Positions 1-64,000 of a DNA stretch of 64,000 nt are shown here, in pieces (within the stretch, counting starts at the first letter, position 1; each line of letters starts with the position of its first letter). Position numbers and translations under genes: made by a program. The notes below the pieces were generated by a model that was not told where the DNA came from, ran no database searches, and worked only from the letters and a program-made list of their open reading frames with translations. The stretch is from a virus. The stretch is from positions 45,854 through 109,853 of IMG/VR virus record IMGVR_UViG_3300008624_001193; one strand, written 5' to 3'.

Positions 1-593
1 TTTTGTGCTATAGCTGATAGTTCTTTATTTTTTGTTACAATTTTAGTTATTAATGTTTCTTTGTTTAATATAATATCGTTCCGTTGTTGCGAAAAAACAA
101 CTCCATAAATTTCTCTAGTTTCAATAGGAGGAGGTAGGTACCCTGCATCCATTTGTAAGATTAAATATTTGCCATCCTTTTTTTCTTTTAATAATTCTAA
201 TGCATCATCGTCATATCCAGGTGCGGCAATTCCATCTGATACTACTGTTTTAATATACTTTGCACATTCTAAATCTACTTTTTGACTAAGAGCTATAAAG
301 TCACCAAAGGAAGATTTAGGATCTGCACTCCTTGCTTTTCTATATGCATCTGTTATAGTTTTACCTACTGCGGCACCTGCAGGGCTAACATGTTTAAACG
401 ATGTTGCCGCAGGTAATCCTAATGCACTATCTAATTCTTTAACTAATTGCCATGCATTTATTGCATCTAACAAATTAATGTAACCTGGTTGCCCATTCAA
501 TTCAGTAAAAGGCAAATTGCGTTTTGCACTTGCTACTGATGCCGATCCTTGATGTGGATTACAGCCATATTTTAAAGTTATATAGTTACCCAT
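1..593 (-). CDS. purH: AICAR transformylase, PurH-type, stand-alone (partial)
   Basis: Formylates AICAR with 10-formyl-tetrahydrofolate to give FAICAR, the penultimate step to IMP. Only the first 197 residues are in the window; the C-terminus runs off the left edge. The protein starts directly with the AICARFT domain: KYGCNPHQ at 8-15, SFKHVSPAGAAVG at 65-77 and SSFGDFIALS near 94-103. These motifs resemble the clostridial stand-alone and eukaryotic ATIC type rather than E. coli PurH (which reads HANPCGVA here). No IMP cyclohydrolase domain precedes it, so it cannot close the ring by itself. The start overlaps the 3' end of the upstream glycosyltransferase gene by 16 nt. Function by family is secure; full length cannot be judged. 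Confidence 0.93.
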   Translation of the reverse strand, partial: MGNYITLKYGCNPHQGSASVASAKRNLPFTELNGQPGYINLLDAINAWQLVKELDSALGLPAATSFKHVSPAGAAVGKTITDAYRKARSADPKSSFGDFIALSQKVDLECAKYIKTVVSDGIAAPGYDDDALELLKEKKDGKYLILQMDAGYLPPPIETREIYGVVFSQQRNDIILNKETLITKIVTKNKELSAIAQ

Positions 594-1201
594 TTGACAT
601 GTCCTACTTTAAGTGTTGGTATTACCTTTGGCTTAACGCCAGTTTTTTCATATACATTTCTTGCAAATATTAAATCTTCTGCTACCCAAGTTGTTTCACC
701 ACTTGATCGTTCTATTTTAGGTACATAATAAAACGGAAATTCTAACTGTTGAATTAAACTGCTATGTATTTTCATGAAGCCTCCTGCAACATGATCTACT
801 TCAAATATTTCTTTATGACTTAAAACTTCCTTTGGTGATAACAAAGTTGGTTCATCTTTCCAGTAACCTACTAAACTAGTTTGATTATTAGGATTAAAAA
901 TATACCACCCGCTTACAAACTTTTCTTCCGAATACATTAATTCTTGCATTTGTTGCAAAGAAAATTTAATATCCGCATCTATAAAAATAAACCATTCTAC
1001 TGTTTTTGCAAATTCGTATGGGTTAGATTGATTACCTTGTGTTAATAATTTGTTTCGGCCTTCAGTTTGGTTTGATGCAACCATACTAATAATTTTACCA
1101 TCTTCGTTTTTGGCAAGCCATTCCTGAAAAGGTACCCATTGTTGAAACAATATATTAGGTACCATTTGTTGCCCTGACGGTATTAAAAATGCATATTTCA
1201 T
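578..1201 (-). CDS. Glycosyltransferase-like protein, GT-A fold
   Basis: About 207 residues. A DxD-type motif (FIDADIKF) sits near residues 73-80 and a later acidic AEDLIF segment matches the layout of GT2-like enzymes that use a metal and a nucleotide sugar. The start shown gives an ATGA overlap with the preceding SGNH-like gene; an ATG 15 nt further upstream is possible. The neighbours (SGNH-like protein, small zinc protein) suggest glycan decoration of virion or host envelope, which is inference. The sugar and acceptor cannot be told. Confidence 0.7.
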   Translation of the reverse strand: MKYAFLIPSGQQMVPNILFQQWVPFQEWLAKNEDGKIISMVASNQTEGRNKLLTQGNQSNPYEFAKTVEWFIFIDADIKFSLQQMQELMYSEEKFVSGWYIFNPNNQTSLVGYWKDEPTLLSPKEVLSHKEIFEVDHVAGGFMKIHSSLIQQLEFPFYYVPKIERSSGETTWVAEDLIFARNVYEKTGVKPKVIPTLKVGHVKWVTI

Positions 1202-1854
1202 ATTGTTTTTAACCATTCTTGTAATGGCTTTGATACTAGTTCTCCTATCGCTTTGTTACCTTCTAACGTAGGATGTCCTATAATTTGTCCGCCTTGTTGC
1301 CACGGGCCTAGTTCCATATACATTTCATTATGGTAGTTTGGATTTTTATATATTACTTCGTCTATAGAAGGCTTCACTTCTAATACAGTTGTATTACCAT
1401 AATTAAATTGTTTTGTATCTCGTCTGCAATGAAACATTGCACATGGCTTATTAATAGAACTAATATAAGCAACCGCAAAACGACTAAAGGATAATTGGTT
1501 ATCTGTTGTTTCTTTTTCGCTTCTAATGCTTATTGTTTTACAACTATCTTTTAACGTATAATGGTCTATATCATTTGCTTTAATGAAATCAAAATCATCA
1601 TTATTAGTAAGCAAAAATCTAGGTTCAAATGATTCTTGTAGTAATATATAATCAAATTTAGATATGTCTATTTTATCTAGTAATGTTGCATAATTTAAAT
1701 ACCCGCCTCCAGGAAACGAATACACTACAAGATTAGATATTCCTAAAAAATTATACCAACCTATTTGATTCTCTACAACTTCGCCTAAAGGATTTGACGG
1801 ATCTAATTTATGTGTTCCGGCTGATATACTACAACCTAATATTAATCCCCTCAT
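1198..1854 (-). CDS. SGNH/GDSL hydrolase-like protein, possibly degenerate
   Basis: 218 residues. The N-terminus LGCSISAG resembles block I of SGNH esterases (GxS nucleophile) and the C-terminal GHPTLEGNKA resembles block V. The Asp expected three residues before the block V His is Ile here, so a normal Ser-His-Asp triad is not evident. A second SGNH-like gene at 20603-21403 keeps DxxH. It overlaps both neighbours by ATGA. It could act on acyl groups of glycans, or be a structural relative without activity. Confidence 0.6.
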   Translation of the reverse strand: MRGLILGCSISAGTHKLDPSNPLGEVVENQIGWYNFLGISNLVVYSFPGGGYLNYATLLDKIDISKFDYILLQESFEPRFLLTNNDDFDFIKANDIDHYTLKDSCKTISIRSEKETTDNQLSFSRFAVAYISSINKPCAMFHCRRDTKQFNYGNTTVLEVKPSIDEVIYKNPNYHNEMYMELGPWQQGGQIIGHPTLEGNKAIGELVSKPLQEWLKTI

Positions 1855-2066
1855 ATACCACTAACTCTCTCCTCATCATCTATAATACTATTGGGCTTAA
1901 TTTCTACATTTTTTGTTTGGCCACAATGCATACAATGTACTTTTTCGTCAGATGAAAGGGTCAAATTATAATTAGTTAATTTAGTAGGAGATACAGCATA
2001 ACTCCACCATAAATGACATAGATCGCATTCGAAATGATATATTATTTCTGCCGTATATCTGTGCAT
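1851..2066 (-). CDS. Small zinc-ribbon protein
   Basis: 71 residues with two CxxC pairs (CDLC at 14-17 and CMHC at 45-48), the arrangement of a single zinc ribbon. No other domain is seen. Its stop overlaps the next start as ATGA, so it is probably cotranslated with the SGNH-like gene. The role is unknown; small zinc proteins of this sort are common in T4-like phages. Confidence 0.6.
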   Translation of the reverse strand: MHRYTAEIIYHFECDLCHLWWSYAVSPTKLTNYNLTLSSDEKVHCMHCGQTKNVEIKPNSIIDDEERVSGI

Positions 2067-2076
2067 ATTATTTTTA

Positions 2077-2520
2077 TTAAGTACAATATTCTCGTCCTGT
2101 AAATAACTCTTCAGGATTAACCATTGTTTTGATTTCTAATATATTGCCGTTTGGATCTTCTATAAACATTGTTTCTTGTTCTAAAATTTTTCCTTTAAAT
2201 CTTACAAAAGGTTCTTCGACAAATTTTATATTATTGTTTATTAATTTTTCTTTTAATGACTTAAATACATCTGGATCAAGATGTACACCAAAATGCGGTA
2301 CTTGCACCCTACCCATATCAACATTGTGCCCTTCATTTTTTGGTTCGCCTCCGCACGAGGCATGTAATGTAAGCTCATTACCCCAAAAATTTATATCGCA
2401 CCATGAATCAGGTGGTTTAATTTCTGAATTACCTTTTGTGCATCCTAGCACATTACAATAAAAATCAATTGCTGTATCTAAGTCACCTGCAAGAATTGCT
2501 AAGTGAAAAGTGTTTGCCAT
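2077..2520 (-). CDS. VOC-family protein, dioxygenase/glyoxalase-like
   Basis: 147 residues forming the two beta-alpha-beta-beta-beta units of the vicinal-oxygen-chelate fold. FHLAILAGDL opens the first unit, PHFGVHLD the second, and MFIEDPNGNILEIK is the classical last strand. Candidate metal ligands are His6, the His in HFGVHL and Glu near residue 129. It is closest in pattern to the COG3565-type extradiol-dioxygenase-like group. The substrate is unknown. A perfect promoter-like sequence lies about 100 bp upstream, inside the preceding gene. Confidence 0.75.
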   Translation of the reverse strand: MANTFHLAILAGDLDTAIDFYCNVLGCTKGNSEIKPPDSWCDINFWGNELTLHASCGGEPKNEGHNVDMGRVQVPHFGVHLDPDVFKSLKEKLINNNIKFVEEPFVRFKGKILEQETMFIEDPNGNILEIKTMVNPEELFTGREYCT

Positions 2521-2587
2521 TTTATATTACCGCTACTTTGCCCTCTATCACTATCCTAATAGGCTTGTGTAGTGGCTTCAACTATAT

Positions 2588-3787
2588 TTATTTTAATGGC
2601 GGGGCGTATAACAATCCCCCTTTATTATACAATCTATTTAAACCTCTGTCAAGGCCTAATCTTGTTTCTTTACCTAAATACATTTCAAATATTTCTCTAT
2701 AATTTCCTATAATAGAAATAATGTCAAAGGCAAAGGTGTTACTAATACCTAATTTTTCACCTAGATTGCCTTGCTCGCCCATAAACATTTGAACCAACGG
2801 ATCTTTATGATTAGTAAAATCATCTATGTTAACTTGGTCTATACCAAACTCTTCTGCAAGAAATAAAACATATATTGCCCATCTAGCAATATCTGAAAAC
2901 TGCTGGTCGCCATATTTTATTGCTGGACTTAACGGTTCCTTTGATATAACTTCAGGTAAAATAACATGAGCAGTAGGATTAGAAAATATAGATTTTTTAC
3001 CCGCTAGTGCTGAACGATCAGAACCAAACATATCACACTCACCATCCATATAAGCATCTGGTGCAGATTCACCTACTTTTAGTGGTACAGGGATAAAGTC
3101 TACATCCCAGAGCTCAAAGAAATCTTTGATATTTTGTGCGGCAGTAGATTCTTCATTATAACATACCCTTGCTCCGGTTAAATCCTTTGCACTTTTAACA
3201 CCTAAACTTTTGCGTACAATAAACCCTTGCCCATCATAATATGTTGTAGGTAAAAATTCTATACGCCATTTTACATCACGTGAATATGTCCATGTTGTTG
3301 TAGCACTAATAACATCTACAGTACCATCAAATAAATATTCAAATCTAGTTTTACCGTCAACTTCAACGGTTTTCATTACCCAATCTTCGCCCATAACTGC
3401 AATAGCAATTGCGGTACAAATATCTACATCAAATCCTTCCCAATGGGCTGTTCCAAAACTTTGACTAAATCCAGGTTTATCGTTATACGAACCACATATC
3501 ATATATCCCCGATCTCGAATACGTTTTACTGTTTGTCCGAATGTAGGTTTGTATTCCTCACCTAGTTTATAAGGAGGAGGCTCATGTTTAGCATGTTTCT
3601 TTTTTAATGCCTCAAGTTCTTTTTTTACTCCTTCAAATTTATCTCTATAGTAATTAACATTAGATGCTTTTTCAGGAGGATAGCCGGCTATTTCGTCAGC
3701 AGGATTGCCTGCACTAGAAGGTACTCCGATGCCTAGTAGTACGCAAATACTAATTGTTGTAAAAATCTTCCTATAGGTTTCCCACAT
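2588..3787 (-). CDS. Periplasmic amino-acid-binding protein, AapJ-like (SBP family 3)
   Basis: 399 residues. Residues 1-26 form a signal peptide ending in SSA, with a short charged linker to about residue 80. The rest is a type II periplasmic binding protein of ABC transporter family 3, including GYMICGSYNDKPGFS, GFDVDICTAIA and DVISATTTWTYSRD. The pattern matches the general L-amino-acid binder AapJ/BztA of alphaproteobacteria. No permease or ATPase gene is present, so it would have to work with a host transporter. It shares the TAATG junction with the CxxCH membrane-protein gene. A nutrient-uptake role is inferred by analogy to phage PstS. Confidence 0.85.
   Translation of the reverse strand: MWETYRKIFTTISICVLLGIGVPSSAGNPADEIAGYPPEKASNVNYYRDKFEGVKKELEALKKKHAKHEPPPYKLGEEYKPTFGQTVKRIRDRGYMICGSYNDKPGFSQSFGTAHWEGFDVDICTAIAIAVMGEDWVMKTVEVDGKTRFEYLFDGTVDVISATTTWTYSRDVKWRIEFLPTTYYDGQGFIVRKSLGVKSAKDLTGARVCYNEESTAAQNIKDFFELWDVDFIPVPLKVGESAPDAYMDGECDMFGSDRSALAGKKSIFSNPTAHVILPEVISKEPLSPAIKYGDQQFSDIARWAIYVLFLAEEFGIDQVNIDDFTNHKDPLVQMFMGEQGNLGEKLGISNTFAFDIISIIGNYREIFEMYLGKETRLGLDRGLNRLYNKGGLLYAPPLK
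2624..2652 (-). promoter_or_regulatory. Perfect sigma-70-type promoter inside the binding-protein gene
   Basis: Read on the minus strand: TTGACA (2652-2647), a 17-bp spacer, and TATAAT (2629-2624). All twelve consensus bases are present. It lies in the last codons of the AapJ-like gene, 104 bp before the VOC gene start, and could transcribe VOC and the genes to the left. It may be chance, but it matches the six intergenic promoters in this window. Confidence 0.5.
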
Positions 3788-4254
3788 TACTTCAACGTCC
3801 TATATATTTCCATCAGCTCAGTGTCGGATATAGGAGTTGCCATTGTGTAATATTTTTGGTGTCCGACAGACATAAAACCTTTTAAGTCTGCGAAACTTGG
3901 ATATGTACTTTGCAAACCGGAAATTAAATGGTCAGGATCTAAATGACATTCAGCACATTCGTTACCTTTTGACATAACTCTAGTGGCCGCCTTATATCTT
4001 TCACTTTGTACTAATACTGAGTTTAAATCTTTTTCAATCCAGTCGACTTTTTCTTGCATGTCGGGAATAATGAAAAATATTAACCATGCTAATAAAGCAA
4101 TAATAATATAATCTAAAGTTTTAATGCCTTTGACTGATTCAAAGGTTTCACTCTCAATTTGCTTTACAGGTTCAAATTTCACTTCTTCTTCGCCATTTGT
4201 AGTTACCGTCGTCTGAACAGTATCTTTTGTAGTTTTAGTTTTTTGTTCTGCCAT
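3787..4254 (-). CDS. Membrane-anchored c-type-cytochrome-like protein (CxxCH)
   Basis: 155 residues. A charged cytoplasmic N-terminus (1-45) is followed by one transmembrane helix (about 49-66) and a soluble, presumably periplasmic domain with a single CAECH haem-c attachment motif near 98-102. Several Met residues downstream could give the sixth ligand. Haem would have to be attached by the host Ccm system. No electron-transfer partner is coded nearby. It sits between a holin-like gene and the binding-protein gene. An alternative is that CxxCH binds another metal. Confidence 0.6.
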   Translation of the reverse strand: MAEQKTKTTKDTVQTTVTTNGEEEVKFEPVKQIESETFESVKGIKTLDYIIIALLAWLIFFIIPDMQEKVDWIEKDLNSVLVQSERYKAATRVMSKGNECAECHLDPDHLISGLQSTYPSFADLKGFMSVGHQKYYTMATPISDTELMEIYRTLK

Positions 4255-4270
4255 GTTAACCTAACTTAAT

Positions 4271-4615
4271 TTACTTTGCTTTTCCAATCTGCGTAAGTTT
4301 TTTAGTTATTTGTTGTTGGAACCATTTAAGTACAATAGGTATACTTACATTAGATGTTAATCCAAACAAATATCCAACCGGATATTTATAACTTGCATAA
4401 GGTGCAAGTTGTGGAATATTTGAAAAAACAATCGATATGAGTAAATATCCTGTTACTGCCATACCAAGATTTATAAACCAGTCAAAGACAATCAAACCTC
4501 TGTGTCCTGCATATTTGTCTCTGTTATCTTGTCTGTAATTGAATAAGAATATAAATGTAGACGAAAATGCTACTACACCCATCATTACTAATTCATCTAT
4601 TGCAAATAAATCCAT
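4271..4615 (-). CDS. Holin-like membrane protein
   Basis: 114 residues with three hydrophobic segments (about 8-27, 47-68 and 80-98) and a basic C-terminal tail ending TKKLTQIGKAK, the usual plan of small phage holins. There is no sequence family I can name. It has a strong ribosome-binding site (AGGAGGA) and a GATAAATA late-promoter-like motif just upstream. Another small membrane protein function is possible. Confidence 0.5.
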   Translation of the reverse strand: MDLFAIDELVMMGVVAFSSTFIFLFNYRQDNRDKYAGHRGLIVFDWFINLGMAVTGYLLISIVFSNIPQLAPYASYKYPVGYLFGLTSNVSIPIVLKWFQQQITKKLTQIGKAK

Positions 4616-4630
4616 ATAGTTCCTCCTAAA

Positions 4631-4638
4631 TATTTATC
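4631..4638 (-). promoter_or_regulatory. Late-promoter-like motif GATAAATA
   Basis: One base from the T4-type late -10 element TATAAATA. It overlaps the TAA stop of the Cys-rich gene and lies 16 nt before the start of the holin-like gene, which leaves a very short leader. Confidence 0.3.
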
Positions 4639-5212
4639 TTTTATCATGGTACTTAATAGAACTATTCGGATAATATTTGTTTATTAATTCTGTTCTTTTA
4701 TTTGCAAACCCTTTGATAATACAGTTGTTTATACACCCTATCGGCAAGGTTGTTACCTTATCAAATCTATCTTCTGACCAAAGCATACAAGTTTTATATA
4801 CATCCTCGGGTTTTCCTGTTATTTTCTTTTTATTAAATACACATCCATAATTTATGGTAATAGGAATATCATTAGGTGGTTCAAGAAATACAGGAAAACC
4901 TACGGTGTTATTTAAATCTACTAATGTGTCATCAGTAGCAATAACTTTAGGCTGAAAAATAACAAAAGTTTTATCTGTGGGATGTTCGTGTACTGTAAAA
5001 TATTTTTCTACGAACTTTTTAAATGATAAATTTTTAGGGAAGGGTAACTTATTTTGCTTGTATAACTTATAAATTTCTATGACATTTTCTAACGAGGCAG
5101 GCCCAGGGTTTGTACAACACGGATCTTTAATACATTCCTGGCAAGGTTGGTCAGTGCATTTTGTATATTTTTGTCCGTTTATTAAAAATTGTTTAAATTC
5201 ATCATGTAACAT
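4634..5212 (-). CDS. Cys-rich protein of unknown function
   Basis: 192 residues from the ATG at 5212, chosen because upstream in-frame codons lie inside tRNA-Tyr. An N-terminal cluster (CTDQPCQECIKDPCC, near 19-33) and later single Cys residues suggest metal or Fe-S binding. It resembles zinc/iron-cluster proteins annotated only as hypothetical; I cannot name a family. It starts six nt after the tRNA CCA end, so the tRNAs and this gene are probably on one transcript. Confidence 0.55.
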   Translation of the reverse strand: MLHDEFKQFLINGQKYTKCTDQPCQECIKDPCCTNPGPASLENVIEIYKLYKQNKLPFPKNLSFKKFVEKYFTVHEHPTDKTFVIFQPKVIATDDTLVDLNNTVGFPVFLEPPNDIPITINYGCVFNKKKITGKPEDVYKTCMLWSEDRFDKVTTLPIGCINNCIIKGFANKRTELINKYYPNSSIKYHDKR

Positions 5213-5217
5213 AAGTT

Positions 5218-5302
5218 TGGTGGGCAGGGAAGGAATTTGCACCCTCACAGCATTATGCGGCGGATTTACAGTCCGTTGAGCTCACTCTTGCTCAGCCTAC
5301 CC
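5218..5302 (-). tRNA. tRNA-Tyr (GUA)
   Basis: Cloverleaf read on the minus strand. The 7-bp acceptor stem is GGGTAGG/CCTGCCC with one G-T pair, the anticodon loop CTGTAAA has anticodon GUA, a long class-II variable arm follows as expected for bacterial tRNA-Tyr, and discriminator A is followed by encoded CCA. The T-arm reads best with an 8-nt loop, which is unusual. Confidence 0.85.
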
Positions 5303-5309
5303 ATGTGTT

Positions 5310-5384
5310 TGGCACGCCTGCAAGGATTTGAACCCTGACTTAGTGGTTTGGAATCACTTGTGCTACCGTTGACACTACAGACGT
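5310..5384 (-). tRNA. tRNA-Trp (CCA)
   Basis: Acceptor stem ACGTCTG/CAGGCGT, anticodon loop TTCCAAA giving anticodon CCA, T-loop TCAAATC, discriminator G (typical for Trp) and encoded CCA end. It lies seven nt upstream of tRNA-Tyr and is probably cotranscribed with it. Confidence 0.85.
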
Positions 5385-5533
5385 ATTGGGATAGTTATTG
5401 CAATAAAACAATACCTGTCGCCAATAGTAAATTGGTAATGTGTGTGAAACTAACATAATGATTCCTTTTTTAATGTTAATATGCTGACTACCCGCATCCT
5501 AGCACCTCCGCCACCCTCATCAGCTAAAATTAT

Positions 5534-5605
5534 TTATGACAATACGACCCAAGTCCAGGCCCATACAAGTAATATAACTCCAATAAAAACTGCTACTCCT
5601 GCCAT
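5534..5605 (-). CDS. Tiny membrane peptide (23 aa)
   Basis: MAGVAVFIGVILLVWAWTWV followed by VLS: one hydrophobic helix and nothing else. A good ribosome-binding site (AGAGGTAAC) precedes the ATG, which lies inside the end of the upstream 53-residue gene. The role is unknown. Confidence 0.45.
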   Translation of the reverse strand: MAGVAVFIGVILLVWAWTWVVLS

Positions 5606-5754
5606 GTTACCTCTTTAACTGAATTAACTGAAACACCTTCGCTTAACCCTGCAAAGTAATTTGCTTGTTTAACTGCATCACTAAAATCTACGGCCTTAAT
5701 AAAAGTAGTATCTATTATCGTGTCTACTAAAAATTTAATTTCGTAAAATTTCAT
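5593..5754 (-). CDS. Small phage protein (53 aa)
   Basis: 53 residues, mixed charged and hydrophobic, ending in a VKEVTWQE-type strand. The start overlaps the stop of the upstream 62-residue gene as ATGA, which supports translation. It resembles small uncharacterised T4-like proteins with an amphipathic beta/alpha pattern. Function unknown. Confidence 0.5.
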   Translation of the reverse strand: MKFYEIKFLVDTIIDTTFIKAVDFSDAVKQANYFAGLSEGVSVNSVKEVTWQE

Positions 5755-5939
5755 TTCTTTATTGAATTAATTAAGGTTTCTAATTGTTCAACCGGAGAAA
5801 GATCAACTGGTTTTGGCACATATATTGAATTGATTAAGGTTTCTAATTGTTCCATCGGAGAAGGACCAAAACCCGACTGTGGATGCTCCGTTCCTTGGGC
5901 GTTACCTAATTCTTGTTCTAGTTTTTTTCGTTCTTTCAT
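5751..5939 (-). CDS. Small protein with a duplicated 13-residue motif
   Basis: 62 residues. The segment SPMEQLETLINSI (27-39) is repeated as SPVEQLETLINSI (48-60), separated by a Pro/Val linker. Two short amphipathic helices of this kind look like paired peptide-binding or dimerisation motifs. It overlaps both neighbours by four nt. Function unknown. Confidence 0.55.
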   Translation of the reverse strand: MKERKKLEQELGNAQGTEHPQSGFGPSPMEQLETLINSIYVPKPVDLSPVEQLETLINSIKK

Positions 5940-6157
5940 ACATCCTCCTTTGGAACTATTTGGTATCCGCCTTTGTTATAATTAATTGCTACTGTAAATC
6001 CTTCTGGTATTTTTACTTCTTTCTTTTCTTTTTTAACTCCGCCGCCTTTTCCTGCTCCTGCCATCATGCGTTCTGCAAAGTTATCAGGTATGTCATCTAA
6101 GACAGAATGCCGAGTATATTGTAAATACCCGGCATTTTCTTTTATAATTTTATCCAT
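5936..6157 (-). CDS. Hypothetical phage protein (73 aa)
   Basis: 73 residues: a polar N-terminus, a Gly/Lys-rich middle (GAGKGGGVKKEKKEV) and a short beta-rich end. ATGA-type overlap with the next gene. No family recognised. Confidence 0.5.
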   Translation of the reverse strand: MDKIIKENAGYLQYTRHSVLDDIPDNFAERMMAGAGKGGGVKKEKKEVKIPEGFTVAINYNKGGYQIVPKEDV

Positions 6158-6371
6158 GTAATCTATATTCTTTATCCCAGCGAGTATAATGCCTAACGTT
6201 TTGATCTAACAATCTATTACTGCGGATAATGTATGCTACATTCTTATCAAGCATCTTTCTTGTTAGTGGGGACATTTCCTTGTCTAACTTTTGAAGATGC
6301 ATACATTCTGCAACTTTTTCTGCTTTTTTTTGTTGTGCCCTTACATATTGTTGGAAAGTTAAATCTGCCAT
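6150..6371 (-). CDS. Hypothetical helical protein (73 aa)
   Basis: 73 residues, strongly helical and basic (RAQQKKAEKVAECMHLQ, later LTRKMLDKNVAYIIRSNRLL). It may bind nucleic acid or a partner protein, but no family is recognised. It overlaps the following gene by eight nt. Confidence 0.5.
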   Translation of the reverse strand: MADLTFQQYVRAQQKKAEKVAECMHLQKLDKEMSPLTRKMLDKNVAYIIRSNRLLDQNVRHYTRWDKEYRLHG

Positions 6372-6372
6372 G

Positions 6373-6534
6373 TTATCTCCTTGAACCTAGGTTAACTGTT
6401 CTATACTTAACTCCGCCTAACTCTATTACTTCATCTCCGAGCGTCATTGTTGGTCTTTCTTCCTTAGTCGTTAACACCTTTTCTAAATGCTTTAATTGTT
6501 CGCCTAACCTGTCTTTGTATTCTTTCTTGGCCAT
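6373..6534 (-). CDS. Hypothetical protein (53 aa), first gene after a promoter
   Basis: 53 residues, charged coiled start (MAKKEYKDRLGEQLKHLEKV) then a beta-type tail. A strong SD (AGGAGATAGG) and a consensus promoter 43 bp upstream make this the first gene of a run of tiny genes. No family recognised. Confidence 0.6.
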   Translation of the reverse strand: MAKKEYKDRLGEQLKHLEKVLTTKEERPTMTLGDEVIELGGVKYRTVNLGSRR

Positions 6535-6576
6535 CCTATCTCCTAGTTAATGTTAACTAATTTACTTTATGTATAT

Positions 6577-6605
6577 ATTATACTATCTAGGATTAAAAAT
6601 GTCAA
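6577..6605 (-). promoter_or_regulatory. Consensus sigma-70 promoter
   Basis: Minus strand TTGACA (6605-6600), 17-bp spacer, TATAAT (6582-6577): all consensus bases. The TGA inside the -35 box is the stop codon of the upstream gene (6602-6952). It would start a transcript about 36 nt before the gene at 6534. Confidence 0.85.
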
Positions 6606-6952
6606 CCTTTATATTCAATTCCTCGCCAGCCGATTTTATTTAAATCATCAGAGATGTCATCTGCGATAAGTCCTTCATTACCTGAGCAGTAATAGTCGAG
6701 ATAATCTTCTCCGCTACCTCTGAGTGTTGCGACCAAATCCCCAGCATAACGCCAACTACAATGCCAAGCGTCATCTTCATTCCCATTGCCATGTAACTGA
6801 CTATCGTGATACCAATTAATATTGCATAAAGCACCATAGAGTCTTGTAGCATATCCATCTTCACTCCTTATTTTATCTTTAATAAATTGACAATCAATTA
6901 GATCTTGTTCTAGATCTTTCCTCGGACTCGTCTTAAAATTAAAATTCCTCAT
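6602..6952 (-). CDS. Acidic phage protein, unknown
   Basis: 116 residues from the ATG at 6952, which has a GGAAGAAG ribosome-binding site; a longer frame reaching 7015 would overlap the upstream gene. It is acidic and aromatic, rich in Asp/Gly/Trp/Tyr (ATRLYGALCNINWYHDS, later GSGEDYLDYYCSGNEG). The TGA stop is part of a promoter -35 box. Function unknown. Confidence 0.6.
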   Translation of the reverse strand: MRNFNFKTSPRKDLEQDLIDCQFIKDKIRSEDGYATRLYGALCNINWYHDSQLHGNGNEDDAWHCSWRYAGDLVATLRGSGEDYLDYYCSGNEGLIADDISDDLNKIGWRGIEYKG

Positions 6953-6965
6953 CTTCTTCTTCCAT

Positions 6966-7397
6966 TTAATCCCACAAATGTTCGTACCACTTAGCAAACA
7001 AATGCAATCCTTCATTTACAGTATTGTAATATTCATTCATATACTCATTATAATTTCTATCACCATCCATTGCCTCCGTTTCGTGGTCGTCCTTATGAAT
7101 AATTAAACCAAATGCACGACACATCTTATCAAGGCGGGTGTTCCAAAGCTCTTCATAATATTTACTTTCTGCGTCACGATCCAAAATCTCTTCAAATGCC
7201 ATTTGTCGGTCATATTCACGGTGACATCCATCTTCGTTACGATCGACATCTGGGTAACTTTGATGTTCATCTTTAAACTTGCAAAGCAACGGGTGTATAA
7301 TTGTTGCCATTGTGTAATCAGCATTCCAAGTATCATAACCATCAATATGTACGTGATACGCCCTATTCTTTCTATATGGTCCGATTTTAACTTTCAT
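6966..7397 (-). CDS. Conserved phage hypothetical (143 aa)
   Basis: Starts at the ATG overlapping the upstream stop as ATGA; three codons upstream is only a TTG. The N-terminus KVKIGPYRKNRAYHVHIDGY is followed by a His/Asp/Glu-rich helical body (HREYDRQMAFEEILDRDAE). I have the impression of a conserved phage family but cannot name it. Metal binding through His/Asp is conceivable. Confidence 0.6.
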   Translation of the reverse strand: MKVKIGPYRKNRAYHVHIDGYDTWNADYTMATIIHPLLCKFKDEHQSYPDVDRNEDGCHREYDRQMAFEEILDRDAESKYYEELWNTRLDKMCRAFGLIIHKDDHETEAMDGDRNYNEYMNEYYNTVNEGLHLFAKWYEHLWD

Positions 7398-7627
7398 TTT
7401 TCCCAAAACCTATTTTGAGTTTCTTCAATTGCTTCTTCTTTTGACATGCCTTCTTCTCTACATTCTTTATACAAGTAATATGGAATGTCAGTTAATTCAC
7501 GTAATTTGTCTTCTACTTCTCCCCACCAGCCAATATCATCTTCTTCACCTATTCTATTTCGTTCTTCTTCTTCCATTTTTTCTTCAAAACGGAGTTCATC
7601 TAACCAATCATTACCAGGGTGGCTCAT
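7394..7627 (-). CDS. Highly acidic small protein (77 aa)
   Basis: 77 residues, about a third Glu/Asp (EEKMEEEERNRIGEEDD), helical, pI clearly acidic. Overlaps both neighbours by ATGA. Acidic small phage proteins can mimic DNA or inhibit host enzymes, but nothing specific supports this here. Confidence 0.5.
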   Translation of the reverse strand: MSHPGNDWLDELRFEEKMEEEERNRIGEEDDIGWWGEVEDKLRELTDIPYYLYKECREEGMSKEEAIEETQNRFWEK

Positions 7628-7719
7628 ACATACCTCACTTTATTAAGTTTACGATTTCGTTTACGATCATAGAGCTTCTTGTTCTTTTTAATGAACGGTC
7701 GTTGTCGTGTTATTAACAT
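7624..7719 (-). CDS. Tiny basic protein (31 aa)
   Basis: 31 residues, mostly Lys/Arg/Asn (FIKKNKKLYDRKRNRKLNK). It overlaps the upstream gene as TAATG and the downstream gene as ATGA, which is the main reason to believe it is translated. Nucleic-acid binding is likely by charge only. Confidence 0.45.
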   Translation of the reverse strand: MLITRQRPFIKKNKKLYDRKRNRKLNKVRYV

Positions 7720-7895
7720 TATAGTGCTCCAAAAAATATGTATTGATCCATAAATGCCCAAACTTCGTGTGGTAATTCGGCCCATCTACAAAATTTAATG
7801 AATTTAAGATGCCAGAACGAATACCATTCTGCACTAATAAAACTGTATGCATAACCTAGTAAAAATCCTAGTAATAGTATAACTGTTGTTTTCAT
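7719..7895 (-). CDS. Small membrane protein (58 aa)
   Basis: 58 residues with one N-terminal hydrophobic helix (TVILLLGFLLGYAYSF) and an aromatic-rich tail. The start overlaps the upstream stop as ATGA. It could be a signal-anchored inner-membrane peptide. Function unknown. Confidence 0.5.
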   Translation of the reverse strand: MKTTVILLLGFLLGYAYSFISAEWYSFWHLKFIKFCRWAELPHEVWAFMDQYIFFGAL

Positions 7896-8152
7896 ACAAG
7901 AGTTATATTTTTTTCAATGTTACGGATTTGCCATCGCTCCCAAACAATAGTACCAAATTCATCTTCATCGGTACCTATAAGAGCAAATGTTTTGAATACT
8001 TGAGCTGGACGATATCCGTCCATGGTGTGCAAGGTATGAGTAGTACCTTGATCTTCTGACCACTTGCAAGGTGCGCCTAAATTACAGAAGTGCCTAAGTC
8101 CTACTTCTACCTCGTTAAAACTGACGTTGTGATTTTGAAGTTGTCTTAGCAT
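7892..8152 (-). CDS. Hypothetical protein (86 aa), promoter-proximal
   Basis: 86 residues, a compact alpha/beta sequence with two Cys (FCNLGAPCKW) and a C-terminal WERWQIRNIEKN. A TAGGAG ribosome-binding site and a consensus promoter 38 bp upstream make it the first gene of its transcript. No family recognised. Confidence 0.6.
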   Translation of the reverse strand: MLRQLQNHNVSFNEVEVGLRHFCNLGAPCKWSEDQGTTHTLHTMDGYRPAQVFKTFALIGTDEDEFGTIVWERWQIRNIEKNITLV

Positions 8153-8189
8153 GGAATCTCCTATGCAAGTGTTTAATTATTATACTAGT

Positions 8190-8218
8190 ATTATACTACC
8201 TAAGATACTAGAAGTCAA
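8190..8218 (-). promoter_or_regulatory. Near-consensus sigma-70 promoter
   Basis: Minus strand TTGACT (8218-8213), 17-bp spacer, TATAAT (8195-8190). It starts seven nt after the stop of the 2OG oxygenase gene and 38 bp before the next ATG. Confidence 0.8.
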
Positions 8219-8225
8219 CCTTTTT

Positions 8226-8807
8226 TTACCTAAATGGCTCTCCTGTTGCCCATGAAACTAAGGCATATCTAGTTCCAGTGAATACTGGTGTTGCCTCATG
8301 TAGTAAGTATGAAGGGAAGAATGTAGCCGAGTTGTATTTTTTATTAATGCAAAAAGGCTCGTGGCTTAAATGTAAAAGGGTGTCGCCTCCAGTATATTCA
8401 TTTTCGTTTGATAGTTGCACAACCAATGATAATTTTCTATTAGTAGCATTACCACCTAAATCTAAATGTGCTTTATAAAAATTATCTGCTTCATATTTTA
8501 ATAAAAATACATCATAGATCATTGAAAGATTATAACAAAAATACCTGTTGTTAACATCTACAAATTTTCGCATTAATGTTTGGTACAAATAATTTGAATC
8601 ATTATGTTGTTCAATAATAATATTTTTTGAATTTCGCACATCTGTTGCTTTAGGCTTTTTTGGATCTCCGACCCAGGCATATTCCCATTTTTCGGTATCC
8701 ATAAGATGATTAATATATTCTAAACATGATGCATCAAAGAAATCATCTTGATTAAAAACATTGGGTTGGGCTATGTGAGGTGCAAGTAAGTTTGGAGGTA
8801 TTAACAT
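8226..8807 (-). CDS. Fe(II)/2OG oxygenase, prolyl-hydroxylase (PKHD) type
   Basis: 193 residues. The iron triad is visible: H114 and D116 (HLDLGG), H170 (YLLHEATPV) and the 2OG-binding R180. The segment LSLVVQLSNENEYTGGD is typical of PiuC/PKHD-type hydroxylases. The substrate is unknown; phage members may hydroxylate proteins or small molecules. It lies in a run with another 2OG oxygenase and DUF6065/GT9 genes. Confidence 0.85.
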   Translation of the reverse strand: MLIPPNLLAPHIAQPNVFNQDDFFDASCLEYINHLMDTEKWEYAWVGDPKKPKATDVRNSKNIIIEQHNDSNYLYQTLMRKFVDVNNRYFCYNLSMIYDVFLLKYEADNFYKAHLDLGGNATNRKLSLVVQLSNENEYTGGDTLLHLSHEPFCINKKYNSATFFPSYLLHEATPVFTGTRYALVSWATGEPFR

Positions 8808-9466
8808 GGTATTATCCTTGCATTAACTGCTATAATATATCTATCAGATTTACCATAATATGGAATTGCCGCATGATCCAAGAAGCCAGGAAATACTATT
8901 ATTTGTCCGTCTTTTGGAATAAAATCTATTAAATCATTTTGAATCCAATTTAATCCTATATCACCAACAGGAACAATGGTATTAAATGGTTTATAAAATC
9001 TCATACTACCATTTTTATAATCACATTCCGAAACATCTAAAAAATAGATAGCAGAAAAAGACGAATGTGCATGATTATGTAAATCGTGATAACCTCCAGT
9101 TTTTGTTATATGATACCAACTTTCAGTAACTTCACATTTTTCATCTTGATAGTTAGTATTTTTGGTTAATGTTTTAGTGCCAGTTCGAGAACATAAAACT
9201 CTATATAACTCAACTATTATTGTTTCGAAATGTTTTTTTAAATTATTTAATACATCATTATTTGCTTCTTCAAAAAACTTTAAATTAGGAGCAGATTCTG
9301 CTAGGTTATATTTTATATGAGGAGATACAAAATCCTTATCTTTTATTTTATTTTGTTTGTCATACTCTTTAATAAAAGTTACTAGTTGATCTTTATGTTG
9401 TTCGTGATCAGGATACACCGTATCTGCTAAAAAACAATCAGAAAAAATATTACCTATATTACTCAT
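8801..9466 (-). CDS. Putative 2OG-Fe(II) oxygenase (PF13759/TIGR02466 type)
   Basis: 221 residues from ATG 9466. The conserved core ESWYHITKTGGYHDLHNHAH leads into a SAIYFLD strand, with His cluster about 128-135 as candidate iron ligands, a distal His near 199 (FLDHAAIPYY) and Arg 210. This is the TIGR02466 pattern common in marine T4-like phages. The substrate is unknown. It overlaps the upstream DUF6065-like gene by eight nt. Confidence 0.8.
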   Translation of the reverse strand: MSNIGNIFSDCFLADTVYPDHEQHKDQLVTFIKEYDKQNKIKDKDFVSPHIKYNLAESAPNLKFFEEANNDVLNNLKKHFETIIVELYRVLCSRTGTKTLTKNTNYQDEKCEVTESWYHITKTGGYHDLHNHAHSSFSAIYFLDVSECDYKNGSMRFYKPFNTIVPVGDIGLNWIQNDLIDFIPKDGQIIVFPGFLDHAAIPYYGKSDRYIIAVNARIIPC

Positions 9467-10160
9467 CAAATTCCCTATACATTATATGCGAATCTTTTCT
9501 AAGATTAACTGCTTGATCATAATATTCTTTACTTGCTTGCATAGAAGGATCGCCTAGTCGAAGTTCTACTGTTTTTTCTTTTCGTTCTACAGGTATAATA
9601 CACATTAACGGATCTCCTGCTTTTAATGTTATATAACTAAACTCAGTAAGAGGTTTTGTTCGTTTTAGAAACAAAGGAAATATTAAATCATGATGATAAT
9701 TTGTGTTTAATGCACCAGGTATAACTTCATAATCTTTGTCATATTGGAACCACATTGGAGTTTGTATAACAGCATATTTTTTTTGAGTTTTACATTGCCA
9801 AGGACAATGTAATTTTAATATGCTATGAAAAAAGTTATCTGGCAGATGGGGTCGAACAGTCGCAACTTCTGGATAATGCCATGAACAAAATTCTTTAGTA
9901 ACATTTGAATTAAGGGTAACTTCTTGGTCTTCCCAGCGTTCTGCCGGACCAAGTGCAATTTGTAAATCAAACCACATTGGTACAACATAGCCATGTTTAT
10001 ATAAATCTTGAAACCCCGGACATCTAGCAGGCGGCGGATGTTTAATGTACTCGTGTTTGTAGTTTACCGCCGACTGTATAGGATATCTATCATAAATGTA
10101 TTTCCATTTAGGATCTATATTAAAAATAACATCTTTTTCTTTTTTTAAAAAATTAAACAT
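9459..10160 (-). CDS. DUF6065-like cyanophage protein (copy 1)
   Basis: 233 residues from ATG 10160; a TTG three codons upstream is less likely. The CPGFQDLYKHGYVVPMWFDL segment, the long beta-rich middle and AGDPLMCIIPVER near the end match the paralogue at 11995-12795 closely. I associate this with DUF6065. The double-stranded beta-helix feel suggests a cupin-like enzyme, unproven. It sits among 2OG and glycosyltransferase genes. Confidence 0.65.
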   Translation of the reverse strand: MFNFLKKEKDVIFNIDPKWKYIYDRYPIQSAVNYKHEYIKHPPPARCPGFQDLYKHGYVVPMWFDLQIALGPAERWEDQEVTLNSNVTKEFCSWHYPEVATVRPHLPDNFFHSILKLHCPWQCKTQKKYAVIQTPMWFQYDKDYEVIPGALNTNYHHDLIFPLFLKRTKPLTEFSYITLKAGDPLMCIIPVERKEKTVELRLGDPSMQASKEYYDQAVNLRKDSHIMYREFDE

Positions 10161-10947
10161 TAGGTCCAATTCCTTGTTTTACATTCATACATTTAAATAA
10201 TAATGTTGTACGTAATCCTGGAAAGAACTTATTTGGTTGCATACCTGTCCTAGGTATCATAGAACTAAAAAATAAAAATCGTCCTGGTTTTGGATACACA
10301 GATTTAATAATTTCTGGCTCACTATCTTTTAATGTATCTACACCTTTATAAAATACTGTTGCTCCGTCCCATTCTGGTTTCCACATAGGATTAACATAGT
10401 ATAATACATTCCAAATATGTCCATCTTTATCGTCTGCATGGGGCAAGCCAAATCTACTTTCTGTGATACCATGAGCAGAACAATCCAAAATATCTAATTC
10501 CATGTCGACAAATTCTTCTGCTAGTTTAACCCGAATTGCTTTCCATAAATCATGTACTCTAAAATTATTTTGTTGCCACGAATACAATAGATCGCCATTA
10601 AAAGACATTTCCCAATGTTGATCTAAAAATTTTACTCCATATTCTTTAGAATCATATTTTTTATCAGATAAATTATACGACCATTCCTCATATCTATGAT
10701 TTCCGATATGACCATATTGCCAACCAGGTGCAGTAATTATTTTTGTTAATTCTTCTTGTATTTCTTTATCGATCAAATCATCATATTGATATATATGTTC
10801 ATACCACATTTTACCGGATTGATCTTGTTCGCCTATATAACGATCTTTTCCATCTACCTTCCATTTTTTTGGCATAGTTGTGTATTCTTTTTCTTCAATC
10901 GTGTATTCTGGCAATGTTTCTTTTAACTGTTTCTTTTTATCTTCCAT
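10153..10947 (-). CDS. 2OG oxygenase-like protein lacking the distal His
   Basis: 264 residues. The HxD motif is present (H170 and D172 in LPHADDKDGHIWNVLYYVN) and the C-terminal LRTTLLFK has the expected Arg (R246). The distal iron-binding His, normally in an IPHxG segment, is Arg here (IPRTG, R233). The iron site may therefore be altered, or use water or another ligand. It belongs to the phage prolyl-hydroxylase-like group. Confidence 0.7.
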   Translation of the reverse strand: MEDKKKQLKETLPEYTIEEKEYTTMPKKWKVDGKDRYIGEQDQSGKMWYEHIYQYDDLIDKEIQEELTKIITAPGWQYGHIGNHRYEEWSYNLSDKKYDSKEYGVKFLDQHWEMSFNGDLLYSWQQNNFRVHDLWKAIRVKLAEEFVDMELDILDCSAHGITESRFGLPHADDKDGHIWNVLYYVNPMWKPEWDGATVFYKGVDTLKDSEPEIIKSVYPKPGRFLFFSSMIPRTGMQPNKFFPGLRTTLLFKCMNVKQGIGPNV

Positions 10948-10958
10948 TTTATTTCCTT

Positions 10959-12002
10959 TTAAAGAACTTTATCTAATTGTGGTTTAAAATTTTCAAACGT
11001 CATGTGTTCTTCAACACATTTATAATCATCGTATAAACATTGCATCATTATATTAACTGTTCTAGCATGAATAGTATTTTCTATACAAAATCTACATTTT
11101 AATGTTTCATCAGGCATTACAGGATATGCTTCCCATCCTAATTCATTATGTCTATATGGCATTCGCATTTCTGGTGTCCATCCGTTAATACCAATAATCA
11201 TTGGAGTGTCGGTCATTCCGCAAAATTGCATTAATCCACCTTCGGGCCCAATATAACAATGTGATTTGTCTAATATTGCAATTGCTTCATCTAATGTTGT
11301 TTTATGTATCAAGTCGATACATCCTGTTAAATCTAATTCCTCATGAAATCGTGGTCCTATTGACATTTTTTTGTCGCCTATTTGCAAATTAAAAAAATAT
11401 TTTCCTCCTAATATTACTACTTCATACCCTTTATTTTTACAATATGTTATTATGTCATTTATTGTATGAGCTGGTAATTGGCAAATAGTTTTAGTAGTAC
11501 CTGGTCCTATTGTAACAAATTTTTTAGGTAAATTAAATCTAGATAAATCTATTTGTTCTACAGGAAATTTAGGATAATTTCGTTCTTCCATAGGTACATT
11601 TATTCTACCATCTATTAAATGAAAGTAATGATCAACTGGATGACATTGATGCGGAGCATGAATAGTCATTGAAGTATTGTAAGATATTACTTGTTGGGCC
11701 ATCGAACCTATAAAAATAGGATCTGTTTCTAATTTTTCTGCATTTGAATCATAAAAAGGATAAAGATTATTTTCATCTATAAAATATTTTAATATCGGAA
11801 GATGATGCTCGTGGCATTTTAAAAATAAATCTTGGTATCTATTTTTAATACTTAATATTACTGGTAAAGTAGTTACCGACATACCTATACCTATTTGTTC
11901 CATTTGAAGTACAATAGGCGGTCTATGAAAATAAGATGGTGGATCTTCTCTTAACTTTTCCTCACTATAATCACGGGTTCCTGTTGATAACTTTTTAGAC
12001 AT
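10959..12002 (-). CDS. Glycosyltransferase family 9-like protein
   Basis: 347 residues. The C-terminal half has the GT9 (ADP-heptose transferase-like) nucleotide-sugar site: a VVILGG strand, then CIDLIHKTTLDEAIAILDKS, then SHCYIGPEGGLMQF. The N-terminal half is a degenerate Rossmann unit. It is framed by two DUF6065-like paralogues, suggesting one sugar-related pathway. The donor sugar is unknown. Confidence 0.75.
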   Translation of the reverse strand: MSKKLSTGTRDYSEEKLREDPPSYFHRPPIVLQMEQIGIGMSVTTLPVILSIKNRYQDLFLKCHEHHLPILKYFIDENNLYPFYDSNAEKLETDPIFIGSMAQQVISYNTSMTIHAPHQCHPVDHYFHLIDGRINVPMEERNYPKFPVEQIDLSRFNLPKKFVTIGPGTTKTICQLPAHTINDIITYCKNKGYEVVILGGKYFFNLQIGDKKMSIGPRFHEELDLTGCIDLIHKTTLDEAIAILDKSHCYIGPEGGLMQFCGMTDTPMIIGINGWTPEMRMPYRHNELGWEAYPVMPDETLKCRFCIENTIHARTVNIMMQCLYDDYKCVEEHMTFENFKPQLDKVL

Positions 12003-12795
12003 TGTATTTTTTTGGAATTCTATTATTTTGTAATTTTTTTATAGGATCTTGTGCAAAATCTTCTATTTTAGTTCTATGTTTTATATTTAATATTTCTAAT
12101 TCCTGTTCGCCTTCAATTTCTATTGGTACATTATTTTCAAATTCATAGTCTGTTCGTACAAAAGGAATTATTTGCATCAAAGGTTGGCCTTGATTTAATT
12201 TAATTGTTACATTTGGTTTATTCAATTTAATAAAACAATTAACTTCTTTGTTTGGCAAATGATCAATGTCTGCATCAATGATGCCTGGTACAACTGTAAA
12301 ATCACTATTAATATGATAAAATGGGGTTGTATAAAATAAACTAACACCTTTAGGTACATTAGCATACCAAGGCGTATTTAATTTTATTAAATTGGAACAG
12401 CCATCTTCTAAAAACGGTACGCCTTTAGCTTGTTGATAGTCGTGCATTTCCACAGGTTTACTTATAGTATTATTAATTATATCTGGTAACATAGAATCCC
12501 ATCCTCGATTACTTTCACTCCTGCCATCGTCATGAAATCTAAAACACATATCGGTCCACATAGGCAGAATATACCCCGCTCTCATATGATCAAAGATACC
12601 TGGACACCCTTTTGCTGTTGGTTGAGGAGGCGCTTCAGGTTCATGTTGATACATTTTATCTAAATGAGTATGCCAACTAGGTTTAAAATCTACTGCTGGT
12701 CTAATAGGCCATGCATGAGCTAACAATTTATATATTTTTTGCTCATCTACAGTAGTACCTCTACTAGGATAAAATTCTATTTTATGTGTTTCCAT
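11995..12795 (-). CDS. DUF6065-like cyanophage protein (copy 2)
   Basis: 266 residues, paralogue of 9459-10160: CPGIFDHMRAGYILPMWTDM, a central INSDFTVVPGI segment and NQGQPLMQIIPFVR occur in the same order. The two copies flank the GT9 gene. The gene begins shortly after tRNA-Arg. Function unknown. Confidence 0.65.
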   Translation of the reverse strand: METHKIEFYPSRGTTVDEQKIYKLLAHAWPIRPAVDFKPSWHTHLDKMYQHEPEAPPQPTAKGCPGIFDHMRAGYILPMWTDMCFRFHDDGRSESNRGWDSMLPDIINNTISKPVEMHDYQQAKGVPFLEDGCSNLIKLNTPWYANVPKGVSLFYTTPFYHINSDFTVVPGIIDADIDHLPNKEVNCFIKLNKPNVTIKLNQGQPLMQIIPFVRTDYEFENNVPIEIEGEQELEILNIKHRTKIEDFAQDPIKKLQNNRIPKKYNV

Positions 12796-12805
12796 ATTTT
12801 CCTTG

Positions 12806-12880
12806 TGGTACCCCGACTAGGAATCGAACCTAGATCAATGGCTTAGAAGGCCATTGCTCTATCCATTGAGCTACCGGGGC
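12806..12880 (-). tRNA. tRNA-Arg (UCU)
   Basis: Acceptor GCCCCGG/TCGGGGT, anticodon loop CTTCTAA giving UCU (AGA/AGG codons), T-arm with TTCGATT loop, discriminator A, encoded CCA. Its first ten nucleotides are also the 3' end of the upstream oxygenase gene, whose TAG stop is U8-A9-G10 of the tRNA. Confidence 0.93.
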
Positions 12881-13425
12881 AATACGTATTCCATATCCGC
12901 CGCTACAATAAACCTATTATCGTAACTTTGTAATATGCCTGGCCTATGCCAATAATAACTATCGTAAACTACCCACTTGCCTATACATGGTTCGACCCAT
13001 GTTCGTTTCTTTTTACCTACACCATTTGGTGCAAATTCTGTTCCTGCCTTTTTAAAGTCATCTACATCTTCTGGTATATGTACATAATATATACCACTTA
13101 ATAACTTATGCTCTCGTTTATGATCATGATTATGCCAAAGATTTTTTCTGTCTTCTGGATATTCTAACGATGTCATGTAACTCCAAGATTGAACTTTACT
13201 TATTTGTGCTTCTTTTTCTAAATAGAAAAAACATGCACTATAAAAGCTCATTCTAAGTTTTAACCAATGTATTCCTGGTAATGTAAAGACATCAAAATTT
13301 GTTTGGTAACGTGGACTATTGGTATAATATTTTCCTTCATTAATAGATGCTTTGACATCTTTGCATATGTTTTTGCGATCTTTTTCGGTGATTAAACTTG
13401 TATAATCAAATACTTTATATTTCAT
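12871..13425 (-). CDS. 2OG-Fe(II) oxygenase-like protein, ends inside tRNA-Arg
   Basis: 184 residues. Candidate ligands H98/H100/D101 (WHNHDHKREH), then SGIYYVHIPED, distal H160 (YYWHRPG) and R171 fit the putative 2OG oxygenase fold. The last codons and the TAG stop are supplied by the 5' end of tRNA-Arg. ATGA overlap with the upstream small gene. Substrate unknown. Confidence 0.75.
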   Translation of the reverse strand: MKYKVFDYTSLITEKDRKNICKDVKASINEGKYYTNSPRYQTNFDVFTLPGIHWLKLRMSFYSACFFYLEKEAQISKVQSWSYMTSLEYPEDRKNLWHNHDHKREHKLLSGIYYVHIPEDVDDFKKAGTEFAPNGVGKKKRTWVEPCIGKWVVYDSYYWHRPGILQSYDNRFIVAADMEYVLPR

Positions 13426-13691
13426 ATTAATATTTTAAATTGTGCCGCATCTTTATAATCCCTAAACCGTACATTAAAATACCCTAAAAGATTACGAGAA
13501 TATGACCATCGCTTTTCAGCAGGACCATATTCTTTAGTCATAAATTTTACAAAATTCTTAAAAAATCGTTTTTCGTTATCTGGCCATTGTTTTAAGAGAG
13601 TAAAAGAATGGGTAAATTTAACTTCACCCAAATTTTGATATATAATTACATCAAATTTTACGAAGGCATTTGAAAAAGTGCTTTTACCCAT
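13422..13691 (-). CDS. Small phage protein, start uncertain
   Basis: 89 residues from the ATG at 13691; earlier in-frame starts overlap the PRTase gene more deeply. The C-terminus YGPAEKRWSYSRNLLGYF looks conserved and the stop overlaps the next start as ATGA. It overlaps the upstream gene by 34 nt, unusually long here, so the true start may lie further downstream at a non-ATG codon. Function unknown. Confidence 0.5.
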   Translation of the reverse strand: MGKSTFSNAFVKFDVIIYQNLGEVKFTHSFTLLKQWPDNEKRFFKNFVKFMTKEYGPAEKRWSYSRNLLGYFNVRFRDYKDAAQFKILI

Positions 13692-14038
13692 GGAGGACAT
13701 TGTGTTCTCGCAAATACTACCCAACCAATTGCAGTAAAAGGTCTACGATTGCGTTGGTATTGTGATAAAAAATATTCCATAGATCCGCCTGTCGTTAACA
13801 CATCATCGACTATACAAATCGGATCTCCTTCTTTGCCTGTTGCATGTTCATTAAGTAAATCACCTAATTTAACACCACCTCTAGGAATACCTACTGCCTC
13901 TCTAAACGGTGGTGTTATTTCCATTATCATTTTTTTAATGGTAAACCAGTCTTGCTCACTTAAGGCATCCATTTCTATTTTCCAAGTTAAATTTAACCCG
14001 GAATGTGATTTAAAATTTACTGATTGAAATAAATCCAT
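13658..14038 (-). CDS. Phosphoribosyltransferase-like protein
   Basis: 126 residues. The PRPP-binding loop ICIVDDVLTTGGSM (near 74-87) and the upstream AVGIPRGGVKLGDLL (PPi loop region) identify a type I PRTase, orotate-PRTase-like and short. The base accepted cannot be told; small phage PRTase-like proteins may be salvage enzymes or PRPP sensors. The start overlaps the H1-like gene as TAATG. Confidence 0.75.
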   Translation of the reverse strand: MDLFQSVNFKSHSGLNLTWKIEMDALSEQDWFTIKKMIMEITPPFREAVGIPRGGVKLGDLLNEHATGKEGDPICIVDDVLTTGGSMEYFLSQYQRNRRPFTAIGWVVFARTQCPPWVKALFQMPS

Positions 14039-14214
14039 TACATTGAATTTTTCTTTTCTTGAATCTCAGCTCGTCGATGCTTTGATAATTTACCAATTTC
14101 GCCCAATGCCTTGCGGGCTCTAGTGGCCGCGGCTTTTACACCTTTGTCTTCCCACTTTTCATGTTCTGCTATATAAGCATTAAAATTTTCTACTATTTGT
14201 TCATGTATTGACAT
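14038..14214 (-). CDS. Histone H1-like (Hc1-type) small basic protein
   Basis: 58 residues. The segment KGVKAAATRARKALGEIGKL followed by a Lys/Arg-rich end matches the bacterial/phage H1-like Hc1 family (KAAGTRARKAL pattern), which binds DNA nonspecifically. A GGAGAAAAT ribosome-binding site precedes the ATG. A role in nucleoid or phage-DNA packing is inference. Confidence 0.65.
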   Translation of the reverse strand: MSIHEQIVENFNAYIAEHEKWEDKGVKAAATRARKALGEIGKLSKHRRAEIQEKKNSM

Positions 14215-14222
14215 ATTTTCTC

Positions 14223-14624
14223 CTAATTATCATAGTTTGTTTGGTCTGAATAACCTTTTTTATCTCTATCTACTTTATGAACACCAGGTAAGTAAAGTTC
14301 GTCTACTTCCATGGCTTCTCCTTTTATATCATCACGTTGACCTTGATCCCAGCCCATATCGCGAGCTGATTTATCAAGAGTTGTATCTTCAAACGTTTTA
14401 TTACCTTGTCCCCAAGGATTATGATAACTATCTTTTTCCCATCCTGGTCCTGCAAAATGAAACGATGTTTTATTTGCTGATAGTTTTTCTAGCTCTCCGT
14501 CACAACTATAGGGTATAGGACCATCTGCGACGGCTCTACATTCAGTTAGTGGTGGGTCAGAGAACTTTTGAATTTCTTCAAATTTATTGTTGCATTTTTT
14601 ACAGCGATAAACGTATATTGGCAT
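14223..14624 (-). CDS. FmdB-type zinc-ribbon protein
   Basis: 133 residues. The N-terminus MPIYVYRCKKCNNKFEEIQ is the FmdB regulatory-domain zinc ribbon, with CxxC at 8-11 and further Cys at about 29 and 41 in place of a clean second pair. The rest is polar and unstructured. Phage FmdB-like proteins are of unknown function. Confidence 0.7.
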   Translation of the reverse strand: MPIYVYRCKKCNNKFEEIQKFSDPPLTECRAVADGPIPYSCDGELEKLSANKTSFHFAGPGWEKDSYHNPWGQGNKTFEDTTLDKSARDMGWDQGQRDDIKGEAMEVDELYLPGVHKVDRDKKGYSDQTNYDN

Positions 14625-14625
14625 A

Positions 14626-15090
14626 TTATTTGTTAAGTTGCTTTATTTTAGGCATTGCCCTAGATCCAAACCAAAAACTAATGATAGCGGCAAATAATGC
14701 TTCTGTTTGATCATCCCATACAACTTCAAGAGTTGCATTTAGATCGCTTCCATTTTTAATGGCTTGATATACTAAAGTAACTTTAACTCCGATAAATGTT
14801 AAAAAGAATACATAAGTTATAAACGGTCTTACAAATGCTCGTAATGCATTTATAAATCCCGGTTGACTTCCTAATGCGGCGTCATGTGCTAACAACATTT
14901 TTTGTTCTTCAAAGTCTTTCTTTGCATCGAACAATTTTATGTCTAAATCAACACCTTCTTTTTTTGCTTGTAATTGAAGTTTAAATTCTTCTGTTTTTTG
15001 TTTTTTTTCTTCTTTGTCTTTAAAATAGTCTATTACGCTAGGAACTGCTGATCCAGCAAAGCCTAATAAACTTCCTAATACTGTAAGCAT
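14626..15090 (-). CDS. Holin, GTA-type three-TM family
   Basis: 154 residues: a hydrophobic N-terminal helix (2-20), a long charged coiled-coil stretch (24-75), then two membrane helices (about 88-110 and 130-145). This is the plan of holins of gene-transfer agents and marine phages (PF11351). It would permeabilise the inner membrane for lysis. A TATAAATA late-promoter motif lies 28 bp upstream, fitting late expression. Confidence 0.75.
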   Translation of the reverse strand: MLTVLGSLLGFAGSAVPSVIDYFKDKEEKKQKTEEFKLQLQAKKEGVDLDIKLFDAKKDFEEQKMLLAHDAALGSQPGFINALRAFVRPFITYVFFLTFIGVKVTLVYQAIKNGSDLNATLEVVWDDQTEALFAAIISFWFGSRAMPKIKQLNK

Positions 15091-15112
15091 GTTAACCTTT
15101 ATAATTACTCTG

Positions 15113-15688
15113 TTAATTATTTATATTATTAAAAACTGTTTTTTTCATTAAAAGCCTGCATATGATGTTTATTCGCATGGAAAAGTATATATGACTAGGT
15201 CCTTTTCCATAATGTAATATACTTCCGTCTATGACAATTGCTCTATTATATTTTGGAATAAAAACTTTACCTGTATACTCATCATCTGTTAATAAAATGG
15301 TTTCTCCTCCCCATGACGGAGCCCATTTCTTTTCCATAAGTACAGGATATATAAAAGAATATTCTGTATAATCATCTACGTTTTCTACTGTATTTCCTAA
15401 TAATACACCCAATTCTGCTTTATTTGATTTATCAAGATGTGGTGTACTGTCCAATCCTTTTGTTTGGCCGTTAGCAAATATAGATGAAATATAAACATCA
15501 TCCCATAAGGCATGAACTTTATCTTCAAATAAATTCCAGATAGGTGTATGTTTTAAAGTGGATTTCCAAAAAGGGGGGCAAATGTCATCGGGCTTATTTC
15601 CATAAACCCAATGAGAAGTTTTAAAATATTCTATAACATCTGTTGCTTGTGATTCAGATAATAAATCATCTAGTATTTTGTATTGCAA
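15113..15688 (-). CDS. 2OG-Fe(II) oxygenase, TTG start
   Basis: 191 residues. H84 and D86 (TPHLDKSN), WGGETILL, distal H159 (GSILHYGKG) and R172 give a complete iron/2OG site. There is no early in-frame ATG; the start is a TTG with an AAGAGAG ribosome-binding site, overlapping the end of the metallopeptidase gene. Substrate unknown. Confidence 0.75.
   Translation of the reverse strand: MQYKILDDLLSESQATDVIEYFKTSHWVYGNKPDDICPPFWKSTLKHTPIWNLFEDKVHALWDDVYISSIFANGQTKGLDSTPHLDKSNKAELGVLLGNTVENVDDYTEYSFIYPVLMEKKWAPSWGGETILLTDDEYTGKVFIPKYNRAIVIDGSILHYGKGPSHIYFSMRINIICRLLMKKTVFNNINN
15118..15125 (-). promoter_or_regulatory. T4-type late promoter motif TATAAATA
   Basis: Exact T4 late -10 element on the minus strand, 28 bp before the holin start, with no matching -35 box, as in gp55-dependent late promoters. 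This needs a phage late sigma factor not seen in the window. Confidence 0.5.
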
Positions 15689-16122
15689 TAGTCTCTCTTG
15701 TATATATCTATATGTGGTGCCGTTGCCACTCTACCTGTTTTCTTATTATAAAAATGAAGTTGCATTAAATACACAGGAATTTCATAATGCGGAGGACAAT
15801 CCCAATCTATCACATTATTTTTATCTTGAACATAATGGGCTAACTCATGTACAAGATCTGCTTGATATTCTACAATTGAATAATCGTTGAATTTCATATA
15901 AATCACACCTCCATAATAAAATCCTCGTATTTCTGTAGTTCCTTGGGCCAATGAACCATTACGTTTTTCAAATTCTTTTAGTAATTTTCTTTCCGACATC
16001 ATTACTATTTTAGGTACTGGTAAATCAAAACCCATATTACAAAAATTTTGTGATTCATGGACCCCTGGTACATTGCAGTTTGCCTGCATCCACATCATTA
16101 TTCCAATTGCTAGTGATTTCAT
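15670..16122 (-). CDS. Zincin-like metallopeptidase, exported
   Basis: 150 residues. An N-terminal hydrophobic stretch (about 1-14) suggests a signal peptide, followed by Cys residues. The HExxH motif is LVHELAHYVQ near 90-99, preceded by a VIYMKFNDYSIVEYQADL strand-helix. This suggests a periplasmic or lysis-time peptidase. Family not named with certainty. The start overlaps the upstream frame as ATGA. Confidence 0.65.
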   Translation of the reverse strand: MKSLAIGIMMWMQANCNVPGVHESQNFCNMGFDLPVPKIVMMSERKLLKEFEKRNGSLAQGTTEIRGFYYGGVIYMKFNDYSIVEYQADLVHELAHYVQDKNNVIDWDCPPHYEIPVYLMQLHFYNKKTGRVATAPHIDIYKRDYCNTKY

Positions 16123-16360
16123 GTTATTTTCTCTATATTAATGTTACTGGAAAGGAATAGGGCGAATGAAGTTTTACCAACTTGTTCAACATGCAATAAA
16201 CAAAATGCAACAAACATTGACCGGCCTGGGAGCAACTCATCAACAAACACATCAAAGTTTTTCTTATCCCAGGAGCAATCCTTCTGTCGTAAAGTTCATC
16301 CATTGTTGCCACCAATTTGGTGTAGTAGTCGATGCCACTCCGTTCGCCCAGCCGACTCAA
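16119..16360 (-). pseudogene. Small gene in two frames: possible -1 frameshift
   Basis: A TTG start at 16360 with SD GAGGG, overlapping the upstream stop as TTGA, opens a plausible 34-codon segment (GIDYYTKLVATMDELYDRRI). At an A5 run (16258-16262, minus strand) the -1 frame gives NFDVFVDELLPGRSMFVAFC and continues to a TGA that overlaps the next ATG as ATGA. Unshifted, the first frame ends at 16133 with an unconvincing Cys-rich tail. This may be a programmed frameshift, a real frameshift mutation or a homopolymer sequencing error. GC is higher than in neighbours. Confidence 0.4.
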
Positions 16361-16920
16361 AGTAGTCCCTCATCGCTGAGTAACTGCTCCTCATCAGCAG
16401 AAAGTTCTATGGTTCGCTTAACATTTACTTCAAGAATTACATCATTAAGATCTTGAAAATTCTTTTTAAGAGTTTTAACTGTTTGTTTAAACTCTTTGAT
16501 GTCGTCTTTATCAAAGACATTAGTACTAAAAGAATCTCTACCGTACCTAGATTCTTCGCCTCGTTCTTTAAGTTTCTCTATTCGTTGCCTAACTTCAAAT
16601 AAGTCCGGTCGAGGTTTTCGTTCACATAAATTAGTATAAAGATTAATACATGCTTTAATGCGTTCTTGTTCTGCAAGCATTTTATTAACATCCCATTTGG
16701 CGTTAACTATTCCGGTTTTTGCTCGCAATGAATACAATACACTTAATAGATTTTGTTTATAAACTATGTTGTCTGTAACTTCTTTAAGTTGAGTTTCAAT
16801 GACCTGTTTAGGATCATTGTATTCATTTATTTCAATGTCTGTATCTATCTCAATAGCATGAACTCGTTGAAATAGTTCTTTTTGAATTGCTGATGATTTT
16901 CTAAGATTGATTTTTGTCAT
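16357..16920 (-). CDS. Coiled-coil phage protein (187 aa)
   Basis: 187 residues, almost wholly helical with heptad-like stretches (about 40-70, 110-160; KEFKQTVKTLKKNFQDLNDV). It resembles uncharacterised structural or regulatory proteins of cyanomyoviruses. The stop overlaps the following TTG start. Function unknown. Confidence 0.6.
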   Translation of the reverse strand: MTKINLRKSSAIQKELFQRVHAIEIDTDIEINEYNDPKQVIETQLKEVTDNIVYKQNLLSVLYSLRAKTGIVNAKWDVNKMLAEQERIKACINLYTNLCERKPRPDLFEVRQRIEKLKERGEESRYGRDSFSTNVFDKDDIKEFKQTVKTLKKNFQDLNDVILEVNVKRTIELSADEEQLLSDEGLL

Positions 16921-16996
16921 TTTGTTTCTCCAGTATTAGCCTAATCTTTTCTTTAGTAGCCTGAATATCTTGTCTAACAATTATTCGTTCTGACAT
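16901..16996 (-). CDS. Small coiled-coil protein (31 aa)
   Basis: 31 residues (SERIIVRQDIQATKEKIRLI plus a polar tail). The frame is open upstream to an ATG at 17071 (56 residues in all), but a consensus promoter occupies that stretch, so the ATG at 16996 with an AGGAAATC ribosome-binding site is preferred. Overlaps the start of the coiled-coil gene. Function unknown. Confidence 0.45.
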   Translation of the reverse strand: MSERIIVRQDIQATKEKIRLILEKQNDKNQS

Positions 16997-17038
16997 GATT
17001 TCCTGTCTAAAAAGTTCTTTTTCTAACTCTTTTAAACT

Positions 17039-17067
17039 ATTATACAGGAATTCTAGTTCATTGTCAA
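17039..17067 (-). promoter_or_regulatory. Consensus sigma-70 promoter
   Basis: Minus strand TTGACA (17067-17062), 17-bp spacer, TATAAT (17044-17039). All consensus bases. It gives a leader of about 36 nt to the ATG at 16996, like the other promoters in this window. Confidence 0.8.
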
Positions 17068-17076
17068 CCATTTTCT

Positions 17077-17253
17077 TCAATAATGTACTCGTCTTATAAA
17101 GGTTTCATTATAATGGCATCGAGGACACATTTGTCCTGCACCTTCAATGTAACCCAATCTGCTATCAATATGATCGCTTGTTTTATACTTTGTTTCTTTA
17201 CCACAACTAACACATAATTCTACTTCTTCTTCTTCCGTACTTGAACTATCCAT
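17077..17253 (-). CDS. Small zinc-finger protein (58 aa)
   Basis: 58 residues with an acidic N-terminus and two CxxC pairs (CVSC at 14-17 and CPRC near 43-46), a small zinc ribbon. An AAAGG ribosome-binding site precedes the ATG. Overlaps the upstream GTG-start gene in another frame. Function unknown. Confidence 0.55.
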   Translation of the reverse strand: MDSSSTEEEEVELCVSCGKETKYKTSDHIDSRLGYIEGAGQMCPRCHYNETFIRRVHY

Positions 17254-17378
17254 CCTTTGCCTCCGTCTGGTGGTATGTAAGATAATCGTGTTATGATTTC
17301 TAATTCTTCTTCTAATCCACTGCTTCTTAAATGTTTTATTACTGTAATTGATTCATATTCTTTATTTGCCTTGGCCAC
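17220..17378 (-). CDS. Small phage protein, GTG start (52 aa)
   Basis: 52 residues beginning at GTG (AKANKEYESITVIKHLRSSG), ending in a Lys-rich tail. It overlaps the neighbours by 17 and 34 nt in other frames. The good alpha/beta composition makes it likely, but there is no ATG. Function unknown. Confidence 0.4.
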   Translation of the reverse strand: MAKANKEYESITVIKHLRSSGLEEELEIITRLSYIPPDGGKGWIVQVRKKKK

Positions 17379-17490
17379 GATACCGTTTCCAGTTTTTCCT
17401 TTTGTGCTTGTTTAAAGGTCTTGACGACCGAGATCTACCTATGCTTGTTTTTTTAGGTGTTGTAGTTTTTTTCTTAACTTTTATTATCAT
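17362..17490 (-). CDS. Small strongly basic protein (42 aa)
   Basis: 42 residues, more than a third Lys/Arg (TSIGRSRSSRPLNKHKRKN). Typical of tiny phage nucleic-acid-binding proteins. The start overlaps the upstream stop as TAATG. Confidence 0.55.
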   Translation of the reverse strand: MIIKVKKKTTTPKKTSIGRSRSSRPLNKHKRKNWKRYRGQGK

Positions 17491-17657
17491 TATATTTCTC
17501 TTGTTTTATAAACAGTCCCATCATCATAAAACCATATTTCTTTTATTATATGGCCTTTACCATAATAAGGTAATAATTTTTCTGCTATCTCTTTAGAATC
17601 GCATAACTCTACTCTTTTATTATTTGGCCAGTGAATTATTTCCCATTTTTGTTTCAT
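17490..17657 (-). CDS. Small phage protein (55 aa)
   Basis: 55 residues, Trp/Tyr-rich beta-type sequence (WEIIHWPNNKRVELCDSKEI). TAATG overlaps at both ends. Function unknown. Confidence 0.5.
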   Translation of the reverse strand: MKQKWEIIHWPNNKRVELCDSKEIAEKLLPYYGKGHIIKEIWFYDDGTVYKTREI

Positions 17658-17863
17658 TACATATTGTGTCGCATTTTATATATTTGGGCTTCAGCATCTA
17701 TAGGTGGATCGCCCCAATCTATATCTGTTGGATCTCCGCCCATATTTACTTTAGCCCCACCTGCTTCTAATTTTCTTGCCCAATAATCCTCTAAACGGCA
17801 AGTTCGCAAATATTCTTCTATATCAACAGATGTTCGAGACATCTGAATTTCTTCGTTACTCAT
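17657..17863 (-). CDS. Hypothetical phage protein (68 aa)
   Basis: 68 residues: a helical first half (VDIEEYLRTCRLEDYWARKL) and an Asp/Pro-rich second half with WGDPPID. TAATG overlap with the next gene. Function unknown. Confidence 0.55.
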   Translation of the reverse strand: MSNEEIQMSRTSVDIEEYLRTCRLEDYWARKLEAGGAKVNMGGDPTDIDWGDPPIDAEAQIYKMRHNM

Positions 17864-17936
17864 CTTTATATAAAGCCTTCATCCATAACCAAAAGGATAC
17901 TGTACCTTCGTCACCTTCATGTCTTGTCCTTTTCAT
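17856..17936 (-). CDS. Tiny protein (26 aa)
   Basis: 26 residues (MKRTRHEGDEGTVSFWLWMK plus six). Start overlaps the previous stop as ATGA and stop overlaps the next start. Support is positional only. Confidence 0.35.
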   Translation of the reverse strand: MKRTRHEGDEGTVSFWLWMKALYKDE

Positions 17937-18082
17937 TCTGTTCCTTTTAACATTTGTTTTCTAGTTGAATGTCTAAATCTTTCTTTCATATTACCCATCC
18001 ATCGGAAGGGTGTACATAGAGTACATCTTGGAATTCGTTTCCTCCAAGATTTAGACTTGCGTTTTCCTATCTTCTTCTTCAT
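17933..18082 (-). CDS. Small basic CxxC protein (49 aa)
   Basis: 49 residues, very basic (KKKIGKRKSKSWRKRIPR) followed by CTLC and a second basic half. It overlaps the 3' end of the upstream gene by 32 nt in another frame. It may bind nucleic acid. Function unknown. Confidence 0.45.
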   Translation of the reverse strand: MKKKIGKRKSKSWRKRIPRCTLCTPFRWMGNMKERFRHSTRKQMLKGTE

Positions 18083-18242
18083 ATTCTACCCATTGCATTA
18101 ATTGTTCTTCACCTGTCCATTTGGCAGAAACTACTGGATAATTTTTCCATGCTCGTCGAACAGCATCTTCACCGCCCCGACATAATACCTTTGATCCGTC
18201 TTCTAATGTTAACTCTACTACTTTAACTGTCTTTGAATGCAT
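18051..18242 (-). CDS. Small phage protein (63 aa)
   Basis: 63 residues from the ATG at 18242 (a TTG two codons earlier is possible). A beta-strand start (KTVKVVELTLEDGSKVLC), then a helix and an acidic end. Follows the SbmA-like gene. Function unknown. Confidence 0.55.
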   Translation of the reverse strand: MHSKTVKVVELTLEDGSKVLCRGGEDAVRRAWKNYPVVSAKWTGEEQLMQWVEYEEEDRKTQV

Positions 18243-18249
18243 TGTCAAG

Positions 18250-19215
18250 TTATTTTAATTTGGCCTCAAATTCTCTTAAACGCCTATAAACACTCATTAA
18301 TTCAATAATAGTAGGCCATGCTTTTAATAGATATTGCATCGATCCTTCTACTCTACCAAATGCTCTTATTATTTGTTGCATTACACCTAGAGTCATTACT
18401 CCTGCAACTATTGCTGGTGCTAGGAATACATAAGCGGATAATACATTTGCTTGTAAGTAAGCCATTCGACCAATATTAAAATATAGATAACGTATATAAC
18501 TTAAAAAATGAATTTTACGAACATCATCAAAGAATTCTTCTATTTTCTTTGGTCTAACAGTTCCATCATCTTCTGCAATAACAAGTATTTTTCTATATGC
18601 CGCTTCTTTTGCTTGTATATCATATTCTATACCAACTAAACGCAATATCCACCCTAATCCAATTAAAAAGGCAGTACCACCTAATGTCCAAAGTAACGCA
18701 CCTGCAATCAATCCATATTCCCAATCACCAAAAAAGAATATTGGAATACCCAATGATAATCCAAATAATATAGGAACAAACTGAACTAAAACCATAACTG
18801 ATTCGATTAAAGATGTTCCTAAACTTTCCATTATACGACTAAATTTAATTGTATCTTCTTGAACTCTTTGCGATGCACCTTCTATTTTTCTGGCTTTGTC
18901 ATACACACTATGATACCATTCAACCATTGCTGTACGCCATCTAAACAAATAGTGAGCTGTAAAAAAACTTATTACAACATAGAGTCCAACATATATTCCT
19001 GCTAGTGTAATAAATGACAATAAACTTGCAAAATATTCTTCTATTGTAATTGCATTTGGTGTAGCAAGTGCTTTTTGAATCATATCATAAAATTGACCAA
19101 ACCATTCATTTATTTTTACATCAATCTTTACTTGAACCCAAAGTGATCCTAAAATAATTATTGAGCCAAGCCAAGACCATAACAACCATTTTTTATTTAA
19201 AAAAAATCTAAACAT
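18250..19215 (-). CDS. SbmA/BacA-like peptide transporter, N-terminally short
   Basis: 321 residues against about 400 for E. coli SbmA. The signature GASQRVQEDTIKFSRIMESL, the HYLFRWRTAMVEWYH segment, EAAYRKILVIAEDDGT and the C-terminal IIELMSVYRRLREFE all match the family in order. About the first 85 residues of SbmA (the first helices) are absent and the protein starts with a new hydrophobic helix. SbmA proteins import peptides and peptide antibiotics using the proton gradient, without an ATPase domain. A role in a phage is unknown. Confidence 0.85.
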   Translation of the reverse strand: MFRFFLNKKWLLWSWLGSIIILGSLWVQVKIDVKINEWFGQFYDMIQKALATPNAITIEEYFASLLSFITLAGIYVGLYVVISFFTAHYLFRWRTAMVEWYHSVYDKARKIEGASQRVQEDTIKFSRIMESLGTSLIESVMVLVQFVPILFGLSLGIPIFFFGDWEYGLIAGALLWTLGGTAFLIGLGWILRLVGIEYDIQAKEAAYRKILVIAEDDGTVRPKKIEEFFDDVRKIHFLSYIRYLYFNIGRMAYLQANVLSAYVFLAPAIVAGVMTLGVMQQIIRAFGRVEGSMQYLLKAWPTIIELMSVYRRLREFEAKLK

Positions 19216-19465
19216 AATATCTCTCTATTTCTTTCTCAACTTCATTTATTGCTTTCAAGTATTCTTCTTTATTTTCGCCTGAAGTGTTTACTTGTGATAA
19301 GCGAAATTTTAAATCTTTTAAAGTTAGCGACACCTCACCTGCTGTAAAACATTTTTTCCATTCCATAACTGCTTTAACAACAGGTTTTTGTTGGTCGTAT
19401 ATAATTCTTGTTCGTTTAAAATACGGATCCAATTTGTTAATCCCTTGATAGTATACACCTATCAT
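19208..19465 (-). CDS. Hypothetical protein (85 aa) before sbmA-like
   Basis: 85 residues, mainly helical with charged coiled character (LKDLKFRLSQVN, KEEYLKAINEVEKEIERY). It overlaps the SbmA-like start by eight nt, so the two are probably translationally coupled. Function unknown. Confidence 0.5.
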   Translation of the reverse strand: MIGVYYQGINKLDPYFKRTRIIYDQQKPVVKAVMEWKKCFTAGEVSLTLKDLKFRLSQVNTSGENKEEYLKAINEVEKEIERYYV

Positions 19466-19611
19466 GTTCCTCTTGGTGGTTTAGGTCCTCCATTTTCTAT
19501 CCATTCTATTAAACTATACACAATGGCTATTTCTAAAGAAGTCCACATTATATTACCACCTGCTAATCCGACAAAAAGTAGTATACATATACCTATAACG
19601 TATTTAATCAT
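19462..19611 (-). CDS. Small membrane protein (49 aa)
   Basis: 49 residues with an N-terminal membrane helix (YVIGICILLFVGLAGGNI) and a short polar end. The stop overlaps the following start as ATGA. Function unknown; could partner the SbmA-like protein by position only. Confidence 0.5.
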   Translation of the reverse strand: MIKYVIGICILLFVGLAGGNIMWTSLEIAIVYSLIEWIENGGPKPPRGT

Positions 19612-19909
19612 TTATTCTATATAGTGTGTACTTAACGGTAAGTTCTTCGTTATCTTTGATATCTTTAATAGCAACTAAATGATAATGATTAGTAACCAAA
19701 TCTTTCCATTTGATTATATTAGGTTCTTCTGAATGATTAATAAATCCGCCTAATGGAGTTCTAATCCAACCGTCTTCAAAATCTGCATTATATACATGTG
19801 ATATGCCTAAATTTGTTCCTTTTGAAATAGAACAGGTAGTAAATAGTCCTAACCCTTCAATATTTGATTTTTTAATAGTTAGACTATCTAGCAATGGTTT
19901 ATACATCAT
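19604..19909 (-). CDS. SET-domain protein
   Basis: 101 residues, a minimal SET domain: EGLGLF (18-23), GGFINHSEEPN (54-64, the NHxxxPN motif that binds SAM and forms the pseudoknot) and DNEELTVKYTLY (86-97). SET enzymes methylate lysines; viral stand-alone ones exist (chlorella virus vSET). The target here is unknown. The start overlaps the upstream methyltransferase stop as ATGA. Confidence 0.75.
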   Translation of the reverse strand: MMYKPLLDSLTIKKSNIEGLGLFTTCSISKGTNLGISHVYNADFEDGWIRTPLGGFINHSEEPNIIKWKDLVTNHYHLVAIKDIKDNEELTVKYTLYRIND

Positions 19910-20610
19910 GTATTTATTTTAGAAAAATAAATGTAATGGACTCCATTTTCGTCATGCGAGGTATCCCATAATACTTCGTCTGGATTAAACAATCCGTCTA
20001 TTAGTTTTTTTATTAGTTTATGATTTAAACCATAAACTGGTATTTTACCTTTTACTCCTGACATAAATTGATCATCTCCTAAATCAAAATAAAATATAGG
20101 AGTAGTATTATCGTCATTATATTCATCGGGCACATGAAACAATCTAAAAAATAATTTACCATTAGGCTTGAGTATTCTATAATACTGATTTATTATTTTT
20201 TGATGTTGCATAGGATGATTGCAATGAAGACATCCTACATCTATTATAGCATCAAACATTTCATTTGTAAAGTCCAAATATGCCGCATCTTGTGCAGAAA
20301 AAACAACATCAGGAAATTCTTTTTGTGCATTATCTATTGCTGTTTGGGATATATCAACACCATAAACATTATTAAATTGTTCTAATAATCTTATGTTTTT
20401 TCCTTCTCCGCATCCACTGTCTAATATTGTAATATCTTTAGAAAAATTATAATGCTTCAAAAACCATTTTACATGAGGATCTGGATCTTGTTTAGACGAC
20501 CATATGTTACCAGGATCTTTAGCCGCAAAAAATGTTTCCCAATTTGTATTTGCACAATTGCTAGGACTATCTACAAATGTTTTTCGTATTCCATCAAATT
20601 CTTTACTCAT
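19906..20610 (-). CDS. Class I SAM-dependent methyltransferase
   Basis: 234 residues. Motif I ILDSGCGEGKNI (near 61-72), motif II VYGVDIS and a post-motif LKPNGKLFFRLFH identify a Rossmann methyltransferase of the UbiE/type-11 kind. Substrate unknown; adjacent to a SET-domain gene and an SGNH gene. Confidence 0.8.
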   Translation of the reverse strand: MSKEFDGIRKTFVDSPSNCANTNWETFFAAKDPGNIWSSKQDPDPHVKWFLKHYNFSKDITILDSGCGEGKNIRLLEQFNNVYGVDISQTAIDNAQKEFPDVVFSAQDAAYLDFTNEMFDAIIDVGCLHCNHPMQHQKIINQYYRILKPNGKLFFRLFHVPDEYNDDNTTPIFYFDLGDDQFMSGVKGKIPVYGLNHKLIKKLIDGLFNPDEVLWDTSHDENGVHYIYFSKINT

Positions 20611-21403
20611 TCATAAACTCATCTAATATATCTTTTAAATAAACATCTAATAATATTTTCTGTCCTTTTTCGTTATGGTGATAATTATCCATTACTGTTA
20701 TATCATCAAGTTCATAATTACGAGTGATATATTTACTAAATGATTGGTCTTTATAACATTTAAAGGCAGATAACCTTTTTAGTTTTTCTAATGATAAACA
20801 GGTATCTGCTATACCTCCTTCGTTTTCTAGCCAACCATAAGGAAATATTAAAAATTTTGAATTTAAAGAATCTATGTAACTTAAAATATGATCAATTTCT
20901 TTAACTGCAAAGTTTGATCTGGCATAATTTACTACACCAAATAACGGATCTCGTTTTGTTTTATCGTCTTCTTTGATCAAATTAAATCTTGTTTTAAGTT
21001 GCCATAAATTTATAAAATCTGGTAAATGTCCTTGACCCGAGTTTGACAAAATATCGTAATAGAAAAAATTCTCTTTGCTTTCTCGAATACCAAAAGTATA
21101 TTCTTTATATAATACTTGTCTTGGTTCGCTTGATGATAATGATATTATAATTTTATCAAAAAAATCTAATCCGTATTTGCTCTGTATTTCATCAATAAAA
21201 AATCTAGTTCCGTTTAAACCATCACCACCATGACAAAAAACATGTGTCTCAACATTATATTTTTTATGTAATTCGTATGGCCATCCTTTAAAATGATCTA
21301 TATTATAATCGTCTACAAATGTATCTATTGCTATTTGTTTTTTAGCAGGAATAGGATTATATTCGCCGGCTACAAAACTGCAACCTATTATTGCTATTCT
21401 CAT
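20603..21403 (-). CDS. SGNH hydrolase-like protein with intact DxxH
   Basis: 266 residues. Block I GCSFVAG, a GGDG/N-containing block, and block V MDNYHHNEKGQK with the DxxH dyad are present. Likely an esterase or acetyltransferase-type SGNH protein, perhaps for glycan acylation. It lies between purN and a methyltransferase. Confidence 0.65.
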   Translation of the reverse strand: MRIAIIGCSFVAGEYNPIPAKKQIAIDTFVDDYNIDHFKGWPYELHKKYNVETHVFCHGGDGLNGTRFFIDEIQSKYGLDFFDKIIISLSSSEPRQVLYKEYTFGIRESKENFFYYDILSNSGQGHLPDFINLWQLKTRFNLIKEDDKTKRDPLFGVVNYARSNFAVKEIDHILSYIDSLNSKFLIFPYGWLENEGGIADTCLSLEKLKRLSAFKCYKDQSFSKYITRNYELDDITVMDNYHHNEKGQKILLDVYLKDILDEFMNE

Positions 21404-21966
21404 TTTATAAGTTGTTTAATTACATACGGATACATAAAATGTTCGACATAAGTGTGTATCATTTTTTTTACTTCATCTAATGGCATATCTTGTAATTGCA
21501 TTGCTCGTTGCTCAATTATTGCTCCGCCATCTACTTCTGATGTTACCCAATGTACAGTAGCACCAAATACTGTACAACCATAATTGTATGCGTCTTCGAT
21601 TGCATTTGTTGATCCTTTAAATGCGGGAAGCAAAGACGGGTGTATGTTAATTATTTTACCTGCCCATTTATCACAAAACCAATGGGATAAAATTCGCATC
21701 CAGCCAGCAAGTACAATTAAATCAGGCTTAAACTTATCTGGTCCGGTACCCCCAAGTGCAAAGTCTATCTTTTTATCGTACTCTTCTCGTGTTTCCCCTT
21801 TATAATGTTTAATTAAACAAGAACTTACCCCAGCATCCTTTGCTCGGTTAATTACTCCTGCATTAGGATTATTTGTAATTACTTGATCTACTTCTATATC
21901 ATTATTAACAATGGCACTAAAATTTGAGCCTTCTCCAGAAGCCATTACTATTATTTTTTTACTCAT
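21400..21966 (-). CDS. purN: Phosphoribosylglycinamide formyltransferase PurN
   Basis: 188 residues, the usual length. Transfers the formyl group of 10-formyl-THF to GAR, giving FGAR. MASGEGSNFSAI (8-19) is the phosphate loop and INIHPSLLPAFKG (near 106-118) carries the catalytic Asn/His region; the Asp comes from EVDGG. Last gene of the contiguous purine block; ATGA overlap with the SGNH gene. Confidence 0.95.
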   Translation of the reverse strand: MSKKIIVMASGEGSNFSAIVNNDIEVDQVITNNPNAGVINRAKDAGVSSCLIKHYKGETREEYDKKIDFALGGTGPDKFKPDLIVLAGWMRILSHWFCDKWAGKIINIHPSLLPAFKGSTNAIEDAYNYGCTVFGATVHWVTSEVDGGAIIEQRAMQLQDMPLDEVKKMIHTYVEHFMYPYVIKQLIK

Positions 21967-21992
21967 AACTTTCGTATAATTCTTCTACTTGA

Positions 21993-23318
21993 TCAGGCAA
22001 ATCCCCGCAACTCGTAAGAAGTGCAAGGAGTACTAAAAACTTTATGAAATATGTAATCCACATTCTTTGTATAATATCCTACATTAAAAATATCGTTTAC
22101 TTCGTCCATAGATAAAACGTTATTTGCTATTAAATTATCTTTAAATGCGCCATCACCATGGGCGGCAGTTTGTACTTCTTTATACGCTTGTTCTCTTGTT
22201 AAGCCCTTATTATTAATTAAAAAGAGAAGAACTTGTTGAGAATAAACTAAACCGCCAGTAATATTCAGATTTTCTTGCATTCGCTTTGTATTTACTTCCA
22301 TATTTATAACAACTTTTGTAAGCCGTGTTAATGCAAATGATACATAAGAAAATGTATCAGGTAAAGTAATACGTTCGACACTTGAATGGCTAATATCTCT
22401 TTCGTGCCATAATGCTATATTATCTAATGATGGTGCGACTGCACTTTTTATAAGTCTTGCAAGTCCTGTTAAGTTTTCTGTTAATATAGGATTCTTTTTG
22501 TGTGGCATTGCACTAGAACCTTTTTGTCCTTTAGTAAATTGTTCTATTACTTCGCCTACTTCAGTACGTTGTAAATGTCTTATTTCAACTGCTAAGTTTT
22601 CTATACAGCCACCTATAATTCCTAAGTAACTCATTAATAACGCAAAACGATCTCGCGGAACAACTTGCGTACTAACATCTTCAGCTAACATGCCAAGTTC
22701 GTCTGCTAAGTATTCTTCTATTTTTGGGTCAATAACAGAATAAGTTCCTACTGCTCCACTACATTTTACTCTACAAATATCATGTTCTGCCTGCTCCAAT
22801 AACTTTAAGCATCTTTGAAATGCTCTGTAATGCCCTAATAATTTTAATCCAAACGTTGTTGGTTCTGCGTGTATACCATGCGATCTACCTACACATACTG
22901 TATTTTTATGATCTTCTGCTCGTTGTTCTAATACACTTACAATGCTTTTTAAAGCATCTTCTATAACAATTAATGATTGTTTTATTTGCAAGGCATTGCA
23001 AGTGTCTAATAAATCTTGACTTGTCATGCCCATGTGTATATACTTTGCATTAGGACCTATCATATTAGAACAATGGGTTAAAAACGCTAATACATCATGT
23101 TTAGTTGTCTTTTCTATTTCATTTATTTTTTCAACAAAATTTCCACTTTCAACACAAAGCCATCTGCATTTGCGTATATCGTTTACTGCTTCTTTAGGAA
23201 TGTTTCCATATTTTGCTTGTGCTTCACAAACAATTTCCTCAATATCAAACCAATGTTGAAATCTACTTTCGTCTGACCAAATATTTTCTATATCAGGGCA
23301 TGTATATCTTTTATGCAT
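21993..23318 (-). CDS. purB: Adenylosuccinate lyase PurB
   Basis: 441 residues, full length. Cleaves fumarate from SAICAR (to AICAR) and from adenylosuccinate (to AMP). The fumarase/ASL signature GSSAMPHKKNP, GMTSQDLLDT and the GRSHGIHAEPTTFG loop are present. No purA is visible, so within the window it serves the SAICAR step. It overlaps purQ by eight nt. Confidence 0.97.
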   Translation of the reverse strand: MHKRYTCPDIENIWSDESRFQHWFDIEEIVCEAQAKYGNIPKEAVNDIRKCRWLCVESGNFVEKINEIEKTTKHDVLAFLTHCSNMIGPNAKYIHMGMTSQDLLDTCNALQIKQSLIVIEDALKSIVSVLEQRAEDHKNTVCVGRSHGIHAEPTTFGLKLLGHYRAFQRCLKLLEQAEHDICRVKCSGAVGTYSVIDPKIEEYLADELGMLAEDVSTQVVPRDRFALLMSYLGIIGGCIENLAVEIRHLQRTEVGEVIEQFTKGQKGSSAMPHKKNPILTENLTGLARLIKSAVAPSLDNIALWHERDISHSSVERITLPDTFSYVSFALTRLTKVVINMEVNTKRMQENLNITGGLVYSQQVLLFLINNKGLTREQAYKEVQTAAHGDGAFKDNLIANNVLSMDEVNDIFNVGYYTKNVDYIFHKVFSTPCTSYELRGFA

Positions 23319-23922
23319 TAAAGTCTTCTAGTATTTTGAATCCGTCTTGTGAGCAATGATAAGTTTCAAATGCTCGTTCCGGATGTGGCATCATACCTAA
23401 TACATTATTATTACGTATTCCACAAATGCCCATTGTGGAACCATTTGGATTGTTTTTACGCAAATAATATGAATATGCTACTTTTTGTTCTTCTACTAAC
23501 TTTGCAGGGTTAGGGTGATAGTAATTACCTTCTGCATGAGCAATAGGTATTCTACGTTGATAGTGTACAGGCCAAGTAATTATATCCATTGGCTTACATA
23601 TAAATTTTTCTGTACTGTTTATTCGTAACGTTCCTGGTAACAAACCTGCTTCACATAATATTTGAAATCCGTTGCAAATGCCTAGTATTTTTCTATCTGT
23701 TTTTTTAAGTTCTTTTATAACAGGACTAAGATTTGCTATTGCACCTGCACGTAAATAATCACCATAACTAAAGCCTCCTGGTATTACATACATATCAACT
23801 TTTGGTAATGTTGTTTCTTTGTGCCAGACACGTATAGGTTTAATTCCTGTATGTGCATACAAGAATCTTTCCATTTCATTATCGCAGTTACTACCTGGAA
23901 ATATTATAATCGCTGTTTTCAT
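23311..23922 (-). CDS. purQ: FGAM synthase glutaminase subunit PurQ
   Basis: 203 residues. Class I glutamine amidotransferase: nucleophile Cys in GICNGFQ and the His/Glu pair in MMPHPERA. Supplies ammonia to PurL within the PurS-PurL-PurQ complex. Overlaps purL by 32 nt. Confidence 0.96.
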
Positions 23923-25462
23923 AATTTTCTATTAATCCTACTCCACCTATTACTGGTGTTGGCATAATGCCTTTACCTAAAGTTTCGTTATAAAAACTTA
24001 CATTACCACTAACAACCGGAAATTCTAATTCTTTACATATTTCTGCCATGCCTAAACATACTTCTTTAAAGTCATGCATAACATTTGGATTTTCCGGATT
24101 ACCAAAATTTAAACAATTTGTTATACCTAACGGTTTTGCATTTACAGATAATAACTTATTATAACAATCATATATAATATATCTAATCCCACTTCTAGGA
24201 TTATAATGGCAAAATGGGGCACTACTCATAGTTGTCATTGCTATTGCTTTTTTACTATTTGGTATCCTAACAATAGCAGGATCTGCTTGTGGTCCTTGTA
24301 TTGTATTCCCTATTACTTGCGAATCATATTGCTCCCATACCCAATTCATATCAAAATCTGTTACTATAGGTATATCTATAAATTCTGATTTATAAGGCTC
24401 TACTGGTCGTTGTAATTCAGGTGCATCTAATGCTTCTAGTGGTACATCACATACTACTTTATCTTTAACACGAACAGTATAATTATTTGTATCTGTTAGT
24501 GTTCCTATTTCGACATAATCTAAATCCCATTTATTAAATATACTTTCTACTTCTGCATCAGGATTTAAAACAAATAACATTCGTTCTTGGCTTTCGCTTA
24601 AAAGTATCTCCCAAGGTTCCATTTTTTCTTCTCTTAAAGGAATTTTTGATATATCAATATCAATACCATAATTTCCTTTAAGTGCTACTTCCGAAGTTGA
24701 AGAAAGTATACCTGCCGCACCCATATCCTGTGCCGCAATTACTGTGCCTGTTTCAAATAATTCTAATGATGCTTCTAGTAATAGTTTTTCTTGAAATGGA
24801 TCGCCTACTTGTACTGTAGGGCGTTTAACCTCACATTCAGTAAATTCCTCGCTTGCCATAATAGCACCACCTATACCATCACGCCCTGTTTTAGCACCTA
24901 CATAAACAACAATGCCTTTTTTATTTGGAATACTTGTAAATATTTCTTTATTAGTATAACCTACTGTCATAGCATTTACAAGAGGATTTTCAGCATAACA
25001 ATCAAAAAAATGGCATTTGCTACTAACAGTAGGAACCCCGACACAATTCCCATAATCAGCAATCCCTTTAACCACTCCATCAATAACTCTCCTATCGTCT
25101 GTTGAACCAAAATGTAACGAATTTAAATTTGCAATAGGTCGAGCCCCCATTGTAAAAACATCACGCATGATGCCGCCTACTCCTGTTGCGGCTCCTTGAT
25201 AAGGTTCTATATAACTAGGATGATTATGACTCTCTATTTTAAAAACTAGTTTATCACCGTCACCTATATTGACTACACCTGCATTTTCACCAGGGCCAGA
25301 TATGACTTGCTTGCCTTCAGTGTATAATTGTTTTAGCCAAAATTTAGAACTTTTATAAGAGCAATGTTCACTCCACATTGCATCAAATACATGAGTTTCG
25401 GTTACGTTAGGTGCCCGACCTAATCTTTCGTCTATTAATTTTATTTCGTCATTCGTTAACAT
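23891..25462 (-). CDS. purL: FGAM synthase PurL, lacking the C-terminal domain
   Basis: 523 residues against about 600-740 for small-type PurL. Converts FGAR, ATP and ammonia to FGAM. The N-terminal ATP/FGAR site is intact ([40 protein letters not shown]). The sequence stops just after the second AIRS-N domain ([11 protein letters not shown]), so the final AIRS-C domain of about 170 residues is missing; purQ begins at that point. The missing half belongs to the structural, non-catalytic pseudo-active site. Confidence 0.93.
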
Positions 25463-26105
25463 GTTTTTCCCAATTTACATAACTTAATTGTCTATCATTA
25501 CCTAATTCTTTAGCAAATGTATTAAACGCCAAAGTGTATCTAATATCATTTTGCTGATTAATATTAACAGAATGCATTATATCTGATGGAAACATAATTA
25601 AGTCTCCATTGGTCATTGGTGCATCTACATATTCTGCATTCATACTATTATGGGTAGACTGTTGTAATTGAATCATAGGTAGATGCCTATTATAAAATTG
25701 CGTAGGAGGCATTGAGCTGGTTACATTTAAATAAAATATTCCACTAATAATACTATTTTGATGATGGTGCGTCGGATGGCCTGCCCCGGACTCATTTTTA
25801 TTAACCCAAGAATTTGTAATAATCAATTCTGTTTTGGTAGAAATAACATCTATTGCATAATTTTTTATTTTTTCTTCAATCCAATTTTTAATTTTAGATA
25901 ATTTTTTATGCCGTAATATGTACGAATCTTCTGTTTTACAATTTCCGTTATATGATCCTTCTTGTCTAAATGGTAACTTTTGTATGTATTCAAATTCTTC
26001 ATCATATGTATCAGGATATTTACTTACAAACATTGTAGTTGGAAAAACATGCAATATTGTATCATCGCCCTTAACAAATTTTGTTACATGATCTAATACA
26101 TTCAT
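25449..26105 (-). CDS. Putative 2OG-Fe(II) oxygenase within the purine operon
   Basis: 218 residues, TIGR02466-type: [18 protein letters not shown] (H110-H115), FPSDIMHSV (H178) and R189. The proximal ligands look like HxH rather than HxD. It lies between purS and purL, overlapping both neighbours, so it is cotranslated with them. Substrate unknown. Confidence 0.8.
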
Positions 26106-26320
26106 TCTTCCTCTATTTCATAATCATACAATAAGGTATTAACAAGAACTGTTTCGCATAATTCTTTAATTTTATGATGAGGGGCATTAAAATAAAATAC
26201 TTGTCCTACTTTCATATTTTCTACTTGCCATCCATTAGCATTTACGTTTAATGATATATTATCGCCTTGTATATCTTTAATACCTTTTCTTAATTTTGTT
26301 GTGATTTTGTATTTTTTCAT
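26102..26320 (-). CDS. purS: FGAM synthase subunit PurS
   Basis: 72 residues. KYKITTKLRKGIKDIQGDNI at the start and [18 protein letters not shown] at the end reproduce the small PurS fold (VxLKxxVLDPQG, then CEKLLANxVIEDY). PurS couples PurL and PurQ in small-type FGAM synthase. Annotation pipelines often miss it. Confidence 0.85.
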   Translation of the reverse strand: MKKYKITTKLRKGIKDIQGDNISLNVNANGWQVENMKVGQVFYFNAPHHKIKELCETVLVNTLLYDYEIEEE

Positions 26321-26321
26321 A

Positions 26322-26918
26322 TTAATAAATTTGTTCTATCTTATCGCATAATCCTAATTTTTTTGCTTCTTTAGCACCAAGCCAAACATCATGTGCAGGA
26401 AGTAAGTATTTTCTAATATCTGATTCTTTAAGACCAGTACATTTTTTATAATGATTGATCATACGCTCTGTTGTTAGTTCTAACTCTTTAACTCTAGCAA
26501 ATAGTTCGTGTTCTTTTCCTATACTGCCCCATGAATATTGGTGCGATAAAATACTTGTGTTTGGTGTTAGAACTCGTCTACCTTTTGCACCAGTTATAAA
26601 CATAAGTAATCCACACGAGGCAATCATGCCTAGTCCAACTGTTTTGATAGGAATTTTAGATCCTTTCATTACATCTACTAATGCAAAACATGCATTAAGA
26701 TCTCCGCCTCTAGAACATATACCTAATGTCAATTCTTTTTGCTTTTTTGGTTTATAATTTTCTGCAAGTATCCAGTCAATTAACGGACTCATTGATTCTA
26801 CTGTAACATCACCCATAAAAACCACTACACCATTCATTAATAGTTCCATTTTAGGAACCATTGCTTCAGGACTTGACGGTCCTTGGGGAACTCCTTGATC
26901 TTCGTCTTCGTTTCTCAT
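26322..26918 (-). CDS. clpP: ClpP-like serine protease
   Basis: 198 residues. Catalytic S101 (GMIASCGLLM) and H126 (ILSHQYS), with the Asp in AHDVWLGAKEAKKLGL. The preceding SRGGDLNACFALVD is the ClpP oligomer/substrate region. Phage ClpP homologues are known in marine phages; whether it docks host ClpX/ClpA is unknown. Lies inside the purine operon. Confidence 0.9.
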   Translation of the reverse strand: MRNEDEDQGVPQGPSSPEAMVPKMELLMNGVVVFMGDVTVESMSPLIDWILAENYKPKKQKELTLGICSRGGDLNACFALVDVMKGSKIPIKTVGLGMIASCGLLMFITGAKGRRVLTPNTSILSHQYSWGSIGKEHELFARVKELELTTERMINHYKKCTGLKESDIRKYLLPAHDVWLGAKEAKKLGLCDKIEQIY

Positions 26919-26927
26919 TTTATTCCT

Positions 26928-27971
26928 TTAAAATATTTTATTTTGTTGATTGTTTACCATTACAAAGGTTGTACATTTTGGAATATCTTTTATTCTTCTT
27001 GCACCAATCATTGTACATGCACTTCTAAGTCCGCCTAAAATATTTTTTACTGTATCTCTAACAGGCCCTCTTGAATCCATTGTAACTCGTTTACCTTCTG
27101 TACTAGTATAGCCATCTTTTCGAGATCCATGCACTTCTTTTGCACGATCAGAACTCATGCCGTAAAATTCATATTTTCCATCTTGTTTTGGTAAATCGCA
27201 TTCATCATGAAATGCCAGCATACCTCCTAACATAACAAAGTCTGCTCCCGCTCCAAATGCTTTTGTTATATCACCCGGAACAGTACATCCACCATCTGCA
27301 ATTATATATCCCCCCAAACCATGTGCGGCATCTGCACATTCCATTACTCCACTTATTTGTGGCATACCTACTCCGGTTTGCTCTCGTGTTGTACATACAC
27401 TACCTGGACCTATACCACATTTAACCACATCTGCACCCGATATACATAATTGCTCGGTCATTTCTCCAGTAATAACATTACCTGCAATTATAATTTTATC
27501 AGGAAAATCATCTCGTACTTTAACAACAAAATCTGCAAAATTTTGCTGATAACCATTTGCTACATCTATACAAATAAATTTAACTTCTGGCCATTCTGTT
27601 AATACTGCTTTTGCAGTAGCATAATCTGTTGCGTTGTCGTCCCAAATAGCATTGGTACCTGTACTAACTACTACATTATTTAAACGTAATCCTTTACTTG
27701 CCGCTTCTTTCCAGTCATCAAATGAATAATGCTTTCTAATTGTAGTAAGCATATTAAACTCTTGCAGTACCATTGCCATCGAAAATGTACCTACCCCATC
27801 CATGTTTGATGACATAATAGGAGTACCTGCCCATTTTTGGGAAGATTCGTCCCAATGCCTAAACGTAAACTCTCTTTCTAAGTTTATACTTCGTCTACTA
27901 GATATTGTAGAACGTTTAGGTTGTAATAATACATCTGAATAATCTAATTTTATTTCAGTGTCTACTCTCAT
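26928..27971 (-). CDS. guaC: GMP reductase GuaC
   Basis: 347 residues, exactly the length of E. coli GuaC. Reduces GMP to IMP and ammonia with NADPH. The absence of CBS domains, the FTFRHW and SSNMDGVGTFSMA segments, GPGSVCTTREQTGVG with the catalytic Cys and the GMP-site GGLRSACTMIGA favour GuaC over IMP dehydrogenase. It overlaps purE by one nt. Confidence 0.9.
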   Translation of the reverse strand: MRVDTEIKLDYSDVLLQPKRSTISSRRSINLEREFTFRHWDESSQKWAGTPIMSSNMDGVGTFSMAMVLQEFNMLTTIRKHYSFDDWKEAASKGLRLNNVVVSTGTNAIWDDNATDYATAKAVLTEWPEVKFICIDVANGYQQNFADFVVKVRDDFPDKIIIAGNVITGEMTEQLCISGADVVKCGIGPGSVCTTREQTGVGMPQISGVMECADAAHGLGGYIIADGGCTVPGDITKAFGAGADFVMLGGMLAFHDECDLPKQDGKYEFYGMSSDRAKEVHGSRKDGYTSTEGKRVTMDSRGPVRDTVKNILGGLRSACTMIGARRIKDIPKCTTFVMVNNQQNKIF

Positions 27972-28390
27972 TATGCACCATATGGCTGTTCAAAGTTTAT
28001 TATGTCTAGGATACGTTTTGCGTATAATGCGGCATTAATTGCACCATGCTTGCCAACTGACATACATGCAACTGGTACACCTTTTGGCATTTGTACTATA
28101 CTTAGTAAACTATCAATACCCATTAAATCACTTTTCATTGGTACACCTATTACTGGTAAATTTGTTTGGGATGCAACCACACCTGGCAATGCGGCAGACA
28201 TTCCTGCGGCCGCAATAATAATTTTATATCCGGATGCTTCCCATTTTTTAATATACTCGGTTACTTTTTCTGGATTTCTATGTGCAGATGCAGTAACTAT
28301 TTCATTGCCGATATTTAATTCGTTTAATTTATCAACGCAATTATTCATCGTCTCTAGGTCGCTGTCGCTTCCCACTATTATTCCTATCAT
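27971..28390 (-). CDS. purE: N5-CAIR mutase PurE
   Basis: 139 residues. GSDSDLETM, SAHRNPEKV and ALPGVVASQTNLPVIGVP with the downstream DSLLSIVQMPKGVPVA are PurE class I-like. It moves the carboxylate of N5-CAIR to CAIR, so PurK (not seen here) would have to come from the host. An unusually short distance separates its start from the small overlapping gene upstream. Confidence 0.94.
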   Translation of the reverse strand: MIGIIVGSDSDLETMNNCVDKLNELNIGNEIVTASAHRNPEKVTEYIKKWEASGYKIIIAAAGMSAALPGVVASQTNLPVIGVPMKSDLMGIDSLLSIVQMPKGVPVACMSVGKHGAINAALYAKRILDIINFEQPYGA

Positions 28391-28529
28391 TTTTCTCCTT
28401 AGTTTGAAATTCTTCTAATATTTCAAGTAATCGTTTATATTGTTTAGATGTTAATTTTCTTAACTGTCCAATACTTGCTCCATCAAACCCCATTTTATAA
28501 AGTTCATCATGTCCAATACCTGCTATCAA
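28341..28529 (-). CDS. Small protein, TTG start, overlaps purE
   Basis: 62 residues from TTG 28529 (SD GAGG, TTGA overlap with the HAD gene stop). Sequence IAGIGHDELYKMGFDGASIG then QLRKLTSKQYKRLLEILEEF. It runs 50 nt into purE, whose SD lies within it. Function unknown; possible small regulator by position only. Confidence 0.5.
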   Translation of the reverse strand: MIAGIGHDELYKMGFDGASIGQLRKLTSKQYKRLLEILEEFQTKEKNDRNNSGKRQRPRDDE

Positions 28530-28885
28530 GGTAAGCCTCGTTCTTTTGCTTGAAACCATGATTCTGAATTATATGATTTATCACAAATGTACATATCAAA
28601 ATGTGGTTTATTTCCTACTTGTACATCATGGTATTTACATCCCCATTCTAGTAATTGACTTTTGGTTAATTCTGTATGGTCTAATCCAGAATGGATACCA
28701 CGGGCAGTCCAATAAACAATTTTATGACCTTCATCGTATAATTCGTTTATATGCTTAATTCTTTCTGGTTTCGGAGTTGCTTTTGTATAATCCATAGGTT
28801 GGTCATCAAAATTTGGCAACTCTGGATTATCACAAATAGTACCATCTACGTCAACGTAGATAATTTTATGTTTTTTTAATTTCAT
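28526..28885 (-). CDS. HAD-superfamily hydrolase
   Basis: 119 residues from the ATG at 28885 (SD AAAGGAAAA). HAD motif I is YVDVDGTICDN, motif II is YWTARG, and the late acidic region is FDMYICDKS. This is the short HAD group often annotated as phosphatase or capsule-biosynthesis phosphatase in phages. Substrate unknown; its place in the purine operon could suggest a nucleotide phosphatase, which is inference. Confidence 0.75.
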   Translation of the reverse strand: MKLKKHKIIYVDVDGTICDNPELPNFDDQPMDYTKATPKPERIKHINELYDEGHKIVYWTARGIHSGLDHTELTKSQLLEWGCKYHDVQVGNKPHFDMYICDKSYNSESWFQAKERGLP

Positions 28886-28892
28886 TTTTCCT

Positions 28893-29501
28893 TTAATATT
28901 CTGCAACAAAAATGTGATACTTTATAATGGTATATATAAATCCTATAAAAAAGATCCCCATACCAATTTCATGTAATTTTTTACTATTACTGAATATCAT
29001 TGGAGTCATAATGCAAAGCATAAGAACTCTACCTATTACTTTCAATGACATTAATTCTCCTTTAAAGAATACAAAGAGATTTGCAAGTAGACAACATTGT
29101 AATGCTACTGCCAATCCTAAAATAACCTTATGGTTTTCGTAATAGTATTCACATAAATCAACCGATTTATCTTTATATGTCTCCGGTTGTGGAGCAACTA
29201 CTTCAGTTACCATAAAAAATATTAATGGTACTGAAAGATATAAAAGAAACGTAAATAAATTCCAATCTTCATTTGAAAAATATGCTAAGTCTCTTAGTGG
29301 ATACGAAGTCCACCAAAATAATATAATAGTAAAAAAAGTTATAAAACTAAAAGCCGTATGTGGCCAATAGAAATAAACATCATCGTCTGGATTATCATTG
29401 TAATTTTTTGCTAATAATGAACTGTAATTTATCATTAACCTAACCATAGACATGGCTAAAACTACAAAGGGTATCATAGATAAATGTGAAAATGCGACCA
29501 T
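28893..29501 (-). CDS. Polytopic membrane protein in the purine operon
   Basis: 202 residues with about six hydrophobic helices (near 5-25, 48-66, 82-100, 127-147, 155-172 and 178-196). No family recognised. It starts immediately after the purM stop (TGAATG). A transporter of purine-related metabolites would fit the context but nothing in the sequence shows it. Confidence 0.65.
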   Translation of the reverse strand: MVAFSHLSMIPFVVLAMSMVRLMINYSSLLAKNYNDNPDDDVYFYWPHTAFSFITFFTIILFWWTSYPLRDLAYFSNEDWNLFTFLLYLSVPLIFFMVTEVVAPQPETYKDKSVDLCEYYYENHKVILGLAVALQCCLLANLFVFFKGELMSLKVIGRVLMLCIMTPMIFSNSKKLHEIGMGIFFIGFIYTIIKYHIFVAEY

Positions 29502-30440
29502 TCATTTTTCCTCCAACTCGCCTAAAATAAGATGTTCAGTTAATACATTACTTAAATACTGCCATTCACTATCTTCTGGAACAATTATAACCATTCCTAC
29601 ACCGCAATTAAATGTTTTCATCATTTGTTTTTTAGTTAAGTTTGCCTCTGCTTGTATCCATTGAAACAAACTTTCGTGTCTAAAAAATCTAGTCTCATTT
29701 GATTTATTGCCACTTTTTACAGAATGATATAATCTATAATTACATACTAAGTTCTTTGGTAATATTCTTTTTGTATTAGTATGACCACCTCCTGTTATAT
29801 GTGCTATTCCTTTTATTTCTATACCTGCTTCTTTAAGTGCATCCAATTCTTTTTTATATATTTTTGTTGGCTCAAGCAACGAATACATAAATTCTTTTTC
29901 GTCTACGTTATTCGGAGTTTTATGTGCATATTCTCGTATCATTGTGTAACCATTAGAGTGAAATCCTGTAGAAGGCAAACCTATTACTTTATCTCCTGGT
30001 TGCATATTATTTTTAGGCAATTGATCCATTGATATACCTACACCAAATCCGCAAACATCAAATGTACCTTGTTCAATTATGCCAGGCAACTCAGCAGTCT
30101 CGCCTCCTACTAATTCTATTCCTACTTGAGAACATCCAAAATATATTCCTTCTAATACTTCTTTAAAATCTTCCTCGTTAACATTTGCTGAACAAAAATA
30201 ATCCAAAAAGAACAACGGTTCACATCCATTACATAATAAATCATTAATAACCATTGCTACACAATCTACTCCTATTGATTGCAACGGCCTACCATATTTT
30301 TCCTTTGCTTGTTGTGCTAATAGTATCTTTGTTCCAACACCGTCACAACTTGAAATAAGATTGCCATGCCTAGCCGCAAAGCCTCCTATCTGTTCTGAAT
30401 ATTGTGAAATACTTTTAACTAGTTTATCATTTTTATTCAT
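29502..30440 (-). CDS. purM: AIR synthetase PurM
   Basis: 312 residues, slightly shorter than the usual 330-345. Closes FGAM to AIR with ATP. SCDGVGTKILLAQ, GVDCVAMVINDLLCNGCEPLF and GGETAELPG are the AIRS signatures; the HITGGGHTN block lies in the C domain. Confidence 0.95.
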   Translation of the reverse strand: MNKNDKLVKSISQYSEQIGGFAARHGNLISSCDGVGTKILLAQQAKEKYGRPLQSIGVDCVAMVINDLLCNGCEPLFFLDYFCSANVNEEDFKEVLEGIYFGCSQVGIELVGGETAELPGIIEQGTFDVCGFGVGISMDQLPKNNMQPGDKVIGLPSTGFHSNGYTMIREYAHKTPNNVDEKEFMYSLLEPTKIYKKELDALKEAGIEIKGIAHITGGGHTNTKRILPKNLVCNYRLYHSVKSGNKSNETRFFRHESLFQWIQAEANLTKKQMMKTFNCGVGMVIIVPEDSEWQYLSNVLTEHLILGELEEK

Positions 30441-30447
30441 TATTACC

Positions 30448-31995
30448 TTATTCCCATTCTATTGTTCCTGGTGGCTTAGAAGTTATGTCGTAAACTACTC
30501 TATTTACTCCTGATACATTATTAATAATTTCAGTAGAACATTTACTAAGCACTTCATGTGGTAAATTAAACCAATCAGCAGTCATACCATCTTCACTTGA
30601 GACTGCTCGTAATGCAATAAGATTTTCGTATGTTCTATCATCGCCCATTACACCTACTGTTTTAATAGGTATCAAAACTGCAAATGCTTGCCAAATACCT
30701 TCGATATCACCTAACGTCTTTAAAAATACACTATCTGCCTCACGTAATATTCGTAATCTTTCATGTGTTACTTCGCCCATTATTCGTACTGCTAGTCCTG
30801 GTCCGGGAAATGGCTGGCGGGTTAAAACAGTATCTGGCAACCCTAATTCTTTGCCCAATAATCTTACTTCATCTTTAAATAAATTCCTAAGTGGTTCAAT
30901 TAAAGTAAATTCCATATTGTCGGGTAATCCACCTACATTATGGTGCGACTTAATTGTTGCCGCTATATCTTTTCCTGATTCAATAACATCAGGATACAAT
31001 GTACCTTGTGCTAAAAACTTTGCATCCTTTGTAACATCTTCAAAGCATCTAATAAATTCTCTTCCAATTACTTTTCGTTTAACTTCCGGATCAGTAATGT
31101 TTTCTAATACTTTCCAAAACCTTTGTGTAAAATCATACTTTGTAATGTTTAATCCTAGCTCTTGCATGGATTTCATTATTTCGTTTGCTTCGTTTTTACG
31201 AAGTAACCCTGTATCAATAAAAACACATTTTGACTGTTTACCTATTGCTTTGTGTAATAATGTTCCTACTACTGCGGAATCAACTCCTCCGCTAATTGCA
31301 GTTATAACTTCTCCATCACCTACTTGTTCTCTTATAGATTTAATAGCATCTTCAATAATATATTTTGAAATCCAATCTTTATCACATTGTGCTACTTTAA
31401 ATAAAAAGTTTCTAAATACATCTCTTCCAATAAGTGAATGTACTACTTCCGGATGAAATTGTACTCCGTAAATAGGTTTTTCTTTATGCTTAACCGCCGC
31501 TATAACATTGTTAGAAGATCTTGCTATAATATCAAATACTTTTGGTAATGTTTGTATTTCATCTGCATGACTCATCCATACTTGGGCTCCTTCTATCCAA
31601 TCTTTGTCACATTCTGCTAATAATGGATCTGGCTTTTCTACGTATATGTTTGCAAGTCCGTATTCGCCTGTGCCACGAATAATTTTTCCGCCTTCTTTGT
31701 GTACTATTTCTTGTAAGCCATAACATATACCTAAAATAGGAATACCTAAGTTTAAAATATCAGGATCTAACTTAGGTGCTTCGGTTTCGTATACACCTGA
31801 TCTGCTTCCTGATAATATTATTGCTTTAGCATTTTTTAATTCTTCTGCTTTAACAGACGGAGCATATATTTTGGAATAAACATTTTGTTCTCTAACTCTC
31901 CTGGCAATGAGTTGTGTATATTGGGCACCAAAATCTATTACTGCTACAGGATTATGTGTGTACTTTGCTCCAAAATCTATTACCGCGACTGTCAT
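30448..31995 (-). CDS. guaA: GMP synthase GuaA with a duplicated N-terminus
   Basis: 515 residues. Aminates XMP to GMP using glutamine. GATase domain with Cys in GICYGLQ and His/Glu in QFHPEVVHS; PP-loop SGGVDSAVV near 234-242; dimerisation domain to PGTIEWE. The first strand VAVIDFGAKYT (3-13) is followed by a second copy VAVIDFGAQYT (17-27), a 14-codon tandem repeat. The second Val is not a start codon, so the duplication is translated. No guaB is seen. Confidence 0.96.
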   Translation of the reverse strand: MTVAVIDFGAKYTHNPVAVIDFGAQYTQLIARRVREQNVYSKIYAPSVKAEELKNAKAIILSGSRSGVYETEAPKLDPDILNLGIPILGICYGLQEIVHKEGGKIIRGTGEYGLANIYVEKPDPLLAECDKDWIEGAQVWMSHADEIQTLPKVFDIIARSSNNVIAAVKHKEKPIYGVQFHPEVVHSLIGRDVFRNFLFKVAQCDKDWISKYIIEDAIKSIREQVGDGEVITAISGGVDSAVVGTLLHKAIGKQSKCVFIDTGLLRKNEANEIMKSMQELGLNITKYDFTQRFWKVLENITDPEVKRKVIGREFIRCFEDVTKDAKFLAQGTLYPDVIESGKDIAATIKSHHNVGGLPDNMEFTLIEPLRNLFKDEVRLLGKELGLPDTVLTRQPFPGPGLAVRIMGEVTHERLRILREADSVFLKTLGDIEGIWQAFAVLIPIKTVGVMGDDRTYENLIALRAVSSEDGMTADWFNLPHEVLSKCSTEIINNVSGVNRVVYDITSKPPGTIEWE

Positions 31996-33161
31996 AATGC
32001 TTTATATCCAATATCCTTTCGATAAAAACTATCTTCCCAATGTATTTTTTCACATATTTGATATGCTTTATTTCGTGCTTCTTGTAATGTTTCTCCTCTA
32101 GCAGTTATATTTAAAACTCTACCACCTTTTGTAATATATCTATCATCTATTTTTTGAGTACCTGCATGAAACACTTGTACATCAGGATCATCTATTTTAT
32201 CTAAACCTTTTATTTCAAATCCCTTACCATATTTTTCTGGATAACCTCCTGAACACATACAAACAGTTATCGCAGATCCATTGTAAAAATTAGGTGCCGG
32301 TAACTCTTTTAATGTACCATTAACACATGCTTCTAAATATGGAGACAAATCACTCTCCATTAACATCATTAATACTTGACATTCAGGATCACCAAAACGT
32401 ACATTGTATTCTATTACATATGGATCTCCATTGCAAATCATTAAACCAATATATAATACACCTCTGTAAGGGATACCTTCTTCTCGCATTCCCCTAAGTG
32501 TTGGTTCGATTATTTCTCTTCTAATTCTTGTGTCTAGTTCATTTGTTATTAATGGTGCTGGTGCGTATGCACCCATTCCTCCTGTGTTAGGTCCAGTATC
32601 TCTTTCACCTACACGTTTATGATCTTGACAATAAGGAAGTACTTTATAATCTTTTCCATCTGTTAATACAAAACAACTTGCTTCGTCGCCTTGTATAAAT
32701 TCTTCTATTAATATTTTATTTGATTTAGACTCAAATTTATTATCAATAAATGTTTGTTGAACATTAATAGCATCCTCTAATGCATCACAAACCGATACAC
32801 CTTTTCCTCCGCATAATCCGTCCTCTTTAATAACAATAGGAAATTTTTCATTAGGACGCATTATTGCTTCTTCTATTGTTGATCGATTATATGTTTCCCA
32901 TCTTGCAGTAGGAATATCATTACGAAGCATAAATTGTTTCGCCCATAATTTACTTGTTTCTAATCGACCCGCAAGTTTACTTGGAGCAAATACTTTTTTA
33001 AGCATACCTTCATAATGCTCAGTAAGTCCGTCTGCTATAGGTTGTTCTGGTCCTATAATAACAAATTCCGAATTTTCTTTAATCGGAATGCTTTCTTTTT
33101 CCAATTTCCAACGTAAGGAATCTTCTCTTCCTCCGTCGCCTATCATAATAGTCGAAATCAT
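31992..33161 (-). CDS. purD: GAR synthetase PurD
   Basis: 389 residues, about 30-40 shorter than usual, mostly from the N domain. Joins glycine to phosphoribosylamine with ATP. GPEQPIADGL, the ATP-grasp KEDGLCGGKGV, and RFGDPECQVLM are typical. Overlaps guaA by four nt. Confidence 0.95.
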   Translation of the reverse strand: MISTIMIGDGGREDSLRWKLEKESIPIKENSEFVIIGPEQPIADGLTEHYEGMLKKVFAPSKLAGRLETSKLWAKQFMLRNDIPTARWETYNRSTIEEAIMRPNEKFPIVIKEDGLCGGKGVSVCDALEDAINVQQTFIDNKFESKSNKILIEEFIQGDEASCFVLTDGKDYKVLPYCQDHKRVGERDTGPNTGGMGAYAPAPLITNELDTRIRREIIEPTLRGMREEGIPYRGVLYIGLMICNGDPYVIEYNVRFGDPECQVLMMLMESDLSPYLEACVNGTLKELPAPNFYNGSAITVCMCSGGYPEKYGKGFEIKGLDKIDDPDVQVFHAGTQKIDDRYITKGGRVLNITARGETLQEARNKAYQICEKIHWEDSFYRKDIGYKAL

Positions 33162-34666
33162 GCTACCTGTTGTTTATATCTGAGTGTGCCTTCTTGTGTA
33201 GGATATTTAGATGTTAAACATGCCATACAAAGTTCACTACTATTTTTATTTAACGCTTTTACCATACCCTCTAACGACAAATATTGTAAACTATCTGCAC
33301 CAAAATCGCTTGCTTTAGGTTTATTAGTACTTGTGTATAATTCTTTTATAGTTGGAAAATCTATTCCATAAAAACAAGGCGAAGTAATAGGAGGACATCC
33401 AATTCGTAAATGTACTTCTTTTGCTCCGCTCCATTCTTTTAAATTTGTTACTAATGCTCGCATTGTTGTACCACGTACAATAGAATCATCTATAAGTATA
33501 ATTTTTTTACCCCGTAATACCTCACGCAAATGTGTAAATTTTAATTGTATATTGTATGTTCTATTTGTATTATCTATAAATGTTCTTCCTATAGAATGAT
33601 TTTTAAGTAAGCCTTGTACAAAAGGTATATGGGTTTCTTGTGCATATTTTGCTCCTGCAACATACGAAGTTTCAGGTACAGGTACTACAATATAATCACC
33701 GTTAAATTTAACTGTTTCTTCTATTGCTAATTGTTTTCCTATATTTTCTCGTACATGATATACAGATTCGCCATCCATTACAGATGCAAGATGCCCAAAA
33801 TAAATCCATTCAAAAAAACAATAACTAGTATTTTTTTTAGAATGTGTTTCTATTAATTTACTTGGACCAGAATAATATAAACTATTACTTGGATATTGTA
33901 AATCCTTATCTATATAACTTTTTACAGTAAAATTATCGCCATCAGCAATAATCATTTCACCGGGTTTCAAATCTGTTGCTTCTATTTGTAAATTAGAGAG
34001 AACTACGCTTTCTGATGTAAAAACTAATATGCCATCATCAGTAACACCATAACACATAGGTTTTAGCCCTAGTGGATCTCTGACAGCAACCATTTTCCCG
34101 TCAGCATTTACAAAGGCAATGTTCCATGATCCGTCAAAATCTTTTAATAACGTTTTAAATATTTCAACAAAGTTTAATTCTTCTTGAGGCTTATGTGATT
34201 GGACTTCACGACTAAGAAAATGCATTATGACTTCTGTATCAGAATCATAAGTCATATTGTAACCTACTTTTTCTAAGCCACTTTTTAGTTTATCATAATT
34301 TGCTAGGTTGCCATTAAAGGCTAAACTAAACCATTTTGATTTTCTACCATGTGGACGTTCAAATGGTTGTGCTAATTGATCTCCATTATCACCACTTGTT
34401 GCATAACGAGTGTGACCTATTGCGGCATGACCACTATAATCTTCTAATAATTTTTTACTTTTATATTGATGGTTGATTTGAAATACTTCGTGTACTTTAC
34501 CATTGTCTTTATGTGTTTGGAGTATTCTCTTTCTATTTTGATTGTAAGAAGTAAGACCGGCACTAAGTTGACCCCGGTGTTGTAAATCTAATAATCCTCT
34601 AACAATGAGGGGGTAAACGTTTTTGGTTTTATCCTTTAACGAATACGCCCCAATAACTCCACACAT
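33158..34666 (-). CDS. purF: Amidophosphoribosyltransferase PurF
   Basis: 502 residues. First committed step: PRPP plus glutamine to phosphoribosylamine. Cys2 is the class II amidotransferase nucleophile with no propeptide; the PRPP loop is ILIDDSIVRGTTM. Cys residues in ELCMACL may mark an Fe-S-type or ancestral site. Confidence 0.96.
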   Translation of the reverse strand: MCGVIGAYSLKDKTKNVYPLIVRGLLDLQHRGQLSAGLTSYNQNRKRILQTHKDNGKVHEVFQINHQYKSKKLLEDYSGHAAIGHTRYATSGDNGDQLAQPFERPHGRKSKWFSLAFNGNLANYDKLKSGLEKVGYNMTYDSDTEVIMHFLSREVQSHKPQEELNFVEIFKTLLKDFDGSWNIAFVNADGKMVAVRDPLGLKPMCYGVTDDGILVFTSESVVLSNLQIEATDLKPGEMIIADGDNFTVKSYIDKDLQYPSNSLYYSGPSKLIETHSKKNTSYCFFEWIYFGHLASVMDGESVYHVRENIGKQLAIEETVKFNGDYIVVPVPETSYVAGAKYAQETHIPFVQGLLKNHSIGRTFIDNTNRTYNIQLKFTHLREVLRGKKIILIDDSIVRGTTMRALVTNLKEWSGAKEVHLRIGCPPITSPCFYGIDFPTIKELYTSTNKPKASDFGADSLQYLSLEGMVKALNKNSSELCMACLTSKYPTQEGTLRYKQQVA

Positions 34667-35899
34667 TTAAAATTGCTCGTCTTCTGTTGACCCTTTAATT
34701 GCACTTAATGTATTACTACCAGTACATACTTGACTTATTTCGTCAAAGTAACCTGCACCTACTTCACGTTGGTGTTTTACTGCTGTAAATCCTAATTCTT
34801 GTGCTTTAAATTCTTTTTGTTGTAAATCTACAAATCCTGTCATACCAGTATTTTTATAATTTAAAGATAAATCAAACATACTATAATTTAAACTATGAAA
34901 ACCTGCGAGTGTAATAAACTGATATGTTACTCCTAGTTCGCCTAGTTCATCTTTGAAATTGCGTATTTCAGTATCGCTTAATTTTGACTTCCAATTAAAT
35001 GATGGTGAACAATTATATGCAAACATTTTATTTGGAAACTCCTTACGAATTTCTGCACAAAATTCCCTGCATTCGCCTATGTCGGGTAAAGATGTTTCCA
35101 TCCAAAGCAAATCACAGTAAGGCGCATATGCAAGTCCTCTTGAAACCGCTTGTGCCATTCCTGCATTTGTTTTATAAAATCCTTCGGTTGTTCTTTCACC
35201 TGTAATAAACGTATGATCATATTCGTCAGCATCAGTTACTAACAATGCACCTGCTAATGAATCTGTTCTTGCAATTAAAACAGTATCAACGCCCATTATA
35301 TCTGCGGCAAGTCTAGAAGCAATAAGTTTTGATACCATTTCTTTAGTAGGTACTAACACTTTACCACCCATGTGTCCGCATTTTTTAGCAGAAGATAATT
35401 GGTCTTCTAAATGCACACCGGCGGCACCGGCTTCAATCATGTCTTTCATTAATTCATGGGCATTAAGGACTCCTCCGAATCCTGATTCCATGTCTGCAAC
35501 AATAGGAAGAAAATAATCTATATCTCCTTCACCTTCCATTGTTTGTATTTGATCTGCACGGATAAACGTATTATTAATTCGTTTTACTACGATTGGTACA
35601 CTATTGGCCGCATATAATGATTGATCTGGATACATCTCCATACTATCATTTGCATCGCCTGCTACTTGCCAACCACTAAGATATACCGAATCTAACCCAG
35701 CCTTTGCTTGTTGCATTGCTTGGTTACCTGTTAATGCACCTAAGGCACTAACGTAAGGTTGATTGTGTAATTTGTGCCATAACTTTTTAGCACCATTTTG
35801 TGCTAATGTATATTCAACTTTAACTGACCCACTTAGTCGCTTTACGTCTGAGTCGGCATATGGTCGGATAATCCCGTCCCATCTATTTTCTTTGCTCAA
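34667..35899 (-). CDS. aceA: Isocitrate lyase AceA
   Basis: 410 residues, near full length (E. coli 434). Splits isocitrate into glyoxylate and succinate. The active-site loop [14 protein letters not shown] (C174) is identical in kind to genuine isocitrate lyase, not methylisocitrate lyase; [10 protein letters not shown] and ADMESGFGG are also conserved. Start is TTG with a perfect AAGGAG ribosome-binding site; there is no nearby ATG. It sits between purC and purF, so it is cotranscribed with purine genes. Glyoxylate can be aminated to glycine, a substrate of PurD. Confidence 0.95.
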
Positions 35900-35910
35900 T
35901 TTTTATCTCC

Positions 35911-36753
35911 TTAAAATTTGCTTGTATACTCTGTCACGATAGCATACTTTCGTTGAACATCAGTTAAATTTTCTCCGTCTCTAAATGATTGTTTATCTAA
36001 TTGTTGTTTTGGATCGCCATGTGGCCATATACGCCAACTATCATTATCTATAACGTCTGCAATAACAATTTCTTTATTTGAATTAATACCTACTTCTATT
36101 TTCATATCTATTAAATCTACATTAACTTTTTTCCATGCTTTTTCTATTGTTTCAAAACATGGTATCATTAATGAATTTCTAATATATTCTAATGTTACAG
36201 GATCTACTACAGGTATTATGTCCATTAATGGTTGCATATCATGTCGTGGTTGCTTAGGAGGATAAAGTAACCACGTTTCATCATGTGGTTCTATTAAAGG
36301 GTCTGTGTATACAGTTTCTGTCCATTCTCCGTTTCGTAGGTATAATTCTCGAGCTTTATCTTCAGAAATCATTTCACCTTTAACTATTGCATGTTTATGA
36401 AAAAATTCAGTTTTTACAGGATCAAATAAATCTGAAGAGGATGCTTGAGGTTCTCGTTTAATATAACTACCATATGGCCTTCTACGTATAACACATTCAA
36501 TAGGAATCATTCTACATTTATCTGCAACAAATGATGTTTCGTCATTTCTGCTTTTATATGCAACTGGTATTCCTTCACGTTTCAGTAACGCAAATACATG
36601 AATTGTCTGGCTTGTTTTATCTTGTGCTACAGGTAGGTCTGCTTGTATTGCGGCATCATTTGCCGTAAGTGAATCTTTTGTTCGTATTCTAACTAAACTT
36701 TTATCATCTAAGGATTCTATTAGTTTAGTTTTACCTTCAATTAGTATTTCCAT
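35911..36753 (-). CDS. purC: SAICAR synthetase PurC
   Basis: 280 residues. Condenses CAIR with aspartate. EGKTKLIES at the start, KSRNDETSFVADKCRMIPIE, and the metal/ATP region VIADVIDNDSWRIWPHGD are conserved. Overlaps the small upstream gene by 17 nt. Confidence 0.94.
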   Translation of the reverse strand: MEILIEGKTKLIESLDDKSLVRIRTKDSLTANDAAIQADLPVAQDKTSQTIHVFALLKREGIPVAYKSRNDETSFVADKCRMIPIECVIRRRPYGSYIKREPQASSSDLFDPVKTEFFHKHAIVKGEMISEDKARELYLRNGEWTETVYTDPLIEPHDETWLLYPPKQPRHDMQPLMDIIPVVDPVTLEYIRNSLMIPCFETIEKAWKKVNVDLIDMKIEVGINSNKEIVIADVIDNDSWRIWPHGDPKQQLDKQSFRDGENLTDVQRKYAIVTEYTSKF

Positions 36754-36952
36754 GTCCGTCTTGTTTTATTGACACATGATACCCTTGATCAAAAAGACTT
36801 TTTGCAAGGTTCTGTGCTTCTTTTAAAGTTTGACAAAATCTTTTTCTAACGTCCTTGGGATCAGGCGGAATCCATTTTGCCTGCTCTTTCATTTGGGCAT
36901 GATTATTGTTTCTATTATCGTTATACTTAAAATATTCTACCCAAATATTCAT
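36737..36952 (-). CDS. Small protein before purC (71 aa)
   Basis: 71 residues, basic and polar; the second half (FCQTLKEAQNLAKSLFDQGY then HVSIKQDG) looks like a small alpha/beta domain. Overlaps the purC start. Function unknown. Confidence 0.55.
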   Translation of the reverse strand: MNIWVEYFKYNDNRNNNHAQMKEQAKWIPPDPKDVRKRFCQTLKEAQNLAKSLFDQGYHVSIKQDGHGNTN

Positions 36953-36960
36953 ATTATATC

Positions 36961-37380
36961 CTAAATAAATTTCGGATCACCGTAGTCGACAAGACCTGAC
37001 CAATGTGCTTTTGTCGAAAATGTAGGTTTTAATTCATGTTCTCTATCCATTAACGTATATGCAACTTTTTCAGGTTCCATTATGTTTAGGTGTTGCAAAA
37101 CGTCATGTTTACTAAACTCTGCACAACTATATACATCAAATTGTACTAATGCTGGATCTGTTTCATCCCATATGTGAATAGCAATATGTGATGTTTCAAT
37201 CATTACAAATCCTGTAATTCCTCTATTTCCACATACATCAATGTAACTAGCGAAAGGCCCTTTGATAATTTTCATATCAATTAATTTAACTAGTTGTTTA
37301 AGCCATTTCTTTAATACTTTTTCTTCTTTAATTGGTTTAGTAACTTCAGCTCGAACCAATAAATGTTTGTGTACCGGCAT
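36961..37380 (-). CDS. speD: S-adenosylmethionine decarboxylase SpeD
   Basis: 139 residues. Pyruvoyl-dependent enzyme of spermidine synthesis. The self-cleavage Ser is in IETSHIAIHIW (S64), and the catalytic Cys is in FDVYSCAEFS. Phage SpeD is known in cyanophages. Polyamines could help DNA packaging. It leads the purine operon. Confidence 0.88.
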   Translation of the reverse strand: MPVHKHLLVRAEVTKPIKEEKVLKKWLKQLVKLIDMKIIKGPFASYIDVCGNRGITGFVMIETSHIAIHIWDETDPALVQFDVYSCAEFSKHDVLQHLNIMEPEKVAYTLMDREHELKPTFSTKAHWSGLVDYGDPKFI

Positions 37381-37385
37381 TCATA

Positions 37386-37556
37386 TTACCTCTCTGCTGG
37401 GTGAATCGGATTATGTAAATATTTCATAGGTTCCCGATTATGTTCTTCATTTATTATTTGTTCTAACTTTTCTCTTAAAGATTTGTCTCTTTCTTTGTAT
37501 TCTTCGTAGTTTTTTTCTATTGCTTCCATGTAAAGTTGGACAACAGAATTACTCAC
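37386..37556 (-). CDS. Small helical protein, GTG start (56 aa)
   Basis: 56 residues, charged helix (YMEAIEKNYEEYKERDKSLR) then a Pro/His tail. GTG start inside the end of the upstream gene. Precedes speD. Function unknown. Confidence 0.5.
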   Translation of the reverse strand: MSNSVVQLYMEAIEKNYEEYKERDKSLREKLEQIINEEHNREPMKYLHNPIHPAER

Positions 37557-37770
37557 TGTTTAACTCCTTTTCACATTCACTATCTAGTAGGCCACCAGAA
37601 CAATTCTTCCACGATGGTTTTGTATCGCACATACCAGTTTTGTATTCGCATTTGTAATGAGTCTTTTTGTATCTTTGTCTCTCTTTCTCTTTGTTGATTG
37701 ATATAATTATACCACTCGTAAGAACAACAAGAGAAACTATACCAAGCACCCATTTAGTTACGTCTCCCAC
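37549..37770 (-). CDS. Small membrane protein with Cys pairs, GTG start (73 aa)
   Basis: 73 residues: a hydrophobic N-terminal helix (WVLGIVSLVVLTSGIIISI), basic stretch, then a tail with four Cys that may be disulfide-bonded outside the membrane. SD GAGGT before the GTG. It follows a lipoprotein gene; together they could be a small envelope pair (spanin-like by size only). Confidence 0.5.
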   Translation of the reverse strand: MGDVTKWVLGIVSLVVLTSGIIISINKEKERQRYKKTHYKCEYKTGMCDTKPSWKNCSGGLLDSECEKELNSE

Positions 37771-37778
37771 ATATTACC

Positions 37779-37976
37779 TCATAGCCATATAGCCGGATCA
37801 TATTTACATCCTCTGCATTTTCGTGGCACCCATGCTTCTTTAACAGGATCATATTTTTGTGTTTTCGATTTTCCATTTAATAACCAAGGATAAAGCCCTG
37901 TTCTTTTTTTATGCGTTGAATCTGTTGAACACGAAAACATTAACATACCTAATAGAAAGACTGTTAAAAGTTTCAT
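37779..37976 (-). CDS. Small lipoprotein (65 aa)
   Basis: 65 residues. Signal peptide with lipobox LMFSC (Cys16), then a basic/Pro-rich tail ending with CRGC. Expected to be lipid-anchored. Function unknown; an outer-membrane spanin-like role is possible. Confidence 0.6.
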   Translation of the reverse strand: MKLLTVFLLGMLMFSCSTDSTHKKRTGLYPWLLNGKSKTQKYDPVKEAWVPRKCRGCKYDPAIWL

Positions 37977-37992
37977 CTTAACAGTATTTATT

Positions 37993-38069
37993 TGGTAGGC
38001 ATGGTTGGACTCGAACCAACGACTTCCACCGTATCAGAGTGGCGTTCTAACCAGCTGAACTACACGCCT
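37993..38069 (-). tRNA. tRNA-Ile (GAU)
   Basis: Acceptor AGGCGTG/CATGCCT, anticodon loop CTGATAC (GAU), T-loop TTCGAGT, discriminator A and encoded CCA. Last of the six-tRNA cluster. Confidence 0.94.
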
Positions 38070-38071
38070 AT

Positions 38072-38148
38072 TGGGTCGACAGACGAGGCTCGAACTCGCA
38101 ACCTTTGGAACCACAATCCAATGCTCTACCAATTGAGCTACTGTCAAC
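38072..38148 (-). tRNA. tRNA-His (GUG)
   Basis: Anticodon loop TTGTGGT (GUG). The extra G(-1) pairs with discriminator C73, the His identity element, both genome-encoded; CCA follows. Confidence 0.94.
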
Positions 38149-38154
38149 AATAAA

Positions 38155-38231
38155 TGGTAGACGAGATGGGATTTGAACCCATGACCTGAACCTTATAAGA
38201 ATCCTGCTCTAACCAACTGAGCTACTCGTCT
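38155..38231 (-). tRNA. tRNA-Ile (UAU)
   Basis: Acceptor AGACGAG/CTCGTCT, anticodon loop CTTATAA giving UAU, T-loop TTCAAAT, discriminator A, encoded CCA. UAU would read AUA directly. Most bacteria instead use a CAU tRNA modified with lysidine. The anticodon stem is weak (three G-T pairs). Confidence 0.85.
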
Positions 38232-38238
38232 TCAACAC

Positions 38239-38315
38239 TGGCTCCCCGGGCTGGACTCGAACCAGCGACCCACAGATTAACAGTCTGTTGCTACTACCAA
38301 CTGAGCTACCGAGGA
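38239..38315 (-). tRNA. tRNA-Asn (GUU)
   Basis: Acceptor TCCTCGG/CCGGGGA, anticodon loop CTGTTAA (GUU), T-loop TTCGAGT, discriminator G and encoded CCA. Confidence 0.94.
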
Positions 38316-38335
38316 ATAATTAAATATATTGCTAG

Positions 38336-38412
38336 TGGCGGTCCCAACGGGATTCGAACCCGTGTTGCCGGCGTGACAGGCCGGTGTCCTAGGCCGACTA
38401 GACGATGGGACC
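38336..38412 (-). tRNA. tRNA-Asp (GUC)
   Basis: Acceptor GGTCCCA/TGGGACC, anticodon loop CTGTCAC (GUC), T-loop TTCGAAT, discriminator G and encoded CCA. Confidence 0.94.
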
Positions 38413-38417
38413 AAATC

Positions 38418-38494
38418 TGGTAGGGATGACTGGATTCGAACCAGCGACCTCTACATCCCAAATGTAGCGTTCTCCCAGACTGAACTACATCCCT
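38418..38494 (-). tRNA. tRNA-Pro (UGG)
   Basis: Acceptor AGGGATG/CATCCCT, anticodon loop TTTGGGA (UGG), T-loop TTCGAAT, discriminator A and encoded CCA. Its first ten nucleotides are the 3' end of the upstream oxygenase gene, whose TAG stop is the tRNA U8-A9-G10. Confidence 0.94.
38485..38494 (-). other. Overlap of an oxygenase stop with tRNA-Pro
   Basis: The codons GGG ATG TAG ending the upstream oxygenase gene are tRNA-Pro acceptor bases plus U8-A9-G10. The same happens at tRNA-Arg (12871-12880). Confidence 0.85.
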
Positions 38495-39087
38495 GGATAA
38501 ACAAAGAATGTGACTGTCAATCTATCAGTTCCTGCGCCTTCGGCACTATGTACCAATTTTGCATTATACATAATCATTCTATTAAATTTATTTTCAATTA
38601 TACTAGTTTTTTCAAAACTAGTTTTATCTATCATATTAACATTTGTTGGCATTTCTGTGCTTCCGTCCCAGCCTGTTTCTTTATGCTTATAAAAACAAGT
38701 ACCTGTATCAGGAGCAGGATTATTATCTAAATAAATTACACCTGCTAGAACTGGATTACCATCTTGATGTATATTTCGTTCATCATTTTTTGTTTGTCGT
38801 TGAAACAATGCATTTATAGTTATATTATCATTTGGTATTAATGCTAATATTTTTTTTTGAAATTCTTTATATATTTTAGGTAAAATATTTTCACATAATA
38901 ATGATCGTTGTCCTGGAAATGTCATTCCTATTTTAAGAATTTCTAATATTTTATTATCATTATCTTCGTCTATTGTTGCTGTATTACTCAACTGATCGCA
39001 ATAATAAAAATCTTGTTTTAATGCTTCTTCTCTAACATTATTAGGGTCATCAAAAAAATTATCATATACAGTAATAATATTTTTCAT
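38485..39087 (-). CDS. 2OG oxygenase-like protein, tandem paralogue 1
   Basis: 200 residues. IHQDGNPVLAGVIYL (H107, D109), GTCFYKHKETGWDG, and MIMYNAKLVHSAEGAG (H180) with R189 form a full iron/2OG site of the DUF6445-like phage group. It is the third member (in transcription order) of a tandem triplet. It ends inside tRNA-Pro. Substrate unknown. Confidence 0.8.
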   Translation of the reverse strand: MKNIITVYDNFFDDPNNVREEALKQDFYYCDQLSNTATIDEDNDNKILEILKIGMTFPGQRSLLCENILPKIYKEFQKKILALIPNDNITINALFQRQTKNDERNIHQDGNPVLAGVIYLDNNPAPDTGTCFYKHKETGWDGSTEMPTNVNMIDKTSFEKTSIIENKFNRMIMYNAKLVHSAEGAGTDRLTVTFFVYPGM

Positions 39088-39605
39088 TTGTACACACCTA
39101 ATATTAAAGTTAATCTTTCATTACCTGCTTCCTCTGCTCTATGTACAAGGTTACCGTTATACATAATCATTCTATTAAATTTATTTTCTATTACACTTGT
39201 TCTGTTAAAATCGGACCCTATTAAAACTTCTATACTATCTGGTTTTTTGGTACTACCATCCCATCCTGTTTCTTTATGAGTATAAAAACCTGTACCACTA
39301 TTTGGCATAGGAGTTTCATCTAAATATACTATACATGTTAAAAATGTATCAACGTCTTGATGTATTTTTCTATAATCATTTTTTCCTTGTTTTTGAAACC
39401 TAGCAGTTATTGTTGAATTTTTAGGTATTAATGGTTCTAAGGACAATTTTAATTCTCTATACATCTCTGGTAAAATATTTTTACATTGGTCTGTTCGTAT
39501 TCCAGGATAATTTCCTAATTGATCAAAGGTTTGTTCTAATGCTTTCTTTCGAATTTCGTTGGGATGCATAAAAAAATCATCGTATACTATTAATCTATAA
39601 TCCAT
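39084..39605 (-). CDS. 2OG oxygenase-like protein, tandem paralogue 2
   Basis: 173 residues, shorter in the N-terminal half than its neighbours. IHQDVDTFLTCIVYLDE (H82, D84), GTGFYTHKETGWDG, MIMYNGNLVHRAE (H155) and R164. ATGA overlap with paralogue 1. Substrate unknown. Confidence 0.8.
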   Translation of the reverse strand: MDYRLIVYDDFFMHPNEIRKKALEQTFDQLGNYPGIRTDQCKNILPEMYRELKLSLEPLIPKNSTITARFQKQGKNDYRKIHQDVDTFLTCIVYLDETPMPNSGTGFYTHKETGWDGSTKKPDSIEVLIGSDFNRTSVIENKFNRMIMYNGNLVHRAEEAGNERLTLILGVYK

Positions 39606-40270
39606 TATGCTAATTTAAATATAAAAGATGTTTGTGTTAATCTACAATTTTCCTTAGTATCCCCAAAACAAGTTCCAGGAGCATGTAATAATTTACTATC
39701 ATATAATACAATTCTATTAAAGGTATTTCCGACTACAGAGTCTACTTCAAAATTATCCTTATTTTGGTCTTGCCTATTCGCAGGATATATATCGTTAAAT
39801 GCTAGATCTGGTACTCTATCTTTGTTTATGCCATTCCATCCTGTCTTTTTATGTGAATAAAATATAGTACCACTATTAGGTCCGGGGTTAGGTGTTAAGT
39901 AAACAATAATGGCCATAATAGGATCTGTATCTTGATGAATACTTTTATTAACATTATCATGATCTTTAGTTTGTAATGTAAAATATGTATCTACTTCTAA
40001 TTTAGTTTCATCACTAAACTTACAATATTGGTTCACAAAAGTTCGAGTATATTCATCTGCTTCAGGTAATATTTTACTAGCTCGTATTGTTCGTTCACCA
40101 CAAAAATTTCCTATTTTAGATATCTCAACAACATCATCATTATCTAATTCTTCTGTTCTAATTGTATCATGCAAATAATCTGCAGGATAAAATTCCTGTT
40201 TTAATAATTTATTTCTAATTAGAAATGGATCTGGGTAAAAATTTTCATATATAATTGAATTTAATCTCAT
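39605..40270 (-). CDS. 2OG oxygenase-like protein, tandem paralogue 3
   Basis: 221 residues. IHQDTDPIMAIIVYL (H112, D114), GTIFYSHKKTGWNG, LLHAPGTCFG (H196) and R210. More diverged than the other two, with an extra insertion before the distal His. Follows tRNA-Thr. Confidence 0.8.
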   Translation of the reverse strand: MRLNSIIYENFYPDPFLIRNKLLKQEFYPADYLHDTIRTEELDNDDVVEISKIGNFCGERTIRASKILPEADEYTRTFVNQYCKFSDETKLEVDTYFTLQTKDHDNVNKSIHQDTDPIMAIIVYLTPNPGPNSGTIFYSHKKTGWNGINKDRVPDLAFNDIYPANRQDQNKDNFEVDSVVGNTFNRIVLYDSKLLHAPGTCFGDTKENCRLTQTSFIFKLA

Positions 40271-40288
40271 AATATTCCTATATGGATA

Positions 40289-40364
40289 TGGAGCTGGCGA
40301 CAGGAATTGAACCCGTGACCTGAGGTTTACAAAACCTCTGCTCTACCAACTGAGCTACGCCAGC
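40289..40364 (-). tRNA. tRNA-Thr (UGU)
   Basis: Acceptor GCTGGCG/CGCCAGC, anticodon loop TTTGTAA (UGU), T-loop TTCAATT, discriminator U and encoded CCA. Confidence 0.94.
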
Positions 40365-40371
40365 ACTATAC

Positions 40372-40671
40372 TTATTTAAATCTAACTTTAGGTTCGGTCT
40401 TTTGTTGGTATGTCGCCTTAATTTCGGATTTTCTAGCATGTTCAACTATTTCGTCATAGTCTGGATTCTGCCATCGCTCGTGCCAATCGCAATCAGGGGT
40501 AGACACTTCAGTATAAGTACCATCAGGATGTTTCTTGCCAATTTTTTTGCCCCCTTGTTTATGTTTCTTTTTTTCTTGCTTTTTACGTTCCCGGTTTTCT
40601 AGATTAATCATGTGCCGGTATTGGGGCGAACGCTCTAGTGCTTCGTCTCTAAAATGTGGTTTATCTGTCAT
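40372..40671 (-). CDS. Basic hydrophilic protein (99 aa)
   Basis: 99 residues from ATG 40671. A Lys-rich centre (RERKKQEKKKHKQGGKKIGK) and a polar remainder suggest an unstructured nucleic-acid-associated protein. Function unknown. Confidence 0.55.
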   Translation of the reverse strand: MTDKPHFRDEALERSPQYRHMINLENRERKKQEKKKHKQGGKKIGKKHPDGTYTEVSTPDCDWHERWQNPDYDEIVEHARKSEIKATYQQKTEPKVRFK

Positions 40672-40672
40672 A

Positions 40673-40828
40673 TTAATGTGCTCTTGCAAATTCTATTCGT
40701 TTTAATGCATGGGCAGTATATTCTACTCTATCCTGCCAATAATAATAGTCTTCAACTGTTCGTGCATGTTTAACTTTATAAAAAGCCTCACGCAACTTTT
40801 TTACTAGGTCTTTCTTCGATTCCTTCAT
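40673..40828 (-). CDS. Small helical protein (51 aa)
   Basis: 51 residues from ATG 40828, charged helix (KESKKDLVKKLREAFYKVKH) followed by a second helix with Trp/Tyr. Overlaps the upstream gene by 41 nt in another frame. Function unknown. Confidence 0.45.
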   Translation of the reverse strand: MKESKKDLVKKLREAFYKVKHARTVEDYYYWQDRVEYTAHALKRIEFARAH

Positions 40829-41051
40829 TTTCTTTCTCTTTAAGAAGGTTATCAATATCGCCCATAGAAATAATTTTCTCGGCGTGCTCTACCTCATAAT
40901 CGAGGATCTCGTAATCTAGCTCAGCCTTTGCCTCTTTAAATAAAAGGCTTTTAAGCCGGCTAGAGGCCTCAAGCAAAGTATTAAATTCGCTTGTTCTAAT
41001 TCTAATCCCACCTTGGGGTCTTTCTTCAGTAATTAATTTTAATCTATACAT
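40788..41051 (-). CDS. Hypothetical protein (87 aa), promoter-proximal
   Basis: 87 residues: a short beta start then a long helix (LLEASSRLKSLLFKEAKAEL). A near-consensus promoter ends 34 bp upstream, but the ribosome-binding site is weak. Function unknown. Confidence 0.55.
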   Translation of the reverse strand: MYRLKLITEERPQGGIRIRTSEFNTLLEASSRLKSLLFKEAKAELDYEILDYEVEHAEKIISMGDIDNLLKEKENEGIEERPSKKVA

Positions 41052-41084
41052 TACTTAATATTTATAGGACTGACTTCTATAACT

Positions 41085-41113
41085 AGTATAACATCTATAA
41101 TTATTGAAGTCAA
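41085..41113 (-). promoter_or_regulatory. Near-consensus sigma-70 promoter
   Basis: Minus strand TTGACT (41113-41108), 17-bp spacer, TATACT (41090-41085). The TGA in the -35 box is the stop of the upstream oxygenase gene (41110-41772). Confidence 0.75.
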
Positions 41114-41772
41114 TCGGTTAATGGAGGAAAGTTGGGTATATTATCGGAAAAAACAAAATAGTCTCCGTTAAATAACCAACGGTTATAAACATCTTTTATT
41201 TCATTTGTACCATGTAATAGGTATGCAGGAAATAAAAAAAGATCACCTACGATTGGTTGACATTCATATTCATGTCGCCATTCGCAAGTGTATTCAAGGG
41301 CATTCCAAGGAAATAGTCCTTTTGGTCCATTATATATAGGACTTAAAAACCATAAACTAGGGAGAGTACCCTCTAAATGAAAATAATATGTATAACTAAA
41401 TAATGCACCTTCGTGATCATGCAATCCTGAACCTGTACTATTGCCAAAATTTAAGAATGCACTTGTTTTTTTTATTTGTTGGTAGGTTGTATCAATTTGT
41501 AAATCCTTAATAAACTTGTCTGCACTTTCGTCAATAAAGTCAAATACTTCTTTAAAGACAGGATTTTTAAATTCTTTTCCGTATGTAGGTGAGTTGGTCC
41601 AAAACCGTTTTTGAACAGAAGTGTATCCTTTATAATTTACATTTGCCCCATGTTCAAATGGGACATCAGGATCCATTGTTCTTTTGGCTTCGTCTAATAT
41701 TTGTTTATGAAAAGATTTGTCTTTATTAATATTAGTGTGATAAATCTTATGTGGAAATATTTGATGTATCAT
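41110..41772 (-). CDS. Putative 2OG-Fe(II) oxygenase (TIGR02466 type)
   Basis: 220 residues. LHDHEGALFSYTYYFHL (H118, H120), GDLFLFPAYLLHGTNEI (H187) and R198. HxH replaces HxD. The stop codon is inside the -35 box of the following promoter. Substrate unknown. Confidence 0.75.
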   Translation of the reverse strand: MIHQIFPHKIYHTNINKDKSFHKQILDEAKRTMDPDVPFEHGANVNYKGYTSVQKRFWTNSPTYGKEFKNPVFKEVFDFIDESADKFIKDLQIDTTYQQIKKTSAFLNFGNSTGSGLHDHEGALFSYTYYFHLEGTLPSLWFLSPIYNGPKGLFPWNALEYTCEWRHEYECQPIVGDLFLFPAYLLHGTNEIKDVYNRWLFNGDYFVFSDNIPNFPPLTD

Positions 41773-41914
41773 TTACTTTTTGTTTTGCAATTTCAAAATA
41801 TTCTTGTTGTCTACGAGTATGTTCTTTTTGACATAATTCTAAAACTTCTCTTAATTTTTCATCGCTTAACACTCTTATTTGGGTTTCGGTTATTGGAAAA
41901 TCTATCATAGCCAT
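41747..41914 (-). CDS. Small helical protein (55 aa)
   Basis: 55 residues, MAMIDFPITETQIRVLSDEK then a charged helix (KLREVLELCQKEHTRRQQEY). Overlaps the upstream stop by ten nt and the downstream oxygenase by 26. Function unknown. Confidence 0.5.
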   Translation of the reverse strand: MAMIDFPITETQIRVLSDEKLREVLELCQKEHTRRQQEYFEIAKQKVNDTSNIST

Positions 41915-42150
41915 TTAAGTTTAAATAGTACTTTTAATTTTGGATTTGTAATATCTGCATATATATAAAATTTCATCAAATGTTCTTGTGGACTATACAT
42001 TTGAACATATCGATAATCTTTATCGTATTTAAATTTTGTATTATCAAACCAAATTCGATATTTTTCTAATAGTTTACTTGCCTTTGCTTGATGCCAAGGT
42101 TCATCATCTGCATTATCAGAGCATATAAAACTAACTAACTTCCGGCGCAC
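41905..42150 (-). CDS. Hypothetical protein, GTG start (81 aa)
   Basis: 81 residues, a basic helix then aromatic beta strands (KYDKDYRYVQMYS, LMKFYIYADI). The start is GTG inside the end of the glutaredoxin gene; no ATG is available. Function unknown. Confidence 0.5.
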   Translation of the reverse strand: MRRKLVSFICSDNADDEPWHQAKASKLLEKYRIWFDNTKFKYDKDYRYVQMYSPQEHLMKFYIYADITNPKLKVLFKLKWL

Positions 42151-42382
42151 CTAATAATCCTACTAAGTCAGGATATCCGCCTTTTAAATATTTCCCTTCA
42201 TATATAATCTGTGGAAATATTTTATATGGTCCGATTTTATTATAGAGGTCCCTTGGTGTTAAATCTTCTCCTACAGTTTGCATAGTAAATTCTATGTTAT
42301 TCTGCTCAAACAATTCTTTTGCCTTATTACAATATGAACAATCTGGTATTTTTACATGTGTGTATAATATTGTTTCACTCAT
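42131..42382 (-). CDS. Glutaredoxin
   Basis: 83 residues. Redox motif CSYC (15-18), cis-Pro in IFPQIIYEG and the C-terminal GGYPDLVGLL match small glutaredoxins. It may supply electrons for phage ribonucleotide reduction or protect iron enzymes; partner not visible. Overlaps the carbamoyltransferase N-part gene by eight nt. Confidence 0.88.
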   Translation of the reverse strand: MSETILYTHVKIPDCSYCNKAKELFEQNNIEFTMQTVGEDLTPRDLYNKIGPYKIFPQIIYEGKYLKGGYPDLVGLLGAPEVS

Positions 42383-43538
42383 TTTCTCTCACTATTTTGT
42401 TTATGTTTTCTTCAAAATTATCTAAATTAAATACAGGACTTGCATTATATATGCTAGTCAGGGGTCGTTTAGTTAAATCTTTACTTTTTGTGTGCCATAG
42501 ATGTTTTGCCGCACCGATTGCAATTCCAGCATCATCGGCAACAGGTTCTATGAATATATTTACATCTGGCGGAAGTTCTTGTGTGTATCTAAAATTTGCC
42601 AAACAATTCAATGCATAACCACCACTAAAACAAATATTCTTGCAAGCATCAAAATCACAATGATCAAATACAAAATTTAAAACTGCATCTTCACTTTCTT
42701 TTTGCATTTTTTTGGCTAAATTTGCATAGTCATGATATTTGTCTTTTATATCTCGCATTTGTCCTCTCTCTAAAAAAGGCACATCTTTTATAATTTCGTT
42801 TAAAGTAAAATCTATTTCAGGTTTAATTTCATATCTAAAATTTTCTCCTAATTTTCCTTCGTCTTTAGTTGGCATTCTATTATATTCATTAAATGATATT
42901 GTGCAACCAAAACTATCATTATATCGTGAAGGAACCCATATATTAAAAAAAGGAGGTAAACTTTCATCTATAGTACCATATGCACTTAGCCCCATAAGTT
43001 TACCATTTTCTAACTCGTCTTCTCCTATTAAATTTGTTATAATAGAATATAATCTAGTTATACCAAACCAATGAGAAGGGTTATGTGCTATGCGATTAAA
43101 ATTAGCAGGATACGATGTTTCAAATATAGTTTCTGTTTCTCTACCTACAAAACTATCTTGTTCTTCTCTATAATCTATTGAACCTTGGGAATCGACTACA
43201 ACAGAATATGCTTCGTCAAACCCTGAATCATAAAAAGCAAGAGAAGCATGACATAAATGATGTTGTCCTGCATAATCTATTGCTTCTGTTTCTGCCATTT
43301 TTTCTGCAAATATTTTCCAGAAATTAGTAGAAAATAATTCTGCAATATCTTCTGTAGGTGATGAATAAGCAACGGCATCTAGTTTACCTAAGGATAAACA
43401 ATGTAATGCGGCTTTCATAGGGTTAGCATCTCGTTTCGTATTAGACAACGATTCTTCTTTAATATAAGATTCGATTTCGCCGTTATTTAATACTACTGCC
43501 TGTGAATCATGTGCAACACCTAATCCTAAAATTCTCAT
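42375..43538 (-). CDS. Carbamoyltransferase, N-terminal (Kae1-like) part
   Basis: 387 residues. NodU/CmcH-type N-domain: GVAHDSQAVVLNNGEI, metal-binding HHLCHASLAFYDSG, and VVDSQGSIDY. Transfers carbamoyl from carbamoyl phosphate to a hydroxyl through a carbamoyl-adenylate. The C-terminal YrdC-like part is coded by a separate gene that lies upstream (43535-44086), overlapping by four nt, so the protein is split and in permuted order. Confidence 0.8.
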   Translation of the reverse strand: MRILGLGVAHDSQAVVLNNGEIESYIKEESLSNTKRDANPMKAALHCLSLGKLDAVAYSSPTEDIAELFSTNFWKIFAEKMAETEAIDYAGQHHLCHASLAFYDSGFDEAYSVVVDSQGSIDYREEQDSFVGRETETIFETSYPANFNRIAHNPSHWFGITRLYSIITNLIGEDELENGKLMGLSAYGTIDESLPPFFNIWVPSRYNDSFGCTISFNEYNRMPTKDEGKLGENFRYEIKPEIDFTLNEIIKDVPFLERGQMRDIKDKYHDYANLAKKMQKESEDAVLNFVFDHCDFDACKNICFSGGYALNCLANFRYTQELPPDVNIFIEPVADDAGIAIGAAKHLWHTKSKDLTKRPLTSIYNASPVFNLDNFEENINKIVRENE

Positions 43539-44086
43539 ACTACTGCCTTTTCTATTTCAGGAAACCAAACAAAATCTAATTTACTATCTAAAAAAACCTC
43601 AATTGCTTTTGCAGGGTTAAACACAATTGGTTGACCGGCTAGATTAAAACTAGTATTGAGTATTAAAGGTATACTAGTCTGATTATAAAATTCATTAATT
43701 AAATCATAGTATAAAGGATTTTGATCCCTATTAACAGTTTGCAATCTACAAGTACCGTCAACATGTATCACTGCTGGTATTTTTTCCCATTTGTCTTCCT
43801 TTACTGGAACAGCATAACTCATAAAAGGCGAGGATTTAAGTCTACCCATTTCAAACCATTCGTGTGCATATTCTTCTAATATACTACATGCAAATGGTCT
43901 GTACCATTCTCTATTTTTAACTTCATTAACTCTATCTTTACCATCTTCCATTCTAGGATCAGCAATAATAGATCTATTACCTAATGCTCTAGGTCCTAAT
44001 TCTAATTTACCTTGAAAAATAGCACCTATTTCTTTATTAATTAATTTACTTACTATATCTTTAATAGTACATCTTAATGTTTCCAT
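43535..44086 (-). CDS. Carbamoyltransferase, C-terminal part
   Basis: 183 residues. LELGPRALGNRSIIADPR and REWYRPFACSILEE are the hallmarks of the carbamoyltransferase C-domain, followed by TSFNLAGQPIVFNP. It precedes the N-part gene in the transcript. The two products probably assemble into one enzyme. Acceptor unknown: glycan, small molecule or modified base are all possible. Confidence 0.82.
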   Translation of the reverse strand: METLRCTIKDIVSKLINKEIGAIFQGKLELGPRALGNRSIIADPRMEDGKDRVNEVKNREWYRPFACSILEEYAHEWFEMGRLKSSPFMSYAVPVKEDKWEKIPAVIHVDGTCRLQTVNRDQNPLYYDLINEFYNQTSIPLILNTSFNLAGQPIVFNPAKAIEVFLDSKLDFVWFPEIEKAVV

Positions 44087-44907
44087 TAGGATCCTAACAT
44101 GCCATCTTCCATATTTTGATCTCTTTTGGCTTGCTCTAATTCCTCTTGTTCTTTATGAGCAATAGAATCTTTATTTGGATCAAAATTAATATAATCTGCA
44201 TTTTCTCTAGTCCACTTTGCATCTTCTAATGCTCCCGCTCTAAGTAATTCTTCAAAAGGTACAGGGTCTCCTTCTTGCTCGATCCGTTCTGCCGTTGGTA
44301 CATCATAATACCAACGAGTTTCGTCAGGCGGGTCTTGTCGTCTTCCGGTAGATATTAAATATTTGTAAACATTGTCCCAATGAGTTACTTTATAAGGATC
44401 TACATCGTGTGCAACATTGTCTTCTTTTCCGTCTTCAACAAAAAGTTGTTCGACAGTATTATTTTCAACTACCATTGCATAACGCCATGATCTTTTGCCG
44501 TATCCCATATTTGATTTATCTACTAACATGCCAATTTTTTCTGTAAATTCTCCATTACCATCTGCTATCCAATCTACTTTAATAACAAAATGGGCCCATA
44601 ACCAAGATTGCATACAGAAACTATCATTTACGCCAATAAAATATATATTTTCTATATCTTTTGTATACATCATATCAAATTGCCCATCATACATTTGCAT
44701 TTGATGTGTACAATTGTCTGTCCATGCTCCAGGAATGCCTACTATTACGCATCTATCTTTGAACATTTTTTCAGAATTCCACTTTTGCCAAAGTCGCGGT
44801 GGTGCTTTATCCCATGCCGCGGCATGTCCAATAGGACCATTAACTCCTACTTCTCTTCTATACATGTCCCAAGTAATAATAGGAAGTGTGTCGCCTTCTT
44901 TAATCAT
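44086..44907 (-). CDS. Peroxiredoxin, Prx5-like, with a C-terminal extension
   Basis: 273 residues. Residues 1-165 are a Prx5-type thioredoxin fold: VIVGIPGAWTDNCT with peroxidatic C66, IYFIGVNDSFCMQSWLWA, and DKSNMGYGKRSWRYAMVVE. About 100 extra residues, polar and acidic, follow. Removes peroxides; in this neighbourhood it could protect flavin halogenases. TAATG junction with the carbamoyltransferase part. Confidence 0.82.
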   Translation of the reverse strand: MIKEGDTLPIITWDMYRREVGVNGPIGHAAAWDKAPPRLWQKWNSEKMFKDRCVIVGIPGAWTDNCTHQMQMYDGQFDMMYTKDIENIYFIGVNDSFCMQSWLWAHFVIKVDWIADGNGEFTEKIGMLVDKSNMGYGKRSWRYAMVVENNTVEQLFVEDGKEDNVAHDVDPYKVTHWDNVYKYLISTGRRQDPPDETRWYYDVPTAERIEQEGDPVPFEELLRAGALEDAKWTRENADYINFDPNKDSIAHKEQEELEQAKRDQNMEDGMLGS

Positions 44908-44918
44908 AAAATATCTCC

Positions 44919-46553
44919 TTAATGTCGATTATAAACATAATCTAATAATTCTTTATGTGTAATTGCATTTTCTGCAACTTCGTTTTTTATTTCTGTACAC
45001 GTATCATAAACTAGTTTACCTATTTTATCTAACTTAAAATTATGTAACTCTCTTTGAGCATTATGAGCTCCTGCTAATCCTGATCTTTTACCTACTGTTG
45101 CCCATGAACCAATTCCAAAAGGTTTTGAAGGATCTGACAAATATTCGTAACCTCTAGGAGGCCGATGGGCCCATGTCCATATTTTTTCTTTAAGGGATTC
45201 GGATATATTATCATCATTTTTAAAATATTTCCAATAGTCTGAATCCTGCCTTTTTTGAAGATGGCAAAAACAAATATAATCTCTTGTATGTTCAAATGCA
45301 CTATTTACTGTATCATTATAATGGTTTACGTCTCGCCCTTCAAATTCCATTGCTTTATTAAACATCGGAAAAAATACTTGTGTTAAAAATCCTAAGGATA
45401 AAATTAATGCACTACCATCTAATGGTTCTAAAAATCCTTCCGATAATCCTACTGCCATACAATTTTTAACCCATGATCGTTTGTATCTACCTGGTGTCCA
45501 CGATAATTGCTTACCTATTGAAGGATTGTACCCTTTATTATTCCAATGTTCTAATTGTTCTTTTTGAATTGTTTCTTTGTCAACAAATTTATCTGAATAA
45601 ACATACCCTGTTCCAATTCTATCTCGTAAAGGTATTTTAAACATCCATCCGTATTTTTGTGCATCCAGTATTGTAAAAACATTAGGATCTTCTCCTTCTT
45701 TATATTTTACACCACCATCAATTAGTGATACAGAATTTTGTGGAATATAGTTTGAATAATCTATCCATTCTTCGTTGAATATATCGCCTAAAATTAATCG
45801 TCTAAATCCAGTACAATCAAAAAAGAAATCACCTTTTATTTTTCTTCCAGTATCTAATTTTAATTCTGTTAAATTTCCTGTTTTTCTATTTTGCTTCCAA
45901 TTTACTACTTTACCATCTATTACTGTTATCTGTCGTTGGTTACATATTTTCTTTAAAAAATCTACAGATAAATTAGCATCCATATGCATACCCATTGTAG
46001 CAGAAAGGTCTTGGCCTAACATGCTTTCTAAACGAAGATTGCCTTCTTTTATTTTTTGGATTTGGGGTCTCCCATTTTCTTGTGTTATAAAAGGTACTTT
46101 ATTTTCTAAAACTAAATTATCAAATCCATATTCGTTACAATCTTTATTAGCAAGATAGTACAAAATATCAAGACCCAAATCTAAATAAGGATTATAAAAA
46201 TCAAAATTATTTGTTCGTGTATGTTCTATTTTTAAATCTAACATAACAGATAGTGCATGAAGCATATGATGGTATGATTCTCCTTCATAATTCCAATTGT
46301 CAAACCTTGCACTCATTTTAAATGTTCCGTTTGATTCTTTCATAAATTTATAAGGATCTATTCCTACTCTGTTTAGAAGTATTGGAACATTTTGAGCAGT
46401 CGATTCACCGACACCAATTGTACCTATACTAGAAGATTCTATAACTGTAACAGTTAACTCTGGCCATAAATTTGTACCAAACGCATATCTAACCAATAAT
46501 GCTGTCATATATCCGGAAAACCCTCCGCCTACAATTACTATATCTTTTATCAT
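44919..46553 (-). CDS. Flavin-dependent tryptophan halogenase-like (1)
   Basis: 544 residues. FAD motif VGGGFSG (8-14), GVGEST (47-52), catalytic-type K79 (FKMSARFDNW) and GWMFKIPLRDRIGTGYVYSD. The WxWxIP motif reads WMFKIP, with Phe in place of the second Trp. Family enzymes chlorinate or brominate tryptophan or other substrates. Substrate unknown. Confidence 0.88.
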   Translation of the reverse strand: MIKDIVIVGGGFSGYMTALLVRYAFGTNLWPELTVTVIESSSIGTIGVGESTAQNVPILLNRVGIDPYKFMKESNGTFKMSARFDNWNYEGESYHHMLHALSVMLDLKIEHTRTNNFDFYNPYLDLGLDILYYLANKDCNEYGFDNLVLENKVPFITQENGRPQIQKIKEGNLRLESMLGQDLSATMGMHMDANLSVDFLKKICNQRQITVIDGKVVNWKQNRKTGNLTELKLDTGRKIKGDFFFDCTGFRRLILGDIFNEEWIDYSNYIPQNSVSLIDGGVKYKEGEDPNVFTILDAQKYGWMFKIPLRDRIGTGYVYSDKFVDKETIQKEQLEHWNNKGYNPSIGKQLSWTPGRYKRSWVKNCMAVGLSEGFLEPLDGSALILSLGFLTQVFFPMFNKAMEFEGRDVNHYNDTVNSAFEHTRDYICFCHLQKRQDSDYWKYFKNDDNISESLKEKIWTWAHRPPRGYEYLSDPSKPFGIGSWATVGKRSGLAGAHNAQRELHNFKLDKIGKLVYDTCTEIKNEVAENAITHKELLDYVYNRH

Positions 46554-47404
46554 CTTAATTCTTCTATTGCTATTTTAATTTCATCAAAAGGAATGTTGTC
46601 TATACCTTCGGAAAAACAACATGTATGATCTTTGTGACTTGTTAAACAAGGTGAACAATGTCTTTTGTTATATAAGTTTATATTTTGTTCCCAGCCATAT
46701 TGTTTAGGATCATTTGCTCCCCAAAGAAATAATCCTTTTTTCTTAAAAACTCTAGATGCATGATTTAAAAAATTATCACATCCTATTACAAATGTTGCCA
46801 TAGGAATAGATGATAATGCTTGTCTAATAGATATCTGATCCATTAAATTAATTACATTATCTCGTTCTTCAAATTCTAAATCATAATCTTTAGATCCTAT
46901 TTGTAAAAATACAATATCTTTATATGTATCAAAAATTTGTTCCCAAACTTTTTTATTAATTGTTTTTCCTGACATTAATTGTTCATTTTTAGGTGCAGAA
47001 AAAACTACTGATGTTGTAAAATCTTTAAAAATATCATCTGGTAATTTATCATTATCTAATAATATTTCCATATCATTAGGTGAAGCCTCAACATTATATA
47101 ATTCGCTCCGTTGTTGAAATAATCCTTTTTGTTTTGTGAAGAATGCCCAACTTAAAAGACCAGTGATACATATATGTTTATCATATGCATTTTTAAGTTG
47201 ATCACTAATATTTATATGGTTATAATTTTTTGGTGCAGGAATTATAGTTTTTAAATAACTTGCACTATAAAATATTTCAGCATTATCAAAATACGTAAAT
47301 AAATCTATTTCATATTTGGGATGTTTTTCTTTTAACTTTTTAATAAATGCAGTATCTATTATTGCATCACCTAATCCGCCGTTATGCTCAATGAGTAACT
47401 TCAT
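46550..47404 (-). CDS. Glycosyltransferase family 9-like protein (2)
   Basis: 284 residues. Starts IEHNGGLGDAIIDTAFIKKL, as heptosyltransferases do, and ends with an ALSSIPMATFVIGCDNFLNH nucleotide-sugar region and a CSPC motif. ATGA overlap with the halogenase. Related in fold to 10959-12002. Confidence 0.78.
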   Translation of the reverse strand: MKLLIEHNGGLGDAIIDTAFIKKLKEKHPKYEIDLFTYFDNAEIFYSASYLKTIIPAPKNYNHINISDQLKNAYDKHICITGLLSWAFFTKQKGLFQQRSELYNVEASPNDMEILLDNDKLPDDIFKDFTTSVVFSAPKNEQLMSGKTINKKVWEQIFDTYKDIVFLQIGSKDYDLEFEERDNVINLMDQISIRQALSSIPMATFVIGCDNFLNHASRVFKKKGLFLWGANDPKQYGWEQNINLYNKRHCSPCLTSHKDHTCCFSEGIDNIPFDEIKIAIEELR

Positions 47405-47726
47405 ATTGGTCTAATTCTTTAGGTCTTTCATCCGAAACAGCCAATATATCGTTTTCATCTATCATGCGAATATCTTGAACAAATGTATCTGTTTCTTTAT
47501 CATGAACTGTAGCGGCCCATGTCCATCTTCCATGAGAAACTAAAATATACTGTCCTGGAACAACATCTTTTTGCTCTGGACCAATTGCTCGTACTATAAA
47601 CCATCTAGGTCTAATACCTTCTTCTTTACCGTCATCATCTAATAACTGAATTCCGCTGTCAGTTGTTCTTGCTCCAATTTCACAAGAACTTGCTAATACT
47701 CTACTTTTTAGTGGTTTTACTTGCAT
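47388..47726 (-). CDS. GroES-like co-chaperonin
   Basis: 112 residues. VKPLKSRVLASSCEIGARTT, a mobile loop with TDSGIQLLDDDG, and VVPGQYILVSHG fit the GroES fold as in marine phage co-chaperonins. It would work with host GroEL in folding phage proteins. Overlaps the upstream gene by 26 nt. Confidence 0.78.
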   Translation of the reverse strand: MQVKPLKSRVLASSCEIGARTTDSGIQLLDDDGKEEGIRPRWFIVRAIGPEQKDVVPGQYILVSHGRWTWAATVHDKETDTFVQDIRMIDENDILAVSDERPKELDQYEVTH

Positions 47727-48093
47727 GTAACTCCTTTTCTTCTATTGAACCATCTGAGTATTCGTACTCTACAAACTCTTTGCCGTCACGTGTAAATTTA
47801 CGTTCAGCAATTATTTCCCATTCTTTTTCTTCTATTACAGTTTGTTTTTTTGTTTTTGTACCAGTGATTTTTTCTTCTAAATCATCTAGTGTTTTAACTT
47901 CTTCTTTAGGTGCAGTTAGTTTTTCTTTATAAAATTCTTTTTGCACTTCTTGGGCAGGTACTTCTATTTCGCCACCAGGACCAAGAATATCTCCTCTAGC
48001 ATTCATAGGTATGTTACTAACGGCAACAGAAGTATCATTGGCTGCAATTAATGCGGCCATATTAATTTCTTTTCCCCTTGCTGTTTTTGTCAT
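47701..48093 (-). CDS. Hypothetical phage protein (130 aa)
   Basis: 130 residues: an Ala/Gly-rich first third (AALIAANDTSVAVSNIPM), a Glu/Lys helical middle and a short strand end. Probably conserved next to the co-chaperonin in related phages. Function unknown. Confidence 0.55.
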   Translation of the reverse strand: MTKTARGKEINMAALIAANDTSVAVSNIPMNARGDILGPGGEIEVPAQEVQKEFYKEKLTAPKEEVKTLDDLEEKITGTKTKKQTVIEEKEWEIIAERKFTRDGKEFVEYEYSDGSIEEKELHASKTTKK

Positions 48094-48614
48094 TTTAAAA
48101 ACTCCTTTATGTTTAAGTCATGGTGTAAACTATTTACTTTATGCACACCTAACAGATATAAACAATAACTAGCAACAGAACTACCTCTGCCTACACCCCA
48201 AACTATGTTATTTTCTCGCATAAAGTCTACAAAAAATATCATAAAACGTAATACATTTTTCATATTGCGTTCTTCAAACATTTGTATTTCTAATTCTACT
48301 CTATCTATTTCTTTTTGTGTTTTTGTTAATTCACGTATGTAATTATAAGGATTTATATTTTTATATTTGTCCGGTATGAACCAATTGTCTAAACACTTTT
48401 GTATATATGCTTTTTTATCTTCGGTACTGCTTGTGAATTGCAGTTTAGGCATATCCAAATCATAATTATCTATTATACTATTATATATCTCTAAATCTTC
48501 CGAGCGTTTACACTTAACATTTGTTAAATCAGACCCTTGATATAATAAGTCAAAAACTGCTTTATCATCGAGTATAATCTCGCCGTTATTATCTATATAA
48601 TTGTCGTACCACAT
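48090..48614 (-). CDS. DnaE-like fragment
   Basis: 174 residues. The C-terminal VWGVGRGSSVASYCLYLLGV with a following DLNIKEFLK resembles the start of the palm domain of DNA polymerase III alpha (GPGRGSxxGSLVAYxLGIT...). The catalytic Asp triplet region and everything after it are absent, so it is not a polymerase. It could interfere with or borrow host clamp/primosome contacts, or be a relic. Confidence 0.6.
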   Translation of the reverse strand: MWYDNYIDNNGEIILDDKAVFDLLYQGSDLTNVKCKRSEDLEIYNSIIDNYDLDMPKLQFTSSTEDKKAYIQKCLDNWFIPDKYKNINPYNYIRELTKTQKEIDRVELEIQMFEERNMKNVLRFMIFFVDFMRENNIVWGVGRGSSVASYCLYLLGVHKVNSLHHDLNIKEFLK

Positions 48615-48841
48615 TAGCCTATTGATAATGAATCGTTATAATCTTCAGAAGATTCTAATTCTTTACGTAAACTTTCTTCAGATTTTTCTTTGATTAATAA
48701 TTCGATTTGATTAAGAATACCGGTTACTTGATCTCTAACTCTTAAGTTATTAATACCCATAAGTTTTTTTGTTAGTTCGGTTTTCTTTTCAGCAAGTTGC
48801 TCTACTGTTAGATTTGAAAAGTCTACAAAAGGATTAAACAT
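48614..48841 (-). CDS. Hypothetical helical protein (75 aa)
   Basis: 75 residues, helix-rich (VEQLAEKKTELTKKLMGINN), with an acidic end. Shares start/stop junctions with both neighbours. Function unknown. Confidence 0.5.
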   Translation of the reverse strand: MFNPFVDFSNLTVEQLAEKKTELTKKLMGINNLRVRDQVTGILNQIELLIKEKSEESLRKELESSEDYNDSLSIG

Positions 48842-49121
48842 TTTTAACTTTATTATGGTGCTCTTGCAATTCTTTATGTTTATTCATTGAAGTAACTGCT
48901 AAAATCGCCCCAAACGATATGTGAAATATGGCACCTGCACCTAGTGTTAGAGGTTCCCACCTAGTTACACCTTCGGCCGCACAATCGTGATTTGCACAAT
49001 GTTCGGCCATTGCTAAATTCCACATTAAAGGAGCAATAAAAAAATCAATCAGGCAAAGAAACAAATAAACTAAACCTGCCCAATCTCTCCAATGTCTATT
49101 AATGGTTTTGTTAATACCCAT
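48834..49121 (-). CDS. Holin-like phage membrane protein (95 aa)
   Basis: 95 residues. WRDWAGLVYLFLCLIDFFIA is the first membrane helix, then a Cys/His loop, RWEPLTLGAGAIFHISFGAI the second, and a charged tail. This plan is common to phage holins with a WEPLTL/WxPxTL second helix. Function by analogy. Confidence 0.55.
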   Translation of the reverse strand: MGINKTINRHWRDWAGLVYLFLCLIDFFIAPLMWNLAMAEHCANHDCAAEGVTRWEPLTLGAGAIFHISFGAILAVTSMNKHKELQEHHNKVKNV

Positions 49122-49135
49122 ATTACCTCTATTTT

Positions 49136-49372
49136 TTATCCATAGGGCCTTTTTTCCTTATTTAATATTATATTATCTTCATCTACACATTGTCGATAAG
49201 GATGTTTATAGTCAGTATTCCACCCTGCTCTAGTACCTCTTTGTAGTCCCCATCGATTCTTTTCCCAATATCCATAACAACCATCTCCATTTGAATTTGT
49301 GAAGGTTGTACAACTACTAATAACAAAAATCCATATTGTTATCATTATTAAACCCCATAATGATATTCTCAT
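49136..49372 (-). CDS. Small lipoprotein (78 aa)
   Basis: 78 residues. Signal peptide with lipobox VISSC (Cys21), then a Gly/Tyr/Trp-rich periplasmic tail with two Cys. Next to a holin-like gene, so a lysis accessory (spanin-like) is possible but unproven. Confidence 0.6.
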   Translation of the reverse strand: MRISLWGLIMITIWIFVISSCTTFTNSNGDGCYGYWEKNRWGLQRGTRAGWNTDYKHPYRQCVDEDNIILNKEKRPYG

Positions 49373-49387
49373 AGTTTTGTTTATACC

Positions 49388-49477
49388 TTATAACTTAATT
49401 TGCATTAATGCTTTTTCTTTTATTTGACTATTTTTTTCCTTTAGAATTTAAATTTTTTCTTTAATTTCTTTGGCCAT
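49388..49477 (-). pseudogene. Tiny frame broken by one TAA
   Basis: Starts MAKEIKEKI with SD AGGAAAT, then TAA, then continues in the same frame as a similar Lys/Glu helix (ILKEKNSQIKEKALMQIKL) to a second TAA. It may be a nonsense-interrupted 29-codon gene or just AT-rich noise. Confidence 0.25.
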
Positions 49478-49501
49478 GATAATTTCCTATCTATATATCA
49501 T

Positions 49502-50218
49502 TTATTCGTCCTCCACGGGACGGGTTATTTCAAACATGCTACATTCCCATCCTTTTCCGGTGGTGTCACCACCCATATTGTCTAATTCAGTTGGATCTTT
49601 AGGATCATCATCAGGCATAATATAACTAATGCTATTCAAAAAATCGTTCCCATCTAGATCAATTGTATTGAACACCAATCGTCTTTCATCAAATTTGTGT
49701 CCATCGGGCAGTTCAAATTCGCAATCAATAAAGCCACCTTTTTCACTGCTATATGCAGTAAAATAATGACCGGGATCGTAACAGTAATTGTTACCTTCAC
49801 TGGTATAGACTTCTCGTTCTTCACGAATCATTTCGTCTTCGAGCCAATAGTCTTTACCTATATCTTCAAAAGCATTTTCTTCTGCGTCTTCATATTTATC
49901 TCTAATAGCATATGCATTATCATAATTAATTGTCTCTTCTTGCCCTGGTACTTCTATATCTATATATGAGCTTTCTAAATCGCATCCATAACAATGTTCA
50001 ACATTATCACATTCATACCAACCTTCTCCATTTAAAAAATCCATATCTTCAGGAATACGATTTTCTTCTACATAATCAAATGCATCCCAACAATATTTTT
50101 CTAATTCTTCGTCACCTAATGCTTTCCAATATTCATGTTGTTCTTCGGTAATTTTACCTAATACAAATTCTCCGCCGTATCCTCCAATGTAAATTTTAAT
50201 TGTATTTTTTTCACTCAT
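49502..50218 (-). CDS. Large acidic phage protein, unknown (238 aa)
   Basis: 238 residues, strongly acidic throughout, with Cys pairs (CDNVEHCYGC near 70-79). Starts with IKIYIGGYGGEFVLGKIT. No family recognised. Overlaps the MazG gene by four nt. Confidence 0.55.
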   Translation of the reverse strand: MSEKNTIKIYIGGYGGEFVLGKITEEQHEYWKALGDEELEKYCWDAFDYVEENRIPEDMDFLNGEGWYECDNVEHCYGCDLESSYIDIEVPGQEETINYDNAYAIRDKYEDAEENAFEDIGKDYWLEDEMIREEREVYTSEGNNYCYDPGHYFTAYSSEKGGFIDCEFELPDGHKFDERRLVFNTIDLDGNDFLNSISYIMPDDDPKDPTELDNMGGDTTGKGWECSMFEITRPVEDE

Positions 50219-50631
50219 ACATCTCCGTCTAATCTATTTTCGCTACGTTCAGCGGTAAAATGTCCTTCAGGAAACCTTGCTTTAAGTTTATTCGCATTAA
50301 TTTCTAATACTTCATTAGGATCAACATTTAATGCTGTACAAGCATTGGCCCAATACCATGCTACATCACCTAATTCTTTTATTAGTCTTGTGCGGATTCC
50401 CTCATCTAAAGTTTTTCCTTGGAACAAAACTTTTTTCACTACCTCAGTGAACTCACCGCCCTCTGATACTAAACCAAATGCGGCTGTTAATAGTCTTGGT
50501 ATATTAATATTACCTTGTATATGTGCATCGGATGCTTCTAATTCTGCTAGTCTATGCAAAAAAGAAGTATACACTTTTGATTCGTCACTTGTAATAGAAT
50601 CTACAAATTTTCGATATTCATCTAATTTCAT
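50215..50631 (-). CDS. mazG: MazG-like nucleotide pyrophosphohydrolase
   Basis: 138 residues from the ATG overlapping the halogenase stop (ATGA). SEGGEFTEVVKKVLFQGK (metal-binding Glu helix) and ELGDVAWYWAN with the later NANKLKARFPEG are MazG hallmarks. Phage MazG hydrolyses noncanonical or alarmone nucleotides; in a phage with purine synthesis it may tune nucleotide pools. Confidence 0.9.
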   Translation of the reverse strand: MKLDEYRKFVDSITSDESKVYTSFLHRLAELEASDAHIQGNINIPRLLTAAFGLVSEGGEFTEVVKKVLFQGKTLDEGIRTRLIKELGDVAWYWANACTALNVDPNEVLEINANKLKARFPEGHFTAERSENRLDGDV

Positions 50632-52283
50632 TCTTCTCCATTGAATATATTTTGTTTTAACCATTCATAATGAGTAGGTAAGGTTTTTACATACTTTAAA
50701 TTTTTTGCTCTTTTTTCTGCTAACCATGTATCTAAACTACGTAACCATTCTTTTGTCTTATTAAAATCAGCATTTTGTCTAACATGTTGTTCTTTTATAT
50801 CTCGTAAATATAATGGATTAAAATCCATTCCTGCCATAATAACACTAAGGGCTTCCTGAGGTTGAAAACTTTGATATGGATTTTCTAAAAACATATGCGG
50901 ACCTAATACTTTATCTTTATAATAATTTAATGCTTCACATGCTGGAAAAATATTTCCATCATATTGTATTTCATTAGTAACATATTCCCAATAATCTGTG
51001 TCATTTCTTTTACAAAAGGCATAATGAAACATTATAAAAGATGCAAATGCCATATCTGCATGTATCCACGAATTAAAACTTTGTTTTAAATATCCTGTTA
51101 CATTTTCACCATTATCGCCCATTTCTAGAGCATTACAAATATTTGTTATATTTTTATGGGTAAGTAATAATCCTGTACTTTCTAATGGTTCAATAAATCC
51201 ACAACTTAATCCTACTGCTATAACATTTTTACACCAAGGTTCTTGCCTAATACCAGTTTTCATATCTATATGTAAAATATCTCGTATTGGTTCTTTTCCT
51301 GCAATAGGTTTTCTATGCTTTAACAAATATTCTCTAAATTCTTTTTCTGCTTCGTCCTTGGAAATAAAATCAGAACAATAAACATATCCTGTACCAATTC
51401 TATCATATAAAGGAATATTCCAACACCAACCAGCATTCATTGTGGTTGCATTAGTATTAGTTTCCATTTCTACATTTTTATCTGTATATGAAATAGATGT
51501 TGCTAATGCTTTATCATTAATTAATATATCACTAAATGAATTAAAAGGAACATTTAAAACTTTTTCTTGAAGAACACTATTAAAACCTGTACAATCAACA
51601 AAAAGATCTGCAGAATATTTTTCTTCACTTCCTTCTAATTTTAAATAATCTATATAACCATTTTCTTTTTGTACTGCATTTGTGTAGGTACCTAAAACAT
51701 GTTTAACTCCTCGCGGTTCACAATAATGTAACCTCAACCACTCTCCAAATTTAGAGGCGTCAAAATGATACGCCCTATCTGTTGCAACTCCACTACGCAT
51801 TCCTGCAAGAGATGTTGTTTGAAAATTATAAAAAAACTTATCTTCATTTAAAGTAAATTTATTATGATCTATTAATTCAATTGTATCCCAAAGAAACTCA
51901 GCATATTCTGTAGGAGGAGTATTACATAGTAATTTTCGTTGAAACCATTGATCTTTTCTTTTAAGAGGGGATTGTTCTTCTACATATCTAGGATAAAAAC
52001 CAAAGGGATAATGAAAGCGAGTTCCTTTACCATCCCAATTTGTAAAATCTATTGATAATTTATATGTTGCTTTACAAAAAGGCATCCAGTCGGTGTCTTT
52101 TATGTCTAACATTTTTAAAAAATCATTTATTTCTGCTAAAGTGCTTTCGCCAACACCTATGGTGTTTATATTTGCAGATTCAATTAACGTAATATCTTTA
52201 TTTGGGAATCTACTAATAAGACCAGCGGCAGTCATCCAACCGGATGATCCTCCGCCTAATATTATAATTTTATTGATTTGCAT
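50628..52283 (-). CDS. Flavin-dependent tryptophan halogenase-like (2)
   Basis: 551 residues. FAD motif LGGGSSG (9-15), GVGEST (43-48), K75 (YKLSIDFTNW) and a canonical WCWNIP. All key halogenase features are intact. Substrate unknown. Confidence 0.9.
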   Translation of the reverse strand: MQINKIIILGGGSSGWMTAAGLISRFPNKDITLIESANINTIGVGESTLAEINDFLKMLDIKDTDWMPFCKATYKLSIDFTNWDGKGTRFHYPFGFYPRYVEEQSPLKRKDQWFQRKLLCNTPPTEYAEFLWDTIELIDHNKFTLNEDKFFYNFQTTSLAGMRSGVATDRAYHFDASKFGEWLRLHYCEPRGVKHVLGTYTNAVQKENGYIDYLKLEGSEEKYSADLFVDCTGFNSVLQEKVLNVPFNSFSDILINDKALATSISYTDKNVEMETNTNATTMNAGWCWNIPLYDRIGTGYVYCSDFISKDEAEKEFREYLLKHRKPIAGKEPIRDILHIDMKTGIRQEPWCKNVIAVGLSCGFIEPLESTGLLLTHKNITNICNALEMGDNGENVTGYLKQSFNSWIHADMAFASFIMFHYAFCKRNDTDYWEYVTNEIQYDGNIFPACEALNYYKDKVLGPHMFLENPYQSFQPQEALSVIMAGMDFNPLYLRDIKEQHVRQNADFNKTKEWLRSLDTWLAEKRAKNLKYVKTLPTHYEWLKQNIFNGEE

Positions 52284-52302
52284 TAATTAGTTTTAAATTA
52301 TA

Positions 52303-52707
52303 TTACCATCCTAGGCCTGGCATTTGTCCGTCTGCTGGTATATCTTTTACTGGTGTAAAACTTTCTCCACAACCACAAACATGTTCATATTTTAATCGTT
52401 TAAATATAAATCCTTGTTCTACTAGATTGCCAACTTTATAATCGACTTCAACATCCCCAATAATATCATTAAGAATGTATTCGTCTACTACTAGTTTAAC
52501 ACCATATTGTTCAAAAATCAAGTCAGTAGGATCTACTGTATCTTCATAATCTAAACTATACTTCCAACCAGAACATCCGCCTGAATTTGCTCCTACTCTT
52601 AAATATGAATCTGCCCAATGTTTATCTTCATCGATACACATTTGTTTAAATTCTACAGCGGCCTTTTCTGTTATTTTAAGCTCACATCCAACTTGGTTTG
52701 TATCCAT
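52303..52707 (-). CDS. A-type Fe-S carrier (IscA/ErpA-like) (1)
   Basis: 134 residues from ATG 52707. The three conserved Cys are C45 (SGGCSGW) and C111/C113 (HVCGCGESF). Carries or transfers Fe-S clusters from IscU to targets. An N-terminal extension of about 10 residues. Overlaps the second carrier gene by 26 nt. Confidence 0.9.
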   Translation of the reverse strand: MDTNQVGCELKITEKAAVEFKQMCIDEDKHWADSYLRVGANSGGCSGWKYSLDYEDTVDPTDLIFEQYGVKLVVDEYILNDIIGDVEVDYKVGNLVEQGFIFKRLKYEHVCGCGESFTPVKDIPADGQMPGLGW

Positions 52708-53050
52708 CTTCTTTTTCCTTATGTTCATACATAAATGATGTCCTGCAACCACAGGAACCTTTTGCTGAGGGATTATTAAATTTCAGACCACGATCATTTA
52801 AATCATTTGACCAGTCTACTTCTGTATCTTTAATATATATGTGGCTTTTTTTATCTACTAAAATGTTAAGTCCGAATGACTCAAATTCTAAATCAAATTT
52901 GCCTTTTCTACTATCAAAATCTACTGTATAGGTAAAACCAGAACACCCTCCGCCTTTGACGCCTACTCGTACTCTTGTGTCGTCGCCAACTTTTTGCTCA
53001 TTCATTATATTTGATATTACTTTTACAGCTCGTTTTGTAAATGTTACCAT
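52682..53050 (-). CDS. A-type Fe-S carrier (IscA/ErpA-like) (2)
   Basis: 122 residues. C36 (GGGCSGF), C100 and C102 (GSCGC) are conserved. A tandem relative of the preceding carrier, with different surroundings, so the two may serve different targets. Confidence 0.9.
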   Translation of the reverse strand: MVTFTKRAVKVISNIMNEQKVGDDTRVRVGVKGGGCSGFTYTVDFDSRKGKFDLEFESFGLNILVDKKSHIYIKDTEVDWSNDLNDRGLKFNNPSAKGSCGCRTSFMYEHKEKEDGYKPSWM

Positions 53051-53394
53051 GTTGGGGGAGAATCTCCATCGGCGGTTTCAGTTAATAATTGGATAACATC
53101 TTTTCGTTTTATCATAGTCGAAAGATGATAATATGTTCCTTCATCTCTTCGTTGGAGTTTTCCATATTCATCAGAACCATCAGTCCAACATTCTAACGCA
53201 TTACGAATATAAGGATCACCGGGTAAACTCCACGGAGGTCTATTAACATGTGTAATATCTCTCATGGGTTTTATATCCGTTACTCCGTACCATTCTTTAA
53301 GATGTGTTAGTAATTCTTCAATATTCATGGCAGAAATATCATCCCATCCTAGATGTTTTCCTTTTCTGCCGGCGTGCCAAAATTTTTGAGGCAT
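53044..53394 (-). CDS. Hypothetical protein between Fe-S genes (116 aa)
   Basis: 116 residues: Trp-rich start (FWHAGRKGKHLGWDDISAM), a helix-loop middle and a MIKRKDVIQLLTE end. Lies between iscU-side genes and the A-type carriers. No family recognised. Confidence 0.55.
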   Translation of the reverse strand: MPQKFWHAGRKGKHLGWDDISAMNIEELLTHLKEWYGVTDIKPMRDITHVNRPPWSLPGDPYIRNALECWTDGSDEYGKLQRRDEGTYYHLSTMIKRKDVIQLLTETADGDSPPTW

Positions 53395-53400
53395 AAATTC

Positions 53401-53721
53401 TCACCCCGCTTTCTTGATGGTCCCCAAAAGTTCCTTTACTAGAGTTGCTTTTGTTTTGCGTTTATCCAACTCAATGTTGAATTCTTTTCTACCTAACGCT
53501 TCTAATTGACCTTTCGTCTTTTTCATTAACGAAGTCTTTGTATGTTTTGGACCTGCTTTTTTTGCTTTAGCCTTTGGTGCAGGTGTCTTTTCTTCCTTTG
53601 GTGGTATTTCTCCGGGCTCATAATTCGGTGTAGGTCTTCCTACCATTCCTTCTTCTATTGTACTTGCAGGAGGAACCGGTGAACCGGTGAGCCAGTCTAC
53701 CATATTTTTAAAAAATCCCAT
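53401..53721 (-). CDS. SAP-like protein with Ala/Lys/Pro linker
   Basis: 106 residues. Residues 1-55 are Pro/Glu/Ala-rich; the C-terminal LMKKTKGQLEALGRKEFNIE followed by LDKRKTKATLVKEL is SAP/Rho-N-like (a small helix-turn-helix that binds nucleic acid). It directly follows iscU. Confidence 0.6.
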   Translation of the reverse strand: MGFFKNMVDWLTGSPVPPASTIEEGMVGRPTPNYEPGEIPPKEEKTPAPKAKAKKAGPKHTKTSLMKKTKGQLEALGRKEFNIELDKRKTKATLVKELLGTIKKAG

Positions 53722-53722
53722 A

Positions 53723-54106
53723 TTACCTTTTTTGTTTGTTTTTATAATCTTGTATTGCTGATTTAATTGCGTCTTCGGCTAGTACCGAACAATGAATCTT
53801 TACAGGAGGTAAAGATAACTCTTCAACAATGTCTACATTTTTAATACTATCTGCTTCTTCTATGGATTTACCTTTAATCCATTCTGTGGCTAAACTCGAA
53901 GAAGCAATTGCCGAACCACATCCGAATGTTTTGAATTTAGCATCAATAATCTCATTATTGTCGCCTACTTTAATTTGCAGTTTCATAACATCGCCACACT
54001 CAGGAGCACCCACCAAGCCAGTACCGACATTGTTATCGCTCCCATCCAGACTGCCAACATTTTTAGGTTCATTATAATGCTCCAATACATTTTCGCTGTA
54101 TGCCAT
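53723..54106 (-). CDS. iscU: Fe-S scaffold protein IscU
   Basis: 127 residues. The scaffold ligands occur at the same positions as in E. coli IscU: C37 and D39 (APECGDV), C63 (FGCGSA), H105 and C106 (KIHCSVLAEDAI). The LPPVK motif recognised by HscA is present (99-103). Assembles [2Fe-2S] clusters; the cysteine desulfurase IscS would have to be the host's. A GATAAATA late-type motif lies 30 bp upstream. Confidence 0.95.
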   Translation of the reverse strand: MAYSENVLEHYNEPKNVGSLDGSDNNVGTGLVGAPECGDVMKLQIKVGDNNEIIDAKFKTFGCGSAIASSSLATEWIKGKSIEEADSIKNVDIVEELSLPPVKIHCSVLAEDAIKSAIQDYKNKQKR

Positions 54107-54122
54107 ATAATTCCTTGTTAAA

Positions 54123-54812
54123 TTAAAACCAATAATATTTATCGCCTATAAAAAAGGTTTGTGTAATTCTAAACTTTTCTAAATAATCTTTATGTTTAAC
54201 TTCTGCCGAATGGGGAATTCTTTGTTGATATAATATCATAGTATTTGGTACCATTTTTGATTCATATATACGTTGTCCGTCTATTGAACTTGTATAAAAT
54301 CCTGTTCCTCCTGCACATTCTTCTAATAAATTTAAATATATAACTCCTGCAAACATACCTGGAGATGGTGGTTGTTTATCTCTGTGAGGCAATAAAGATA
54401 CTAATGGTTGTGTTGCTGTTGTACGTTTTTGAATATGTTTTGTGTTTAATATGCCTGTTGTAAAAGGAAAATATATTGGTTTAGTATGTGGACCTCCCCA
54501 TTCTTCAGAAAAATGTTTTAATAAAACATCATTTATTAATGTCCATAATGGAGTTTGGTCGCAAATATAATGAGCTCTATGACCAGGATAATTTGTATGT
54601 TTATCTACATTTCTGGCAAACATACAAGGAAGTTCTAATGCAAATTGTCTTACAGAAATATAATCTTCATATACATCAGGAATTTCTGCTACTTTGAGAG
54701 GAAATCTATCTTCTATATCTATATCAATTATTTTAATGTCACGTTCTTTGTTTATATCAACATCAAAAACATTACTATCGATAATTTTTGGTATAGATGG
54801 TTGTTCTATCAT
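54123..54812 (-). CDS. 2OG oxygenase-like protein (229 aa)
   Basis: 229 residues. LLPHRDKQPPSPGMFAGVIY (H143, D145), GGTGFYTS, RIPHSAEVK (H201) and R215. Belongs to the same DUF6445-like type as the 38.5-40.3 kb triplet. It sits upstream of iscU in the transcript. Substrate unknown. Confidence 0.8.
   Translation of the reverse strand: MIEQPSIPKIIDSNVFDVDINKERDIKIIDIDIEDRFPLKVAEIPDVYEDYISVRQFALELPCMFARNVDKHTNYPGHRAHYICDQTPLWTLINDVLLKHFSEEWGGPHTKPIYFPFTTGILNTKHIQKRTTATQPLVSLLPHRDKQPPSPGMFAGVIYLNLLEECAGGTGFYTSSIDGQRIYESKMVPNTMILYQQRIPHSAEVKHKDYLEKFRITQTFFIGDKYYWF
54136..54143 (-). promoter_or_regulatory. Late-promoter-like motif GATAAATA before iscU
   Basis: One mismatch to TATAAATA, 30 bp before the iscU ATG, the same spacing as the holin motif. 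It lies in the last codons of the oxygenase gene. Confidence 0.3.
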
Positions 54813-55345
54813 TGTCCGTCTACATCAAATAAATCTTCATTCCATTCTCTATGACCTTCTCTGTAAGCCATATTAGTTTGAGTTTCTCTTACTTCTACTC
54901 TGAAACACCAAAGACGCTCTGCTTCTCCGGGGCCCCACATATCTGGAATAAATACTCCATTTACATATTTGTATAGCTGATCAGCAAGACCTTCGCATCC
55001 AAGTTTTGGTAATATAGTAAGTTTTGCTAATCCTGCTTTTTCTAGTTGTTTGTAAAGTTCCATCTCTGGTTCATCTTCGGCAACTAATAGAGTATGGTCA
55101 AACTGTTCATCAAGAAATTGTTTAAGTTCGCCTAAACCACCATAATCTGCAACCCAGTTTCTAACATCTAAATGATCTGTACCAAAAAAGAATCGCATAC
55201 TAAAACTATAACCATGAATAATATTACAATGACTGTCTGCTCTCCATTGTCTATATGCACATGGAAATTTATCAACGTATTCTTTCGTGCTATTATATTT
55301 GTATGTTCTTGGTTGCCTATTTTCTAAAGTTATTGTGTCGCTCAT
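54809..55345 (-). CDS. PTPS/QueD-family protein
   Basis: 178 residues from the ATG that overlaps the upstream stop (ATGA). FPCAYRQWRADSHCNIIHGY (catalytic C40, H44), FDHTLLV (D83/H84 dyad) and VEVRETQTN (E154) place it in the 6-pyruvoyl/6-carboxy-tetrahydropterin synthase family. The first zinc-binding His (AH in most members) is Tyr here. Could make a pterin or a queuosine precursor. Confidence 0.75.
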   Translation of the reverse strand: MSDTITLENRQPRTYKYNSTKEYVDKFPCAYRQWRADSHCNIIHGYSFSMRFFFGTDHLDVRNWVADYGGLGELKQFLDEQFDHTLLVAEDEPEMELYKQLEKAGLAKLTILPKLGCEGLADQLYKYVNGVFIPDMWGPGEAERLWCFRVEVRETQTNMAYREGHREWNEDLFDVDGQ

Positions 55346-55746
55346 GCTGGATCCTTGCTTTCCTGTAATTTTTGTTTTATAATTTGTTCTGTACATAACA
55401 TACCGAACATATTTGACATTGATCGTTGTTCTTCTGTTAATTCACCGCCCCAATTTTTTAAAAATTCTTTTGCTGGTACTGCTTCTCTAAGTCCATCCAT
55501 TATACAACCACAAATGTTTTTTAAATCATCTGGCCAAAGTTGATCTGATTTGTATTGTGCATCTTCAAATGTCATATAACATCCATTAATAAATCCATAT
55601 ATTACACCTGAAGGATATTTAGGTTCAAATATTGTTTTGCTTTCTTCGGCATGCACTTTTCCATAACTGTCAGTTATTAAAGTCATGCAGGTTATTGGTA
55701 AACTTATAGCAAAAAATAATAATATTGCAATTATAATTTTTCCCAT
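55342..55746 (-). CDS. Exported Cys-containing protein (134 aa)
   Basis: 134 residues. Signal peptide (GKIIIAILLFFAISLPITC, about 2-20), then a periplasmic body with NGCYMTF, NICGCIMDGLREAV and MLCTEQI Cys residues that may form disulfides. No family recognised. Confidence 0.6.
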   Translation of the reverse strand: MGKIIIAILLFFAISLPITCMTLITDSYGKVHAEESKTIFEPKYPSGVIYGFINGCYMTFEDAQYKSDQLWPDDLKNICGCIMDGLREAVPAKEFLKNWGGELTEEQRSMSNMFGMLCTEQIIKQKLQESKDPA

Positions 55747-56087
55747 GTTGAATCTCCTAATTGTCTTACTTTAGCAATACACTTTCCGTATGGAGATTTG
55801 GGTTTCCATTCTTCTGGTGCTATTAATGTTAAAGTTAATTTTTTATTTTTTTCGTACAAATAATATTCTTTTAAATGTACTGGCTTAAAGCCATATTCTG
55901 CTGTTGCTATTTTCTCTGCTAATTCCACTCTGTCTACAATTTCTTTTACTTGTTCTACTAATAAATCTGCATGTTCTTGTAATTTTTTTATTTGTTCATT
56001 TGCGTGATGACGCATTGCTGTCAAACTATCTTGTTTGACTAAATCTATTTCAAAATTACCTTTCCATACTATATTTTTTCCACTCAT
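55731..56087 (-). CDS. DUF2452-like protein
   Basis: 118 residues. A helix with AMRHHANEQIKKLQEHADLL then RVELAEKIATAEYGFKPVHL, YLYEKNKK and APEEWKPKSPYGKCIAKVRQ follow the DUF2452 pattern. Function of the family is unknown. Confidence 0.6.
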   Translation of the reverse strand: MSGKNIVWKGNFEIDLVKQDSLTAMRHHANEQIKKLQEHADLLVEQVKEIVDRVELAEKIATAEYGFKPVHLKEYYLYEKNKKLTLTLIAPEEWKPKSPYGKCIAKVRQLGDSTWEKL

Positions 56088-56168
56088 TTATATGTATATT
56101 ATTGCAAGTATTTTACCTGTAATAGCACCAGCAATAATTGCAAATAAAATTAGATACAGTTTCCACAT
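56088..56168 (-). CDS. Tiny membrane peptide (26 aa)
   Basis: Hydrophobic single helix (LYLILFAIIAGAITGKILAI). ATG without a strong ribosome-binding site; stop two nt from the next ATG. Positional and compositional support only. Confidence 0.35.
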   Translation of the reverse strand: MWKLYLILFAIIAGAITGKILAIIYI

Positions 56169-56234
56169 TCATAGGCCTAATTGGTAAATGATGTTTGTAC
56201 TCCTAATAATTGTGTCAAACATATATTTCTTTTT

Positions 56235-56432
56235 TTAGGTATTTACTGCTTTATTACATTCATACCTAATATTATTTAAACAATTATTACATATGGTATT
56301 ATTTTCTCGTTTTTCTTTCGTTTTTTCTAATACATGGTCTAATATTTTAAGTATTTTTCTTTTAGTATTTTTTATTTGGCTTGAAAGATAATTTTCAGAA
56401 AAGGTTATATATTTGTTTTTTATATAATGCAT
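56235..56432 (-). CDS. Small basic CxxC protein (65 aa)
   Basis: 65 residues, Lys/Asn-rich helix (KNTKRKILKILDHVLEKTKE) ending with CNNC and a further Cys. Possible HNH-like zinc knuckle remnant. Function unknown. Confidence 0.4.
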   Translation of the reverse strand: MHYIKNKYITFSENYLSSQIKNTKRKILKILDHVLEKTKEKRENNTICNNCLNNIRYECNKAVNT

Positions 56433-56446
56433 AATTTGCTCCTATT

Positions 56447-56689
56447 TTATATAATTGTATTAGTAAGTTTTGACGATGTATCACGCAACCCTTGCACATA
56501 TGCTTCTCGCCAATGTTCATTTAATGCATTTTCTACTAATTCTGCTATTTCAGGTTTATTTAAAACAAATTCTCGTAATAATCGAACGTCGCAATGAGTA
56601 ACCTCATGCGGACAATGTTCGAGACATTCTTGAATATTTACTTCAAAACACGTTCTATCTTCAACTTTACTTTTTTCTTGTGGTTCCAT
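56447..56689 (-). CDS. Cys-rich tandem paralogue A (80 aa)
   Basis: 80 residues. CxxxIQECLEHCPHEVTHCDVR, then NKPEIAELVENALNEHWREA. Shares the pattern with its neighbour 56690-56926: Cys cluster, VR(x)LR, then LVExALxEHWxxAYxQG. Together they look like a duplicated metal-binding helical protein. Function unknown. Confidence 0.55.
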   Translation of the reverse strand: MEPQEKSKVEDRTCFEVNIQECLEHCPHEVTHCDVRLLREFVLNKPEIAELVENALNEHWREAYVQGLRDTSSKLTNTII

Positions 56690-56926
56690 TTAAACACTTC
56701 CTTTATAAGATAATACTGTAAAATCTTTTACACCGTCTTTAATATCATTTAGCGTATCTACTACTCCTTGATCGTAGGCGGTCATCCAATGTTCGTCTAA
56801 TGCCTGTTCTACTAAATCTACTGTTGATGTATTACGAACTGCAACTCTTAAATCTCTAACAGTACAATATGTTTCTGGACATTCTGTGATACATTCCTCG
56901 ACCGGTATTTGATTACAATTTACCAT
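56690..56926 (-). CDS. Cys-rich tandem paralogue B (78 aa)
   Basis: 78 residues. EECITECPETYCTVRDLRVA then LVEQALDEHWMTAYDQGVVD, matching paralogue A. Directly adjacent to it (stop and start abut). Confidence 0.55.
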   Translation of the reverse strand: MVNCNQIPVEECITECPETYCTVRDLRVAVRNTSTVDLVEQALDEHWMTAYDQGVVDTLNDIKDGVKDFTVLSYKGSV

Positions 56927-56945
56927 AGTTTTCTCCTTTATTTTA

Positions 56946-57485
56946 TTATGTTAAATTAAGTTGTGCAAAGGAGGCTTGTACACCCAATATTTGATTATAA
57001 CAGTCATATAAACAATGATGTTTTGCAGTTTTAGGAAGTTGCATATCTACAAGGCTGTACAATGTTCGGGTGTCCCGTATTTGCCAAAATTTCCACGGAT
57101 TGCCTCTCTGTAGTATTTTATTTATAGTTTCTATAATCATTATATCGAATATAGAACCATGAGCCCAAAACTGATCGCACCCTTTACAAAACATGTAAAA
57201 GTCTTTTAATACATCTGCTATGTCACATCTATCTTCCGGAGCAAATGCTTCTTCTTTAACTTCATCGTCTTGTTTTGCCCACCATTCTAAAGTGGGTTCG
57301 TCTGTTCGCAAACCTATTTTTGTACAAGATTCAGGATCAACACGTCTGTAAAAATGTTCCATATTAAATGGATCCTTATCTACATCATTGTCTGTGGGCC
57401 TGAACCGTATAGCACCAAATGTTAATAATACTGCATCGGGTCGAGTACTAAGGCATTCAACATCTATCATCACATGGTTTTTCAT
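56946..57485 (-). CDS. DEDDh exonuclease, Rv2179c-like
   Basis: 179 residues. DEDDh residues: D8 and E10 (MIDVECLST), Asp in AHGSIFDIMIIE, and the C-terminal His/Asp of HHCLYDCYNQ. This is the 3'-5' exoribonuclease Rv2179c-like group seen in T4-like phages. Its ATG lies only seven nt after a consensus -10 box, so the mRNA may be leaderless, or the next Met (57470) is the start. Confidence 0.78.
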   Translation of the reverse strand: MKNHVMIDVECLSTRPDAVLLTFGAIRFRPTDNDVDKDPFNMEHFYRRVDPESCTKIGLRTDEPTLEWWAKQDDEVKEEAFAPEDRCDIADVLKDFYMFCKGCDQFWAHGSIFDIMIIETINKILQRGNPWKFWQIRDTRTLYSLVDMQLPKTAKHHCLYDCYNQILGVQASFAQLNLT

Positions 57486-57491
57486 GTGTTT

Positions 57492-57520
57492 ATTATAACA
57501 TAAAAAATTTATAAAGTCAA
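57492..57520 (-). promoter_or_regulatory. Near-consensus sigma-70 promoter
   Basis: Minus strand TTGACT (57520-57515), 17-bp spacer, TATAAT (57497-57492). The TGA of the -35 box is the stop codon of the halogenase gene upstream (57517-59094). Confidence 0.8.
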
Positions 57521-59094
57521 ATTGATTCGTACCATTCTGTTAGAAAATCATAATGGTTAGGAAAAGTTTTTATTACATTGTCCATTCTATGTTTATGAAC
57601 ATCTAATACCATTTTACTATACTGTATAAAATCATCACTATATGATCTTTTAATATTTTCGTAATGACCAAATCCTTTTAATAATTGCCACCAATGACCA
57701 GAAGCAAATATAGGAGAATTTGCTTCAACATATCTAAAACCTGGCATGTCTTTCATTTGCATATCATAAAACATAGTTTGGGATAAAGGCCCATCTTTTA
57801 TTGCATTATACATAGGCATTATTTTATCTGGTATTGGTCTTTCTTTTATTTCTTTCCAAAATTGTGTATCATTTTTTGGCGCCATTCTATAATGCATATA
57901 TATAAAATCTACCATTTCATCTACTTGTATACTAAACATTCGACTTATATGCGATCCCATAGCCTCATTATACATATTTTGTGTTTCATATAATAACTTG
58001 GCTAAATTACCTATTGCAATTACTGTAAATGCTAAATTTGTTGCTTCTAATGGTTCTAAAAATCCTGCAGAAAGCCCAACAGCATATACATTTTTAATGG
58101 ATATTGTTTCTCGTGTTCCTGCTTTAAATGGTATATGTAATGCTGGCGAATCCCAATCATTTATTTTTGTTCGTATTTCTTTTTCTGCATCATCTTTATC
58201 TATATATTTGTCACTGTAAACATATCCATAGGCTAAATCATCATAGGTAGGTATTGTCCACATCCAGCCCGAAGTCATTGCAGTAGATTTGGTATAAGGA
58301 TGACATTCTTTTTGGGGATTGGTATATTTTTTTCTTATCGCTATAGCATTATTTGTAGGTAAAATCTCCTGTACCGAATGCCATTGGCATTGATATATAA
58401 GATCAAATAAAACAGAATTAAATCCCGAACAATCTACAAAAATATCACCTGAAAGATTTTCCATTCTATCTTCTAAAATTAACTCTTTTACATATCCTTC
58501 TTGATCTAAATTTGCATCTACGACACTATCAACGACATGTGTTACACCAAGTTTTATACATTCTTGTTTTAAAAAATCTATTACTGCAATATTGTCCCAT
58601 TGTACTGCATTAGGCGGAGGAGTAGAATGACCATTAAGATAATTAAATCGCTCCTTACCCATTTTAGGTGATTTATTGTTTATTGCTAATCGATATGAAG
58701 GAAACCAATTAGACCAATCTTTTGCAGTCATGCCTGTTGCTATTGCGGCATCATGTGTACCATACGAATCATATTCTGTTGTATCTAGTATACTAAATAC
58801 TGCCGATTCACTATCGACTAAAAATTGATTATCAGGATTCCATCCGTCAAACATTACTCCCGATTTATAAGTTGCCTTACATTTTGGCATCCAGTCTGTT
58901 TGATTATATCCTGCGAATTCGAAAAAAGCAGAAACCGATGGTTGAGTACTTTCACCTACTCCTATGGTGGATATCTTTTTTGATTCTATTACTGTTATAT
59001 TATATTCTTTTCTTTTTAGTAAGAATAGTGCGGCCATCCACCCAGAGGTTCCGCCACCTATAATAACAATATCTTTTACTTTTATATCTTTCAT
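57517..59094 (-). CDS. Flavin-dependent tryptophan halogenase-like (3)
   Basis: 525 residues. FAD motif IGGGTSG (12-18), GVGEST (45-50), K77 (YKSGVMFDGW) and WMWTIP all present. The three halogenases in the window differ clearly in sequence, so they are not recent duplicates. The stop is embedded in the next promoter. Confidence 0.9.
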   Translation of the reverse strand: MKDIKVKDIVIIGGGTSGWMAALFLLKRKEYNITVIESKKISTIGVGESTQPSVSAFFEFAGYNQTDWMPKCKATYKSGVMFDGWNPDNQFLVDSESAVFSILDTTEYDSYGTHDAAIATGMTAKDWSNWFPSYRLAINNKSPKMGKERFNYLNGHSTPPPNAVQWDNIAVIDFLKQECIKLGVTHVVDSVVDANLDQEGYVKELILEDRMENLSGDIFVDCSGFNSVLFDLIYQCQWHSVQEILPTNNAIAIRKKYTNPQKECHPYTKSTAMTSGWMWTIPTYDDLAYGYVYSDKYIDKDDAEKEIRTKINDWDSPALHIPFKAGTRETISIKNVYAVGLSAGFLEPLEATNLAFTVIAIGNLAKLLYETQNMYNEAMGSHISRMFSIQVDEMVDFIYMHYRMAPKNDTQFWKEIKERPIPDKIMPMYNAIKDGPLSQTMFYDMQMKDMPGFRYVEANSPIFASGHWWQLLKGFGHYENIKRSYSDDFIQYSKMVLDVHKHRMDNVIKTFPNHYDFLTEWYESI

Positions 59095-59095
59095 A

Positions 59096-59380
59096 TTAAT
59101 TTAATAATTTAGAATTAGGAATAAGTTCGGATAATTCGTCTTGGTCACCTTCGTAGACTTCAACTACTTCTCCGTTATCACCTAATTTAGAAACTGAAAT
59201 TGATTTTTCTATTGACCCGTTTTCTAATTGTTTTACATCTAATTCAAAAAGAATATTGTCATGTGTAACTACTTCTATATGTCCTTCTTTAATAAAATTA
59301 GGATTAATATCGGGATCGTCTTCGATATTATCGTTAAAGGTTTGTATTACTTTTCGAAGCTCATATAATATATCATTCAT
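59096..59380 (-). CDS. Hypothetical acidic protein (94 aa)
   Basis: 94 residues, acidic, beta-rich middle (HIEVVTHDNILFELDVKQL). Starts with the ATGA-type overlap after the upstream gene. Function unknown. Confidence 0.5.
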   Translation of the reverse strand: MNDILYELRKVIQTFNDNIEDDPDINPNFIKEGHIEVVTHDNILFELDVKQLENGSIEKSISVSKLGDNGEVVEVYEGDQDELSELIPNSKLLN

Positions 59381-59622
59381 AGAAGTTTTAATATTATAGA
59401 AACAGAAGGGTCAGAAAGCCAAAAAAGGCGTTTAACATTAACTCGCCCTTGCTTAAATTTTTTAAGAGTATTTTTTTGAGCTTTCCAACCAGTTCTACCT
59501 AACGTCCTGTTTAGGTAATGAACAATAGAATAGAAATGATCTCTATCACGTATGTTCAAAGATACAGCGACATATTCTTCTTTGTCTACCTTATAGGCTT
59601 TGCCTTTCCTTAATTTTTGCAT
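59377..59622 (-). CDS. Hypothetical basic protein (81 aa)
   Basis: 81 residues, basic with a RDRDHFYSIVHYLNRTLGRT core and a Lys-rich centre. First gene after the structured non-coding gap. May bind nucleic acid. No family recognised. Confidence 0.55.
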   Translation of the reverse strand: MQKLRKGKAYKVDKEEYVAVSLNIRDRDHFYSIVHYLNRTLGRTGWKAQKNTLKKFKQGRVNVKRLFWLSDPSVSIILKLL

Positions 59623-59973
59623 ACCGTATCTCTTAGTATATTAAAAAATAAAACATGTAATCAGCGGTATTATTGCCATATACTCAATTTAAGAACGAAA
59701 GCAAAATCTTTTTGTTTTTAGCCATATCGCGAATAGGCTAAGGTTTGTTGATTTCGCATTTCCTGAACCGGCTACGATTAATTTTCAACATGCTTGCATA
59801 TTACAGGCAGAGGTTAATAAGAGCGAACCGAACTTTGTCACATCCTGTTTCTATCGGTAGGCGGACTTTATGGTCATTTGAAACACATCTTGATCAAGTT
59901 TACTACTATAAACAGCACGTAATTGATTAGATCAGTTCTTCCTGTTTACATGACGATATTTGTCCGCCTAAAA
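59623..59973. other. 351-bp structured non-coding region
   Basis: No convincing gene on either strand; a 61-codon plus-strand frame inside it has no support. GC is visibly higher than in neighbours. TAGGCGGAC (59858-59866) pairs perfectly with GTCCGCCTA (59962-59970), and inside it TATGGTCAT (59869-59877) pairs with ATGACGATA (59950-59958) with one mismatch, giving a long helix. Another hairpin is TAGCC/GGCTA around 59719-59740. This suggests a structured RNA (leader or ncRNA). I do not recognise tmRNA, RNase P RNA or an intron. Confidence 0.5.
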
Positions 59974-60729
59974 TTATTTATCTTCAATATACTCTGTTAA
60001 TTCGTAAATCTTGCCATTAGGGCCGGAAAGAAGGTATTTTCCTGATCTTTTATCAAGTGATGCCATGCCCATTTTATCATTATAATTAAATGCTATTATA
60101 GTTCGTTGGCCGGGCCCTTTAAATGGATATGCTATATGCCCAATAGATGCTGGAAACAATATTACTAATCCTGGTTCAGGTTGTACATAATATGAATGAT
60201 TTATTTCTAAAGTATGCTCATCATAAATTCCGTTACTTAATAAATGTAACATACCATCAGGAAATGTCTCTGGTTTAATACTATCGGGTACTTCTAAAAA
60301 TAAAACTGCCGATAACGCACATTGGGGATGAGTATGCCATGCTTGATAATCTCCTTCTTTATATCGTACAGTCCATAAATTTGTAACTTCAAATTCTCTA
60401 CTTTTAATCCAATTAGCCGTACCCATATTATGATGCATATCTACATATAATTTTGCGAGGTTTTCTAAAAATTTAGTAACTTCACCTCGAACTTTAATCC
60501 ATTCGTCATCTTCGTATGCATTCCAAGTTGTAAGATCATTCATCTTTATATTACGTTGATATGCATTATATGATGATGTATTACCTATTTGATTTGTTAT
60601 ATTTTCTTCTTCAGTTATTTTATCCGGCATTCGGTTGTTTAATTCTAAGAAATATTTAAACACCGGTTCATCAGATATGTTAAAAGCGGAAATATGTGTA
60701 TGGAATATATTACGAGGTTGTATTTTCAT
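59974..60729 (-). CDS. Putative 2OG-Fe(II) oxygenase (TIGR02466 type)
   Basis: 251 residues. YQAWHTHPQCALSAVLFLE (H132, H134), LFPASIGHIAYPF (H198) and R209. HxH proximal motif. ATGA overlap with the upstream oxygenase-like gene. Substrate unknown. Confidence 0.8.
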   Translation of the reverse strand: MKIQPRNIFHTHISAFNISDEPVFKYFLELNNRMPDKITEEENITNQIGNTSSYNAYQRNIKMNDLTTWNAYEDDEWIKVRGEVTKFLENLAKLYVDMHHNMGTANWIKSREFEVTNLWTVRYKEGDYQAWHTHPQCALSAVLFLEVPDSIKPETFPDGMLHLLSNGIYDEHTLEINHSYYVQPEPGLVILFPASIGHIAYPFKGPGQRTIIAFNYNDKMGMASLDKRSGKYLLSGPNGKIYELTEYIEDK

Positions 60730-61856
60730 TTTAATATCATTACTTGAGTTCTCATAGGTAAATCCATGTATCCTTTTGGAAAATTAAATTTATGAAAATA
60801 TTCTCCCGGAAATAAAATACATTTATTTATTTTGCCAGGTATAGATTGAATTAAATCATATTCTGTTAATGTATGCTGTTCGTCCCATACCGAATCACTT
60901 AGTTGTTTATTTGTTTTAAATTTATCTGTTTCTGTTAGTTGACCATAATGCCACGATTCGTAATAAAATAATTGTGATATTATTTCTTCTTTTTTTAATT
61001 CGTCTTGGGTTATTTTATATCTTTCATGATCAGAAACCTTCATAGGTTTATGTTTCCAAAATTGAATTTCAGGGATTTCCTTCCATTGAGGATCGGTATT
61101 AAAATCTAAAAATATAAAACATACAAAACTATTTTCGGGTAACCATTGGGGCCTATTAGGATGATTTTGTAATTTTAATCTTTTAGATGTTGGCAAATAA
61201 TTATAAAAAAAATATGATTTTTTTAAAGCCCCCGGATATATAGGTCGTTCTGCAGAAATAATGTCTAACTCGGTAGCACTATCATAAAGTCTTTGCTTAC
61301 ATTGTTCACGTTCTTTATTCCAAGAATGACATTTATCTATTTCCTCGGGAGGGACAAGCATACTATCTAAAAGATGTTTCTCGCCTTTTTCAAAAAGTTC
61401 ATCCCAACATGCCGTCAAAACATTATCATGATGTGAATTATATGCATCAACATGCATTTCATAATCCCAATATGTAGAACTAATACATTGGCTTTCAACA
61501 CTAGTAACATCTTTATCATACACTTCTTTAATGATAGGTTTAAGTGTGTCTAATGTATTATAATCTGGAAAAATATCCGACACAGTTCCAGCTGGACCGA
61601 CAGGTAACAATCGAGGATATAATCTATCTCTTGTTTCAGGTTTTAAAGTTAATCGTTTTTCTATTTCTTTAAGAACTTTTTTAGATTCTTCTGAATTATC
61701 TAAATAATCGTTATTATATTTCCAATAATCAGATTCTTGAGTATGATCTGGACACATGGATCTTAATTCTTTTAAATCTTCATAAAAATCTTCAAAAGAT
61801 AATGCTATATTGTCACCAATAACATGTCGAGTATAATTAGTTGTTTTTATTTTCAT
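60726..61856 (-). CDS. Large 2OG oxygenase-like protein (376 aa)
   Basis: 376 residues. MHVDAYN (H135, D137) looks like HxD, and LFPGEYFHKF with LPMRTQVMIL near the C-terminus supplies the distal His and Arg. A long insertion (about 140-260, Cys/Lys/Asn-rich) separates them. Weaker match than the other family members. Confidence 0.6.
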   Translation of the reverse strand: MKIKTTNYTRHVIGDNIALSFEDFYEDLKELRSMCPDHTQESDYWKYNNDYLDNSEESKKVLKEIEKRLTLKPETRDRLYPRLLPVGPAGTVSDIFPDYNTLDTLKPIIKEVYDKDVTSVESQCISSTYWDYEMHVDAYNSHHDNVLTACWDELFEKGEKHLLDSMLVPPEEIDKCHSWNKEREQCKQRLYDSATELDIISAERPIYPGALKKSYFFYNYLPTSKRLKLQNHPNRPQWLPENSFVCFIFLDFNTDPQWKEIPEIQFWKHKPMKVSDHERYKITQDELKKEEIISQLFYYESWHYGQLTETDKFKTNKQLSDSVWDEQHTLTEYDLIQSIPGKINKCILFPGEYFHKFNFPKGYMDLPMRTQVMILK

Positions 61857-62412
61857 AAGGTAGTTTTTCTATTTTTCTATAATTTCTACATCTTCCGAAT
61901 TCATGTATTGCCATTCCACCAATTCGTCTAAATTGGATATTGGGAAAGGAATGAAAGGTCCAGAGAAGTTGTCTTGTGGTAGCAGATTCCACTGAGAAGT
62001 GGCGTTCTGAGCCTCTACTACAATAATGGAGAGATCCTTCGTAGATATTTCTGTATTCTTCTTCTCCGCCAATGTCAAATCCTATAAGATATATTATATT
62101 TGGTAATTGCGTTGCGGCATAATAACATGCTAATGCTCCACAATTCCATTTTTTCCATTTATTATTTGTTTCGATATGTGTCGCCGAAGGACAACTATAT
62201 TTATTCGGTGAAATTACTGTATGTGCTTTTGAATAACCACTTACATGAATTTCATTGCACATTCTATCATCAACACAAAAAAGAATGTCAGGTTGAAATT
62301 CTCTATATATTGCATTACATCCGTATACTATATAATCTTTTTTTAGTTGCCAAAGATCTATATTTTTTCTACTAACACCATTTCCGACAACTATAATATC
62401 ATACTGTTTCAA
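61837..62412 (-). CDS. Sugar-related protein, possibly DUF115/MptE-like, TTG start
   Basis: 191 residues. IIVVGNGVSRKNIDLW, FCVDDRM and YLIGFDIGGEEEYRNIYEGS resemble phage proteins near the DUF115/MptE or sialyltransferase-type Rossmann group. No in-frame ATG near the start; a TTG overlaps the clpS stop. Function uncertain. Confidence 0.5.
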   Translation of the reverse strand: MKQYDIIVVGNGVSRKNIDLWQLKKDYIVYGCNAIYREFQPDILFCVDDRMCNEIHVSGYSKAHTVISPNKYSCPSATHIETNNKWKKWNCGALACYYAATQLPNIIYLIGFDIGGEEEYRNIYEGSLHYCSRGSERHFSVESATTRQLLWTFHSFPNIQFRRIGGMAIHEFGRCRNYRKIEKLPYENKNN

Positions 62413-62707
62413 TTTCGACGTTTAGAGGATGGCCTTTAGATCTTGCCAAATGAGTAGTTTCTAATGCTTTTTGTTCGGCTATTTCATAAAAAAACACACC
62501 AGCAGTTCCTTTACCTTTTTCATGAATATCTATCATTATCTTTTCTGCGGCTTCTTTTGAATGATGAAAAATAGCCATTAATGCTTCTACAACAAATTCC
62601 ATTGGTGTAAAATTATCATTAATAAAAATGACTTGATATTTTTCGGGTTCTTTTAAATTTTGAACTGTTTTTGTATCTTTTTCAACTATAGTTTCAACAT
62701 CAGGCAT
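62399..62707 (-). CDS. clpS: ClpS-like protease adaptor
   Basis: 102 residues from ATG 62707. YQVIFINDNFTPMEFVVEAL with HHSKEAAEKIMIDIHEKGKG and ALETTHLARSKGHPL are the ClpS core that binds N-degrons and ClpA. It could redirect the host ClpAP protease. The host or phage ClpP (26322) may be its partner. Confidence 0.9.
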   Translation of the reverse strand: MPDVETIVEKDTKTVQNLKEPEKYQVIFINDNFTPMEFVVEALMAIFHHSKEAAEKIMIDIHEKGKGTAGVFFYEIAEQKALETTHLARSKGHPLNVEIETV

Positions 62708-62740
62708 GAGCAAACCTTTTTTTATATTTAGTTAATATGA

Positions 62741-62766
62741 ATGCGGTGCCAGTTTTGACACCGCAT
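62741..62766 (-). repeat. Strong hairpin between hsp20 and clpS
   Basis: ATGCGGTG and CACCGCAT are perfect inverted repeats (10 bp with two inner pairs), loop about six nt. No T-run follows in the minus direction, so it is not a classical terminator; it may be an RNA processing or stabilising element. Confidence 0.6.
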
Positions 62767-62776
62767 ATAAAGTTGC

Positions 62777-63238
62777 TTAATTAACCGTGATAGGAATTAC
62801 CTTAGGCTTTTCTTCCTCAGGAATTTCCTGTTCTAAATCAATAGTCAACATGCCATTTTTAAGGGTTGCATCCTTAACTAGCACATGTGGACCTAAACGA
62901 AAAGTTCGCTCAAAAGAACGGTTAGCAATACCACGATGAGCAAAATGATCTTTGTCATCATTTTCTTTACTTTCAATTTTACCTTTAACTGTAAGATTGC
63001 GTTCTTTTTGTGAAACTTCTATATCATCTTCACCAAAGCCAGCAATGGCCATTGAAATTACCCATTTACCGTCATCAAGTTGCTCGATGTTGTAGGGTGG
63101 ATACCCTGTAGACGAACCTGTATATGTGTTAGAAAACTGCTCTAAGTCTCTAAACATACGGTCCATTCCAACCGTAAACGGTGTTAGTGAAGTAATGAAA
63201 TCGCTAAGATTTTCGGTTGTGAGGTGTCTATGTGTCAT
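62777..63238 (-). CDS. Hsp20/IbpA-type small heat-shock protein
   Basis: 153 residues from ATG 63238 (SD AAGGAG). Alpha-crystallin domain: YNIEQLDDGKWVISMAIAGF, then GIANRSFERTFRLGPHV and KNGMLTIDLEQEIPEEEKPK. Holdase chaperone, well known in cyanophages. A promoter lies about 80 bp upstream. Confidence 0.93.
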   Translation of the reverse strand: MTHRHLTTENLSDFITSLTPFTVGMDRMFRDLEQFSNTYTGSSTGYPPYNIEQLDDGKWVISMAIAGFGEDDIEVSQKERNLTVKGKIESKENDDKDHFAHRGIANRSFERTFRLGPHVLVKDATLKNGMLTIDLEQEIPEEEKPKVIPITVN

Positions 63239-63319
63239 AATTTTCTCCTTTTTTATAAGCAAGACAGAGTTAGATTAACCCATTATGGCATTAATCTTCT
63301 CCTCATATTATTTATCACT

Positions 63320-63348
63320 ATTATAACATGGTATAATGATAAAGTCAA
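63320..63348 (-). promoter_or_regulatory. Near-consensus sigma-70 promoter for hsp20
   Basis: Minus strand TTGACT (63348-63343), 17-bp spacer, TATAAT (63325-63320). The TGA of the -35 box is the stop codon of the rpsU gene (63345-63347). The leader to hsp20 is about 75 nt and contains a GATAAATA motif. Confidence 0.85.
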
Positions 63349-63557
63349 TAATTTTTTATTCTACCTTCATATAATTTTTCCAAGTTTCGTTCTATACGAC
63401 GAATTGCTTGAGCTTTAAGTCTGCGCCTTTTCTTTGACGGTTTTTCATAGGATTGTCGGTCCCTACATTCTTTTAACGTGCCTTCGGCATTAATTTTTTT
63501 CTTTAATAATTTAATTGCTTTTTCTGCATTATTATTTCTTACTTCAATTGTTAACAT
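63345..63557 (-). CDS. rpsU: Ribosomal protein bS21
   Basis: 70 residues. EVRNNNAEKAIKLLKKKINA, YEKPSKKRRRLKAQAIRR are conserved bS21 features. bS21 lies near the anti-Shine-Dalgarno of 16S rRNA and helps initiation. Phage bS21 is known from pelagiphage HTVC008M and huge phages. Its start overlaps the infC stop by seven nt. Confidence 0.95.
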   Translation of the reverse strand: MLTIEVRNNNAEKAIKLLKKKINAEGTLKECRDRQSYEKPSKKRRRLKAQAIRRIERNLEKLYEGRIKNY

Positions 63558-64000
63558 TTTAAAATTGCTACGATACTTGAACCGACAAATTTAGGCTCTG
63601 AAAGGAAATCTGTTTTCAAACTTTTCGATAATCGTTCAAAAAGTTCTAATCCGTGCTCTTTGTATATATACCGTTCGCGACCTTTAAATCGAACTACAAT
63701 TTTTACTTGATCACCTTTATCTAAAAACTTTTTAATTTTGTTTGCTTTAACTTCAAAATCATGGTTATCAATTTTTGGTCTAAATTGCATTTCTTTTAAC
63801 TCAGTCCGAGTTGCACGAGCATTTTTTGCTAGAGCTTTCTTCCTTTGTTGTTCTTTATATACGTATTTATTTAAATCCACAATTTTTGCAACCGGTGGAT
63901 CTGCTTTTTCAGATACAACTACAACCTCTAATTCCCGTTCACGAGCAATTGATATGGCTTTTCTAGTCTCCATAACTCCCAATTGTTCGCCCTTTTCATC
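63551..64000 (-). CDS. infC: Translation initiation factor IF-3 (partial)
   Basis: The N-terminal end is cut by the window edge; 149 residues are visible. The segment DEKGEQLGVMETRKAISIAR at the edge, VSEKADPPVAKIVDLNKYVY, and RFKGRERYIYKEHGLELFER match IF-3 across both domains. No start codon is in the window. IF-3 prevents premature joining of the 50S and selects start codons; TTG starts in this genome make it of special interest. Confidence 0.93.
   Translation of the reverse strand, partial: DEKGEQLGVMETRKAISIARERELEVVVVSEKADPPVAKIVDLNKYVYKEQQRKKALAKNARATRTELKEMQFRPKIDNHDFEVKANKIKKFLDKGDQVKIVVRFKGRERYIYKEHGLELFERLSKSLKTDFLSEPKFVGSSIVAILKC

What the first reader, a model, noticed from the sequence alone, without database searches (positions are those of the whole stretch)
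42375..44086. Carbamoyltransferase split in two and in permuted gene order
The C-terminal domain gene comes first in the transcript and the N-terminal domain gene second, overlapping by four nt. The usual enzyme is one chain, N then C. This looks like a circular-permutation-like split.
Basis: seen in the sequence. Interest (0 to 1): 0.6.

Follow-up and report, generated by a model that had tools for sequence, protein, structure and literature searches.

The report
Split carbamoyltransferase, reversed gene order
A marine virus carries a normally single-chain, two-domain enzyme (a carbamoyltransferase) as two separate overlapping genes in reversed order, and this recurs in many marine viruses, some with several copies of one half per copy of the other.

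Summary
Confirmed: on the minus strand a YrdC-like/Carbam_trans_C gene (44086..43535, 183 aa) comes first and a Kae1-like/Carbam_trans_N gene (43538..42375, 387 aa) second, sharing ATGA. Both keep every catalytic residue checked, evolve under purifying selection (dN/dS about 0.15) and stay in the same seven-gene order in five contigs (81-100% identity). It is not misassembly, frameshift or decay.

It most likely encodes a two-subunit class III O-carbamoyltransferase: C makes carbamoyl-AMP, N passes the carbamoyl to an acceptor. Complex formation and substrate are inferred.

It is not unique. C-before-N pairs occur in isolated cyanophages (S-RIM44, Sf-FP1, S-SCSM1) and many viral contigs; a single origin is rejected (AU p=0.00014). 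At one cyanophage locus (thyX-phoH) I found N-C>N, N>C>N, C>N and arrays up to C>N>N>C>N>N. There the reversed order looks like downstream N duplication, fission and loss of the first N, not circular permutation. For the window lineage the route is unresolved (sister pair is N>C). In clusters with unequal counts, N outnumbers C 14 to 0. I found no single-chain C-N protein, no convincing split in sampled cellular genomes, and no paper describing it.

The parts
43535..44086 (-). C gene, first in the transcript: stand-alone YrdC-like (Carbam_trans_C) protein, 183 aa; proposed carbamoyl-AMP-forming subunit
   Evidence: PF16861 E 7e-62; AF2 mean pLDDT 92, TM 0.88-0.92 to the YrdC-like domain of VtdB/TobZ/GdmN, then TsaC2, HypF
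42375..43538 (-). N gene, second in the transcript: stand-alone Kae1-like (Carbam_trans_N) protein, 387 aa; proposed acceptor-binding transferase subunit
   Evidence: PF02543 E 4.5e-23; AF2 mean pLDDT 80.8, best hit TobZ E 2e-19, then GdmN, TsaD/Kae1
43535..43538 (-). ATGA overlap: start of N gene on stop of C gene; likely translational coupling (inferred)
   Evidence: sequence; identical in L001, L003, L004, L005
44084..44088 (-). TAATG overlap: peroxiredoxin-like stop on C gene start
   Evidence: sequence
43916..43918 (-). C gene Lys57, equivalent of TobZ K443 (solved as K443A variant)
   Evidence: invariant in survey; TobZ numbering from alignments
43649..43651 (-). C gene Ser146 in NTSFN, equivalent of TobZ S530 (solved as S530A variant)
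43260..43262 (-). N gene His93, iron ligand (GdmN H133)
   Evidence: alignment; GdmN ligands PMC9633730
43248..43250 (-). N gene His97, iron ligand (GdmN H137)
43191..43193 (-). N gene Asp116, iron ligand (GdmN D156)
42531..42533 (-). N gene Asp336, iron ligand (GdmN D333)
44086..44907 (-). upstream peroxiredoxin-like gene (Redoxin PF08534), same transcript direction
   Evidence: conserved neighbour in L001-L005
44919..46553 (-). upstream tryptophan-halogenase-family gene
   Evidence: PF04820 E 4e-85; conserved neighbour
42131..42382 (-). downstream glutaredoxin-like gene overlapping the N gene end
   Evidence: PF00462 E 1.6e-8; conserved neighbour

Best explanation
The two genes are the two subunits of one class III (TobZ/NodU/GdmN-type) O-carbamoyltransferase, probably made from one mRNA with translational coupling. 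The first subunit (C, YrdC-like) turns carbamoyl phosphate and ATP into carbamoyl-AMP. The second (N, Kae1-like, iron site H93/H97/D116/D336, base H10) takes carbamoyl-AMP and transfers the carbamoyl to a hydroxyl acceptor. Because carbamoyl-AMP is expected to be labile, the subunits probably form a complex like the two domains of TobZ. Shown here: order, overlap geometry, complete folds, intact catalytic residues, purifying selection, co-divergence of the halves. Inferred: activity, complex formation, acceptor. The order C then N follows the reaction order and the domain order of HypF; it arose more than once in phages.
For: Domain and profile matches; each half is predicted as a complete catalytic domain with its best PDB matches to TobZ/GdmN/VtdB; iron ligands kept in 78 of 79 split N halves, and in the other two-part case the sequence is cut by a contig end (74 match at all ten sites checked); 56 of 62 split C halves identical at 22 signature sites; dN/dS 0.15-0.17 for both halves against L004/L005; ATGA junction and seven-gene neighbourhood conserved; N and C distances co-vary over 41 split pairs (Mantel r 0.82, 0 of 5000 permutations); window N and C both have L137 as sister; domain roles from GdmN structures (PMC9633730).
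Against: No biochemical data on any split form. Co-divergence is also expected from shared phage ancestry. The N model is only moderately confident (pLDDT 80.8, residues 209-239 below 50). The complex could not be modelled with the tools. The acceptor is unknown.
Confidence: 0.78

Rival explanations
1. The two proteins act in sequence without a stable complex, as TsaC and TsaD do in t6A synthesis: C releases carbamoyl-AMP, which N or several N proteins pick up.
For: C alone resembles stand-alone TsaC/YrdC and N resembles TsaD/Kae1; N copies outnumber C copies in 14 of 207 complete clusters, never the reverse.
Against: Nearly all split pairs are adjacent and many overlap; carbamoyl-AMP is expected to be unstable in water; N and C co-diverge.
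Confidence: 0.15
2. The order arose by relocation or circular permutation of one ancestral gene in the window lineage, independent of the duplication route seen elsewhere. (A rival about origin, not function.)
For: Sister pair L137 is already split but N>C at a different genomic place; N>C and C>N orders interchange within one clade.
Against: No permuted single-chain form found; the duplication and loss series is directly visible at thyX-phoH.
Confidence: 0.35
3. The acceptor is 5-hydroxymethylcytosine in phage DNA or nucleotides, as for the phage enzyme found by MetaGPA.
For: Phage carbamoyltransferases can do this (PMC8670742); many split pairs lie beside thyX.
Against: No PF00303 or ThyX in the 110-kb source record (record may be incomplete); the MetaGPA link is to the ThyA family, not ThyX; fused relatives sit with sugar kinases and isomerases.
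Confidence: 0.08
4. Decaying remnants of a once fused enzyme.
For: None beyond the split itself.
Against: Catalytic residues intact and dN/dS about 0.15 in both halves.
Confidence: 0.03
5. Assembly artefact, or a programmed frameshift that joins the halves.
For: Frames overlap by four nt.
Against: Same junction in independent contigs, same order in isolated phage genomes; no slippery site; ATGA is a usual start-stop overlap.
Confidence: 0.01

Closest known systems
Class III O-carbamoyltransferases (TobZ, GdmN, VtdB, NovN, NodU/NolO; Pfam PF02543 + PF16861)
   Same: Both domains, folds, iron ligands, catalytic Lys and Ser
   Different: Known ones are one chain, N (Kae1-like) then C (YrdC-like); here two genes, C first
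Phage 'Nol-like carbamoyltransferase' (phrog_1601; cyanophages P-SSM2, S-SSM7, S-CAM8, P-RSM4)
   Same: Closest sequence family, marine T4-like phages, similar neighbours in some (halogenase, 2OG oxygenase)
   Different: These are single-chain N-C; phrog_20469 (181 positions) is a C-only family
Split pairs in cyanophages S-RIM44, Sf-FP1, S-SCSM1 (annotated as two or four carbamoyltransferases)
   Same: Same C-then-N order in adjacent or overlapping genes
   Different: Separate origin on the N tree; sit between thyX and phoH
5-hydroxymethylcytosine carbamoyltransferase (MetaGPA, eLife 2021, PMC8670742)
   Same: Phage-derived enzyme of the same family, uses carbamoyl phosphate and ATP
   Different: Single 63-kDa chain next to a thymidylate synthase-family gene; acceptor not shown here
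HypF (class II carbamoyltransferase)
   Same: YrdC-like domain before Kae1-like domain, carbamoyl-AMP intermediate
   Different: One chain with further domains; acceptor is HypE cysteine; weaker structural match
TsaC/Sua5 and TsaD/Kae1 (t6A synthesis)
   Same: Two separate proteins, adenylate maker and transferase
   Different: Use threonyl-carbamoyl-AMP and tRNA; only distant structural similarity

Membership tests
Class III O-carbamoyltransferase (TobZ/GdmN/NodU) | Kae1-like domain PF02543 with His-His-Asp-Asp iron site | tested here: met
   H93, H97, D116, D336
Class III O-carbamoyltransferase (TobZ/GdmN/NodU) | YrdC-like domain PF16861 with catalytic residues (TobZ K443, S530) | tested here: met
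   K57, S146
Class III O-carbamoyltransferase (TobZ/GdmN/NodU) | Both domains in one chain, N then C | tested here: not met
   two genes, C first; so a split variant rather than a standard member
Class III O-carbamoyltransferase (TobZ/GdmN/NodU) | Carbamoyl transfer from carbamoyl phosphate and ATP to a hydroxyl | not testable with these tools
   needs an enzyme assay
HypF | YrdC-like before Kae1-like domain | tested here: met
   only as gene order
HypF | Acylphosphatase and zinc-finger domains in the chain | tested here: not met
   no such domains
TsaC + TsaD | Closest relatives are TsaC and TsaD proteins | tested here: not met
   best matches are class III carbamoyltransferases
5hmC carbamoyltransferase | Linked ThyA-family hydroxymethylase gene | tested here: not met
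   no PF00303 in the 110-kb record (record may be incomplete)
5hmC carbamoyltransferase | Activity on 5hmC | not testable with these tools
   needs an enzyme assay
Circular permutation | A single chain with the domain order reversed | tested here: not met
   no C-N ORF found among the surveyed loci

The most novel reading that the evidence does not exclude
Marine phages have turned a fused enzyme into a modular system: one carbamoyl-AMP-making subunit (C) serves one or several acceptor-specific transferase subunits (N), encoded together in variable order and number (C>N, N>C>N, C>N>N>C>N>N), so that one activating subunit supports carbamoylation of several substrates. The window pair is the minimal form of such a system.
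Probability: 0.35. Interest if true: 0.68.

Novelty: new variant of a known kind. Interest (0 to 1): 0.52.

Why it matters
Class III carbamoyltransferases are known as single chains. Repeated natural fission and order reversal, with likely intermediates surviving at one syntenic phage locus, makes it directly testable how two-domain enzymes come apart and whether one activating domain can be shared by several transferases. It also warns annotators that two or four neighbouring 'carbamoyltransferase' genes in cyanophages may be subunits of one enzyme rather than duplicates, and it offers natural split parts for making carbamoylated compounds.

Tried and rejected
Misassembly and frameshift fusion (rejected: independent contigs, isolated phages, no slippery site). 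Pseudogene (rejected: dN/dS and residues). Single-chain permuted form (none found). One origin of C-before-N (all C>[N] rows as one clade rejected, AU p 0.00014; window pair plus the main split clade, p 0.011; both groups were named after seeing the tree). Split forms in cellular genomes: 194 genomes of the phylum of a Scytonema locus had only ORFs of 489 aa or more; in 299 genomes of the phylum of a Bradyrhizobium locus (match list truncated) the two short ORFs examined were a contig end and a short N-C ORF. A smaller AU test did not finish. The MetaGPA residues (TobZ W408, G421, R423) are I23, G36, R38 here, but the paper text does not give the letters of the modified group, so they say nothing on the acceptor. 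Paper searches found no description of the split, and the S-SCSM1 genome paper does not mention carbamoyl in its main text; only open-licence papers are searchable.

Full report
What is there. The window lies in a 109,853-base virus record. On the minus strand the order is tryptophan-halogenase-family gene (46553..44919), peroxiredoxin-like gene (44907..44086), C gene (44086..43535), N gene (43538..42375), glutaredoxin-like gene (42382..42131), then a small ORF and a 2OG oxygenase. The peroxiredoxin stop and C start share TAATG, the C stop and N start share ATGA, and the N end overlaps the glutaredoxin start. The C gene is Carbam_trans_C (PF16861), the N gene Carbam_trans_N (PF02543), and the two cover complementary parts of the phage family phrog_1601.

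It is conserved and looks functional. Five contigs from five metagenome datasets carry the same seven genes in the same order at 67-100% protein identity, with the same ATGA where read. Against L004 and L005, dN/dS is 0.16-0.17 for N and 0.15 for C. The halves keep the iron ligands, the base His and the catalytic Lys and Ser known from TobZ and GdmN. AlphaFold2 gives a complete YrdC-like domain for C (pLDDT 92; TM 0.88-0.92 to VtdB, TobZ, GdmN) and a Kae1-like domain for N (pLDDT 80.8; best match TobZ), so the split falls at the domain boundary.

It recurs. A survey of virus loci (classified) gave, after removing many repeats, 183 N-C, 22 C>N, 19 N>C, 6 N-C>N-C, 5 N-C>N, 4 N>C>N, 2 C>N>C>N, and one each of C>N>N>C>N, C>N>N>C>N>N, N-C>N>C and a few others. 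These are counts in a seeded search, not prevalences. No ORF reads C-N. Isolated cyanophages with C>N are S-RIM44, Sf-FP1 and S-SCSM1 (two pairs in a row); P-SSM2, P-RSM4, S-CAM8, S-CAM1 and S-SSM7 carry fused genes. In samples of cellular genomes I found no convincing split.

How the order arose. In the N tree C-before-N appears in at least three places, and holding all C>[N] rows as one clade is rejected (p 0.00014). At one syntenic place, thyX-[carbamoyltransferase]-phoH, the loci show N-C>N (3), N>C>N (3), C>N (17, some near-identical), C>N>C>N (2), C>N>N>C>N and C>N>N>C>N>N, counting loci with at least one of the two flanks. In one clade the first N of N-C>N and N>C>N loci and the second N of the same loci form sister groups (98*), and the N of four C>N loci falls in the second group (100*). 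The C/N junction is ATGA in N-C>N, N>C>N and some C>N alike. The simplest reading is duplication of N downstream, fission of N-C, and loss of the first N. The tree is unrooted, so direction is inferred. The window lineage is different: its N and C both have L137 as sister, which is split in N>C order at another locus, and joining it with the main split clade is disfavoured (p 0.011). Its route to C>N is open.

How it probably works. In GdmN the YrdC-like domain forms carbamoyl-AMP from carbamoyl phosphate and ATP, and the Kae1-like domain transfers the carbamoyl (PMC9633730). I infer the same division between the two proteins, with translational coupling giving balanced synthesis and assembly. 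N and C distances across 41 split pairs correlate (r 0.82), as expected for partners but also from shared descent. N halves diverge more than C halves (mean distance 0.63 against 0.41), and in 14 of 207 complete clusters N outnumbers C, never the reverse (a few of these N genes stand apart from a fused gene in the same locus). This fits a shared activating subunit with acceptor-specific transferases; it is not shown.

What it is like. It works like a class III O-carbamoyltransferase but fails the one-chain, N-then-C feature, so it is a split, reordered variant. The order matches HypF and the reaction sequence, but HypF's other domains are missing. A 5hmC acceptor, as in PMC8670742, is possible but unsupported: no ThyA- or ThyX-family gene is in the record. 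The papers I could search do not describe the split; the S-SCSM1 genome paper does not mention it.

Verdict.

Noticed in passing
L281:1896-8014, L314:1903-6751: Arrays C>N>N>C>N>N and C>N>N>C>N of separate carbamoyltransferase halves between thyX and phoH.
   Followed up: partly
L034:2732-6122, L026:3756-8415, L044, L051, L081, L176: A fused N-C carbamoyltransferase followed by one or two extra stand-alone N (Kae1-like) genes with intact iron ligands; two of the extra N (in L044 and L176) lack the conserved Lys of GKxMG.
   Followed up: partly
L023:4028-4103 (S-RIM44, KX349294.1): The annotated start of the second carbamoyltransferase gene (4103) is probably 25 codons too late; a conserved start MRILGIN lies at 4028.
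   Followed up: no
window 44919-46553, 50628-52283, 57517-59094: Three different tryptophan-halogenase-family genes in one 64-kb phage window.
   Followed up: partly
window 48090-48614: A short ORF (174 aa) matching the start of the DNA polymerase III alpha NTPase domain; no other match to this family in the 110-kb record, so perhaps a fragment or split polymerase.
   Followed up: partly
window 38485-40270, 41110-41772, 54123-54812, 59974-61856: Many 2OG-Fe(II) oxygenase or DUF6445-like genes, several in tandem.
   Followed up: no
window 28893-36753: Run of metabolic genes (purM-like, glutamine amidotransferase/NAD synthetase-like, purC-like).
   Followed up: no
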